NCBI GenBank assembly: GCA_009760855.2
Contig: WPIO01000359.1
Location: forward strand, 1-64,000
Length of the DNA: 64,000 nucleotides
Direction: 5' to 3'
Origin: Cristatella mucedo
Lineage: Eukaryota > Bryozoa > Phylactolaemata > Cristatellidae
Position numbers and translations under genes: made by a program. The notes under the pieces are model-generated. The model worked only from the letters and a program-made list of their open reading frames with translations. It was not told the origin of the DNA and searched no databases. The first letter of the stretch is position 1, and every line of letters begins with the position of its first letter. Shown piece after piece: positions 1 through 64,000 of this stretch.

Positions 1-2115
1 TACCGGCATTTCCTATAAACTGCAGTCATAGCTTTTAAGGTGATATGTCCCCTGGTACAAGTATTTAAGCTTGTTTGGTTAATTTTTAGTTCGGAGACAT
101 ATATCCTTTAGTGGTAATTATAGTTTCAACAATTGATTCATTATCTTACTACTATTTCCATCAAATTGCATGCATTGCGATTAAGGAGTTATGTCACCTG
201 CTGCAACTATTTATGCTTTTTTTGTTAATTTTGTTAATTGCAGGAGTTAACAGTACCATAAAGCTGCTGGAAACAGTGACTAGCGAAAAATACATTCCGG
301 CGATGTTCCCATTTTGCTTTGTAAGAGCAACGATAATTAATCGTTTGACAATATATAATAGAAAGCCAACCTAAATCTGTCCATTCATTAGCTGCTCACT
401 GCACATTAACCATCCGACTCAAAGGTCAAGGGTGGTATTGTTCTGTTAAGTGGTGAGTACCGTGGTTTGCGTAATGAACCCAGCTTCAATTTTATATTCA
501 AAAATTTTAAAGAGGAATAATAATAAATACATTATGTTATTATATAAGTTAACATAAAACCTAAACCTTCGTAGCGTTTTCGGCAAACCTAGCTTCAAAT
601 TTCCGAGCGATCCAAGGTCGCGTACCACGAGACAGCCCACATTCGCTGAAAGGTAAATAAACTTACTGGCTTTTTTAATTTACGGTAAGTAAACATTAAT
701 TTTGATTAACGTATGCTAATTATTATGATAAAGGCACCCTTAAGTGTTAGTGCGGTTTTTGTCACAAGCACAACAACAGTATTCCGGATTACCTGTTAAT
801 GCAAGAGGGTAACCCAATGTGCTTCTCGTTGTCGCCGTGATTCTGCTAAGTACTTCCACGTATCGTCGATCTTGTCGGTAAGAGTCGTACATTGTGTGAT
901 TTCCCTTCTAAGCCGGTTGGTACCACCATGCCCCGGCCGCTGAGATTTCGGCATTCTTTTTTGCTATGCCTTCTCTCCCTGCCTGTTTCCACCACTTCCT
1001 CAGTTTCTGTTCCCGACAGTGTGGAGTTACAGTCGCTTGCTTGGAGTAGGCCTCCTTTGCTAAGAGAGATGTTTAAGGTAAAGTTTAGCCGCGGCATAGC
1101 TAGCGGCCTGGAGGCTTCTTCTATCCTGTCTATGACTTGCTAAATGTCCTTGTAGGTACCCCTCGTGTATATATTGTTTTATTTTGCAGTATTCCACACC
1201 TTTTCGTTTTAGCGGCAATTTAGCATGTCCCCTCGTTTAGTTCAGTAACTCACGTCTTTTCTCCTTTGCCGACTTAGAATATAAACATCTGGTGTATAGC
1301 CTGAGTGTAAACAGCCTGTGCTGTTCAATGGACCACTCTTCGTAGCTTTAAACTTGCTACCGTGCCCAAGGCCCCTACACCTTTTTATTTGTAGTGCACG
1401 AGTACACATGTGTTTTGTTGTGGCACTAGATATCTTACTTTTATAGCTCGCCCGAACAGGTGATTCCCTACCCCACTTTGTCTTCCTGCCCCAACTGCAG
1501 GCTCAGCGACTGAAGTGGTATTTGTCAAGCCAGACCTTTCTTGCTATTTCGTTCGAAACTGTGGCTTGCTCTCCATGGTCATTACCTTTCGATGACGTTA
1601 TTGCTTGCTGGTAGTCCATGAAATGTGCTTCTCGTTCTCGTGGCTTGTTTGACCTGCTATGATGGATGCTACCAGCCGGACTAATGCATTAGTTACTTTC
1701 AAATTGATGGCCCACACTTCGCCGAGCCTCTGTTTGCCCGAAGCTGGAAGGTAATAGGGCATCAGCTTCTTGTGAAGCCACTGCCGTTTAATCTCAGCTC
1801 GAACGGCTAGCTTCGCTGAAAATGCTCCCTATAAATGTAGGTTGTCCGTCCACACAATGATGACCTCACAGACCGAGCTCGTTATAGCTTTGACTTTCGG
1901 TCGCCTTGAGTTTTACTTAGTAGTCACTCAGTGGGCTCTCAGTGTGCCAGACCATGTCGTTGCTTGCACACCATCCCTGTGAAAAGGCTCTGAGAACGTG
2001 TGGCGATGCTGCTGCTGCCACTGCTTGGGCATTGGGCTGGCACCAGGCTACAAACACCAGTTTGCTGCCCGAACGACCACAAAATGTCTGCACTTCCTAT
2101 GGGTCTGCCTTTGTC
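1..2115. repeat. Complex repeat unit, copy A (left edge of window)
   Basis: This segment aligns base by base with 27703-31525 (copy C) once a 1.7-kb insertion in copy C is removed. Its 514-1010 part aligns with 26601-27095 (fragment B). Both full copies stop matching at the same base, just after the words ctgcctttgtc. Copy A then enters satellite 1, while copy C enters a G-run. No conserved protein domain is recognisable in any frame. A 64-codon minus-strand frame (446-640) stays open in copy C but has no recognisable homology. It may be a non-autonomous mobile element or a segmental duplication. Confidence 0.85.
30..225 (+). repeat. Diverged satellite 3 monomers inside unit A
   Basis: The order of words (atatcctttagtg, then a tagtctcaa-like stretch, then ttatcttact, then a gcaggcgttccgagtaagttat-like stretch, then cctgctaaaactatttacg-like) follows the satellite 3 monomer of 33-64 kb with many substitutions. 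About one and a half monomers are seen. The small open frame at 111-374 lies mostly in this relic and is not treated as a gene. Confidence 0.6.
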
Positions 2116-4750
2116 TAGGCCTATCGCGACTAATTATGTTAACACACATCAGTTCGAGGCAGATCTCGGTATATCGAGACACTTTGAATCAGCTCGTAAG
2201 AGCCTGCCGTAGCTCGAAGCAGAGTCCGGCGCCTTGCTTTAGGCCAATCGCAACTGACTATGTCAACTCCCATCAGTTCGCAAAAGATCTCGGTATAACT
2301 AGGCACCTCTAATCTGCTTGTCGGCGCCTGCCGTAGCTCGCAGCAGAGTTCTGGGCCTTGCTTTAGGCCATTCGCGACTTACTACCCATTTTGCATTAAT
2401 TCGCGTCAGACCTCGGTATATCGAGACAGCTCGAGTCAGCTCGTCGGAGCTTGCTGTAGCGCCCAGCACAGTGCTGCGTCTTGCTGTAGGCCTATCACGA
2501 CGGATTATTTCAAATCGCATCAGTTCACGGAAGATCTCGGTATACCAAGACGCCTAGAATCTGCTCGTCGGAGTGTGCCGTAGCTCGAAGCAGAGGGCTC
2601 CGCCGTGCTTTAGGATAATCGCGACTGATTATGTCAACTCCTATCAGTTTGTGGCTGATCTCAGAATATCGAGACAGCTCGAGTCAGCTAGTCGGAGCTT
2701 GCCGTAGCTGGTAGGTGAGTGCTGCGTCTGGCTGTAGCCTGATCGCGACTGATTATGACAACTTGCATCAGTTCGAGGCATATCGTATATCGGTATATCG
2801 AGACAGCTCGAGGGAGCTCGTCGGAGGGTGCTGTAGCTTGCCGAAAAGTGCTCTGACATGCTTTAGGCCAATCGCACCTGAATAACTCATTTCGCATGAG
2901 TTCGCAGAAGAACTCGGTATGTCAAGACGACTTGAGTCAGCTCGTTGGAGCTTGCCATAGCTGGCAGCAGAGTGCTGCACCTTGCTTTAGGCCAATCGCG
3001 ACTGATTATGTCAACTCTCATCACTTCACGGCAGGTCTCGGAATATAGAGACAGCTCCAAAAAACTCGTCGGAGCTTGTTGTAGCTGGCAGCAGAGTGTT
3101 GCGTCGTGCATTAGGCCTATGGCGACGAATTATTTTAACTCTTATCAGTTCGCGGCAGATCTCGGTATAATGAGACACCTCGAATCCTCTCGTCGGAGTG
3201 TGCCGTAGCTCCCAGCAGAGTGCTGGGCCTTGCTTTAGGCCAGTCGCGACTAATAATGTCAATTCCCATTAGTTCGCAGCAGAACTCGGTATATCGGGAC
3301 AGCTCGAGTCAGCTCGTCGGAGCTTGCTGTAGTGCACAGCCCACTGCTCCGTCTTGCTTTAGGCCTATCGTGACGGATTATTTTAACTCACATCAGTTAA
3401 CGGCAGATCACGGTATATCAGAACGCCTCGAATCTTCTCGTCGAAGCTTGCCATAGCTCCCCAGCAGAGTGCTGGGCCTTGCTTTGGGCCAATCGCGACT
3501 GTTTATGTCGACTTGCATTAGTTCGCAGCAGATCTCGGAATATCGAGACACCTCATGGTTCTCATCGGAGCATGCCGTAGCTCCATGCCAAATGGTCCGA
3601 CCTGATTTAGGCCGTTCGCACCTGATTACCTCATTTCGTATGAGTTCGCTGCAGAACTCGGTATATCGAGACAGTTCGAGTCAGCTCGTCAGAGCTTTCT
3701 GTAGCCAGCAGCAGAGTGTTGCGTCTTGCTTTTGGCCCATCGCGACTGATTATATTGACTCGCATCAGTTAGCGGCAGATCTCGGTATATCGAGACACCT
3801 CGAATCTGCTCGTCGGAGCTTGCCATAGCTCGCAGAAGAGTGCTGGGCCTTGCTTTAGGCCAATCGCCACCTATTATGTCAACTCACATCAGTTCTTGGC
3901 AGATCTTGGTATATCGAGACACCTCGAATATGGTCGTCGGAGCATGCCGTTGCTCACAGCAGAGTGCTCCGACTTGCTTTAATCCAATCGCAACTCATTG
4001 TCTGAACTGGCATCTCCTCGCCGCAGATCTTAGTACATCCAGACAACTCGTGGCAGCTTGCCGAAGCTTGCCGTACCTCGGAGCAGAGTCCCGCGTCTTG
4101 CTTTAAGCCTATCGCGACTGATTACGTCAACTCGCATCAGTTCGCAGCCGATCCTGATATATCGAGACACCTTGAATTAGTTCGTCGGAGCTTGCCGTCG
4201 CGCCAAGCAGACTGCTGCGTCTTGCTATAGGCCTGTCGCGACTGATCATGTCAACATGCATCAGTTCACGGCAGATCTCGATATATCGATACAACTTGAA
4301 TCTGCTAATCGGAGCTTCCAGTAGCTCCCAGAAAAGTGGTCCGACCCACATTAAGCCAATCGCAACTCGTTGTCTGAACTGGCATCAAATAAACTTCGTG
4401 GAGGATCTAGGTACATCGAGACAATTCGTAGCAGCTTGTTAAAGCTCTCGGTAGCTTGCAGCAGAGTGTTGCTTCTTTCTTTAGGCCAATCGCACTGATT
4501 AACTCATTTCGGATGAGTTCGAAGAAGAACTCAGTATACCGGGACAGTTTGAGTCAGCTTGACAGAGCTTGCCGAAGTGTGCAGCAGAGTGCTGCATCTT
4601 GCTTTAGGCCAATCGCGACGGATTATTTCTATTCCCGTCGGTTCACAGCAGATCTCGGTATATCGAGAAACCTCGAATCTGCTCGTCGGAGTGTGCCGTA
4701 CTTCGCACCAGAGTGCTGCTTCTAGCTTAGGGCCAATCGCGACTGATTAT
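2116..4750 (+). repeat. Satellite 1 array, left block (about 124-bp monomer)
   Basis: Roughly 21 tandem monomers. The landmark aggcc-atcgcgactgattatg recurs at about 2117, 2241, 2365, 2488, 2612, 2736, 2865, 2989 and 3113, mostly 123-124 bp apart. Monomers carry two dyads: GCAGCA-GAG-TGCTGC, and TCTCG-GTATAT-CGAGA. Divergence between neighbouring monomers is high, so this is an old array. Reading frames here encode only translated satellite. Confidence 0.92.
4747..4750. repeat. Target site duplication, left copy (TTAT)
   Basis: TTAT directly precedes the TG end of the LTR-like insertion and is repeated at 5963-5966 directly after its CA end. The uninterrupted satellite 1 consensus at this place reads gactgattatgtcaactc with one TTAT, so the duplication was made by the insertion. 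Confidence 0.85.
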
Positions 4751-4945
4751 TGTAACGCCGAAGGCTCGGCGGGGTAGGCTTGACCTGCCGCTTACCTAGT
4801 GGCGTAGCCTAGCGCCTACGCGCAATAAGCTGGCCGCCACGAAACGAGCTTCTCTGGCTCTGACCTGCTTACCGATACTAAAGGGGGTCGTGAGTCTGCG
4901 GCGTGAATTGGAAGCAAGACACACAAATTGGGGATTTTACTGAAC

Positions 4946-4951
4946 TTTATT
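4946..4951 (-). promoter_or_regulatory. Putative LTR polyadenylation signal AATAAA
   Basis: AATAAA on the minus strand, about 195 bp before the CA end of the LTR and about 600 bp downstream of the TATA-like box. The placement fits an R/U5 polyadenylation signal. Function is inferred. Confidence 0.5.
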
Positions 4952-5035
4952 CGCAAGCGCACAAAGTCGCTGCGCGTCTAGTTCAGCTTTATCTCCACAC
5001 TCCTTCCACGCTCTCAACTGCACCAACACTCTTTC

Positions 5036-5280
5036 GGAGGGAATACTCCTCCACACTAAGCGCGACCCGGACCCTAAACCCTAACCGGTGAACTAGGAAT
5101 CCGCTCCCACCTGTACCGAGGGAATACCTCAAACACGCCAACTTGCACACTCTTGCAGAGGGAATACTCCTCCACACTGAAGCCCGAATCGGAGTCTAAA
5201 CCCTACCCGGAGAACTAGAACTTGGTTTCCACCAGTGCGGCAGGAATACTCCACACACGCCAACTACGTCTAGCTCGCGC
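5036..5280 (-). repeat. Two ~122-bp tandem units inside the LTR, with telomere-like words
   Basis: The word ggaatac recurs at about 5040, 5121, 5161 and 5243, which gives two alternating units 121-122 bp apart. Each unit carries ctaaaccct(a/-)cc, read on the minus strand as a ggttagggtttag-like word. The truncated copy at 21.4-21.6 kb shows the same arrangement. Confidence 0.7.
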
Positions 5281-5555
5281 CGGCAAATCCCTATGCCGAG
5301 ACCCCGTGCTAGCGCACACACAAAACACGAAAGAAACACAAAATACGAAAGAACACACAAAATGCCAGCTCGGGCGCGATACGACCGTATTCGGTGGGGT
5401 TCCATCGAATCCTCCTAGAGCTGTCTCGTCTTGTTCCGTCAATCGCCGGCGAACAGCCCGCCCTCCTCCCTCGCTTTCAGAGAAACGAGTGTGACGGCGT
5501 CGAAGCCGGACCAAAGACAAAAAGACACGAGGCCAAGAGCGAGCGTCGCTCGACT

Positions 5556-5563
5556 CTTAAATA
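5556..5563 (-). promoter_or_regulatory. Putative LTR TATA box (TATTTAAG)
   Basis: TATTTAAG on the minus strand, about 400 bp from the 5' (TG) end of the LTR in its inferred orientation. The same word is conserved at 21122-21129 in the second copy, supporting a U3 promoter element. Confidence 0.55.
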
Positions 5564-5962
5564 CCTAGCTGAAACAATGGGGCAAGAGCTTAGTGGTATT
5601 GGGCCCGGACACCTTGGCCCATTATGGAAAGGAATGACTACCGTCCCCAGGCCACTGGCAGGGCACCTCCGTCCAGCTTGAATGGCGAATGGGTTCCAGA
5701 TGCTTCTTTCTTGGGAAGAGGGATGGCAGGGGTTGACAGGCCAGCCAACATCTATCAGCAGCTTCCGCGAGTATCGGACCAATTCTAAAGGCCGAATCGC
5801 TGCCGCTCGTCTCAGAGCTTCCTGGCCTGCTCCTAAGCGCTTCCTCTCTAACCACACTGAAGCTCCTCTCTGGCTCACTGCTCCAGGACAAAGGGGCTCT
5901 AGCCCGCCGCCGAACAGCTCTTGTTCGCACTAAAATTCAGCCAAGGCCAGCAGGGCGCTACA

Positions 5963-8900
5963 TTATGTCAACTCTCATCACTTCACGGCAGGTCTCGGAA
6001 TATAGAGACAGCTACAGTAAACTCGTCGGAGCTTGTTGTAGCTGGCAGCAGAGTGTTGCGTCGTGCATTAGGCCTATGGCGACGAATTATTTTAACTCTT
6101 ATCAGTTCACGGCAGATCTCGGCATAACGTGACACCTCGAATCCTCTCGTCGGAGTGTGCAGCAGCTCCCAGCAGAGTGCTGGGCCTTGCTTTAGACCAG
6201 TCGCGACTAAATATGTCAACTCCCATTAGTTCTCGGCAGATCTCGGTATATCGAGACAGCTCGAGTCAGCCCGTCGGAGCTTGCTGTAGCCCACAGCACA
6301 GTGCTCCGTCTTGCTTTAGACCTATCGTGACGGATTGTTTTAACTCGCATCAGTTCACGGCACATCACATTATATCCGGACGCCTCGAATCTGCTCGTCG
6401 AAGCTTGCCGTAGCTTGCAGAAGAGTGCTGGGCCTTGCTTTGGGCCAATCGCGACTGTTTATGTCAACTTGCATTAGTTCGCAGCAGATCTCGGAATATC
6501 GAGACACCTCATGGTTCTCATTGGAGCACGCCATAGGTCCCTGCAGAATGGTCCGACCTGATTTAGGCCGTTTGAACCTGATCACCTTATTTCGTATGAG
6601 TTCGCTGCAGAACTCGGTACATCAAGAGAGTTCGAGTCAGCTCGTCGGAGCTTTCTGTAGCCAGCAGCAGAGTGTTGCGTCTTGCTTTTGGCCCATCGCG
6701 ACTGATTATGTCAACTGGCATCAGTTATCCACAGATCTCGGTATATCGAGACACCTCGAATCTGCTCGTCGGAGCTTGCCATAGCTCGCAGCAGAGTGCT
6801 GCACCTTGGTTTAGGCTAATCGCACCTGATTAACTTATTTAGAATGAGTTCCCAGTAGAACTCGATATATCGAGACAGCTCGAGTCAGCTTGTCGGGGCG
6901 GGCTGTAGCTTGCCCTAGTGTGCTGTGTCTTGCTTTAGGCCAACCGCCACCTATTATGTCAACTCTCATCAGTTCGCTGCAGATTTTGGTACATCGAGAC
7001 ACCTTGAATTTGCTTGTCTGAGTTAGTGTAGCTCGCAGCAGAGTGCTTGGTCTTGCTTCAGGCCTATCGCGACTAATTATTTATACCTCACATCAGTTCC
7101 CTGCAGATCTTGGTATATCGATACACCTCGAATCTGCTCGTCGGAGCATGCCGTTCCTCACAGCAGAGTGCTCCGACATGCTTCAGGCCAATCACAACTC
7201 ATCGTCTAAACTCGCATCACTTCGCTGCAGATCTTAGTACATCAATCCAACTCGTGGCAGCTTGTCGAAGCTTGACGTACCTTGGGGCAGAGTGCTGCGT
7301 CTTGCTTTAAGCCTATCGCAACGATTATGTCAACTCGCATCAGTTGGCAGCCGATCTTAGTATATCGAGACACCTCGAATCAGTTCATCGGAGCTTGCCG
7401 TAGCACCCAGCAGACTGCTGTGTCTCTCTTTACGCCTGTCGCGACTGATCATGTCAACTTCCATCAGTTCGCGGCAATTCTTGATGTATCGATACAACTA
7501 AAATCTGCTAATCGGAGCTTACCATAGCTCCCACTAGAGTGCTCCGACCCACATAAAGCCAATCGCAACTCATTGTCCGAACTTGCATCAAATGAACTTC
7601 CCGGAGGATCTAGGTACACCGAGACAAGTCGTGGCAGCTTATTAAAGCTCTCTGTAGCTTCCAGCAGAGTGCTGAGTCTTGCTTTAGGCCAATCGCACCT
7701 GATTAACTCATTTCGGATGTGTTTGAAGGGAAATTCAGTATACCCAGACAGTTCGAGTCAGCTTGACGGAGCTTGCCGAAGTGTGCAGGAAAGTACTGTG
7801 ACTTGCTTTAGGCCTACTGCGACGGATTATTTCAATTCGCATCGGTTCACGGCAGATCTCGGTGTATCGAGAAACCGCGAATCTGCTCGTCGGAGTGTCC
7901 AGTACCTTGCAGGAGAGTGCTGCGTCTTGCTTTAGGCCAATCGCAATGGATTGTTTCACCTGGCATCAGTTCAAGGCAGATCACTTTATATCGAGACTCC
8001 TCAAATTTGCTCGTCGATTCTTGCCGTAGCTCTCAGCAGAATGCTGAGCCTTGCTTTAGACCAATCGCGACTGATTATCCATTTCGCATGAGTTTGGCAG
8101 AACTCGGTATATCGAGACCTCACAAGTGAGCTCGTCGAAGCTGCCGTAGCACCGAGCAGAATGCTGCACCTTGCTTTAGGCCAACCTCGATGGATTATGT
8201 CGACTGGCATCAGTAAACGCCAGATCTCAGTATGTCGAGACACCTCGAATCTGCTCGTCGGAGCATGCGGTAGCTTGAAGTTGAGTGCTGCACCTTGCTT
8301 TAAGCCCATCGCACTTGATTACGTCATTTAGCAGGACTTCCCAGCAGATCACAGAACATCTGAGAAACCCTGAATCTGTTCGTCGGAGCGTGCAGTAGCT
8401 GGCAGCATAGTGCTGCACCTTGTTTTAAGTATATTGCACTTGATTAGGTTATTTCACACGAGTTCGCAGCAAATCTCGAAATATCTAGAAACCTCGAATC
8501 TGCTCTTGGGAGTGTGCCCTAGCTGGCAACAGAGTGGTGCACCTTGCTTTAGGCCATTCGCACTTGAATAACTCATTTCGCATGAGTTTGCAGCATATCG
8601 ATGAAAATCTAGAAACCTCGAAACTGCTCGTCGGAACCTGCGGTAGCTGGCAATAGATTACTGTGCCTTGCTTTAAGCCATAAGCACTTGAATAACTCAT
8701 TTTGCATGAATTCGCAGCCAATCAAGGAATATCTAGAAACCTCGAATCTGCTTGTCGGAGTGAGGGGTAGCTGGCAGCAGAGTGTGGCGCCTTGCTTTAG
8801 GCCATTCGCACTTGACTAACTCATTTCCCACGAGTTTGCAGCAGATCGCAGAATATTTGGAAAACCCCGAATCTGCGCATCGGAGCATACAGTAGCTGGC

Positions 8901-11016
8901 TGCAGAGTGCTGAGCCTTGCTTTTGGCCATTCACACTTGATAACCTCATTCCACATGAGTTCCCAGAAGATCACAGACTATTTGGAAACCTCCAATCTGC
9001 TCGTCGGAATATGGTAGCTTGCAACAGAGTGCTTCACCTTGCTTTTAGCCATTCGCACTTGAATAACTCACTTCGCAAGAGTTCGCAGCAGATCGCAGAA
9101 TATATAGCGACCTCGAATCTGCTCCACGGAGCATGCGATAGCTGGGAGCAGAGTGCTGCACCTTCCTTTAAGCCATTCGCACTTTATTAGGTCATTTCTC
9201 ACAAGTTCGCAGCAGAGCGCAGAATATCTAGAAACCTCGAATCTCGTCGTCGGAGCATGTGGTAGCTGGCAGCAGAGTGCTGCACCTTGCTTTAAGCCAT
9301 TCGCACTTGATTAAGTCATTTCGGACGAGTTCCCAGCAGATCGCCGAATATCTAGTAACCTCGAATCTGGTCCATAGAGCATGCAGTAGTTGGCAGCAGA
9401 GTGCTGCATCTTGGTTTAAGCCAGTTGCACTTAATTAACTCATTTTTCACGAGTGTGCAGCAGATCGCAGAATATCTAGAAACCTGGAATCTGCTCGTCG
9501 GAGCTTGCGGTTGCTGGCAGCAGAGTGCTAGGCCTTGCTTTAGGCCATTCGCACTTGATCAACTCATTTCGCATTAGTGTGCCGCAGATCTCAGAATATC
9601 TAGAAACTTCAAATCCGCTCGTCTGAGTATGCTGTTGCTGGCAGCAGAGTATGACGCCTTGCATTAGGCCATTCACACTTGAATAACACATTTCGCATGA
9701 GTTGGCAGCAGATCTCAGATTATCCAGAAACCTCGAATCTGCTCATCGGAGCATGCTTTAGCTGGCTGCAGAGTGCTGGGCTTTGCTTTAGGCCATTCGC
9801 ACTTGATTACCTCATTTCGCATGAGTTTGCTGCAGAACTCGGTATATCAAGACAGTTTGAGTCATCTCGTCGGAGCTTTCTGTAGCAAGCAGGAGTGTGC
9901 TGCGTCTTGCTTTTGGCCCATCGCGACTGATTATGTCGACTGGCATCAGTTAGCCGCAGATCTCAGTATATCGAGACACCCCGAATCTGCTCATCGGAGC
10001 TTGCCATGGCTCGAAGCAGAGTGCTGCACCTTGCTTTAGGCTAATCGCACCTGATTAACTTATTTAGAATGAGTTCCAGTAGAAATCGGTATATCGAGAC
10101 AGCTCGAGTCAGCTCGTTGGGGCGTGCTGTAGCTTGCCCCAGTGTGCTGTGTCTTGGTTTAGGCAAATCGACACCTATTATGTCAACTTTCATCAGTTTG
10201 CTGCAGATCTTGGTATATCGTTACACCTTGAATTTGCTCGTCGGAGTGTGATGTAGCTCGAAGCAGAGTGCTGGGTCTTGCTTTAGGTCTATCGCGACTG
10301 ATTAATTTTACCTCACATCAGTTTGCTGCAGATCTTGGTATATCGATACACCTCGAATCTGCTCGTCGGAGCATGCAGTTTCTCACAGCAGAGTGCTCCG
10401 ACATGCTTCAGGCCAATCACAACTCATTGTCTGAACTCGCATCACTTGTCTGCAGATCTTAGTACATCGAGCCAACTCGTTGCCGCTTGTCGAAGCTTGA
10501 TGTACCTTGGAGCAGAGTGCTGCATCTTGCTTTAGGCCTATCGCGACGATTATGTCAACTTGCATCAGTTTGCAGCCGATCGTAGTATATCGAGACACCT
10601 CGAATCAGTTCATCGGAGCTTGCTGTAGTGCCCAGCAGACTGCTGTATCTGTCTTTAGGCCTGTCGCGACTGATCATGTCAACTTGCATCCATTGGCGGC
10701 AGATCTCGATGTATCGATGCAACTAGAATCTGCTAATCGGAGCTTACCATAGCTCCCAGCAGAGTGCTCCGACCCACATTAAGCCAATCGCAACTCATTG
10801 TCTGAACTCGCATCAAATGAACTTCGCAGAAGATCTAGGTACATCGAGACAATTCGTGGCAGCTTGTTAACGCTCTCTGTACCTTCCAGCAGAGTGCTGC
10901 GTCTTGCTTTAGGCCAATCGCACCTGATTAACTTGTTTCGGATTAGTTCGAAAAAAAACAGTATACCGAGACAGTTCGAGTCAGCTTAATGGAGCTTGCC
11001 GAAGTGTGCAGCAGAG
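5963..11016 (+). repeat. Satellite 1 array, right block (about 124-bp monomer)
   Basis: The array resumes in phase after the LTR insertion and holds about 40 monomers. The stretch 5967-6790 closely repeats 3008-3830, an offset of about 14 monomers once the insertion is removed. About 6594-7900 repeats at about 9819-11000, an offset of about 3,225 bp or 26 monomers. The array therefore has higher-order duplications. It ends abruptly at about 11016, where the 16-bp array begins. Confidence 0.92.
8300..9780 (+). repeat. Satellite 1 divergent subfamily
   Basis: About twelve consecutive monomers share diagnostic changes not seen on either side: cgcacttgaataactcat in place of cgcgactgattatgtcaac, and cagaatatctagaaacctc in place of the ggtatatcgagacacctc form. 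This block marks a separately amplified subfamily inside the array. Confidence 0.75.
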
Positions 11017-12639
11017 AGACCTACTGCCAGTGTGAGCTGTTGACAGGGTCAGCTGCTGTCAGGGTGAGCTACTGCCAGGGTGACCTGCTGCCAGGGTGAC
11101 CTGCTGCCAGGGTGACCTGCTGCCAGGGTGACCTGCTGCCACGGTAAGCTGCCATAAGCTTGAGCTCTTGCCAGGGTTAGCACCTGCCAGAGTAAGCTGC
11201 TCCCAGATTGAGCTGCTGCCAGGGTGAGCTGCTGCCACGGTAACCTGCTACCTGGGTGAGGTCCTGCTAGGGTGGGCTGCGGCCAGGGTAAGCTGCTGCC
11301 TAGGATAGCTGCTGACATGGTGAGCTGAAGCCACGGTGAGCTGCATCTATTGTGTGCTGCTTCCAGGGTGTGCTTCTGCCATGATGTGCACCTACCTGGG
11401 TGTTCTCCTGCCAGGGTGAGCTGCTGCCGGGGTATGCAGCTCCCATGATGCGCAGCTGCTAGGGTGAGCTCCTGCCTGGGTGAGCATCTACTAGGTTGGG
11501 TTGCTGCCAGGGGAGCTGCTGCTTCCAGGGTTACCTGCTGCCAGGGTGCCCTGCTGCCTGGGTTGGCTGATGCTAGAGTGTGCGCCTGCCAGGGTGTGCT
11601 CCAGCTTGGGTAAGCTGCTGCCATTGTGAAATCCTATGAGGTTAAGCTCCTGCCAGGATGACCTGCTACCAAGGTGAGCTGCTGCCTTGGTGCGCAGCTG
11701 CCAAGGTGAGCTTCTGCTCGGAAGAGCTGCTGCCATGGTGAGCTGCTGCCGAGGTGAGGTGCTGCCAGGGTGAGCTGCTGCCAGGGTGAGCTGCTGCCAG
11801 TGTGAGCTGCTGCCATGGTGACCTGCTGATAGGGTGCACTGCTGCGGTGTGCGCTGCTGCCAGGATGAGCTGGTGCTAAGGTGTGCTCATGCCAGGGTGT
11901 TCTCTTGCCGGGGTGTGCTCCTGTGTGAGCTGCTTGAAGAGCGAGCTGCTGCTAGGGTGAGCTGCTTCCAGAGTGAGCTTCTGCAAGGGTGAGCTGCATT
12001 CAGGGTGTGCTGCTGCCATGTTGCGCTCCTCTCAGGGTCCGCATCAGCGAGGTTGATGATGTTCCACGGGTACACTGCTGCCTGGGTGTTCTTCTGCCGG
12101 GATAAGCTGCTGCCACATTGTGCTGCTGCCACGGAGCACATCTGCCAAGTTCTGCTGCTGCCAGGGTTCGGCTGCCTGAGTGCGGTGCTTCCAGGGAGAG
12201 CTGCTGCCAGGGAGAGCTTCTGCCAGGGTGAGCTGCTGTCAGGGTGAGCAGCTGCCAGGGTTAGCAGCTGCTAGGGTGAGCTCTTGCTTGGATGGGCATC
12301 TGCTAGTTTGCATAGCTTCCAGGGTGACCTGCTTGCTGTCAGGTGAGCTGCTGCTGCCAGGGTGACCTGATGCCAGGGTACCCTCTGCCAGGGTGTACTG
12401 ATGCCAGAGAGAGCTGCTGCCAGGGTGAGCTGCTGCCACGGTAAGCTGCTGCCTGGGTGAGGTCCAGCCTGGGTCGGGTCCTGCATGGGTGAGCTGCTGC
12501 AACGATGAGCTGGAGCTAGGGTGCTGCCAGACTGAGCTTTTGCCAGGGTTAGCTGCTGCAAGGGTGTGCTGCTGCCAGGGTGAGCTGCTTCCAGGGTGAG
12601 CTGGTGCTAGGATGAACTGCTGCTAGGGAGAGCCGCTCT

Positions 12640-13830
12640 GAGGGTTAGCTGCTGGCAGGGAAAGGCTGCTGCCTAGGTGTAAAGCTGGCAGGGTAGACTG
12701 CAGCTAGTGTCCACAGCTGCTAGGGTACACAGCTGCCAGGGCGTGCTGCTGCCTGGGTAGTCAGCTGCTATTGTTAAATGCTGTCAGATTGAGCAGCTGG
12801 AAGAGTGAGCTGCTGTCAGGGTGGGCATCTGCCAGGGTGTGCTGCAGCCCCGGGGAACTGCTGCCAGGGAGAGCTATTGCCAGGGTGAGCAGCTGCTAGA
12901 TTAAGCGGCTGCAAGGGTACACTGCTGCCAAAATGCCGTGCTGCCAGAGTGACCTGCTGCTAGAGTGAGCTTTTGCCAGATTGAGCTGCTGCCGTTGTAA
13001 GCTGCTGCCGGGGTGAGCTGGTGCCTGATTAAGCTGCTGCCAGGGTAAGCTTCTGCCAGGGAGAGCTGCTTCCTGGGTAAGCTGCTGTAAGGGTGAGCTC
13101 CAGCAAGGGAGAGCTCCTGCCTAATTGAGCTTCTCCCAGGGTGAGCTGCAGCAGTCGTGAGCTTCTGCCAGGGTGACCTGCTGCCAGCCAGAGCTGCTGC
13201 TAGGGTGAGCTGCTTACAGAGTGAGCTCCCTGCCTGAGAGAGCTGCTGCCAGGGTGAGCTGTTTACCGGGAGCGCTGCTAACAGGGTGAGCTGCTACCAG
13301 CAAAAGCTGCTGCCATGGTGACCAGCTGCCAGGGTGCCAATCTGCCTGGTTGTGCTTCTGCCAGGTTCTACAGCTGCCAGGGTGCGCTGCTGCCTGTGAG
13401 TTGTGCTGCCAGGATGTGCTGCTGCCAAGGTGAACCACTACCAGGGTGCACTCCTGCCAGTGTGAGCTGCTGCTTGGGTTACCTGCTGTCAGGGTGAGCT
13501 GATGTCAGGGTGCACTACAGTGAATCTGAGCTAGTGCTAGGGTGTGCTCCTGCCTGGGTTTGCTCCTCCTAGGTGTGCTCCTGCCACTGTGAGCTGCTGC
13601 CAAGGTGAGCTGCTGCCATAGTGAGCATCTGGAAGAGTGAGCTGCTGCCAGGGTGAGCTGCTGCCAAGGTGGGCTGCTGACAGTGTGAGCTGCTACCACG
13701 GTGGGCTGCTGCCAGGGCAAGCTGCTGCCAGGGTGAGTGGCTGCCAGGGGGAGCTGCTGGCAGAGTGAGCAGCTCTCATGGTGCTCAGCTGCCAGTCTGA
13801 GCTTCTGCAAGGATGCAATGGCACCACGGA
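12640..13830. repeat. Long duplicated segment of the 16-bp array, copy 1
   Basis: This stretch matches 24363-25553 at an offset of about 11,722 bp and shares rare variant words, such as ggtgtaaagctggcaggg, gccccggggaactgctg and tgcctgtgagttgtgctg. A shared order of rare variants shows a block duplication rather than independent units. Confidence 0.8.
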
Positions 13831-14761
13831 ACGTTGCAGCCAAGGTGACCTGCTTCTAGGGTGACCTGCTACCAGGGTGCCCTGCATCTAGGGTTTGCTG
13901 ATTCTATGCTATGCTGCTACCAGGGTGAGCTGCTGCCAGAGTGAGCTGTTGTCAGGGTTCAATCCTGCCAGGGTGCACTGCTGCCAAGGAAAGCTTCTGG
14001 TAGGGAGAGCTGCTGCAAGGGTGTGCTGCTGCCAGGGTGGGCTGCTTCCAGGGTGAGCTGCTGCTAGGATGAACTGCTGCCAGGGAGAGCTGCTACAAGG
14101 GTTAGCTGCTGCCCTGGTAACCTGCCACCAGGGAGAGCTCCTGCCAGGGTGAGCTGGTGCCTCGGTGAGCTGCTGCCTAGATGTGCATCTGCTAGTTTGC
14201 ATTGCTGCCAGGGTGACCTGATGCCAGGGTGAGGTCCAGCTTGGGGGGGCTCCTGCATGGGTGAGCTGTTGCAAAGATGAGCTGGTGCTAGGGTGCTGCC
14301 AGACTGAGCTTCTGCCAGGGTTAGCTGCTACAAGGGTGTGCTGCTGCCAGGGTGCGCTGCTGCCAGAGTGCGCTGCTTCCAGGGAGAGCTGCTGCTAGGA
14401 TGATCTGCTGCTAGGGAGAGCTGCTACCAGGGTTAGCTGCTGCCACGGTAAGCTGCCTCCAGGGTGAGCTCCTGCCAGGGTAAGCTCCTGCAAGGGTGAG
14501 CTGCTGAAAGGGAGAGCTACTGCCAGGGTGACCTGCTGCCACGGTAACCTGCTACTTGGGTGAGGTCCTGCAATGGTGGGCTCTTGCCAGGGAGAGCTAC
14601 TGCCAAGGCTAGCTGCTACCAGGTTGAGCTGCTGCCTGGGTGAGGTAATGCCAGGGAGAGCTGCTGCCAGGGTGAGCTGCTGCCATGGTAACCTGCTGCC
14701 TTGGTGAGGTTCTGCAAGGGTGGGCTCCTGCCAGGACAAGCTGCTACAAGATTGAGCTGCT

Positions 14762-15010
14762 GCCAGGGTGTGGTTCTGCCAAGGAGAGCCTCTGCCTGGG
14801 TGAGCTGCTGCAAGGGTGAGCTCCGGCCAGGGTTTGCTCTTGCCAGGGTGAGCTCTTGCGAGGAATAGCTGCTGCCAGGGTGAGATCCAGTGAGGTTCAG
14901 CTCCTGCCAGGTTAAGGTGCTACCACGGTGAGCTTTGTCCTTGGTGCGCTGCTGCCAGGGTGAGCTTCTGCTAGGGAGAGCTGCTGCCAGGGTGAGCTGG
15001 TGCTAGGGTG
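14762..15010. repeat. Duplicated segment of the 16-bp array, copy 1 of a second pair
   Basis: Nearly identical to about 21788-22030. Shared rare words include gagctcttgcgaggaatag, gagatccagtgaggttcag and gagctttgtccttggtg. The partner lies just to the right of the truncated LTR copy. Confidence 0.8.
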
Positions 15011-16184
15011 AGCTTCGGCCAGGGCGAGCTGCTGCCAAGATCAGCTGCTGCAGGGTAAGCTGCTGCCAGGGTGAGCTGCAGCCAGGGTAACCTGATGGCA
15101 GGGAGGGCTGCTGCCAAGATGAGCTGCTGCCAGATTGAGCTGATGCCAGGGTGAGCAGCTGCTCGGATGAACTGCTGCGAGGGAAAGCTACTAATAGGGT
15201 GAGCTGCTGCCAAGGAGCTGCTATCAGGGTGAGCTGCTACCAGGCTGAGCTGCTTACAAGGTGAGCTCCGGCAATGATTAGGTTCTGCCAGTGTGAGCTG
15301 CTGCCATGATAAGCTGCCTCCAGGATACGCTGCTGCCAGATTGAGCTGCTGGGCGGGTGTGCTTCTGCCATGGAGTGCAGTGGGCTCGGTGAGCTGCTGT
15401 AAAGGTGAGCTGCTGCCAGGGTGAGTGGCTGCCAGGGTGAGCTCCTGCCTCGGTTAGCTTCTCAGAGTATGAGCTGTTGCCACGGTGAGCGGCTAGAATG
15501 GTGAGCTGCTGCCAGGGTAAGCTGCTGCCAGGGTTAACAGCAGCAAGGCTGAGCTGCTTCCAGGGTGAGCTGCTGTCAGGGTGAGCTGCTACCAAATATA
15601 GGTGCTTCTATGGTGAGGAGCTGCAGGAATTGATGCTGTCAGAGTGAGCTGCTGCCACGATGCCCTGCTACAGGGGTTAGCTCCTGCCAGGATAAGCTAC
15701 TGCTAGGGTGAGGAACTGCCAGGGAGAGCTACGGCTAGGGTGAACTGCTGCCACGAATAGCTACTGGGATGGTGAGCTCCTGATTGGGTGAACTGCTGCC
15801 AGGGTGAGCTGCTGCCATGGTGCCAACCTGCCAGGGTGTGATGCTGTCAGGGTAAGCTCTGCTAGGGAGAGCTGTTGCCATGTTCAGCTGCTGCCAAGGT
15901 GAGCTGCTGCCAGATTGAGCTGCTGCCAGGGTGTGCATCTACCAGGGAGAGCTGCTGCCAGGGTGAGCTACTTCAAAGGTTAGCTCCTGCCAGGGTGTGC
16001 TCGTCCCACGGTGAGCTCGTCCCACGGTGAGCTCGTGCCAGAGTGAGCTCCTGCCAGGGGGAGCATGCTGGCATGGTGGGCTGCTGCCATCGTAAGCTGC
16101 AGGCAGGATTGGCTACTGCAAGGGAGCGCGGCCGCCTCGGTGAGCTGCTGACTGATTGAGCTGCTGCTAGGGTAAGCTTCTGCC

Positions 16185-16195
16185 GGGGGGGGGGG
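16185..16195 (+). repeat. Poly-G run (11 G)
   Basis: An uninterrupted G-run inside the 16-bp array, where the usual unit has three G. It is probably slippage or a consensus error. Confidence 0.8.
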
Positions 16196-19100
16196 AGCTA
16201 CTGCCTCGGCGAGCTGCTGTAAGGGTGAGCTGCTTCCAGGGTATGCTCCGGCAATGGTGAGCTCCTGCCCGGGTGAGCACCTGCCCAAGTGTGCTGCGGC
16301 CAGGGAGAGCTTTGCTAGAATGAGCTGCTGCCAGGGTGAGCTTCTGCCAGGGTGTTATGCTGCTACCAGGGTGAGCTGCTGCCATTGTGAGCTACGGCCA
16401 GGGTGAGCTGCTGCATGAGTGAGCTTCTGTGATGGTAAGCTCCTGCCAGGGTGAACTGCTGCCTGGGTAAGCTGCTGCCATTGTTCGCTGCATCCAGGGT
16501 GCCCTGCTCCCAGGGTAAGCTGTTGCTAAGGAGATTTGCACCAGGGTTAGCTGCTTCCAAGGTGAGCTGCTGCAAGATTGAGCTGCTGGGAGGGTTTGCT
16601 TCTGCCAGGGAGAGCTGTTGGCTCGGTGAGCTGCTGTAAAGGTGAGCTGCTTCCACTGTGAGTTGCTGCCAGGGTGAGCTCCTGCCGGGGTGAGCTCCTG
16701 CCAAGTATGAGCTGCTACCAGGGCGAGCGGCTGCAAGGGTGACCTACTGCCATTGAGAGCAACTGCCATGGTGAGCTGCTTCCAGGGTGAGCTGCTGCCT
16801 GGGTGAGTTGCTGTAAGGATGACTTGTGCCAGGGTGAGCTGCTGCTATTGTGACCAGCTTTCAGGTTGTGCTGCTGCCAGGTTGAGCTGGTTCTATTGTG
16901 TGCTCCTGCCAGGATGTTCTTCTACCTGGGTGAGCTTCTGCCACGGTAAGCTGCTACCAGGGTAGGCTCCTGCCAGGGTAAACTTGTGCCATAGTGAGCA
17001 GCTGCCACAGTGAGCTTAGACAAGGGTGAGCTGCTGACAGGGTTAGCTGCTGCCAAGGTTAGCTGTTGCCAGATTGAGCTGCTGCAAGGTTATGCTTCTG
17101 CCAGGGAGAGCAGATGCCCAGTTGTGCTGCTGCCATGATAAGCATCTGCTAGGGTGAGCTGCTGCCAAGGTTAGCCACTGCCAGATTGTGCTCCTGCCAG
17201 GTTGAGCTTTTGCAAGGGAAAGATGCTGTAAAAGTGAGCTCCTGCAAAGGTGAACTGCTGCCAGGGTGAGCTGCAGCCAGGGTGGGCTGCTGCCAGTGTG
17301 AGCTGCTGTCACGGTGAGCTGCTACCAGATGTAGCTGCTGCCAGGGTGAGTAGCTGCAGGAATTGCTGCTGCCGGGGTAAGGTGCTGCCACGGTGCCCTG
17401 CTACAGGGGTTACCTCCTGCCAGGATAAGCTACTGCTAGGGTGAGGAGCTGTCAGCAAGAGCTACGGCTAGGGTGAACTGCTGCCAGGGATAGATCCTGC
17501 GATAGTGAGCTCCTGACTGGGTGAACTGCTGCCAGGGTGAGCTGCTGCCAGGGCACACACCTGCCAGGGTGCGCTGCTGCCAGGGTAAGCTTCTACTAGG
17601 GAGAGCTGTTGCCATGTTGAGCTGCTGCCAAGCTGACCTGCTGCCAGATTGAGCTGCTGCCAAAGTGTGCTTCTACCAGGAAGAGCTGCTGACAGGGTGA
17701 GCTACTTCCAGGGCAAGCTCCTGCCAGGGTGTGCAGGTGCTAGGGTGAGCTCGTGCCAGGCTGTGCTCCTGCCAGGGTGAGCAAGCCAGCATCGTTGGCT
17801 GCTGCCAGGGTCAGCTTCTGCCTGGGAGAGCTGCAGGCAAATTGAGCTGCTGCCAGAGTGAGCAGCTGCTAGGATGATGTGCTGCCACAGAGAGCTTCTA
17901 CCAGGGTGAGCTGCTGCCAAGGAGAGCTGCTATCAGGGTATGCTGCTACCAGGGTGAGCTGCTTCCAAAGTTAGCTCCTGAGATGGTTAGCATGTGCCAG
18001 TGTGAGCTGCTGCCATGGTAAGCTGGTGCCAGGATGTGCTGCTGCCAGGGTTAGCGACTGGTAGGGAGAGCTGCTGCCTTGGTGAGCCGCTGCCAGATTG
18101 AGCTGCTGCCAGGGTTAGCTACTGCTAGGGAGAGCTGCTGCCATGGTAAGCTCCTGCCACGGTGAACTGCTGCCTGATTGAGCTGCTGCAAGGCTAAGCT
18201 TCTGCCAGGGAGAGCTGCTGCCTCGGTGAGCTGCTGTAAGGGTAAGCTGCTTCCAGGATGTGCTCCGGCGATGGTGAGCTCCTGTCTGGGTGAGCAACTG
18301 CCCAGGTGTGCTGCACCCAGGGAGAGCTTCTACCAGAATGAGCATCTGCCAGGGTAAGCTGATACCAGGGTGAGCTTCTGCCAGGGTAGGCTGATACCAG
18401 GGTAAGCTGCTGCTAGTGTGAGCAACGGCCAGGGTGAGCTTCTTCCAGAGTGAGCTCCTGTGATGGAGAGCTCCTTCAAGGGTGAACTGCTGCTAGGGTG
18501 AGCCTTTGCTAGGGAGAGTTGCTTCCTGGGTGAGCTGCTGCCAAGGTGAACTGCTGCCAGATTAAGCTGCTGCGAGGGTGTGCTTCTGCCGCAAAGAGCT
18601 GCTGGCTCGGTGACCTGCTGTAAGGGTAACCTGCCACTAGGATGAGCTGCTGCCAGGGTGAGCGTCTGCCAGGATGTGTTCCTACCTGTGTGTGGTCCTG
18701 ACAAGGTTAGCTGCTGGCATAGTGAGCAGCTCTCAGGGTGTGCAGCTGCGAGTCTGAGCTTCTGCAAGGATGCAATGGCACCAGGGAGCGCTGCAGCCAA
18801 GGTGACCTGCGGCCACGGTGACCTGCTGCTAGGGTGACCGGCTCCCAGGGAGAGCTCCTGCCAGGGTGAGCTCCTGCCAGGGTGAGCAGCTGTCTCAGTG
18901 AGTGGCTGGCAGGGTGGGCTGCTGCCAGGGTAAGCTGCTGCCGAGGAGAGCAGCTGCCAGGGTGAGCTGATCCCAATGTGAGCTGCATCTATTGTATCCT
19001 GCTTCCAGGGTGTGCTTCTGCCTCAATGTGCACCTACCTGGGTGTTCTCAGGCCAGGATGAGCTGCTACCAGATTGAGCTGCTGCCATTGTGTATTTCTC

Positions 19101-20725
19101 CTAGTGAGAGCATCTGCCTGGGTGTGCTGCAAGGGTGTGCTCCTGGCAGGGTTTGCTCCTGGCAGGGTGAGCTCCGGCCAGGATGAGCTGCTGCCAGGGT
19201 GAGCAGCTGGCAGGGTGGGCTGCTGTCAGGGTAACCTGCTGCCTAGGACAACTGCTGCCAGGGTGAGCTGATGCCACGGTGAGCTGCATATATAGTATCC
19301 TCCTTCCAGGGTGTGCTTCTGCCACGATATGCATCTACCTGGGTGTTCTCCTGCCAGGGTTAGCTGTGGCCTGGGTGGGCAGCTCCCAGGGTGAGCAGCT
19401 GCTAGGGTGAGCTCCTGCCTAGATGTGCATCTGCTAGTTTGCCTAGCTGCCAGGGTGACCTGCTGTTAGTGGAGCTGCTCCTGCCAGGGTGACCTGATGC
19501 CAGGGTACCCTCTGCCTGGGTTTGCTGATGCCAGAGAGAGATGCTGCAAGGGTAAGCTGCTGCCACGGTAACCTGCTGCCTGGGTGAGGTCCAATCTGGG
19601 TCGGCTCCAGCATGGGTGAGCTGCTGCAAAGATGAGCTTGAGCTAGGGTGCTGCCAGACTGAGCTTCTGCCAGGGTTAGCTGCTGTAAGGGTGTGCTGCT
19701 GCCAGGGTGCGCTGCTTCCAGGGTGAGCTGCTGCTAGGATGAACTGCTGCTAGGGAGAGCTGCTACCAGGGTTAGCTGCTGCCACGGTAGGCTGCCTCAA
19801 GAGTGAGCTTCTGCCAGGGTAAGCTCCTGCCAGGATGAGCTGCTGCTAGGGTGACCTGCTCCCAGATTGAGCTGCTGTCAGGGTGAGGTAATGCCAGGGA
19901 GAGCTCTAACCAGAGTGAGCTGCTGCCACTGTAACCTGCTACCTGGGTGAGGTCCAGCCAGGGTGGGCTCTGGCCAGGGTGAGCTAGCGCCAGAAAGAGC
20001 TTCTGCTAGGGTGAGCTGCTGCCAGGGTGAGCTCCTGCCGAGGTGAGGTGCTGCCAGACTGAGCTGCTGCTAGCGTGAGCTGCTGCCAGGGTGAGCTGCT
20101 GCCAGTGTGAGCTGCATCTATTGTATCCTGCTTCCTGAGTGTGCTTCTTCCATTATGTGCCTCTACCTGGGTGTTCTTTTGCCAGGGTGAGCTGCTGCCA
20201 GGGTGCACAGCTCCCAGGATGCGCACCTGCAAGAGTGAGCACCTGCCTGTGAGGGCATCTGGTAGGTTGCCTTGCTCCCACGGTGACCTGCTGCCAGGTG
20301 AGCTGCTGATGCCAGAGTGACCTGCTGCAAGGGTGCCTAGCTGCCAGGGTTTGCTAATGCTAGGGTGTGCTCCTGCCAGGGTGTTCTCCAGCCTGGGTGT
20401 GCTCCTGCCTCGGTGAGCTAATGCGAAGATGAGCAGGAGCTAGGGTGAGGTGCTGCCAGAGTGAGCTTCTGCCAGGGTTAGCTCCGGCCACAGTGAGCTG
20501 CTTGCAGGGGGCGCCTGTGCCAGGGTTAGATGTCTCCAAGTTGTGCTGCTGCCAGGGTACGCTGCTTTCAGGGTGAGCTGCTGCTAGGATGAACTGCTGC
20601 CAGGAAGAGCTTCTACCAGGGTTAGCTGCAGCCACGGTAAGCTGCCTCCAGGGTTAGCACCTGCCAGGGTGAGCTCCTGCCAGAGAGAGCTGCTGCCAGG
20701 GTAAGCTGCTGCCAGGGTGACCTAC

Positions 20726-21588
20726 TGTAGCACTTTGCTGGCCTTGGCTGAATTTTAGCACAAAGAGAAGCTGTTCGGAGGCTGGCTACAACTCCTTTGT
20801 CCTGGAGCAGTGAGCCAGAGAGGAGCCTCAGCTCGGCTAGAGAGCACGAGCTTAAGAGCAAGCCAGGAAGCTGAGACCGGCAGTGGCGATTCGGCCTTTA
20901 GAATTGGTCGGATACCAGCCGAAGCTGCTGATTGATGTTGGCTGGCCTGTTAACCTCTGCCTTCACTCGGTCCAAGAAAGAATCATCTGGAACCCATTGG
21001 CCATTCAAGCAGGACAGAGGGGATATTCCAGTGGCCTAGTCCTGGTATTAGTTCCTTACCATAATGGGCCATGGTGTCCGGCCAAAAACCACTAAGCTCT
21101 TGCCCCAGTGTCTCAGCCAAGTATTTAAGAGTCAAGCTAAGCTAGCTCTGGATCTTTTGTCTGCGGTCATCTGTCTGGCTCAGCCGTCGGACTTGTTTCT
21201 CTGAAAGCAAGGGAGAAGGGCAGGCTGTTCGCCGGCGATTGACAGAACAGGAGGAGACAGTGCTAGGAGGATTCAGTGGACTCCACCGAATACGGTCGTA
21301 TCACGCCCGAGCTGGCATTTTGTGTTTCTTTCGTGTTTTGTGTGTGCGCGCTAGCATGGGGTCTCGGCATAGGGTTTGCCGGCGCGAGCTAGACGTAGTT
21401 GGCGTGTGTGGAGTATTCCTGCCGCACTGGTGGAAACCGAGTTCTAGTTCGCCGGGTAGGGTTTAGACTCCGATTCGCACTTCAGTGTGGAGGAGTATTC
21501 CCTCTGCAAGAGTGTGCAAGTTGTCGTGTTTGGGGTATTCCCTCGGCACAGGTGGGAACGGATTCCTAGTTCACCGGTTAGGGTTTAG
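20726..21588 (+). mobile_element. LTR family 1, 3'-truncated copy, opposite orientation
   Basis: The sequence is the reverse complement of 5074-5962 with moderate divergence and small indels. It begins TGTAGCACTTTGCTGG, as the 5' end of the LTR does, keeps the TATA-like TATTTAAG at 21122-21129, and stops at ggttagggtttag. It lacks the final roughly 320 bp, including the polyadenylation signal and the terminal CA. Both flanks are 16-bp array. The word ggtgacct occurs on both sides (20717-20724 and 21591-21598), but that word is common in the array and is not proof of a target duplication. Confidence 0.85.
21122..21129 (+). promoter_or_regulatory. Putative TATA box in truncated LTR copy
   Basis: TATTTAAG at the position matching 5556-5563 of the full-length copy. 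It is conserved despite divergence around it. Confidence 0.5.
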
Positions 21589-24362
21589 TAGGTGACCTGC
21601 TGCCACAGTAACCTTCTACCTGGGTGATGTCCTACCAGGGTGGGCTCCTGCCAGGACAAGCTGCTACCAAATGGAGCCGATGCTATTGTGTATTTCTGCC
21701 AGGTAGAGCAGCTGCATGGGCGAGCTGCAAGGGTGTGCTCCTGCCAGGGTTTTCTCCTTTAAGGGTGAGCTCCTGCCAGGATGAGCTGTTGCCAGGGTGT
21801 GGTTCTGCCAAGGAGAGCTTCTGCCAGGGTGAGCTGCTGCAAGGGTGAGCTCCGGCCAGGGTTTGCTCTTGCCAGGGTGAGCTCTTGCGAGGAATAGCTG
21901 CTGCCAGGGTGAGATCCAGTGAGGTTCAGCTCCTGCCAGGTTAAGGTGCTACCACGGTGAGCTTTGTCCTTGGTGGGCTGCTGCCAGGGTGAGCTTCTGC
22001 TAGGGAGAGCTGCTGCCAGGGTGAGCTGGTGCCGAGGAGAGCTGCTATCATTGTGAGCTGCTACCAGGTTGAGCTGCTTCCATGGTTAGCTCCTGAGATG
22101 GTTAGCTTCAGCCAGTGTGTGCTGCTGCCATGGTAAGCTGCTGCCAGGATGTGCTGCTGCCAGGCTTAGCTACTCTAGGGAGAACTGCTGCCTCGCTGAG
22201 CCGCTCCCATATTGAGCTGCTGTCAGGGTAAGCTTCTGCCAGGGAGAGCTGCTGCCTCAGTGACCTGCTGTGAGGGTGAGCTGCTTGCAGGGTCAGCTCA
22301 GGCGATGGTGAGCTCCTGCCAGAGTGAGCAGGTGCCCGGGTGTGCTGGGGCCAGGGAGAACTTCTGCCAGAATAAACTTCTGCCAGGGTAAGCTGTTACC
22401 GTGGTAAGGTGCTGCCAGTGTGAGCTACGGTCAGGGTGACCTTCTTCCAGAGTGAGCTCCTGTGATGGTGAGCTCCTTCAAAGGTGAACTGCTGCCAGGA
22501 TGAGCTGCAGCCAGTATGGGCTGCTGCCAGGGTGCCCTGCTCCCAGGGTAAGCCTTTGCTATGCAAAGTGTCTTCCTGGGTGAGCTTCTTCCAAGGTGAG
22601 CTGCTGCCAGATCTAGATGCTGCGAGGGTGTGCTTCTGCCGCGGAGAGCTGCTGGCTCGGTGACCAGCTGTAAAGGTGAGCTGCTGCCAGGGTGTGAAGC
22701 TGCTAGGATGAGCTCCTGCCAGGGAGAGCTGCTGCCTAGGTGAGCTCCTCCCAGTGTGAGTTGCTTCCAGGGTAAGAGGCTGCAAGGGTGACCTGCTGCC
22801 AGGGAGAGCTACTGCCAGAATGCGCTGCTGCCTGGATAAGCTTCTGCTAGGGAGAGCTGCTGCTAGGATGAGCTGCTGCCAAGGTGAGGTGCTGCCAGAT
22901 TGTGCTGCTGCCAGGGTTTGCTTCTACCAGCCAGAGCTGCTGCCAGGGTGAGCTCGTGCAAGGGTGAGCTCCTGCTAGAGTGTGCTCCGGCCAGGGTGAG
23001 CTCCTGCCAGGGTGGAATGGCTGGAATGTTGGGCCTCTGCAAGTGTCAGCTTTTGCATGGGAGAGCTGCTGCCAGGGTGAGCTGCTGCTATTGTAACCTG
23101 CTTCCCAGGTGTGCTCTTGCCAGGATGTGTTCCTACCTGGTTGTGGTCCTGCCAAGGTGAGCTGCTGGCGGAGTGAGCAGCTCTCTGGGTGTGCAGCTGC
23201 AAGTCTGAGCTTCTGCAAGGATGCGATGCTGCCACGGTATGCTGCAGCCAGGTTGACCTGCTGCCAGGGTGAGCTGCTGCCAGGGTGCCCTGCATCTAGG
23301 GTTGGCTGATTCCGTGGTGTGCTCCTGCCAGGGTGAATTGCAGCCACAGTAAGCTGCAGCCAGGGTGCACTGCTGCAAGGGTGCGCTGCTGCCATTGTAA
23401 ACTTCTGCTAGGGAGAGCTGCTTCCAGGGTGAGCTGCTGCTAGGAAGAACTGCTGCCTGGGAGAGCTGCTGCTAGGGTTAGCTGCTGCCATGGTAAGCTG
23501 CCTCCAGGGTTAGCTCCTGCCAGGGTGAACTGCTGCCAGGGTGGTCGGCTCCCAGATTGAGCTGCTGCCAGGGTGAGGTATTGCCAGAGAGAGCTGCTGC
23601 CAGGGTGAGCTGCAGCCACGGTTACCTTCTACCTGGGTTATGTCCTGCCAGGGTGGGCTCCTGCCAGGACTAGCTGCTACCAGATTGAGCTTCTGCCATT
23701 GTGTAATTCTGCCAGGGAGAGCTTCTGCCTGGGTGAGCTGCAAGGGTGTCCTCCTAGCAGGGTTTGCTCCTGGCAGGGTGAGCTCCGGCCAGGATGAGCT
23801 GCTACCACTGTGAGCAGCTGGCAGGGTGGGATGCTGTCAGGGTAAGCTGCTGCCTTGGAGAGCTGATGCCAGGGTGAGCTGCAAATATTGTATTCTTTTT
23901 TCAGGGTGTGCTCCTGCCATGATATGCACCTACCTGGGTGTTCTCCTGCCAGGGTGAGCTGCTGCTGGGATGGGCAGCTCCCAGGGTGAGCAGCTGCTAG
24001 GGTGAGCTCTTGCCTGGAAGTGCATCTGCTAGGTTGTGTTGTTGCCAGGTTGACCTGCTGCCAGGGTAGCTGCTGCTGCCAGGGTGACCTGATGCCAGGG
24101 TACCCTCTGCCTGGGTTTGCTGATGCCAGAGAGAGCTGCTGTCAGGGTGAGCTGCTGCCACGGTAAGCTGCTTCCTGGGTGAGGTCCAGCCTGGGTGGTC
24201 TCCTGCATAGGTGAGCTGCTGCAAAGATGAGCTGGAGCTAGGGTGCTGCCAGACTGAGCTTCTGCCAGGGTTAGCTGCTGTAAGGGTGTGCTGCTGCCAG
24301 GGTGTGCTGCTTCCAGGGTGAGCTGCTGCTAGGATGAACTGCTGCTAGGGAGAGCTGCTACG

Positions 24363-25553
24363 AGAGTTAGCTGCTGCTAGGGAAAGGCTGCTGCCTAGGT
24401 GTAAAGCTGGCAGGGTAGACTGCAGCTAGTGTGCACAGCTGACAAGGTACACAGCTGCCAGGGCATGCTGCTGCCAGGGTGGTCAGCTGCTATTGTGCAC
24501 TGCTGTCAGAATGAGCAGCTGGCAGGGTGAGCTGCTGTCAGGGTGGGCATCTGCCAGGGTGTGCTGCTGCCCCGGGGAACTGCTGCCAGGGAGAGCTGTT
24601 CCCAGGGTGAGCTGCTGCCAGATTAAGCTGCTGCAAGGGTACACTGCTGCCAAAATGCCGTGCTGCCAGAGTGACCTGCTGCTAGAGTGAGCTTTTGCCA
24701 GATTGAGCTGCTGCCATTGTAAGATGCTGCCAGGGTGAGCTGGTGCCTGATTAAGCTGCAGCCAGGGTAAGCTTCTGCCAGGGAGAGCTGCTTCCTGGGT
24801 AAGCTGCTGTAAGGGTGAACTCCAGCAAGGGAGAGCTCCTGCCTAATTGAGCTTCTCCCAGGGTGAGCTGCTGCAGTCATGAGCTTCTGCCAGGGTGACC
24901 TACTGCCAGCCAGAGCTGCTGCTAGGGTGAGCTGCTTACAGAGTGAGCTCCCTGCCTGAGAGAGCTGCTACCAGGGTGAGCTGTTTACTGGGAGAGCTGC
25001 TAACAGGGTGAGCTGCTACCAGCAAAAGCTGCTGCCATGGTGGCCAGCTGCCAGGGTGCCAATCTGCCTGGTTGTGCTTCTGCCAGGTTCTACAGCTGCC
25101 AGGGTGCGCTGCTGCCTGTGAGTTGTGCTGCCAGGGTGTGCTGCTGCCAAGGTGAACCACTACCAGGGTGCACTCCTACCAGTGTGAGCTGCTGCTTGGG
25201 TTACCTGCCGTCAGGGTGAGCTGATGTCAGGGTGCACTACAGTGAGTCTGAGCTAGTGCTAGGGCATGCTCATGCCTGGATGTGCTCCTCCTAGGTGTGC
25301 TCCTGCCACCGTGAACTTCTTCCAAGGTGAGCTGCTGCCATAGTGAACGTCTGGAAGAGTGAGCTGCTGCCAGGGTGAGCTGCTGCCAAGGTGGGCTGCT
25401 GACAGTGTGAGCAGCTGCCAGGATAAGTTGCCGCAATGGTGAGCTACTGCCAGGGCAAGCTGCTGCCAGGGTGAGTGGCTGCCAGGGTGAGCTGCTGGCA
25501 GAGTGAGCAGCTCTCCGGGTGCTCAGCTGCCAGTCTGAGTTCCTGCAAGGTTG
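24363..25553. repeat. Long duplicated segment of the 16-bp array, copy 2
   Basis: Partner of 12640-13830. The copies differ by scattered substitutions and small indels while keeping the same order of rare unit variants. Copy 2 runs directly into the homogeneous sub-array at 25591. Confidence 0.8.
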
Positions 25554-25590
25554 CGGTGCTGCCACGGTGTGCTGCAGCCAGGTTGACGCG

Positions 25591-25890
25591 CTGCCAGGGT
25601 GTGCTGCTGCCAGGGTGTGCTGCTGCCAGGGTGTGCTGCTGCCAGGGTGTGCTGCTGCCAGGGTGTGCTGCTGCCAGGGTGTGCTGCTGCCAGGGTGTGC
25701 TGCTGCCAGGGTGTGCTGCTGCCAGGGTGTGCTGCTGCCAGGGTGTGCTGCTGCCAGGGTGTGCTGCTGCCAGGGTGTGCTGCTGCCAGGGTGTGCTGCT
25801 GCTGCCAGGGTGTGCTGCTGCCAGGGTGTGCTGCTGCCAGGGTGTGCTGCTGCCAGGGTGTGCTGCTGCCAGGGTGTGCTGCTGCCAGGG
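25591..25890. repeat. Homogeneous 16-bp sub-array (about 18 identical units)
   Basis: Consecutive units of gggtgtgctgctgcca are identical except for one extra ctg triplet near 25800. The G-to-T change (gtgtgc instead of gtgagc) removes the recurring TGA, so both strands are open here and several overlapping frames appear. The homogeneity contrasts sharply with the diverged array on both sides and indicates recent local expansion. Confidence 0.93.
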
Positions 25891-26600
25891 TGAGTTGCTG
25901 CTAGGATGAAATGCTGCCAGGAAGAGCTGCTGCCAGGGTTAGCCGCTGACACGGTAAGCTGCCACCAGGGTGAGCTCCTGCTAGAGTGAGCTCCTGCCAG
26001 GGTGAGCTGCTGCCTGGGTGAGCATCTGCCAGGGTAAGTTGCTGCCTAGGAGAGCTGCTGCCAGGGTGAGCTGATGCCAGGGTGAGCTGCATCTATTGTA
26101 TCCTGCTTCCAGGGTTTGCTTCTGCCATGATGTGCACCTGCCTCGGCGTTTTCCTTCCAGGGTTAACTGCTGCTGGGTTTTGCAGATCCCAGGATGAGAT
26201 GCTGATCGGGTGAGCTCCTGCCTGGGTTCGCATCTGCTTGGTTGTGTGGCTACCTGGGTGAGCAGCTGGCAGGGGAGCTGCTGCTGCCAGGGTGACCTGC
26301 TGCCAGGGTGCCCTGCTGCCAGGGTGCTCTGCTGCCAGCGTTAGCTGACGCTAGGGTGGGATTCTGCCAGGGTGTGCTCCAGCCTGGGTGTGCTCCTGCC
26401 TCGGTGAGCTGCTGCAAAAATGAGCTGGAGCTAGGGTGCTGCTAGATTAAGCTTCAGCCAGGGTTAGCTGCTGCAAGGGTATGCTGCTGCCAGGGTGAGC
26501 TCCAGCTAGGGAGAGCTACTGCCAGGGTGAAATGCTACCAAGGTGAGCTGCTGCCAGGTTGAGCTTCTGTTAGGGAGAGCTGCTGCCTGGGTGAGCAGCT

Positions 26601-27095
26601 GAATAATAATAAATACATTATGTTATTATTTAAGTTAACATAAAACCTAAGCCGTCGTAGCGTTTTCGGCAAACCTAGAGTCGAATCACCGAGCAATCCA
26701 AGGTCGCGTACCACGAGACAGCCCTAATTCACAGAAAGTGAAATAAACTTACCTGCTCTATTTAATTTACGGTAAGTAAACATTAATTTTTATTAACTTA
26801 TGCTAATTATTATGATAAAGCCACCCTTAAGTGTCAGCGCGGTTTTCGTCACAAGCACAACAGTATTCCGGATTACCAGTTACGGCTTGAAGGTAGCCCA
26901 ATGTGCTTCTCGTTGTCGTGGTGATTCTGCTAAGTGCTTCCATATATCGTCAATCTTGTTGGTAAGAGTCGTACATTTCGTGATTTCCCTTCTAGGCCGG
27001 TCCGTACCACAATGCCCGGCCACTGAGATTTCGGCGTTCTTTGTTGCTATGCCCTCTCTCCCTGCCTGTTTCCACCACTTCCTCAGTTTCCGTTT
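26601..27095. repeat. Complex repeat unit, fragment B
   Basis: Aligns with 514-1010 of copy A and with the matching part of copy C. It starts abruptly after the 16-bp array and stops within the cctcagtttc word, after which a 17-bp minisatellite starts. It is in the same orientation as copies A and C. No gene is recognised. Confidence 0.87.
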
Positions 27096-27107
27096 AGTTC
27101 TGTCCCC

Positions 27108-27370
27108 ACCCTGCCGGGCTGCACACCCTGCCGGGCTGCACACCCTGCCGGGCTGCATACCCTGCCGGGCTGCACACCCTGCCTGGCTGGGCACCCTGCC
27201 TGGCTGGGCACCCTGCCTGGCTGGGCACCCTGCCTGGCTGGGCACCCTGCCTGGCTGGGCACCCTGCCTGGCTGGGCACCCTGCCTGGCTGGGCACCCTG
27301 CCTGGCTGGGCACCCTGCCTGGCTGCGCACCCTGCAGGGCAATGCACCCTGCCAAGGTGCGCACCTTGCC
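27108..27370. repeat. 17-bp minisatellite (about 15 units)
   Basis: Two variants are grouped: about five units of accctgccgggctgcac, followed by about nine of accctgcctggctgggc, then degenerate units. Since 17 is not divisible by three, long frames run through it in several registers. They are not considered coding. Confidence 0.92.
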
Positions 27371-27417
27371 AGCGTGAGCACCCTCGGTGTGTGTGTTCGT
27401 GTGTACATGCAGAAGGC

Positions 27418-27565
27418 ACACCCACACTGAGACCGTAAGTAAAAACACTCCACATAAAACTGGAATCATGCTAAAATAATGACTAATTTAAATAATTCAC
27501 TGATTCACTGAAACAAGTCGCTATACGTTTGATCAATTGCACTAGAATACACAGCCTCTAATTGG
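27418..27565 (+). repeat. Inverted repeat, left arm (148 bp)
   Basis: The reverse complement aligns over its full length to 31592-31739. Shared words include gatcaaacgtat, ttttatgt and acttacggtctc. The arms face each other across copy C of the complex unit. They could be terminal inverted repeats of a non-autonomous element or the product of an inverted duplication. Confidence 0.8.
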
Positions 27566-27654
27566 ATTTGCACACAGACACAAGCACACACACTCTCTCA
27601 CTTACTGGCAAGCCCAAGCATGTGCCCAAGCGCTCACACAAGCACACACACATG
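27566..27654. repeat. Short CA-rich stretch
   Basis: Interrupted CA dinucleotides (cacacagacacaagcacacacac and similar) between the left arm and the satellite 3 relics. No other feature was seen here. Confidence 0.6.
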
Positions 27655-27930
27655 TGAATATCTTTTAGTGTTACATGTAGTATTCAAAATTAATCATATT
27701 CATACCGGCATTTCCTGTAAACTGCTGTCATAGCTTTTAAGGTGATATGTCCCCTGGTACAAGTATTTAAGCTTGTTTGGTAAATTTTTAGTTCCGGAGA
27801 CATATATCCCTTAGTAGTAATTATAGTTTCAGCAATTGATTCATTATCTTACTACTATTTCCTTCAAACTGCAGGCATTTCGATTTAGGAGTTATGTTTC
27901 CTTCTGCAACTATTCAAGCTTTTTTGTTAA
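27655..27930 (+). repeat. Diverged satellite 3 monomers at the start of unit C
   Basis: Two to three degenerate monomers follow the satellite 3 order: aatatcttttagtgtta, a tagtattcaa-like stretch, a taccggcatttcctgtaaactgc-like box, ggtgatatgtcccctgg, then a second set ending in gttatgtttccttctgcaac. The copy A relic at 30-225 matches from 27703 onward. Confidence 0.6.
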
Positions 27931-28841
27931 TTTTGTTAATTGCAGGAGTTAACAGTACCATAAAGCAGCTGGAAACAGTGACTAAGGAAAAATACCTTCC
28001 GGCGATGTTCCCATTTTGCTTTTTAAGAGTAACGATAATTAATCGTTTGATAATATATAATAGAAAGCCAACCTAAATCTGTCCATTCATTAGCTGCTAA
28101 CGGCATGTTAACCATCCGACTCAAAGGTCAAGGGCGATAGTGTTCTGTTAAGTGGAAGGTACCCCGGTTTGCGTAATGAACCCAGCTTCAATTTTATATT
28201 CAGAACTTTCAAAGAGGAATAGTAATAAATACATTATGTTGCTATTTAAGTTAACATAAAACCTAAACCTTCGTAGCGTTTTCGGCAAACCTAGCGTCGA
28301 ATTACCGAGCGATCCAAGGTCGCCTACCACGAGACAGCCCACAATTGTGGAAAGGTAAATAAACTTACCGGCTTTGTTTAATTTACGGTAAGTAAAAATT
28401 AATTTTGATTAACGTATGCTAATTATTATGATATAGCCACCCTTAAGTGTCAGTGCGGTTTTCGTCACAAGCACAACAGTATTCCGGATTACCTGTTAAC
28501 GCAAGAGGGTAACCCGATGTGCTTCTCGTTGTCGTCGTGATTCTGCTAAGTACTTCCATCTATCGTCAATCTTGTCGGTAAGAGTCGTACATTGCGTGAT
28601 TTCCCTTCTAGGCCGGTCCGTACCACCATGCCCCAGCCGCTGAGATTTCGGCGTTCTTGTTTCCACCACTTCCTGAGTTTCTGTTCCCGACAGTGTGGAG
28701 TTACAGTCGCTTGCTTGGAGTAGGTCTCATTTGCTAAGAGAGATGTTTAAGGTAAAGTTTAGCCGCGGCATAGCTAGCGGCCTGGAGGGTTCATCTATCC
28801 TGGCCATGACTTGCTAAATGTCCTTGTAGGTACCCCTCGTG

Positions 28842-28845
28842 TATA
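28842..28845. repeat. Target site duplication, left copy (TATA)
   Basis: TATA immediately left of TGTAACC is repeated at 30568-30571, immediately right of GGGTACA. The uninterrupted copy A reads gtgtatatattg at this place. Confidence 0.7.
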
Positions 28846-29501
28846 TGTAACCGGGTTCCAGGGGTCAGAGGCTATTTCCCACCAAACCCCTCCATACTCA
28901 GCCATGCTGCAGCTCGCCATGCCGCCGAGCTAGGGTAAGACGAGCGGCCGTCCGGTTAAACCTCTTTATATTAACGCATGCGCCAACAACAACAGAGCAA
29001 CTAAACAAGTCTACAGGGAGGGTCCTATACACAGTACACTACTGGGGTGCAAGACGACGCAGCAAGCGCGAACAAATGTGTTAGTTGGGGTTAGTCGGCT
29101 TCCGAAATCCTGTCGTTGTACCGACTCCGGATCCAACAGTTCGAGTGTACGCCGTCCAAAACCCGGCTGGCTGAGTAACTGCTGGCTAGTCTGAGTCGAC
29201 AACTACCACAGTCGTAAGCTTCCACCGAAAGACGCCAACACACGGGGGTCACGAACATGCTACACGGGGAAAGCTGAATAAAAACAAGTCAACAACGAGC
29301 GAGCTATCCAGCTCAGCTCGGGCCTTGGGTACTCGTTCCCTTGCGTGCGTGGCAGCATCGCCGGAGCACGCCTGCACGAATCCAGGTGCATAACTCGGCG
29401 AGACCGGGAGCCTCCAACACCACGACTTAGCCGACTTAGCACACTTGGCCAACTCCTAGTACCCAAGAGCCCCGGTGACCTCACGTCACTGCATACACCC
29501 C

Positions 29502-29574
29502 GGCCTAGCCGGTGACCCTAACCCTCACTATAGCCGTCCGGTCCCAGCCAACCGAACCCAGCCTGGGTACATAT
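29502..29574 (+). repeat. 73-bp direct repeat inside LTR family 2, left copy
   Basis: Matches 30498-30570 with a single mismatch (tccggtcc versus tcccgtcc). Both copies contain a telomere-like gaccctaaccctcac word and end gcctgggtacatat. It marks either a second LTR end or an internal duplication. Confidence 0.85.
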
Positions 29575-29700
29575 GTCAGCCTACGGGGGAGACTCGTCCT
29601 CGTGTCTGCTATAGCCCCACCACGAGTCATGTCGAGCCATGCGGCCATCACAGAGGCTTTAACATGCTCAGTAGTGGCTGCCGAACAAGCCGTATCCTAA

Positions 29701-29763
29701 ACGTGGTTACAAAACGTTGTGGTTACAAAAGTCGGGTCTACACAAGTCGCGGTTACAAAAGTC
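29701..29763 (+). promoter_or_regulatory. Three ggttacaaaa repeats upstream of a TATA-like box
   Basis: The word ggttacaaaa(c/g) occurs three times in about 60 bp, immediately upstream of TATATAAG at 29776-29783. This looks like an enhancer-type arrangement in a U3 promoter. Function is inferred only. Confidence 0.4.
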
Positions 29764-29775
29764 ATCACGCTGCTC

Positions 29776-29783
29776 TATATAAG
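29776..29783 (+). promoter_or_regulatory. Putative TATA box in LTR family 2
   Basis: TATATAAG on the plus strand, about 930 bp from the TG end of the element and just downstream of the short direct repeats. Confidence 0.4.
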
Positions 29784-31150
29784 AATCACTAAGCTGCAAA
29801 GTTCTCGAAGAAGATCCAGTTCCGGGAAGACGTATGTTGCTGCTCCGGGTGCCGTACTGACTAGTCGATGTCCTCTCTCGTGGTGTCAGTATGCATCGGT
29901 CAAACTGCTTCGCAGATGAACCTCGTTCACTTCAAGTCTCCAACTCTCCTTGCTGCACGATGTGATCGTAGTCAACATGATCCTCCGCTACAACACAAAA
30001 CAGACCAAGGGCACCATCACTCTTAATGGCTGGCACTGCACAGCACATGAACAGTCCATCAAAAATAACGAGTTGTCTTCCATTGGGGCTAGCTCATCTG
30101 GGAGCCCACTGGGCTGCTGTCTGATTCTCTGGGGCAGTCGTCGCTGGTTCAACTCCTCGGCTTGGTCGTTCAATGACGATGATGCAGTAGGTATGTTGAA
30201 GTGGGTCGATGACAATCATTAGCCTCCACCTGGATCGTCCAAGCTGCATTCGTGCAGGTCGTATTCAGCTTCGAAGGCAGGCAGTCTTCACACCAAGTGC
30301 CAATCTGGCTTTCAGCAGTTGATTTTCCCGAGCCCAAGATTGCTACTGTCTACAACTTATAACAATCGTGTTATTTCTACCCAAGATAGCGTAGGCACGC
30401 ACGCTATGAACTGCAGTTCTTCTCCCTGGCACGGACTAAAACGACTATACTAGCTGCTCTCCAGCTGTCATAGCCACAGCTAAAAATTAATGACCCAGGC
30501 CTAGCCGGTGACCCTAACCCTCACTATAGCCGTCCCGTCCCAGCCAACCGAACCCAGCCTGGGTACATATACATTGTTTTATTTTGCAGTATTCGCCACC
30601 TTTTCGTTTTAGCAGCAATTTAGCATGTCCCCTCGTTTAGTTTAGTAACTCACGTCTTTTCTCCTTTGCCGACTTAGAATATAAACATCTGGTGTATAGC
30701 CTGAGTGTAAACAGCCTGTGCTGTTCAATGGACCACTCTTCGTAGCTTTAAACTTGCTACCGTGCCCGAGGCCCCTACACCTTTTTATTTGTATTGCACA
30801 AGTACACATGTGTTTGGTTGTGGCACTATATATCTTACTTTTATAGCTCGCCCGAACAGGTGATTCCCTACCCCACTTTGTCTTCCTGCCCCAACTGCAG
30901 GCTCAGCGACTGAAGTGGTATTTGTCAAGCCAGACCTTTCTTGCTATTTCGTTCGAAACTGTGGCTTGCTCTCCATGGTCATTACCTTTCGATGACGTTA
31001 TTGCTTGCTGGTAGTCCATGAAATGTGCTTCTCGTTCTCGTGGCTTGTTTGACCTGCTATGATGGATGCTACCAGCCGGACTAATACATTAGTTACTTTC
31101 TAATTGATGGCCCACACTTCGCCGAGCCTCTGTTTGCCGGAAGCTGGAAA

Positions 31151-31180
31151 GTAATAGTAATAGTAATAGTAATAGTAATA
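31151..31180 (+). repeat. GTAATA microsatellite (5 units)
   Basis: Five perfect hexamers, where copy A has only one at the same place. A simple expansion specific to copy C. Confidence 0.92.
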
Positions 31181-31525
31181 GGGCATCAGCTTCTTGTGAA
31201 GCCACTGCCGTTTAATCTCAGCTCGAACGGCTAGCTTCACTGAAAATGCTCCCTATAAATGTAGGTTGTCCGTCCACACAGATCGAGCTCGTTATAGCTT
31301 TGACTTTCGGACGCCTGTAGTTTTGCTCAGTAGTCACTCAGTGGGCTCTCAGTGTGCCAGACCATGTCGTTGCTTGCACACCATCCATGTGGAAAGGCTC
31401 TGAGAACGTGTGGCGATGCTGCTGCTGCCACTGCTTGGGCATCGGGCTGGCAGCAGGCTATAAAAGCCAGTTTGCCGCCCGAACGGCCACAAAATGTCTG
31501 AACTTTCTATGGGTCTGCCTTTGTC

Positions 31526-31538
31526 GGGGGGGGGGGGG
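31526..31538 (+). repeat. Poly-G run (13 G) at the right end of unit C
   Basis: An uninterrupted G-run that starts exactly where copies A and C stop matching. In copy A the same place joins satellite 1. Confidence 0.88.
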
Positions 31539-31591
31539 TTGGCTATCGGTGCTTTGTCTTGCCATCAGCTTCTGAGGTATGCAGGGCATTT

Positions 31592-31739
31592 TCAATTTGA
31601 GGCTGTGTGTTCCAGTGCAATCGATCAAACGTATGGCGACATGTTTCTGTGAATCTGCTAATTATTTTAAATTGTCAGTAGTTTAGCATAATTACAGTTT
31701 TATGTAAAGTGTTTCTACTTACGGTCTCTGTGTGGGTGT
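31592..31739 (-). repeat. Inverted repeat, right arm (148 bp)
   Basis: Reverse-complement partner of 27418-27565. It lies about 50 bp beyond the G-run and is followed directly by the CA-rich microsatellite. The left arm also adjoins TG/CA-rich sequence on its outer side. Confidence 0.8.
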
Positions 31740-31750
31740 TAATACTGTGT

Positions 31751-32103
31751 GTGCACACACAGACACCCACACCGACACACACACTCAGACACAGTCACAC
31801 ACACACACACACATACACACACACACACACACACACAGACACACACACACACAGACACACACACAGATGCACACACACAGACACACACAGACACACACAG
31901 ACACACACACACAGACACACACACGGAGACACATATGGACACACACACGGATGCACACACACAGACACACACACGGACACACACACGGACACACACACGG
32001 ACACACACACACAGACATAACTGACGCACTCACACACACACAGACACACACACACCCACACACTAACACTCACTTCCACGCTCTCCCACACATACACACA
32101 TGC
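31751..32103. repeat. Compound CA-rich microsatellite
   Basis: About 350 bp of (CA)n interrupted regularly by gacacac, ggacac and gatgcac words. It is open in several frames (translating as His-Thr runs, or Cys-Val runs on the other strand), which is a low-complexity artefact. Confidence 0.95.
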
Positions 32104-32246
32104 ACCCAGCCGCCCACATCCAGCTGCCCATATCCAGCTGCCCACACCCAGCCGCCCACACCCAGCCGCCCACACCCAGCCGCCCACACCCAGCCGCCCA
32201 CACCCAGCCGCCCACACCCAGCCGCCCACACCCAGCCGCCCACACC
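32104..32246. repeat. 14-bp minisatellite (about 10 units)
   Basis: Tandem copies of cccacacccagccg. The first two or three units are diverged and the rest nearly identical. It adjoins the CA-rich repeat and may have grown out of it. Confidence 0.93.
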
Positions 32247-32592
32247 AACGAGATCACACCCACCAAGTTGTCTGAAATTAATTGATAAATTCATCATACC
32301 GGTGAGCATACTACGTGTTTTATAGATATTGGAAAGCCTAAAGCTCAATATCAGCTGGGCCGGCATATGTCCTGTTGAATAAATATGCACGAAATCAAAG
32401 TGACTCAGACCAACTTGACCTTCCGTTAGACGACCTCATCAGCTCCACAATAAAGTCGGCCTACTTTCAGGTACATCGCATTGCTGAAATGTGGGCTTGT
32501 GTAGATAGGAATAGCCTGTTTCTGTTGGTCCATGCATTTATTTTCTTTCGACGCTCACTTTTAGGTCCCTTTGTTCCATGCTTCCTTTGTTT
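32247..32592. other. About 350 bp without a recognised feature
   Basis: Low-repeat sequence between two minisatellites. I see no domain, RNA gene or similarity to other parts of the window. Short frames exist but have no recognisable content. Confidence 0.6.
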
Positions 32593-32933
32593 ATGCCACC
32601 ACTCTCCCACGTGCATGTGTCCTTGCTGCTACTGGCCATGAGGCCAGTGTCCCTGCTGCAACTTTACATGCTGCCACTGGCCATGCTGCCACCGGCCATC
32701 CTGCCACTGTCGATTCTGCCTGTGTCCATGCTACTTCTGTCCATGATGCAGCTGTCAATGCTGCCTGTGTCCATGCAGCCACTGGTTATGCTGCCTGTGG
32801 GTCTGCTGCCACAGCCGATTCTGCAGTGACTGTATTGCCACTGTCCATTTTGCCCTTGGCCCATGCTGCCACTGTCCGTGCTACCACTTTCAATGCTTCT
32901 ACGGACCTTGTTGACCTTGTGCATGCTGCCCAT
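32593..32933. repeat. 15-bp minisatellite (diverged)
   Basis: About twenty degenerate copies of ctgccactgtccatg. Because 15 is divisible by three, one plus-strand frame gives a five-residue periodic HAATV/HAATG-type peptide and stays open for about 130 codons (32571-32975). No domain or start context supports a gene. Confidence 0.82.
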
Positions 32934-33930
32934 ATATCCTTTATTGTTATATATATAGTCTCACTAAATAATTAATTATCCAACTCGTAATACCTTCCAA
33001 CAGCAGTCGTTCCAAGTAAGTTATCTCTCTTGCAAAATCCATTTAAGAGTCTTTTCTTTCGAAAATAGATATCCTGTACTGTCATAAATAGTCTAATTAA
33101 AGAATTATCTTACTGGTAGTACCTTCCAACAACCACAGCCCTTCGGAATAATTTACCCTCCATCCAAAAAGCCATTACCATGTCTTTTCTTCCGTAAATA
33201 TATATCCTTTACTGTTATAAATACTTATATAACATAATTATTTATCTTCCAGGTAGTACCTTGCGACCGCAGGAGTTCCGAGTAAGTTATCCCCCCTGCT
33301 AAAACTTTTTACGCATGTTTTCTTCCGGAAATATACATCATTTAGTGTTATAAATAGTCTCAATTAATAATTACTTATCTTACTGGTAGTACCTTCCAAT
33401 CGCAGGAGTTCTGAGTAAGTTACCTCTCCTTATAAAATAATTTCTGCGTATTTTTTCGAAAATATATAACTTGTAGTGTCATAAATAGTCACAATAAATA
33501 CCTCGTTATCCCAATGGTAGATCGTTCAAACCGCCTGTGTTCCGTATAAGTTATCTCCCCCCCCCCCCCCCCCCCCCCCCCCGCTAAAACCATGTAGGCC
33601 TTTTTTCTTCCGGAAATATATATCCTTGATTTTTATATATAGGTTCATTAAATAATTTTTTATCTTACTAGTAGTACCTTTGACTTCAGGCGTTCTAAGT
33701 AAGTTATCTCTACTAATAAAACCATTTATGCATCTTTTCTTCCAGAAATATATACCCTTTAGCGTTATAATTAGTCCCAATGAATACTTCGATATCATGC
33801 TGGTAGAATCTTCAAAACATCGGGGTTCCGAGTAAGTTGTTTGCCCCGCTAAAACTATTTAAGCGTCTTTTCTTCCGGAAATATATATCCTTTACTTGTA
33901 TAAATAGTCTGATTAAATATTTTATCTTAC
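32934..33930 (+). repeat. Satellite 3 array, left block (about 134-bp monomer)
   Basis: About seven diverged monomers, recognised by the recurring order ggtagtacctt, gcgttccgagtaagttatc, ctgctaaaaccatttacgcg, cttttcttccggaaatatat, then cctttagtgttataaatagt. The block is interrupted at 33931 by a non-LTR retrotransposon fragment. Confidence 0.9.
33557..33582 (+). repeat. Poly-C run (26 C)
   Basis: Replaces the ctctcctg-type sequence found in other monomers between gttatct and gctaaaacc. Such runs arise by slippage and are error-prone in sequencing. Confidence 0.9.
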
Positions 33931-33948
33931 TGTAATGTAATGTAATGT
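33931..33948 (-). repeat. 3' tail microsatellite of the retrotransposon
   Basis: Three to four units of TGTAA on the plus strand (TTACA on the minus strand) at the satellite junction. This is consistent with the short tandem 3' tails of CR1/L2-like elements. Confidence 0.7.
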
Positions 33949-34203
33949 ATATCCGTCTGTAACTCTACAAAGTCATAAAGACCATGTGGGTGTTAAGCAG
34001 GAGAGTTTTGTACAGCGTAAGCGGCTTTCGGTACGCATTTGGTAGCCAACAGACTTCGTCTCACGAAACAAAGAGAAATTGGAAAGCATATCAGAGTCAG
34101 GAGAGCAGTTGAGGTAGATAGTAGCATAGAAGTAGCACCTCAGGACCGCTGAAACAGATGTGCCATAGTCGGCAGTAGGAGAGTAGTTGTCGTTGCGTAA
34201 GAA

Positions 34204-35357
34204 TTATGGAAGCGAGCTCCACAGTCTAGGACCTGCAGAGCTAAAGCTTCTGTTGCCAACTGTCTTTAAGTGGAGGAGAATGGGACAGCTAATGTATTGT
34301 CCACACAGGACCTCAGGGCACAAACAGGCTGACACTGATGTAGTAGTTGAGCTAGGAACGAAGGAGCCAAGCCGTGTCGGGCCTTGTGGGTCAGCGTAAG
34401 AACTTTGCTCTGTATCCTTGCTCAACCGGCAACTATCCTAGCTCTTTCGGCAAAGGTGACACGTGCTCAAACCGCTGGGACTCGAATACCAGCCTTGCAG
34501 CCATATTCATAGTGCACTGTAGTGGCATAATAGCTTTCTTTGGCAGCCCAGCCAAAAGGGAATTACAATAATCAAGCCGAGACAGAACTAAAAAGCTAGT
34601 TACATTTTTTACAGGCCACTGTGGGAGACAGATCCTAATCTTGGATAGGTATCGGATGTGATGGCTAGCTGTAGAGGCAGTCTTCTGACTGAAGCTTTTG
34701 AAATTGAGGCAGTTGTCGAACACGACACCTAAATTACAAGCACGTGGTGAAGGTCGCACCGTAGCATCGCCTATTAGAACAGCAAAGCCTTTTAATCCAG
34801 CCACACGCTTAGGGTTTCCTATGAGCAGCAGTTCGGTTTTATCGTCATTTAATTTCAGGAAGTTTTCCGACATCCAGGATCGAATATCGGCAAGGCAAGC
34901 ATTCAGTTTCTCAGTTGCTGCAGCAGATTCCGACGGTTAAAATGACAAATACAACTGAGTATCGTCAGCATAGAAGTGATATCCTATTCCATGGGCCTTA
35001 ATCACTTTTCCCAGAGGTAGTGTATAAATGGAGAACAGCAAAGGACCGATTTCAGACCCTTGAGGGACTCCACAGGTGACCCTTCTCGTGTCTGAGACCT
35101 GACCCCCACACGACACTGATTGAAGACGATCAGACATGTATGATTTAAACCACGCCAGTGCTTCGTCTGCCAGACCGATCGTTGTTCTCAATCGTTCAAG
35201 CGGAACTTCGTGATCATTGGTGTCGAAGGCAGCAGACAGATCTAGCTGAGCTAGGTCAGTGACTTTCCAGTCGTCGGTGCCATGTAGAATGTCATTGCTA
35301 ACACGGAAGAGAGCAGTTTCATTAGAGTGCTGCCTCTTGAACGCTGATTGAAATGTT
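34204..35357 (-). pseudogene. Reverse transcriptase remnant of a CR1/L2-like non-LTR element
   Basis: In its intact form this enzyme copies element RNA into DNA at the target site by target-primed reverse transcription. Recognisable blocks in order along the minus strand are LDLSAAFDT (about 35230), the GVPQGSEIGPLLF block (about 35065), the catalytic HFYADDTQLYLSF block with YADD at 34961-34972, the LKLNDDKTELLLIG block (about 34840), RLDYCNSLLAGLPKK (about 34540) and the C-terminal VGNRSFSSAGPRLWSSLP (about 34215). The copy is dead: it lacks the N-terminal endonuclease and the first part of the RT, has an in-frame TAA at 34937-34939 just after the YADD block and a TAG at 34433-34435, and changes frame at least twice downstream. 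CR1/L2-like is inferred from the motif style. An RTE-X or related clade is possible. Confidence 0.88.
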
Positions 35358-38300
35358 TCATCATGTACTCATCTTTCCTTCCGAAAATATATATCCTTTA
35401 TTGTTATAATTAATCTTAATTGATCCTTCGTTATCCCGCTAGTAGATCCTTCAAAACGCCGGCCTTCCGAGTAAGTTATCAACTTTGCTTGAACTACTTA
35501 CGCGTATTTCCTTCCGGAAATATATTTTTTAGTGTTAATGAGCTTCTCAACAAATAAATCATAAAACTAACGTTAGATCTTTCAAACAGTAGGCGTTGAA
35601 GGTAACTTATCCCCCTGCTGAGACTGTTTACGCTCCTTATTTTTACAGAAATATATGTATCCTTTAGTGATGTAATTAGTCTCAATAAGTACTCCGTTAA
35701 CCCGTCAGTCGAGCCTTTAAACCGCCGAGTTTTTGAGTAAGTTATCTTCCCTGCACAAACCATTTACGCTTCTTTTCTTCCGGAAATATATATCCTTGAG
35801 TCGTATATGTTGGCTCTTTAAATAATTAATTATCTTACTAGAGGTACCTTACGACCGCTGGCGTTCCAAGTAAGTTATCTACCCTCCCTAAACCGTTTAC
35901 TCGTCTTAGCTGTCCGATTTGTATATCCTTTAGTGTTATTATTTGTCTCAATAAATACTTCGTTATCCTACTGGTAGATCGTTCAAACCGACCGCGTTCC
36001 GAGTAAGTTTTTCCCCTGCTAAATTAATTTACGTGTCTTTTTTTCCGGAAATATATTTTTTAGTCTTAATAAGAGTCTCAACAAATAACTCATTAACCCT
36101 ATGGTAGATCCTTCTAACAGCAGGCGTTGCAGGTAACTTATCCCCCTGCTGAAACTGTTTACGCTACTCTTTTTCTTACTGAATTCTACACATCCTTTAC
36201 GGTTAGAATCACTCTCAATAAGTACTCCGTTAACCCGTCGGTAGATCTTGTAAACCGCCGGCTTTTTGAGTATGTTGTCTTCCCTGCAGAAACAATTTAC
36301 GCGTCTTTTCGAGTAAGTTAGCTACTCTGCTAAACCATTTACGCGTCTTTTCTTCCGGAAATATATACCCTTGATTTTTATATATAGGCTCATCCAATAA
36401 CTTATTACCTTACAAGTAGTACCTTTGACCGCAGGCGTTCCGAGTAAGTTATCTCTACTAATAAAACCATTTACGCGTATTTTTTCCATAAATACGTATT
36501 CTTGAGTATTATAAATAATCGCGAGAAATGATGATCATCTTACTGGTAATACCTTCGATCTGCAAGTGTTCCACACAAGTTATCTCTCCCGATACAGCTA
36601 TTTACGCGTGTTTTTTTGGAAATATATATCCTTTACTGTTAAAAATCCTCTCGTGAAAGAATTAACTATCTTGCCGGTAGTACCTTCAAACCGCATGAGT
36701 TCCGAGTTAGTCATCCGCCCTGCTAAAGCTTTTTACGCATGTTTTCTTCCGGAAATAAACGTCATTTAGGGTAATACATAGTCTCAATAGATTATGACTT
36801 ATTTTAGTGGTAGTACCTCATAACCGCAGGCGTTCCGAGTACTTTATTTCCCCTGGTAAAACCATATACGCTAGTTTTGTTCCGGTAATAAATATGCTTC
36901 TGTTTCATAAGTATTCACAATAAATACCTCGTCATCCCGATGGAGGACCATTCACTTGAAGTGATGATTATCTTACTAGTAATACATTCCATCCGCAAGC
37001 GTTCCGAATAGGTTATCACTCCTAATAGATCTATTTACGCGTCTATCTATTGGAAATATATATCCCTTAGTGTCATAAATAGTCCTTTAAATAATTAATT
37101 ATCTTCCTCGTGATACCTTCCAACTGCAGGTATTCCGCGTACTTGATCTCTCCTGCAAAATCCGTTTGAGCTTATTTTCTATCGGAAATATATACCCTTC
37201 ACAGTTTTAAGTAGATTCAACAGACAATTATCATACTGGTGGTACCTACCACCTGCAGCCGTTTTAAACACGTTAACCTCCCTGCAAAAATCATTTACGC
37301 ATCTTTCCTTCCGAAAATATATGTCCTTTATTGTTATAATTAATCTTAATTGATCCTTCGTTATCCTGCAAGTAGATCCTTCAAAACGCCGACCTTCCGA
37401 GTAAGTTATCAACTTTTACTTACGCGTCTTTCAGTAATATATAGGCTCATTCAATAACTCATTACCTTAAAGTAGTACCTTTGACCGAAGGCGTTCCGAG
37501 TAAGTTATCTCTACTAATAAAACCATTTACGCGTCTTTTTCCCGTAAACATGTATCCTTGAGTATTATAAATAATCGCAAGAAATGACCATTAACTTACT
37601 GGTAATACCTTCGATCTGCAAGTGTTCCGCACAAGTTATCTCTCCCGATACAGCTTTTTACGCGTGTTTTTTTGGAAATATATAGCCTTTACTGTTAAAA
37701 ATCCTCCCGTGAAAGAATTACCTATCTTGCCGGTAGTACCTTCAAACCGCATGAGTTCCGAGTTAGTTATCCGCCCTGCTAAAGCCTTTTACGCGTGTTT
37801 TCTTCCGGAAATAAACGTCATTTAGGGTAATAAATAGTCTCAATAGATTATGACTTATTTTACTGGTAGTACCTTATAACCGCAGGCGTTCCGAGTACTT
37901 TATTTCCCCTGGTAAAACCATATACGCTAGTTTTGTTCCGGTAATAAATATGCTTCTGTTTCATAAGTATTCACAATAAATACCTCGTCATCCCGATGGA
38001 GGACCATTCACTTGAAGTAATGATTATCTTACTAGTAATACATTCCATCCGCAAGCGTTCCGAATAGGTTATCACTCCTAATAGATCTATTTACGCGTCT
38101 ATCTATTGGAAATATATATCCCTTAGTGTCATAAATAGTCCTTTAAATAATTAATTATCTTCCTCGTGATACCTTCCAACTGCAGGTATTCCGCGTACTT
38201 GATCTCTCCTGCAAAATCCGTTTGAGCTTATTTTCTATCGGAAATATATACCCTTCACAGTTTTAAGTAGATTCAACAGACAATTATCATACTGGTGGTT

Positions 38301-40579
38301 CCTACCACCTGCAGCCGTTTTAAACACGTTAACCTCCCTGCAAAAATCATTTACGCATCTTTCCTTCCGAAAATATATGTCCTTTATTGTTATAATTAAT
38401 CTTAATTGATCCTTCGTTATCCCGCTAGTAGATCCTTCAAAACGCCGACCTTCCGAGTAAGTTGTCAACTTTGCTCAAACTACTTACGCGTCTTTTCTTT
38501 GGGAAATAAATACCTTTGATTTTTATATATAGGCTCATTCAATAACTCATTACCTTACAAGTAGTACCTTTGACCGAAGGCGTTCCGAGTAAGTTATCTC
38601 TACTAATAAAACCATTTACGCGTCTTTTTTCCGGAAATACGTATTCTTGAGTATTATAAATAATCGCGAGAAATGATAATCATCTTACTGGTAATACCTT
38701 CGATCTGCAAGTGTTCCGCACAAGTTATCTCTCCCCAAACAGCTATTTACGCGTGTTTTTTTGGAAATACATAGCCTTTACTGTTAAAAATCGTCTCGTG
38801 AAAGAATTACCTATCTTAACCGGTAGTACCTTCAAACCGCATGAGTTCCGAGTTAGTTATCCGCCCTGCTAAAGCCTTTTACGCGTTTTTTCTTCCGGAA
38901 ATAAACGTCATTTAGGGTAATAAAAAGTCTCAATAGATTATGACTTGTTTTAGTGGTACTACCGCATAACCGCAGGCGTTACGAGTACTTTATTTCCCCT
39001 GGTAAAACCATATACGCTAGTTTTGTACGGGTAATAAATGTGCTTCCGTGTCATAGGTATTCAAAATAAATACGTCGTCATGCCGATGGTGGATCATTCA
39101 CTTGAAATGATGATTATCTTACTAGTAATACATTCCATGCGCAAGCGCTCCGAATAAGTTATTACTCCTAATAGATCTATTTACGCGTCTATCTTTTGGA
39201 AATATATATCCCTTAGTGTCATAAATAGTCCTTTAAATAATTAATTATCTTTTTCGTGATACCTTCCAACGGCAGGTATTCCACGTACTTTATCTCTCCT
39301 GCAAAATTCGTTTGAGCGTATTTTCAATCGGAAATATATAGCCTTCACAGTTTTAAGTAGTCTCAACAGACAATTATCATACTGGTAGTACCTACCACCT
39401 GCAGCCCTTTGAAAGACATTATCCTCCCAGTAAAAATCATGTACGCATCTTTCCTTCCGCAAATATATATCCTTTATTGTTATAATTAATCTTAATTGAT
39501 CCTCCGTTATCCCGCTAGTAAATCCTTGAAACCGCCGGCCTTCCGAGTATGTTATCAACTTTGCTCAAACTACTTACGCGTCTTTTCTTCCGGAAATATA
39601 TTTTTTAATGTTATTGAGCGTCTCAACAAATAAATCATAAACCTTACGGTAGATCTTTCAAACAGCAGGCGTTGAAGGTAACTTATCCCCCTGCTGAAAC
39701 TGTTTACGCTCCTTATTTTTAAAGAAATATATGTATCCTTTAGTGCTATAATTAGTCTCAATAAGTACTCCGTTAACCCGTCAGTCGAGCCTTTAAAGCG
39801 CCGAGTTTTTGAGTAAGTTATCTTCCCTGAACAAACCATTTACGCTTCTTTTCTTCCGGAAATATATATCCTTGAGTCGTATATGTTGGCTCTTTAAATA
39901 ATTAATTATCTTACTAGAGGTACCTTACGACCGCTGGCGTTCTAAGTAAGTTATCTACCCTCCCTAAACCATTTACGCGTCTTTGCTGTCCGATTTGTAT
40001 GTCCTTCAGTGTTATTATTTGTCTAAATAAATACATCGTTATCCTACTGGTACATCGTTCAAAGCTACCCCGTTCCGAGTAAGTTTTTCTCCTGCTAAAA
40101 TATTTACGCGTCTTTATTCCGGAAATATATTTTTTAGTCATAATAAGTGTCTCAACAAATAATTCATAAACCCAATGGTAGATCCTTCAAACAGTAGGCG
40201 TGGCAGGTAACTTATCCTCCTACTAAAACTTTTTACGCTACTTTTTTCTTACTAAATCCTACACATCCTTGACGGATAGAATTAGTCTCAATAAGTACTC
40301 CGTTGACCCGTCGGTAGATCTTGTAAACCGCCGGCTTTTTGAATAAGTTGTCTTCCCTGCAGAAACAATTTACGCGTCTTTTCTTTTGGAGCTGTGTATC
40401 CTTTAGTGATACTAATTGTGTCAAAATATGATTTATTAGCCCGCGGGCAGATGCATCAAACCGCAGGCGTTCTTCCCTGCTGAGACTTTTTACGCTTCTT
40501 TATTCTACTAGAAATATATATCCGTAATGTTATCATTATTTTCAATCAATACTTCCTTATCCCTCTGGTGGATCCTTCA

Positions 40580-40592
40580 AACCGCCCCCTAC
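40580..40592. other. Deletion junction in satellite 3 (about 155 bp lost)
   Basis: The sequence jumps from aaaccgcccc to ctactaataaaacc. The equivalent uninterrupted region at 42567-42728 holds about 155 bp more. The interval 39661-41649 (1,988 bp) is shorter than 2,143 by the same amount. A ccc word is shared at the breakpoints. Confidence 0.75.
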
Positions 40593-43429
40593 TAATAAAA
40601 CCATTTACGCGTCTTTTTTCCGTAAATACGTATTCTTGAGTATTATAAATAATCGCGAGAAATGAAGATCATCTTACTGGTAATACCGTCGATCTGCAAG
40701 TGTTCCACACAAGTTATCTCTCCCCAAACAGCTATTTACGCGTGTTTTTTTGGAAATATATAGCCTTTACTGTTAAAAATCGTCCCGTGAAAGAATTACC
40801 TATCTTGCCGGTAGTACCTTCAAACCGCATGAGTTCCGAGTTAGTTATCCGCCCTGCTAAAGCCTTTTACGCGTGTTTTCTTCCGGAAATAAACGTCATT
40901 TAGGGTAATAAATAGTCTCAATAGATTATGACTTATTTTAGTGGTAGTTTCTCATAAGCACAGTCGTTCCGAGTACTTTATTTCCCCTGGTAAAACCATA
41001 TACGCTAGTTTTGTTCCGGTGATAAATTTGCTTCTGTGTCATAAGTATTCACAATAAATACTTCGTCATCCCGCTGGTGGATCATTCATCTGAAGTGATG
41101 ATTATCTTACTAGTAATACATTTCATCCGAAAGCGTTCCGAGTAAGTTATCACTCCTAATAGATCTATTTACGCGTCTATCTTTTGGAAAGATATATCCC
41201 TTAGTGTCATTAATAGTCCTTTAAATAATTAACGATCTTCCTCGTGATACCTTCCAACGGCAGGTATTCCACGTACTTTATCTCTCCTGCAAAATCCGTT
41301 TGAGCGTATTTTCAATCGGAAATATATAGCCTTCACAGTTTTAAGTAGTCTCAACAGACAATTATCATACTGGTAGTACCTACCACCTGCAGCCCTTTGA
41401 AAGACGTTATCCTCCCTGCAAAAATCATGTATGCATCTTTCCTTCCGCAAATATATATCCTTTATTGTTATAATTAATCTTAATTGATCCTTCGTTATCC
41501 CGCTAGTAAATCCTTCAAACCGCCGGCCTTCCGAGTAAGTTATCAAATTTGCTCAAACTACTTACGCGTCTTTTCTTCCGGAAATATATTTTTTAATGTT
41601 ATTGAGCGTCTTAAGAAATAAATCATAAACCTTACGGTAGATCTTTCAAACAGCAGGCGTTGAAGGTAACTTATCCCCCTGCTGAAACTGTTTACGCTCC
41701 TTATTTTTACAGAAATATATGTATCCTTTAGTGCTATAATTAGTCTCAATAAGTACTCCGTTAACCCGTCAGTCGAGCCTTTAAAGCGCCGAGTTTTTGA
41801 GTAAGTTATCTTCCCTGAACAAACCATTTACGCTTCTTTTCTTCCGGAAATATATATCCTTGAGTCGTATATGTTGGCTCTTTAAATAATTAGTTATCTT
41901 ACTAGAGGTACCTTACGTACGCTGGCGTTCCAAGTCAATTATCTACCCTCCCTAAACCATTTACGCGTCTTTGCTGTCCGATTTGTATGTCCTTCAGTGG
42001 TATTATTTGTCTAAATAAATACATCGTTATCCTACTGGTACATCGTTCAAACCTACCCCGTTCCGAGTAAGTTTTTCCCCTGCTAAATCGATTTACGCGT
42101 CTTTTTTCCGGAAATATATTTTTTAGTCTTAATAAGAGTCTCAACAAATAATTCATAAACCCTATGGTAGATCCTTCAAACAGCAGGCGCTGCAGGTAAC
42201 TTATCCCCCTGCTGAAACTGTTTACGCTACTTTTTTGTTACTGAATTCTACACGTCCTTAACGGTTAGAATTAGTCTCGATAAGTACTCCGTTAACCCGT
42301 CGGTAGATCTTGTAAACCGCCGGCTTTTTGAGTAAGTGTTCTTCCCTGCAGAAACAATTTACGCGTCTTTTCTTTTGGAGCTGTGTATCCTTTAGTGATA
42401 CTAATTGTGTCAAAATATGATTTATTAGCCCGCGGGCAGATGCATCAAACCACAGGCGTTTTTCCCTGCTGAGACTTTTTACGCTTCTTTATTCTACTAG
42501 AAATATATATCCGTAATGTTGTCATTATTTTCAATAAATACTTCCTTATCCCTCTGGTCGATCCTTCAAACCGCCCGCTTCCCAAGTAAGTTATCTACTC
42601 TGCTAAACCATTTGCACGTCTTTTCTTCCGGAAATATATACCCTTGATTTTTATATATAGGCTCATCCAATAACTTATTACCTTACAAGTAGTACCTTTG
42701 ACCGAAGGCGTTCCGAGTAAGTTATCCCTACTAATAAAACCATTTACGCGTCTCTTTTCCGTAAATACGTATTCTTGAGTATTATAAATAATCGCGAGAA
42801 ATGAAGATCATCTTACTGGTAATACCTTCGATCTGCAAGTGTTTCACACAAGTTATCTCTCCCCAAACAGCTATTTACGCGTGTTTTTTTGGAAATATAT
42901 AGCCTTTACGTTTAAAAATCGTCTCGTGAAAGAATTACCTATCTTAACCGGTAGTACCTTCAAACCGCATGAGTTCCGAGTTAGTTATCCGCCCTGCTAA
43001 AGCCTTTTACGCGTGTTTTCTTCCGGAAATAAACGTCATTTAGGGTAATAAATAGTCTCAATAGATTATGACTTATTTTAGTGGTAGTTTCTCATAAGCA
43101 CAGTCGTTCCGAGTACTTTATTTCCCCTGGTAAAACCATATACACTAGTTTTGTTCCGGTGATAAATTTGCTTCTGTGTCATAAGTATTCACAATAAATA
43201 CTTCGTCATCCCGCTGGTGGATCATTCATCTGAAGTGATGATTATCTTACTAGTAATACATTTCATCCGCAAATGTTCCGAGTTAGTTATCACTCCAAAT
43301 AGATCTATTTACGCGTCTATCTTTTGGAAAGATATATCCCTTAGTGTCATTAATAGTCCTTTAAATAATTAACGATCTTCCTCGTGATACCTTCCAACGG
43401 CAGGTATTCCACGTACTTTATCTCTCCTG

Positions 43430-43444
43430 CAAAATCCGAGTAAG
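43430..43444. other. Deletion junction in satellite 3 (about 238 bp lost)
   Basis: The sequence jumps from gcaaaatccg to agtaagttatcaac. In 41290-41540 these words are about 238 bp apart, and the interval 41649-43554 is 1,905 bp, 238 less than the modal unit. The breakpoints share ccg. Confidence 0.78.
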
Positions 43445-44792
43445 TTATCAACTTTGCTCAAACTACTTACGCGTCTTTTCTTCCGGAAATATATTTTTTA
43501 ATGTTATTGAGCGTCTCAACAAATAAATCATAAACCTTACGGTAGATCTTTCAAACAGCAGGCGTTGAAGGTAACTTATCCCCCTGCTGAAACTGTTTAC
43601 GCTCCTTATTTTTACAGAAATATATGTATCCTTTAGTGCTATAATTAGTCTCAATAAGTACTCCGTTAACCCGTCAGTCGAGCCTTTAAAGCGCCGAGTT
43701 TTTGAGTAAGTTATCTTCCCTGAACAAACCATTTACGCTTCTTTTTTTCCGGAAATATATATCCTTGAGTCGTATATGTTGGCTCTTTAAATAATTAATT
43801 ATCTTACAAGAGGTACCTTACGACCGCTAGCGTTCCAAGTAAATTATCTACCCTCCCTAAACCATTTACGCGTCTTTGCTGTCCGATTTGTATGTCCTTC
43901 AGTGGTATTATTTGTCTAAATAAATACATCGTTATCCTACTGGTACATCGTTCAAACCTACCCCGTTCCGAGAAAGTTTTTCCCCTGCTAAAATATTTAC
44001 GCGTCTTTATTCCGAAAATATATTTTTTTAGTCATAATAAGTGTCTCAACAAATAATTCATAAACCCAATGGTAGATCCTTCAAACAGTAGGCGTGGCAG
44101 GTAACTTATCCTCCTACTAAAACTTTTTACGCTACTTTTTTCTTACTAAATCCTACACATCCTTGACGGTTAGAATTAGTCTCAATAAGTACTCCGTTAA
44201 CCCGTCGGTAGATCTTGTAAAGCGCCGGCTTTTTGAGTAAGTTGTCTTCCCTGCAGAAACAATTTACGCGTCTTTTCTTTTGGAGCTGTGTATTCTTTAG
44301 TGATACTAATTGTGTCAAAATATGATTTATTAGCCCGCGGGCAGATGCATCAAACCGCAGGCGTCCTTCCATGCTGAGACTTTTTACGCTTCTTTATTCT
44401 ACTAGAAATATATATCCGTAATGTTATCATTATTTTCAATCACTACTTCCTTATCCCTCTGGTGGATCCTTCAAACCGCCCGCTTCCCGAGTAAGTTATC
44501 TACTCTGCTAAACCATTTACGCGTCTTTTCTTCCGGAAATATATACCCTTGATTTTTATATATAGGCTCATCCAATAACTTATTACCTTACAAGTAGTAC
44601 CTTTGACCGCAGGCGTTCCGGGTAAGTTATCCCTACTAATAAAACCATTTACGCGTCTTTTTTCCGTAAATACGTATTCTTGAGTATTATAAATAATCGC
44701 GAGAAATGAAGATCATCTTACTGGTAATACCTTCGATCTGCAAGTGTTCCGAACAAGTTATCTCTCCCGATACAGCTATTTACGCGTGTTTT

Positions 44793-44806
44793 TTTGGAAA
44801 TATATA
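44793..44806. other. Deletion junction in satellite 3 (about 438 bp lost)
   Basis: The word ggaaatatat joins directly to atcccttagtgtc, although in other units it is followed by agcctttac and the second word occurs more than 400 bp later. The interval 43554-45259 is 1,705 bp. Both breakpoints lie in the shared ggaaatatat-like word. Confidence 0.75.
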
Positions 44807-46492
44807 TCCCTTAGTGTCATTAATAGTCCTTTAAATAATTATTGATCTTCCTCGTGATACCTTCCAACAGCAGGTATTCCACGTACTTTATCTCTCCTGC
44901 AAAATCCGTTTGAGCGTATTTTCAATCGGAAATATATAGCCTTCACAGTTTTAAGTAGTCTCAACAGACAATTATCATACTGGTAGTACCTACCACCTGC
45001 AGCCCTTTGAAAGACATTATCCTCCCTGTAAAAATCATGTACGCATCTTTCCTTCCGCAAATATATATCCTTAATTGTTATAATTAATCTTAATTGATCC
45101 TCCGTTATCCCGCTAGTAAATCCTTCAAACCGCCGGCCTTCCGAGTAAGTTATCAACTTTGCTCAAACTACTTACGCGTCTTTTCTTCCGGAAATATATT
45201 TTTTAATGTTATTGAGCGTCTCAACAAATAAATCATAAACCTTACGGTAGATCTTTCAAACAGCAGGCGTTGAAGGTAACTTATCCCCCTGCTGAAACTG
45301 TTTACGCTCCTTATTTTTACAGAAATATATGTATCCTTTAGTGCTATAATTAGTCTCAATAAGTACTCCGTTAACCCGTCAGTCGAGCCTTTAAAGCGCC
45401 GAGTTTTTGAGTAAGTTATCTTCCCTGAACAAACCATTTACGCTTCTTTTTTTCCGGAAATATATATCCTTGAGTCGTATATGTTGGCTCTTTAAATAAT
45501 TAATTATCTTACAAGAGGTACCTTACGACCGCTAGCGTTCCAAGTAAATTATCTACCCTCCCTAAACCATTTACGCGTCTTTGCTGTCCGATTTGTATGT
45601 CCTTCAGTGTAATTATTTGTCTAAATAAATACATCGTTATCCTACTGGTACATCGTTCAAACCTACCCCGTTCCGAGTAAGTTTTTCTCCTGCTAAAATA
45701 TTTACGCGTCTTTATTCCGGAAATATATTTTTTAGTCATAATAAGTGTCTCAACAAATAATTCATAAACCCAATGGTAGATGCTTCAAACAGTAGGCGTT
45801 GCAGGTAACTTATCCTCCTGCTAAAACTGTTTACGCTACTTTTTTCTTTCTTAATCCTACACATCCTTGACGGTTAGAATTAGTCTCAATAAGTACTCCG
45901 TTAACCCGTCGGTAGATCTTGTAAAGCGCCGGCTTTTTGAGTAAGTTGTCTTCCCTGCAGAAACAATTTACGCGTCTTTTCTTTTAGAGCTGTGCATCCT
46001 TCAGTGATACTAATTGTGTCAAAATATGATTTATTAGCCCGCGGGCACATGCATCAAACCGCAGGCGTCCTTCCATGCTGAGACTTTTTACGCTTCTTTA
46101 TTCTACTAGAAATATATATCCGTAATGTTATCATTATTTTCAATCACTACTTCCTTATCCCTATGGTGGATCCTTCAAACCGCCCGCTTCCCGAGTAAGT
46201 TATCTACTCTGCTAAACCATTTACGCGTCTTTTCTTCCGGAAATATATACCCTTGATTTTTATATATAGGCTCATCCAATAACTTATTACCTTACAAGTA
46301 GTACCTTTGACCGCAGGCGATCCGAGTAAGTTATCTCTACTAATAAAACCATTTACGCGTCTTTTTTCCGTAAATACGTATTCTTGAGTATTATAAATAA
46401 TCGCGAGAAATGAAGATCATCTTACTGGTAATACCTTCGATCTGCAAGTGTTTCACACAAGTTATCTCTCCCCAAACAGCTATTTACGCGTG

Positions 46493-46507
46493 TTTTTTTT
46501 TTTTTTT
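46493..46507 (+). other. 15-T run replacing satellite sequence of equal length
   Basis: Other units read seven T followed by ggaaatat and then atagcc. Here the eight bases ggaaatat are replaced by eight T with no change in length. Confidence 0.85.
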
Positions 46508-49500
46508 ATAGCCTTTACGTTTAAAAATCGTCTCGTGAAAGAATTACCTATCTTAACCGGTAGTACCTTCAAACCGCATGAGTTCCGAGTTAGTTATCCG
46601 CCCTGCTAAAGCCTTTTACGCGTTTTTTCTTCCGGAAATAAACGTCATTTAGGGTAATAAATAGTCTCAATAGATTATGACTTATTTTAGTGGTAGTTTC
46701 TCATAAGCACAGTCGTTCCGAGTACTTTATTTCCCCTGGTAAAACCATATACACTAGTTTTGTTCCGGTGATAAATTTGCTTCTGTGTCATAAGTATTCA
46801 CAATAAATACTTCGTCATCCCGCTGGTGGATCATTCATCTGAAGTGATGATGATTATCTTACTAGTAATACATTTCATCCGCAAACGTTCCGAGTTAGTT
46901 ATCACTCCAAATAGATCTATTTACGCGTCTATCTTTTGGAAAGATATATCCCTTAGTGTCATTAATAGTCCTTTAAATAATTAACGATCTTCCTCGTGAT
47001 ACCTTCCAACGGCAGGTATTCCACGTACTTTATCTCTCCTGCAAAATCCGTTTGAGCGTATTTTCAATCGGAAATATATAGCCTTCACAGTTTTAAGTAG
47101 TCTCAACAGACAATTATCATACTGGTAGTACCTACCACCTGCAGCCCTTTGAAAGACATTATCCTCCCTGTAAAAATCATGTACGCATCTTTCCTTTCCG
47201 CAAATATATATCCTTTATTGTTATAATTAATCTTAATTGATGATCCTCCGTTATCCCGCTAGTAAATCCTTGAAACCGCCGGCCTTCCGAGTATGTTATC
47301 AACTTTGCTCAAACTACTTACGCGTCTTTTCTTCCGGAAATATATTTTTTAATGTTATTGAGCGTCTCAACAAATAAATCATAAACCTTACGGTAGATCT
47401 TTCAAACAGCAGGCGTTGAAGGTAACTTATCCCCCTGCTGAAACTGTTTACGCTCCTTATTTTTACAGAAATATATGTATCCTTTAGTGCTATAATTAGT
47501 CTCAATAAGTACTCCGTTAACCCGTCAGTCGAGCCTTTAAAGCGCCGAGTTTTTGAGTAAGTTATCTTCCCTGAACAAACCATTTACGCTTCTTTTTTTC
47601 CGGAAATATATATCCTTGAGTCGTATATGTTGGCTCTTTAAATAATTAATTATCTTACAAGAGGTACCTTACGACCGCTAGCGTTCCAAGTAAATTATCT
47701 ACCCTCCCTAAACCATTTACGCGTCTTTGCTGTCCGATTTGTATGTCCTTCAGTGTAATTATTTGTCTAAATAAATACATCGTTATCCTACTGGTACATC
47801 GTTCAAACCTACCCCGTTCCGAGTAAGTTTTTCTCCTGCTAAAATATTTACGCGTCTTTATTCCGGAAATATATTTTTTAGTCATAATAAGTGTCTCAAC
47901 AAATAATTCATAAACCCAATGGTAGATGCTTCAAACAGTAGGCGTTGCAGGTAACTTATCCTCCTGCTAAAACTGTTTACGCTACTTTTTTCTTACTAAA
48001 TCCTACACATCCTTGACGGATAGAATTAGTCTCAATAAGTACTCCGTTGACCCGTCGGTAGATCTTGTAAACCGCCGGCTTTTTGAATAAGTTGTCTTCC
48101 CTGCAGAAACAATTTACGCGTCTTTTCTTTTGGAGCCGTGTATCCTTTAGTGATACTAATTGTGTCAAAATATGATTTATTAGACCGCGGGCAGATGCAT
48201 CAAACCACAGGCGTTTTTCCCTGCTGAGACTTTTCACGCTTCTTTATTCTACTAGAAATAAATATCCGTAATGTTATCATTATTTTCAATAAATACTTCC
48301 TTATCCCTCTGGTGGATCCTTCAAACCGCCCGCTTCCCAAGTAAGTTATCTACTCCGCTAAACCATTTGCACGTCTTTTCTTCCGGAAATATATACCCTT
48401 AATTTTTATATATAGGCTCATCCAATAACTTATTACCTTACAAGTAGTACCTTTGACCGCAGGCGTTCCGAGTAAGTTATCCCTACTAATAAAACCATTT
48501 ACGCGTCTTTTTTCCGTAAATACGTATTCTTGAGTATTATAAATAATCGCGAGAAATGAAGATCATCTTACTGGTAATACCGTCGATCTGCAAGTGTTTC
48601 ACACAAGTTATCTCTCCCCAAACAGCTATTTACGCGTGTTTTTTTGGAAATATATAGCCTTTACGTTTAAAAATCGTCTCGTGAAAGAATTACCTATCTT
48701 AACCGGTAGTACCTTCAAACCGCATGAGTTCCGAGTTAGTTATCCGCCCTGCTAAAGCCTTTTACGCGTGTTTTCTTCCGGAAATAAACGTCATTTAGGG
48801 TAATAAATAGTCTCAATAGATTATGACTTATTTTAGTGGTAGTTTCTCATAAGCACAGTCGTTCCGAGTACTTTATTTCCCCTGGTAAAACCATATACGC
48901 TAGTTTTGTTACGGTGATAAATTTGCTTCTGTGTCATAAGTATTCACAATAAATACCTCGTCATCCCGCTGGTGGATCATTCATCTGAAGTGATGATTAT
49001 CTTACTAGTAATACATTTCATCCGCAAGCGTTCCGAGTTAGTTATCACTCCAAATAGATCTATTTACGCGTCTATCTTTTGGAAAGATATATCCCTTAGT
49101 GTCATTAATAGTCCTTTAAATAATTAACGATCTTCCTCGTGATACCTTCCAACGGCAGGTATTCCACGTACTTTATCTCTCCTGCAAAATTCGTTTGAGC
49201 GTATTTTCAATCGGAAATATATAGCCTTCACAGTTTTAAGTAGTCTCAACAGACAATTATCATACTGGTAGTACCTACCACCTGCAGCCCTTTGAAAGAC
49301 ATTATCCTCCCTGTAAATATCATGTACGCATCTTTCCTTCCGCAAATATATATCCTTTATTGTTATAATTAATCTTAATTGATCCTCCGTTATCCCGCTA
49401 GTAAATCCTTGAAACCGCCGGCCTTCCGAGTATGTTATCAACTTTGCTCAAACTACTTACGCGTCTTTTCTTCCGGAAATATATTTTTTAAAGTTATTGA

Positions 49501-52500
49501 GCGTCTCAACAAATAAATCATAAACCTTACGGTAGATCATTCAAACAGCAGGCGTTGAAGGTAACTTATCCCCCTGCTGAAACTGTTTACGCTCCTTATT
49601 TTTACAGAAATATATGTATCCTTTAGTGCTATAATTAGTCTCAATAAGTACTCCGTTAACCCGTCAGTCGAGCCTTTAAAGCGCCGAGTTTTTGAGTAAG
49701 TTATCTTCCCTGAACAAACCATTTACGCTTCTTTTTTTCCGGAAATATATATCCTTGAGTCGTATATGTTGGCTCTTTAAATAATTATTATTATCTTACT
49801 AGAGGTACCTTACGACCGCTGGCGTTCCAAGTAAATTATCTACCCTCCCTAAACCATTTACGCGTCTTTGCTGTCCGATTTGTATGTCCTTCAGTGTTAT
49901 TATTTGTCTAAATAAATACATCGTTATCCTACTGGTACATCGTTCAAACCTACCCCGTTCCGAGTAAGTTTTTCTCCTGCTAAAATATTTACGCGTCTTT
50001 ATTCCGGAAATATATTTTTTAGTCATAATAAGTGTCTCAACAAATAATTCATAAACCCAATGGTAGATCCTTCAAACAGTAGGCGTTGCAGGTAACTTAT
50101 CCTCCTGCTAAAACTTTTTACGCTACTTTTTTCTTACTAAATCCTACACATCCTTGACGGTTAGAATTAGTCTCAATAAGTAAGTCCTTTTACTCCGTTA
50201 ACCCGTCGGTAGATCTTGTAAACCGCCGGCTTTTTGAGTATTTTGTCTTCCCTGCAGAAACAATTTACGCGTCTTTTCTTTTAGAGCTGTGCATCCTTCA
50301 GTGATACTAATTGTGTCAAAATATGATTTATTAGCCCGCGGGTAGATGCATCAAACCGCAGGCGGCGTCCTCCCTGCTGAGACTTTTTACGCTTATTTTA
50401 TTCTACTAGAAATATATATCCGTTAATGTTGTCATTATTTTCAATAAATACTTCCTTATCCCTCTGGTGGATCCTTCAAACCGCCCGCTTCCCAAGTAAG
50501 TTATCTACTCCGCTAAACCATTTGCACGTCTTTTCTTCCGGAAATATATACCCTTAATTTTTATATATAGGCTCATCCAATAACTTATTACCTTACAAGT
50601 AGTACCTTTGACCGCAGGCGTTCCGGGTAAGTTATCTCTACTAATAAAACCATTTACGCGACTTTTTTCCGTAAATACGTATTCTTGAGTATTATAAATA
50701 ATCGCGAGAAATGATGATCATCTTACTGGTAATACCTTCGATCTGCAAGTGTTCCGCACAAGTTATCTCTCCCGATACAGCTATTTACGCGTGTTTTTTT
50801 GGAAATATATAGCCTTTACTGTTAACAATCGTCGCGTGAAAAAATTACCTATCTTGCCGGTAGTACCTTCAAACCGCATGAGTTCCGAGTTGGTTATCCG
50901 CCCTGCTAAAGCCTTTTACGCGTGTTTTCTTCCGGAAATAAACGTCATTTAGGGTAATAAATAGTCTCAATAGATTATGACTTATTTCAGTGGTAGTTCC
51001 TCATAACCACAGTCGTTCCGAGTACTTTATTTCCCCTGGTAAAACCATATACGGTAGTTTTGTTCCGGTAATCAGTATGCTTAAGTGTCATAAGTATTCA
51101 CAATAAATACCTCGTCATCCCGATGGTCGATCATTCACTTGAAGTGATGATTATCTTAGTAGAACTACATTTCATCCGCAAGCGTTCCGAATAAGTTATC
51201 ACTCCTAATAGATCTATTTATTCGTCTATCTTTTGGAAATATATATCCCTCAGTGTCATAAATAGTCCTTTAAATAATTAGTTATCTTCCTCGTGATACC
51301 TTCCAACAGCAGGTATTCCACGTACTTTATCTCTCCTGCAAAATCCGTTTGAGCGTATTTTCAATCGGAAATATATAGCCTTCACAGTTTTAAGTAGTCT
51401 CAACAGACAATTATCATACTGGTAGTACCTACCACCTGCAGCCCTTTGAAAGACGTTATCCTCCCTGCAAAAATCATGTACGCATCTTTCCTTCCGCAAA
51501 TATATATCCTTTATTGTTATAATTAATCTTAATTGATCCTTCGTTATCCAGCTAGTAAATCCTTCAAACCGCCGGCCTTCCGAGTAAGTTATCAACTTTG
51601 CTCAAACTACTTACGCGTCTTTTCTTCTGCAAATATATTTTTTAATGTTATTGAGCGTCTCAACAAATAAATCATAAAACTTACGGTAGATCTTTCAAAC
51701 AGCAGGCGTTGAAGGTAACTTATCCCCCTGCTGAAACTGTTTACGCTCCTTATTTTTACAGAAATATATGTATCCTTTAGTGCTATAATTAGTCTCAATA
51801 AGTACTCCGTTAACCCGTCAGTCGAGCCTTTAAAGCGCCGAGTTTTTGAGTAATTTATCTTCCCTGAACAAACCATTTACGCTTCTTTTCTTCCGGAAAT
51901 ATATATCCTTGAGTCCTATATGTTGGCTCTTTAAATAATTAATTATCTTACTAGAGGTACCTTACGACCGCTGGCGTTCCAAGTAAGTTATCTACCCTCC
52001 CTAAACCATTTACGCGTCTTTGCTGTCCGATTTGTATATCCTTTAGTGTTATTATTTGTCACAATAAATACTTCGTTATCCTACTGGTAGATCGTTCAAA
52101 CCGACCGCGTTCCGAGTAAGTTTTTCTCCTGCTAAAATATTTACGCGTGTTTATTCCGGAAATATATTTTTTAGTCCTAATAAGAGTCTCAACAAATGAT
52201 TCATAAACCCTACGGATGATTCTTTAAACAGCAGGCGTTGCAGGTAGCTTATCCCCCTACTGAAACTGTTTACGCTACTTTTTTCTTACTGAATTCTACA
52301 CATCCTTTACGGTTAGAATCACTCTCAATAAGTACTCCGTTAACCCGTCGGTAGATCTTGTAAACCGCCGGCTTTTTGAGTATGTTGTCTTCCCTGCAGA
52401 AACAATTTACGCGTCTTTTCTTTTAGGGCTGTGCATCCTTCAGTGATACTAATTGTGTCAAAATATGATTTATTAGCCCGCGGGCAGATGCATCAAACCG

Positions 52501-55403
52501 CAGGCGTCCTTCCATGCTGAGACTTTTTACGCTTCTTTATTCTACTAGAAATATATATCCGTAATGTTATCATTATTTTCAATAAATACTTTCTTATCCC
52601 TCTGGTGGATCCTTCAAACCGCCTGCCTTCCGAGTAAGTTATGTACTCTGCTAAACCATTTACGCGTCTTTTCTTCCAGAAATATATACACTTGATTTTT
52701 ATTTATAGGCTCATTTAGTAACGTAGTACCTTACAAGTAGTACCTTTGACCGCAGGCGTTCCGAGTAAGTTATCTCTACTAATAAAACCATTTACGCGTC
52801 TTTTTCCGTAAATACGTATTCTTGAGTATTATAAATAATCGCGAGAAATGACGATCAGCTTACTGGTAATACCTTCGATCTGCAAGTGTTCCGCACAAGT
52901 TATCTCTCCCCAAACAGCTATTTACGCGTGTTTTTTTGGAAATATATAGCCTTTACTGTTAACAATCGTCGCGTGAAAAAATTACCTATCTTGCCGGTAG
53001 TACCTTCAAACCGCATGAGTTCCGAGTTAGTTATCCGCCCTGCTAAAGCCTTTTACGCGTGTTTTCTTCCGGAAATAAACGTCATTTAGGGTAATAAATA
53101 GTCTCAATAGATTATGACTTATTTTACTGGTAGTACCTTATAACCGCAGGCGTTCCGAGTACTTTATTTCCCCTGGTAAAACCATATACGCTAGTTTTGT
53201 TCCGGTAATAAATATGCTTCTGTTTCATAAGTATTCACAATAAATACCTCGTCATCCCGATGGTCGATCATTCACTTGAAGTGATGATTATCTTACTAGT
53301 AATACATTCCATCCGCAAGCGTTCCGAATAGGTTATCACTCCTAATAGATCTATTTACGCGTCTATCTTTTGGAAAAATATATCCCTTAGTGTCATAAGT
53401 AGTCCTTTAAATAATTAAGTTTCTTCCTCGTGATACCTTCCAGCAGCAGGTACTCCACGTACTTTATCTCTCCTGCAAAATCCGTTTGAGCGTATTTTCA
53501 ATCGGAAATATATAGCCTTCACAGTTTTAAGTAGTCTCAAAAGACAATTATCATACTGGTAGTACCTACCACCAGCAGCCCTTTGAAAGACGTTATCCTA
53601 CCTGCAAAAATCATGTACCCATCTTTCCTTCCGAAAATATATATCCTTTATTGTTATAATTAATCTTAATTGATCCTTCGTTATCCCGCTAGTAGATCCT
53701 TCAAAACGCCGACCTTCCGAGTAAGTTGTCAACTTTGCTCAAACTACTTACGCGTCTTTTCTTCCGGAAATATATTTTTTAATGTTATTGAGCGTCTCAC
53801 CAAATAAATCATAAACCATACGGTAGATCTTTCAAACAGCAGGCGTTGAAGGTAACTTATCCCCCTGCTGAAACTGTTTACGCTCCTTATTTTTACAGAA
53901 ATATATGTATCCTTTAGTGCTATAATTAGTCTCAATAAGTACTCCGTTAACCCGTCAGTCGAGCATTTAAAGGGCCAAGTTTTTGAGTAAGTTATCGTCC
54001 CTGCACAAACCATTTACGCTTCGTTTCTTCCGGAAATATATATCCTTGAGTCGTATATGTTGGCTCTTTAAATAATTAATTATCTTACTAGAGGTACCTT
54101 ACGACCGCTGGCGTTCCAAGTCAGTTATCTACCCTCCCTAAACCATTTACGCGTCTTTGCTGTCCGATTTGTATGTCCTTCAGTGTTATTATTTGTCTAA
54201 ATAAATACTTCGTTATCCTACCGGTAGATCGTTAAAACCTACCCCGTTCCGAGTTAGTTTTTCTCCTGCTAAAATATTTACGCGTGTTTATTCCGGAAAT
54301 ATATTTTTTAGTCCTAATAAGAGTCTCAACAAATGATTCATAAACCCTATGGATGATTCTTTAAACAGCAGGCGTTGCAGGTAACTTATCCCCCTGCTGA
54401 AACTGTTTACGCTACTTTTTTCTTACTGAATTCTACACGTCCTTTACGGTTAGAATTACTCTCAATAAGTACTTCGTTAACCCGCCAATGGATCTTGTAA
54501 ACCGCCGGCTTTTTGAGTAAGTTGTCTTGCCTGCAAAAACTATTCACGTGCCTTTTCTTTTACAGCTGTATATCCTTTAGTGATACTAATTGTGTCAAAA
54601 TATGATTTATTAGCCCGCGGTGAGATGCATCAAACCGCAGACGTTCTTCTCAACTGAGACTTTTTACGCTTCTTTATTCTACTAGAAATATATATCCGTA
54701 ATGTTATCATTATTTTTAATCTATACTTCCTTATCCCTCTGGTGGATCCTTCAAAACGCCGGCCTTGCTAGTAAGTTATCAACTTTGCTCAAACTACTTA
54801 CGCGTCTTTTCTTTGGGAAATAAATACCCTTGATTTTTATATATAGGCTCATTCAATAACTCATTACCTTACAAGTAGTACCTTTGACCGAAGGCGTTCC
54901 GAGTAAGTTATCTCTACTAATAAAACCATTTACGCGTCTTTTTTTTTTCCGTAAATATGTATCCTTGAGTATTATAAATAATCGCAAGAAATGACGATTA
55001 ACTTACTGGTAATACCTTCGATCTGCAAGTGTTCCGCACAAGTTATCTCTCCCGATACAGCTTTTTACGCGTGTTTTTTTGGAAATATATAGCCTTTACT
55101 GTTAAAAATCCTCCCGTGAAAGAATTACCTATCTTGCCGGTAGTACCTTCAAACCGCATGAGTTCCGAGTTAGTTATCCGCCCTGCTAAAGCCTTTTACG
55201 CGTGTTTTCTTCCGGAAATAAACGTCATTTAGGGTAATAAATAGTCTCAATAGATTATGACTTATTTTACTGGTAGTACCTTATAACCGCAGGCGTTCCG
55301 AGTACTTTATTTCCCCTGGTAAAACCATATACGCTAGTTTTGTTCCGGTAATAAATATGCTTCTGTTTCATAAGTATTCACAATAAATACCTCGTCATCC
55401 CGA

Positions 55404-55440
55404 TGGTGGATCATTCACTTGAAGTGATGATTATCTTACT
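55404..55440 (+). repeat. Extra ~38-bp hairpin segment in one monomer of the higher-order unit
   Basis: The long (about 170-bp) monomer carries an added stretch centred on TCACTT-G-AAGTGA, a perfect 6-bp inverted repeat about one base. The same segment recurs in the other higher-order units, for example near 36950, 38010, 53275, 58610 and 59660. In 41-49 kb it reads tcatctgaagtgatga. Confidence 0.65.
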
Positions 55441-58400
55441 AGTAATACATTCCATCCGCAAGCGTTCCGAATAGGTTATCACTCCTAATAGATCTATTTA
55501 CGCGTCTATCTTTTGGAAATATATATCCCTTAGTGTCATAAGTAGTCCTTTAAATAATTAAGTATCTTCCTCGTGATACCTTCCAACAGCAGGTACTCCA
55601 CGTACTTTATCTCTCCTGCAAAATCCGTTTGAGCGTATTTTCAATCGGAAATATATAGCCTTCACAGTTTTAAGTAGTCTCAACAGACAATTATCATACT
55701 GGTAGTACCTACCACCTGCAGCCCTTTGAAAGACGTTATCCTCCCTGCAAAAATCATGTACGCATCTTTCCTTCCGAAAATATATATCCTTTATTGTTAT
55801 AATTAATCTTAATTGATCCTTCGTTATCCCGCTAGTAGATCCTTCAAAACGCCGACCTTCCGAGTAAGTTGTCAACTTTGCTCAAACTACTTACGCGTCT
55901 TTTCTTCCGGAAATATATTTTTTAATGTTATTGAGCGTCTCAACAAATAAATCATAAACCTTACGGTAGATCTTTCAAACAGCAGGCGTTGAAGGTAACT
56001 TATCCCCCTGCTGAAACTGTTTACGCTCCTTATTTTTTGCAGAAACATATGTATCCTTTAGTGCTATAAGTAGTCTCAATATGTACTCCGTTAACCCGTC
56101 AGTCGAGCCTTTAAACGGCCGAGTTTTTGAGTAAGTTATCGTCCCTGCACAAACCATTTACGCTTCTTTTCTTCCGGAAATATATATCCTTGAGTCGTAT
56201 ATGTTGGCTCTTTAAATAATTAATTATCTTACTAGAGGTACCTTACGACCGCTGGCGTTCCAAGTCAGTTATCTACCCTCCCTAAACCATTTACGCGTCT
56301 TTGCTGTCCGATTTGTATGTCCTTCAGTGTTATTATTTGTCTAAATAAATACTTCGTTATCCTACCGGTAGATCGTTAAAACCTACCCCGTTCCGAGTTA
56401 GTTTTTCTCCTGCTAAAATATTTACGTGTGTTTATTACGGAAATATATTTTTTAGTCTTAATATGAGTCTCAACAAATAATTCATAGACCCAATGGTAGA
56501 TCCTTCAAACAGCAGGCGTTGCAGGTAACTTATCCCCCTGCTGAAACTGTTTACGCTACTTTTTTCTTACTGAATTCTACACATCCTTTACGGTTAGAAT
56601 TACTCTCAATAAGTACTTCGTTAACCCGCCAATGGATCTTGTAAACCGCCGGCTTTTTGAGTAAGTTGTCTTGCCTGCAGATGCAATTCACGTGCCTTTT
56701 CTTTTACAGCTGTGTATCCTTTAGAAATACTAATTGTGTCAAAATATGATTTATTAGCCCGCGGTGAGATGCATAAACCGCAGACGTTCTTCTCAACTGA
56801 GACTTTTTACGCTTCTTTATTCTACTAGAAATATATATCCGTAATGTTATCATTATTTTCAATCTATACTTCCTTGTCCCGCAAGTAGATTCTTCAAAAC
56901 GCCGGCCTTGCGAGTAAGTTATCAACTTTGCTCAAACTACTTACCCGTCTTTCCTTCCGGAAATATATTTTTTAGTGTTAATGAGCGTCTCAACAAATAA
57001 ATCATAAAACTTACAGTAGATCTTTCAAACAGCAGGCGTTGAAGGTAACTTATCCCCTTGCTGAAACTGTTTACGCTCCTTATTTTTTACGTAAATATAT
57101 GTATCCTTTAGTGCTATAATTAGTCTCAATAAGTACTCCGTTAACCCGTCAGTCGAGCCTTTAAACCGCTAAGTTTTTGAGTAAGTTATCGTCCCTGCAC
57201 AAACCATTTACGCTACTTTTCTTCCGGAAATATATATCCTTGACTCGTATAAGTTGGCTCTTTAAATAATTAATTATCTTACTAGAGGTACCTTACGTAT
57301 GCTGGCGTTCCAAGTCAATTATCTACCCTCCCTAAACCATTTACGCGTCTTTGCTGTCCAATTTGTATGTCCTTTAGTAATATTATTTGTCTAAATAAAT
57401 ACTTCGTTATCCTACTGGTGGATCGTTCAAACCTAACCCGTTTTGAGTAAGTTTTTCTCCTGCTAAAATATTTACGCGTCTTTATTCCGGAAATATATTT
57501 TTTAGTCTTAATAAGTGTCTCAACAAATAATTCATAAACCCAATGGTAGATCCTTCAAACTGTAGGCGTTGCAGGTAACTTATCCCCCTGCTGAAACTGT
57601 TTACGCTACTTTTTTCTTACTGAATCCTACACATCCTTGACGGTTAGAATTAGTCTCAATAAGTACTCCGTTAACCCGTCGGTAGATTTTGTAAACCGCC
57701 GGCTTTTTGAGTAAGTTGTCTTGCCATCTGAAACAATTAACGCGTCTTTTCTTCTAGAGCTGTGTATCCTTTAGTGATACTAATCGTGTCAAAATATGAT
57801 TTATTAGCCCGTGGGCAGATGTATCAAACCGAAGACGTTCTTACCTGCTGAGACTTTTTACGCTTCTTTATTCTACTAGAAATATATATCCGTAATGTTA
57901 TCATTATTTTCAATCAATGCTTTCTTATCCCTCTGGTGGATCCTTCAAACCGCCTGCCTTCCGAGTAAGTTATCAACTCTGCTAAACCATTTATGCGTCT
58001 TTTCTTCCGGAAATATATACCCTTGATTTTTATATATAGGCTCATTCAATAACTTATTACCTTACAAGTAGTACCTTTGACCGCAGGCGATCCGAGTAAG
58101 TTATCTCTACTAATAAAACCATATACGCGTCTTTTTTCCGGAAATATGTATCCTTGAGTATTATAAATAATCGCAAGAAATGACGATTAACTTACTGGTA
58201 ATACCTTCGATCTGCAAGTGTTCCGCACAAGTTATCTCTGCCGAAACAGCTATTTACGCGTGTTTTTTTTTGGAATATATAGCCTTTACTGTTAAAAATC
58301 CTCTCGTGAAAGAATTAACTATCTTGCCGGTAGTACCTTCAAACCGCATGAGTTCCGAGTTAGTTATCCGCCCTGCTAAAGCCTTTTACGCGTGTTTTCT

Positions 58401-61400
58401 TCCGGAAATAAACGTCATTTAGGGTAATAAATAGTCTCAATAGATTATGACTTATTTTACTGGTAGTACCTTATAACCGCAGGCGTTCCGAGTACTTTAT
58501 TTCCCCTGGTAAAACCATATACGCTAGTTTTGTTCCGGTAATAAATATGCTTCAGTTTCATAAGTATTCACAATAAATACCTCGTCATCCCGATGGTCGA
58601 TCATTCACTTGAAGTGATGATTATCTTACTAGTAATACTTTCCATCCGCAAGCGTTCCGAACAAGTTATCACTCCTAATAGATCTATTTACGCGTCTATC
58701 TTTTGGAAAGATATATCCCTTAGTGTCATAAATAGTCCTTTAAATAATTAATTATCTTCCTCATGATACCTTCCAACAGCAGGTATTCCACGTACTTGAT
58801 CTCTCCTGCAAAATCCGTTTGAGCGTATTTTCTATCGGAAATATATAGCCTTCACAGTTTTAAGTAGATTCAACAGACAATTATCATACTGGTGGTACCT
58901 ACCACCTGCAGCCGTTTTAAACACGTTAACCTCCCTGCAAAAATCATGTACGCATCTTTCCTTCCGAAAATATATATCCTTTATTGTTATAATTAATCTT
59001 AATTGATCCTTCGTTATCCCGCTAGTAGATCCTTCAAAACGCCGACCTTCCAAGTAAGTTATCAACTTTTACTTACGCGTCTTTCAGTACGATATAGGCT
59101 CATTCAATAACTCATTACCTTACAAGTAGTACCTTTGACCGAAGGCGTTCCGAGTAAGTTATCTCTACTAATAAAACCATTTACGCGTCTTTTTTCCGTA
59201 AACATGTATCCTTGAGTATTATAAATAATCGCAAGAAATGACCATTAACTTACTGGTAATACCTTCGATCTGCAAGTGTTCCGCACAAGTTATCTCTCCC
59301 GATACAGCTTTTTACGCGTGTTTTTTTGGAAATATATAGCCTTTACTGTTAAAAATCCTCCCGTGAAAGAATTACCTATCTTGCCGGTAGTACCTTCAAA
59401 CCGCATGAGTTCCGAGTTAGTTATCCGCCCTGCTAAAGCCTTTTAAGCGTGTTTTCTTCCGGAAATAAACGTCACTTAGGGTAATAAATAGTCTCAACAG
59501 ATTATGACTTATTTTACTGGTAGTACCTTATAACTGCAGGCGTTCCGAGTACTTTATTTCCCCTGGTAAAACCATATACGCTAGTTTTGTTCCGGTAATA
59601 AATATGCTTCTGTTTCATAAGTATTCACAATAAATACCTCGTCATCCCGATGGTCGATCATTCACTTGAAGTGATGATTATCTTACTAGTAATACATTCC
59701 ATCCGCAAGCGTTCCGAATAGGTTATCACTCCTAATAGATCTATTTACGCGTCTATCTTTTGGAAATATATATCCCTTAGTGTCATAAGTAGTCCTTTAA
59801 ATAATTAAGTATCTTCCTCGTGATACCTTCCAGCAGCAGGTACTCCACGTACTTTATCTCTCCTGCAAAATCCGTTTGAGCGTATTTTCAATCGGAAATA
59901 TATAGCCTTCACAGTTTTAAGTAGTCTCAAAAGACAATTATCATACTGGTAGTACCTACCACCTGCAGCCCTTTGAAAGACGTTATCCTCCCTGCAAAGA
60001 TCATGTACGCATCTTTCCTTCCGAAAATATATATCCTTTATTGTTATAATTAATCTTAATTGATCCTTCGTTATCCCGCTAGTAGATCCTTCAAAACGCC
60101 GACCTTCCGAGTAAGTTGTCAACTTTGCTCAAACTACTTACGCGTCTTTTCTTCCGGAAATATATTTTTTAATGTTATTGAGCGTCTCAACAAATAAATC
60201 ATAAACCATACGGTAGATCTTTCAAACAGCAGGCGTTGAAGGTAACTTATCCCCCTGCTGAAACTGTTTTCGCTCCTTATTTTTACAGAAATATATGTAT
60301 CCTTTAGTGCTATAATTAGTCTCAATACGTACTCCGTTAACCAGTCAGTCGAGCATTTAAACGGCCAAGTTTTTGAGTAAGTTATCGTCCCTGCACAAAC
60401 CATTTACGCTTCTTTTCTTCCGGAAATATATATCCTTGAGTCGTATATGTTGGCTCTTTAAATAATTAATTATCTTACTAGAGGTACCTTACGACCGCTG
60501 GCGTTCCAAGTCAGTTATCTACCCTCCCTAAACCATTTACGCGTCTTTGCTGTCCGATTTGTATGTCCTTCAGTGTTATTATTTGTCTAAATAAATACTT
60601 CGTTATCCTACCGGTAGATCGTTAAAACCTACCCCGTTCCGAGTAAGTTTTTTTCCTGCTAAAATATTTACGTGTGTTTATTCCGGAAATATATTTTTTA
60701 GTCTTAATAAGAGTCTCAACAAATAATTCATAAACCCAATGGTAGATCCTTCAAACAGCAGGCGTTGCAGGTAACTTATCCCCCTGCTGAAACTGTTTAC
60801 GCTACTTTTTTCTTACTGAATTCTACACGTCCTTTACGGTTAGAATTACTCTCAATAAGTACTTCGTTAACCGACCAATGGATCTTGTAAACCGCCGGCT
60901 TTTTGAGTAAGTTGTCTTGCCTGCAGAAACAATTCACGTGCCTTTTCTTTTACAGCTGTGTATCCTTTAGTGATACTAATTGTGTCAAAATATGATTTAT
61001 TAGCCCGCGGTGAGATGCATCAAACCGCAGACGTTCTTCTCAACTGAGACTTTTTACGCTACTTTATTCTACTAGAAATATATATCCGTAATGTTATCAT
61101 TATTTTCAATCTATACTTCCTTATCCCTCTGGTGGATCCTTCAAAACGCTGGCCTTGCTAGTAAGTTATCATCTTTGCTCAAACTACTTACGCGTCTTTT
61201 CTTTGGGAAATAAATACCCTTGATTTTTATATATAGGCTCATTCAATAACTCATTACCTTACAAGTAGTACCTTTGACCGAAGGCGTTCCGAGTAAGTTA
61301 TCTCTACTAATAAAACCATTTACGCGTCTTTTTTCCGTAAATATGTATCCTTGAGTATTATAAATAATCGCAAGAAATGACCATTAACTTACTGGTAATA

Positions 61401-61789
61401 TCTTCAATCTGCAAGTGTTCCGCACAAGTTATCTCTCCCGATACAGCTTTTTACGCGTGTTTTTTTGGAAATATATAGCCTTTACTGTTAAAAATCCTCC
61501 CGTGAAAGAATTACCTATCTTGCCGGTAGTACCTTCAAACCGCATGAGTTCCGAGTTAGTTATCCGCCCTGCTAAAGCCTTTTACGCGTGTTTTCTTCCG
61601 GAAATAAACGTCATTTAGGGTAATAAATAGTCTCAATAGATTATGACTTATTTTACTGGTAGTACCTTATAACCGCAGGCGTTCCGAGTACTTTATTTCC
61701 CCTGGTAAAACCATATACGCTAGTTTTGTTCCGGTAATAAATATGCTTCTGTTTCATAAGTATTCACAATAAATACCTCGTCATCCCGA

Positions 61790-61802
61790 TGGAGGAGTAG
61801 TA
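61790..61802. other. Deletion junction in satellite 3 (about 293 bp lost)
   Basis: The sequence jumps from cccgatggagga to gtagtacctaccacc. The same words are about 293 bp apart at 55404-55703. The interval 60225-62075 is 1,850 bp, 293 shorter than the modal 2,143. Confidence 0.78.
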
Positions 61803-61833
61803 CCTACCACCTGCAGCCCTTTGAAAGACGTTA

Positions 61834-61840
61834 AAAAAAA
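61834..61840 (+). other. A-run replacing satellite sequence of equal length
   Basis: Other units read gacgttatcctccctgc. Here tcctccc is replaced by seven A, with the flanks and total length unchanged. It lies 40 bp from the deletion junction at 61796. Confidence 0.8.
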
Positions 61841-64000
61841 TGCAAAAATCATGTACGCATCTTTCCTTCCGAAAATATATATCCTTTATTGTTATAATTA
61901 ATCTTAATTGATCCTTCGTTATCCCGCTAGTAGATCCTTCAAAACGCCGACCTTCCGAGTAAGTTGTCAACTTTGCTCAAACTACTTACGCGTCTTTTTC
62001 TTCCGGAATTATATTTTTTTAATGTTATTGAGCGTCTCAACAAATAAATCATAAACCTTACGGTAGATCTTTCAAACAGCAGGCGTTGAAGGTAACTTAT
62101 CCCCCTGCTGAAACTGTTTACGCTCCTTATTTTTACAGAAATATATGTATCCTTTAGTGCTATAAGTAGTCTCAATATGTACTCCGTTAACCCGTCAGTC
62201 GAGCCTTTAAACGGCCGAGTTTTTGAGTAAGTTATCGTCCCTGCACAAACCATTTACGCTTCTTTTCTTCCGGAAATATATATCCTTGAGTCGTATATGT
62301 TGGCTCTTTAAATAATTAATTATCTTACTAGAGGTACCTTACGACCGCTGGCGTTCCAAGTCAGTTATCTACCCTCCCTAAACCATTTACGCGTCTTTGC
62401 TGTCCGATTTGTATGTCCTTCAGTGTTATTATTTGTCTAAATAAATACTTCGTTATCCTACCGGTAGATCGTTAAAACCTACCCCGTTCCGAGTAAGTTT
62501 TTTTCCTGCTAAAATATTTACGTGTGTTTATTACGGAAATATATTTTTTAGTCTTACTAAGAGTCTCAACAAATAATTCATAAACCCAATGGTAGATCCT
62601 TCAAACAGCAGGCGTTGCAGGTAACTTATCCCCCTGCTGAAACTGTTTACGCTACTTTTTTCTTACTGAATTCTACACGTCCTTTACAGTTAGAATTACT
62701 CTCAATAAGTACTTCGTTAACCCGCCAATGGATCTTGTAAACCGCCGGCTTTTTGAGTAAGTTGTCTTGCCTGCAGATGCAATTCACGTGCCTTTTCTTT
62801 TACAGCTGTGTATCCTTTAGTGATACTAATTGTGTCAAAATATGATTTATTAGCCCGCGGTGAGATGCATCAAACCGCAGACGTTCTTCTCAACTGAGAC
62901 TTTTTACGCTTCTTTATTCTACTAGAAATATATATCCGTAATGTTATCATTATTTTCAATCTATACTTCCTTATCCCGCAAGTAGATTCTTCAAAACGCC
63001 GGCCTTGCGAGTAAGTTATCAACTTTGCTCAAACTACTTACCCGTCTTTCCTTCCGGAAATATATTTTTTAGTGTTAATGAGCGTCTCAACAAATAAATC
63101 ATAAAACTTACGGTAGATCTTTCAAACAGCAGGCGTTGAAGGTAACTTATCCCCTTGCTGAAACTGTTTACGCTCCTTATTTTTTACATAAATATATGTA
63201 TCCTTTAGTGCTATAATTAGTCTCAATAAGTACTCCGTTAACCCGTCAGTCGAGCATTTAAACGGCCAAGTTTTTGAGTAAGTTATCGTCCCTGCACAAA
63301 CCATTTACGCTTCTTTTCTTCCGGAAATATATATCGTTGAGTCGTATATGTTGGCTCTTTAAATAATTAATTATCTTACTAGAGGTACCTTACGACCGCT
63401 GGCGTTCCAAGTCAGTTATCTACCCTCCCTAAACCATTTACGCGTCTTTGCTGTCCGATTTGTATGTCCTTCAGTGTTATTATTTGTCTAAATAAATACT
63501 TCGTTATCCTACCGGTAGATCGTTAAAACCTACCCCGTTCCGAGTTAGTTTTTCTCCTGCTAAAATATTTACGTGTGTTTATTCCGGAAATATATTTTTT
63601 AGTCCTAATATGAGTCTCAACAAATAATTCATAAACCCAATGGTAGATCCTTCAAACAGCAGGCGTTGCAGGTAACTTATCCCCCTGCTGAAACTGTTTA
63701 CGCTACTTTTTTCTTACTGAATTCTACACGTCCTTTACGGTTAGAATTACTCTCAATAAGTACTTCGTTAACCCGCCAATGGATCTTGTAAACCGCCGGC
63801 TTTTTGAGTAAGTTGTCTTGCCTGCAAAAACTATTCACGTGCCTTTTCTTTTACAGCTGTGCATCCTTTAGTGATACTAATTGTGTCAAAATATGATTTG
63901 TTAGCCCGCGGTAAGATGTATCAAACCGCAGACGTTCTTCTCAACTGAGACTTTTTACGCTTCTTTATTCTACTAGAAATATATATCCGTAATGTTATCA

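Follow-up and report, generated by a model that had tools for sequence, protein, structure and literature searches.

Introduction

Satellites with a two-level pattern are best known from primate centromeres, and primates also provide the best descriptions of long, regular higher-order repeats (HORs) whose families are array-specific. In primate alpha-satellite HORs, monomers within a unit are typically 20–40% diverged and the units are far more alike; HOR blocks with only 80–90% shared identity have been described in orangutan centromeres (both in excerpts of PMC12428378). In the Tribolium satellites TCAST and TmSat, monomers are found in higher-order arrays, on unplaced scaffolds (PMC7598501, in part) or genome-wide (PMC13081366, in part). 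TCAST-containing HORs mix different subfamilies with extraneous sequence (same part of PMC7598501), and regular beetle HORs are usually dimeric according to passages of a review (PMC5615363). The centromere HOR of switchgrass has 1,131-bp units, each with six monomers plus one that is truncated, and among 171 species with Sanger data, 76 showed clear HORs, in a study that assumes the centromeric satellite to be the most abundant tandem repeat of a genome (Melters 2013, PMC4053949, sections thereof). This count makes the pattern less special than in the original prediction for the locus described here, which had HORs known from primate alpha satellite and a few other centromeric satellites.

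The locus lies in a 64,000-nucleotide stretch of DNA (the window), part of a contig of 69,101 b (C287). As in a Willard-type HOR, monomers one unit apart are much more similar (0.957 at a lag of 16 monomers) than those at lags other than 16 and 32 (0.62–0.66, up to lag 39), and monomers within a unit are about 20–40% diverged on average (mean identity 0.646). Willard-type units usually diverge by <5%; unit pairs here are 0.933–0.980 identical, with four of ten above 0.95. Array-specific families, variant units, and diverged edge monomers are features shared with primate alpha satellite. The differences are a 133-bp rather than ~171-bp monomer (198 of 220 segments are 120–139 b), a window without a CENP-B box, a host that is not a primate, and a visible array of ~34 kb that is broken off by the contig end. 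As far as the cited parts of the sources go, the arrangement is reminiscent of the invertebrate satellites TCAST and TmSat, with monomers in higher-order arrays, but differs from the Tribolium HORs in being a regular 16-mer of one family. It likewise resembles the switchgrass HOR in combining several full monomers with one of odd length, but that plant repeat has fewer monomers per unit. In an invertebrate, a 16-mer whose sister arrays differ in unit length would make it possible to ask whether persistent long satellites always come to show these exchange dynamics, and whether centromeres outside vertebrates are marked by HORs.

Organization of the Regular Units

The main array of the 133-bp satellite has a single orientation (+ strand) and occupies positions 35366..64000 of the window; as predicted, it leaves the window, with monomer matches persisting to C287:69101, the end of the contig. 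The 220 segments obtained by profile-HMM segmentation lie between 32.9 kb and the window end. Other satellites are neighbors of the array in the window.

The 133-bp satellite forms a genuine 16-monomer HOR. Eighty monomers at 45171–55889 make up five consecutive units on the + strand: unit 1 (45171..47316, 2146 b; 0.980 identical to unit 2), unit 2 (47317..49455, 2139 b), unit 3 (49456..51609, 2154 b), unit 4 (51610..53746, 2137 b), and unit 5 (53747..55889, 2143 b), all five delimited by type order and unit comparison. The predicted near-constant lengths of 2137–2154 bp are thus recovered, for this regular stretch only and not for the whole array; the unit register is arbitrary, and the total of 10,719 b equals the size of the interval originally predicted, offset by 88 b. 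In the interval, monomers at lag 16 are on average 0.957 identical (n = 64) and those at lag 32 are 0.940 identical (n = 48), compared to 0.621–0.657 at the remaining lags from 1 to 39, and the maximum lag-16 identity after 2,000 shuffles of monomer order was 0.697. These values bear out the proposed HOR of ~2.14 kb, with units far more alike than adjacent monomers. Its suggested likeness to alpha satellite in two-level organization is also supported, other contigs carrying different HORs of the same monomer.

Across the whole array, lag-16 identity is only 0.757 because variant units disrupt the register. The order from A to P and back to A is followed in 200 of 216 monomer-to-monomer steps, and no lag dominates in the final 5 kb of C287 (best 0.719 at lag 13). 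Tandem arrays are hard to assemble, and C287 is short and ends inside the array, as might be expected if the regular units were an assembly artefact. However, the units differ from one another by 2–7%, and different regular HORs are found on other contigs, which makes such an artefact extremely improbable.

Identity drops with distance: adjacent units are 0.949–0.980 identical, compared to 0.933 for the first and last, within a pairwise range of 0.933–0.980 that exceeds 0.95 in four of ten pairs. Same-type identity in C287 declines from 0.957 at 1.5–3 kb to 0.922 at 20–30 kb, a modest trend (rho −0.22) computed from pairs that are not independent; at 0.939, the nearest bin (<1.5 kb, n = 35) lies lower than the next.

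Every monomer in the unit is a distinct type, more than 5% apart from the others. Between-type identity of the 16 consensuses averages 0.646 (sd 0.055), with extremes of 0.854 for A/E (the largest) and 0.51 (the lowest printed), both outside the 20–40% divergence range. Position 13 (type M) is the odd-length monomer of ~169 b, with a partial duplication; HMM segmentation and unit comparison place one copy, of 172 b compared to 169 b in the consensus, at 46748..46919 (+). Four types recur within the unit at 75% identity (A/E, B/F, C/I, and H/P). Within the unit, lag 4 shows weak enrichment (permutation p 0.027) and lag 8 has a p of 0.41, so a build-up from smaller blocks rests on few pairs.

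Two further candidates were considered for the monomer. Its first 12 bases, TTTACGCGTCTT, are the best-conserved window across types (0.90, permutation p 0.02); because this stretch had served as the seed anchor of the segmentation, neither its conservation nor a conserved protein-binding box is claimed. Single-strand folding of one monomer, type I from unit 2, is not superior to that of its shuffles, 178 of 200 of which fold at least as well (z +1.2).

Variant Units and a Model for Their Origin

Variant units of 8 to 24 monomer lengths, delimited by type order and all on the + strand, flank the regular stretch on both sides. On the upstream side, an irregular stretch (35497..39572) contains a partial A–F run and then a repeated I–P half, including a fused monomer of 232 b (37294..37525, +; a single HMM segment with two partial matches). 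It is followed by a 15-monomer unit without type I (39573..41560), a 14-monomer unit with N joined to A (41561..43465), and a 13-monomer unit with J joined to N (43466..45170). Downstream lie an 8-monomer half unit of A–H only (55890..56939), a unit of ~24 monomer lengths in 23 segments (56940..60136) with a fused monomer of 233 b at 58947, a 14-monomer unit (60137..61984), and another 8-monomer A–H half unit (61985..63036). The two fused monomers are 96.6% identical. Twelve order breaks occur past 35.4 kb, among them H>A twice and P>I, joints that indicate that each half (A–H and I–P) occurs on its own too. In a two-parent hybrid trial, one of six low-scoring monomers gained clearly, and the 232–233-b monomers could not be fitted; the monomer at 61714, in the downstream 14-monomer unit, fits an M/O hybrid at 0.877 compared to 0.704 for M alone. 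The variant units, like the fused monomers, suggest unequal exchange; some variant joints could be assembly errors in long repeats.

A HOR with an exchange-driven origin is our main reading, with a probability of roughly 0.9. Judging from the pattern, an ancestral monomer would have given rise to a tandem array whose copies drifted to ~65% identity. Short-block duplications (A–B to E–F, C to I, D to H, and H to P) may then have produced the A–H and I–P blocks. Subsequently, A–P would have turned into the amplification unit, spread and homogenized by unequal exchange and gene conversion within the C287 array, processes that would leave neighboring units more alike than distant ones.

The Array Border

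The array edge (32932..33930, +; HMM segmentation and identity) consists of diverged monomers out of HOR order and falls within a 95.4% match to contig C156. Best-copy identity is 0.86 at the edge (32.9–35.9 kb) compared to 0.96–0.99 in the core. An insertion (33931..35365, − strand) that carries a broken piece of a reverse transcriptase separates this edge from the core array; PF00078 (RVT_1) matches at 34937–35368 (E 2.6e-15), and the other three pieces gave 0 families. By our reading, the insertion is LINE-like.

A flank module adjoins the array at 27703..31525 (+), with an insert at ~28848–30567. A second copy at 1..2115 (+; 91–93%; module comparison, HMM) holds one degenerate 133-bp monomer at 86–207; a third, partial copy lies at 26601..27094 (+; 89%, module comparison). 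Monomer blocks adjoin one point of the module (window ~357–359), three times in C31 and once in C50, as they might if the satellite had travelled inside a transposable element containing internal tandem repeats and one such copy had expanded into the array. A query with window positions 600–1100, however, finds just 20 module matches in the 572-Mb assembly, 19 of them on satellite-bearing contigs. This distribution is unlike that of a dispersed mobile element, and an origin of this kind is very unlikely.

Related Arrays and Their Turnover

Among the matches listed, at least 11 contigs carry the monomer, which has at least 332 matches in the assembly. Some other contigs bear different HORs of the 133-bp monomer, with units of 2.80 or 2.41 kb or with blocks and an added 765-b spacer; C156 has units of 2.80 and 2.41 kb, compared to 2.14 kb in C287. 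With lags that count segments, not monomers (start-to-start gaps >260 b were dropped), identity at lag 19 is 0.86 in C156 at 1–10 kb. The arrays in C156 at 20–30 kb (0.976) and at the C31 end (0.985) are more uniform than the C287 units (93–98%).

Identity of the same type averages 0.93–0.95 within an array and 0.81–0.89 between arrays, for monomers below 200 b and at least 75% identical to some C287 type. Within C156, types C and P reach only 0.82–0.90, owing to the pooling of several C- and P-like monomers from each unit. Reciprocal best matches to the 25 C156 clusters exist for 14 of the 16 C287 types, and the A-like type of C156 fits A and E equally (0.854 and 0.853). Type by type, the two arrays are ~82% identical. 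Their common border is 95.4% identical beside the array and 83–95% farther out, among the matches listed. Given a shared border, another unit, and ~82% type identity, the arrays seem to turn over faster than the borders, as primate alpha satellite does. Tentatively, and from sequence comparison, C287 and C156 might be homologous loci (alleles or a recent segmental duplication) sharing a 95% identical border, in which whole HOR arrays would be swapped or re-seeded much faster than the borders evolve; such alpha-satellite-like turnover would have arisen independently outside vertebrates. The pair offers a ready test of the speed of array replacement between conserved borders. On two other contigs (C92 and C399), a ribosomal DNA spacer origin was considered for composite units of 12–14 kb and rejected, parts of both contigs having no Rfam match.

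Chromosomal Placement of the Satellite

Seven of the eight satellite-bearing contigs whose size was seen are <1.2 Mb, and the eighth (C111, 24.8 Mb) has a single 6-monomer block at 13.16 Mb within the portion read. The array on C31 extends to the contig end. The CENP-B box (consensus NTTCGNNNNANNCGGGN) was sought in the 64-kb window, where one match with at most one mismatch lies at 16484, outside the array, with 6.25 expected. Many centromeres lack this box.

For a centromeric or pericentromeric placement speak the satellite neighbors, the sizes of the seven contigs, the C31 end, and the diverged edge beside a more uniform core; the window without a CENP-B box and the block on C111 do not help it. 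On balance, the chances of such a location are about even, and the array most likely behaves as a passively evolving heterochromatin block. An array belonging to a functional centromere, with CENP-A on C287 or a sister HOR array, would fit the alpha-satellite-like organization with array-specific HORs, the transposon-like insertion and diverged edge that adjoin a core of greater uniformity, the other satellites in the window, and the C31 array reaching its contig end. Against it stand the absence of a CENP-B box from the window, C287 units just 93–98% alike, below C156 at 20–30 kb and the C31 end, and the number of monomer matches in the assembly (at least 332). This interpretation is unlikely, and a kinetochore function of the 133-bp satellite family is equally doubtful.

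Co-occurring satellites and a shared flank module would suit subtelomeres too. Both are seen here, the module being common to several contigs, and the C31 array again extends to the contig end, so that the satellite could belong to subtelomeric or interstitial (knob-like) heterochromatin instead; no positive sign of this was found, and we regard it as possible but somewhat doubtful. The telomere repeat (TTAGGG)6 has 0 matches in the assembly and so gives no marker for placement.

The monomer core has no match in viral_contigs or genome_contigs, and the unit none in plasmids or phages, as expected because the satellite is eukaryotic. Searches for RNA genes gave no family at gathering score and no tRNA. 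The host is an animal, putatively a protostome; mitochondrial COX1 on contig C688 of the assembly reads without a stop under table 5 (the invertebrate code), the sole code applied.

A higher-order repeat of 16 monomers

The window's right half consists of a satellite array whose monomer measures about 133 bp. With a profile HMM derived from the window sequence, these monomers map to 32932–33930 and from 35366 to the end, with three stray matches at 86–207 and 27655–27910, and 198 of 220 array segments obtained by segmentation are 120–139 b long. The window spans bases 1–64000 of contig C287 (69,101 b), one of 688 contigs in a 572-Mb assembly.

The original prediction held that the satellite forms a higher-order repeat (HOR) of 16 monomers, with units closer to each other than adjacent monomers are, and this organization was confirmed. 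Between 45259 and 55977, monomer identity is 95.7% at lag 16 and 94.0% at lag 32, versus 62–66% at the remaining lags from 1 to 39; when monomer order was shuffled, lag-16 identity did not exceed 69.7% in 2,000 trials. Over the whole array, lag-16 identity is lower (75.7%) because of variant units. Five canonical units extend from 45171 to 55889, with lengths of 2146, 2139, 2154, 2137, and 2143 b and pairwise identities of 93.3–98.0%. The predicted unit lengths are exact to the base, in a register that differs by 88 bases and is arbitrary.

The 16 monomer types, designated A to P in their order within the unit, have a mean identity of 64.6%. Alignment reveals four closer pairs (A/E, 0.86; B/F, C/I, and H/P, 0.79 each), with D/H at 0.73, and type M is lengthened to about 169 b via a partial internal duplication. 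Since similarity inside the unit is weakly raised at lag 4 (p = 0.027) and not enriched at lag 8 (p = 0.41), a stepwise assembly of the unit out of smaller blocks is plausible, though support for it is thin.

Variant units and the array edge

The A-to-P cycle is kept in 200 of 216 successive steps, and 12 of the 16 breaks are located after 35.4 kb. The array is irregular up to 39.6 kb, where units of 15, 14, and 13 monomers begin to lead up to the canonical ones, which are followed by units of 8, about 24 (23 segments), 14, and 8 monomers. Each half of the unit also repeats alone, A–H with H-to-A joints at 56806 and 62903, and I–P with a P-to-I joint at 38350. A fused monomer of 232–233 b at 37294 recurs at 58947 (96.6% identity between both), with a third relative at contig position 65024 (0.90 and 0.93 to the other two). 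Such variant units, half repeats, and a recurrent fused monomer would be the expected residue of unequal exchange. A two-parent hybrid trial clearly improved one of six monomers (61714). Same-type identity drops with distance from 0.957 at 1.5–3 kb to 0.922 at 20–30 kb, a modest trend among non-independent pairs, with 0.939 in the nearest bin.

At the edge (32932–33930), the monomers are not in HOR order. Best-copy identity is 0.86 in the edge bin (32.9–35.9 kb) versus 0.96–0.99 in core bins, and identity to the family consensus is similar (six edge values of 0.71–0.85; core mean 0.756). A 1.4-kb insertion (33931–35365) divides edge from core; in one of the four pieces searched, the minus strand encodes part of a reverse transcriptase (RVT_1, 2.6e-15). 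The arrangement recalls alpha satellite, in which a diverged, transposon-invaded edge adjoins a more uniform core.

Sister arrays

Genome searches returned 77 matches with the HOR unit and at least 332 with the monomer consensus, on the same 11 contigs among the matches listed. The sister arrays carry HORs of their own. On contig C156, the period is 2.80 kb at 20–30 kb (0.976 at 19 segments) and 2.41 kb at 36–42 kb (0.928), and identity at 19 segments is 0.86 at 1–10 kb. The end of C31 has a 2.41-kb period (0.985) that includes a 765-b spacer, and on C92 and C399 blocks of 11 HMM matches (about 1.34 kb) recur every 12–14 kb (0.997, n = 7 each). The C31 spacer is internally repetitive and lies between successive blocks of 133-bp monomers, its copies being 92–98% alike among the matches listed. 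The C92 stretches with the composite units of about 12–14 kb also contain long Leu/Ser-rich open frames resembling a translated simple repeat.

The types of C156 are common to C287 and run from G to P, then C-D-P-C-D-A-B and others; when the 16 types of C287 were compared with 25 clusters of C156 monomers, 14 of them found a reciprocal best partner. Mean same-type identity is 0.93–0.95 within arrays, 0.81–0.83 for C287 versus C156, and 0.83 for C287 versus C593, and 13–16% of 203 C31 monomers reach 75% identity to any C287 type. A consensus drawn from the 16 types and one drawn from 42 monomers of the edge and other arrays disagree, by our count, at 3 of 133 positions, so the arrays share a single ancestral monomer.

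Borders versus arrays

The most interesting aspect of the finding is the contrast between borders and arrays. The segment 32103–34754 takes in the edge monomers as well as most of the insertion; it aligns with C156 over 2,655 columns at 95.4% identity, and the C156 array begins where this alignment ends, within the insertion. A flank module (1–2115) was searched across the genome with window bases 600–1100, yielding 20 matches: 3 on C287, 3 on C156, 8 on C31, 4 on C92, and 1 each on C50 and C244 (the last short). The C156 copies are 91–95% identical and in the same order but reversed, with an outer gap of 38 kb versus 26 kb in C287. Elsewhere the border is less similar: among the matches listed, 31581–32244 aligns with C156 at 87% and 27384–27564 at 84% in opposite orientation; a stretch of 124-bp satellite in the border aligns at 90%, and a 6-monomer piece amid that satellite at 70.7 kb of C156 is without counterpart in C287. 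The two contigs thus look like homologous borders (alleles or paralogues), and the arrays they enclose have different units and are about 18% apart.

Candidate centromeric location

We regard the array as an exchange-driven HOR satellite in heterochromatin, with about even odds that its candidate centromeric or pericentromeric location is correct. No CENP-B box was found within the 64-kb window. (TTAGGG)6 had 0 matches in the 572-Mb assembly; the telomeres may be absent from the assembly, may have escaped the search, or may consist of another repeat.

One survey reported clear HORs for 76 of the 171 species that had Sanger data (PMC4053949). A 2017 review describes regular HORs of beetles as usually dimeric and complex HORs in insects and mammals (PMC5615363), and orangutan centromeres contain HOR blocks just 80–90% alike (PMC12428378). 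Among the open-licence papers listed in literature searches, a set with the primary Tribolium HOR paper outside it, titles and abstract beginnings name no regular invertebrate HOR of at least 16 monomers. The finding is a good new example of an already known kind.

Neighboring repeats and the mitochondrial contig

The second satellite, of about 124 bp, occupies 2116–4750 and 5962–10930 (TRF also gives 248- and 371-bp periods), and has relatives on C593 and C156 close to the 133-bp satellite. It is split by a 1.2-kb insert (about 4762–5957) that starts with TG, ends with CA, has TTAT on both sides, and by eye appears solo-LTR-like. A minisatellite follows at 11024–26601 (15.6 kb; 16-bp unit CTGCCAGGGTGAGCTG, about 971 copies, 65% matches). 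The flank-module copy at 27703–31525 holds a 1.7-kb insert (28848–30567), possibly another solo LTR, from which the copy at 1–2115 is free.

On the mitochondrial contig C688, COX1 has no stop under the invertebrate code (table 5, the sole code applied), as fits an animal host that is probably a protostome. The gene order is ATP6-COX1-ND3, names other than COX1 being recognized by eye. Between ND1 and ND3, two open frames each occur twice at a spacing of 2,115 b (3632/5747 and 4176/6291), which suggests a duplicated non-coding stretch.
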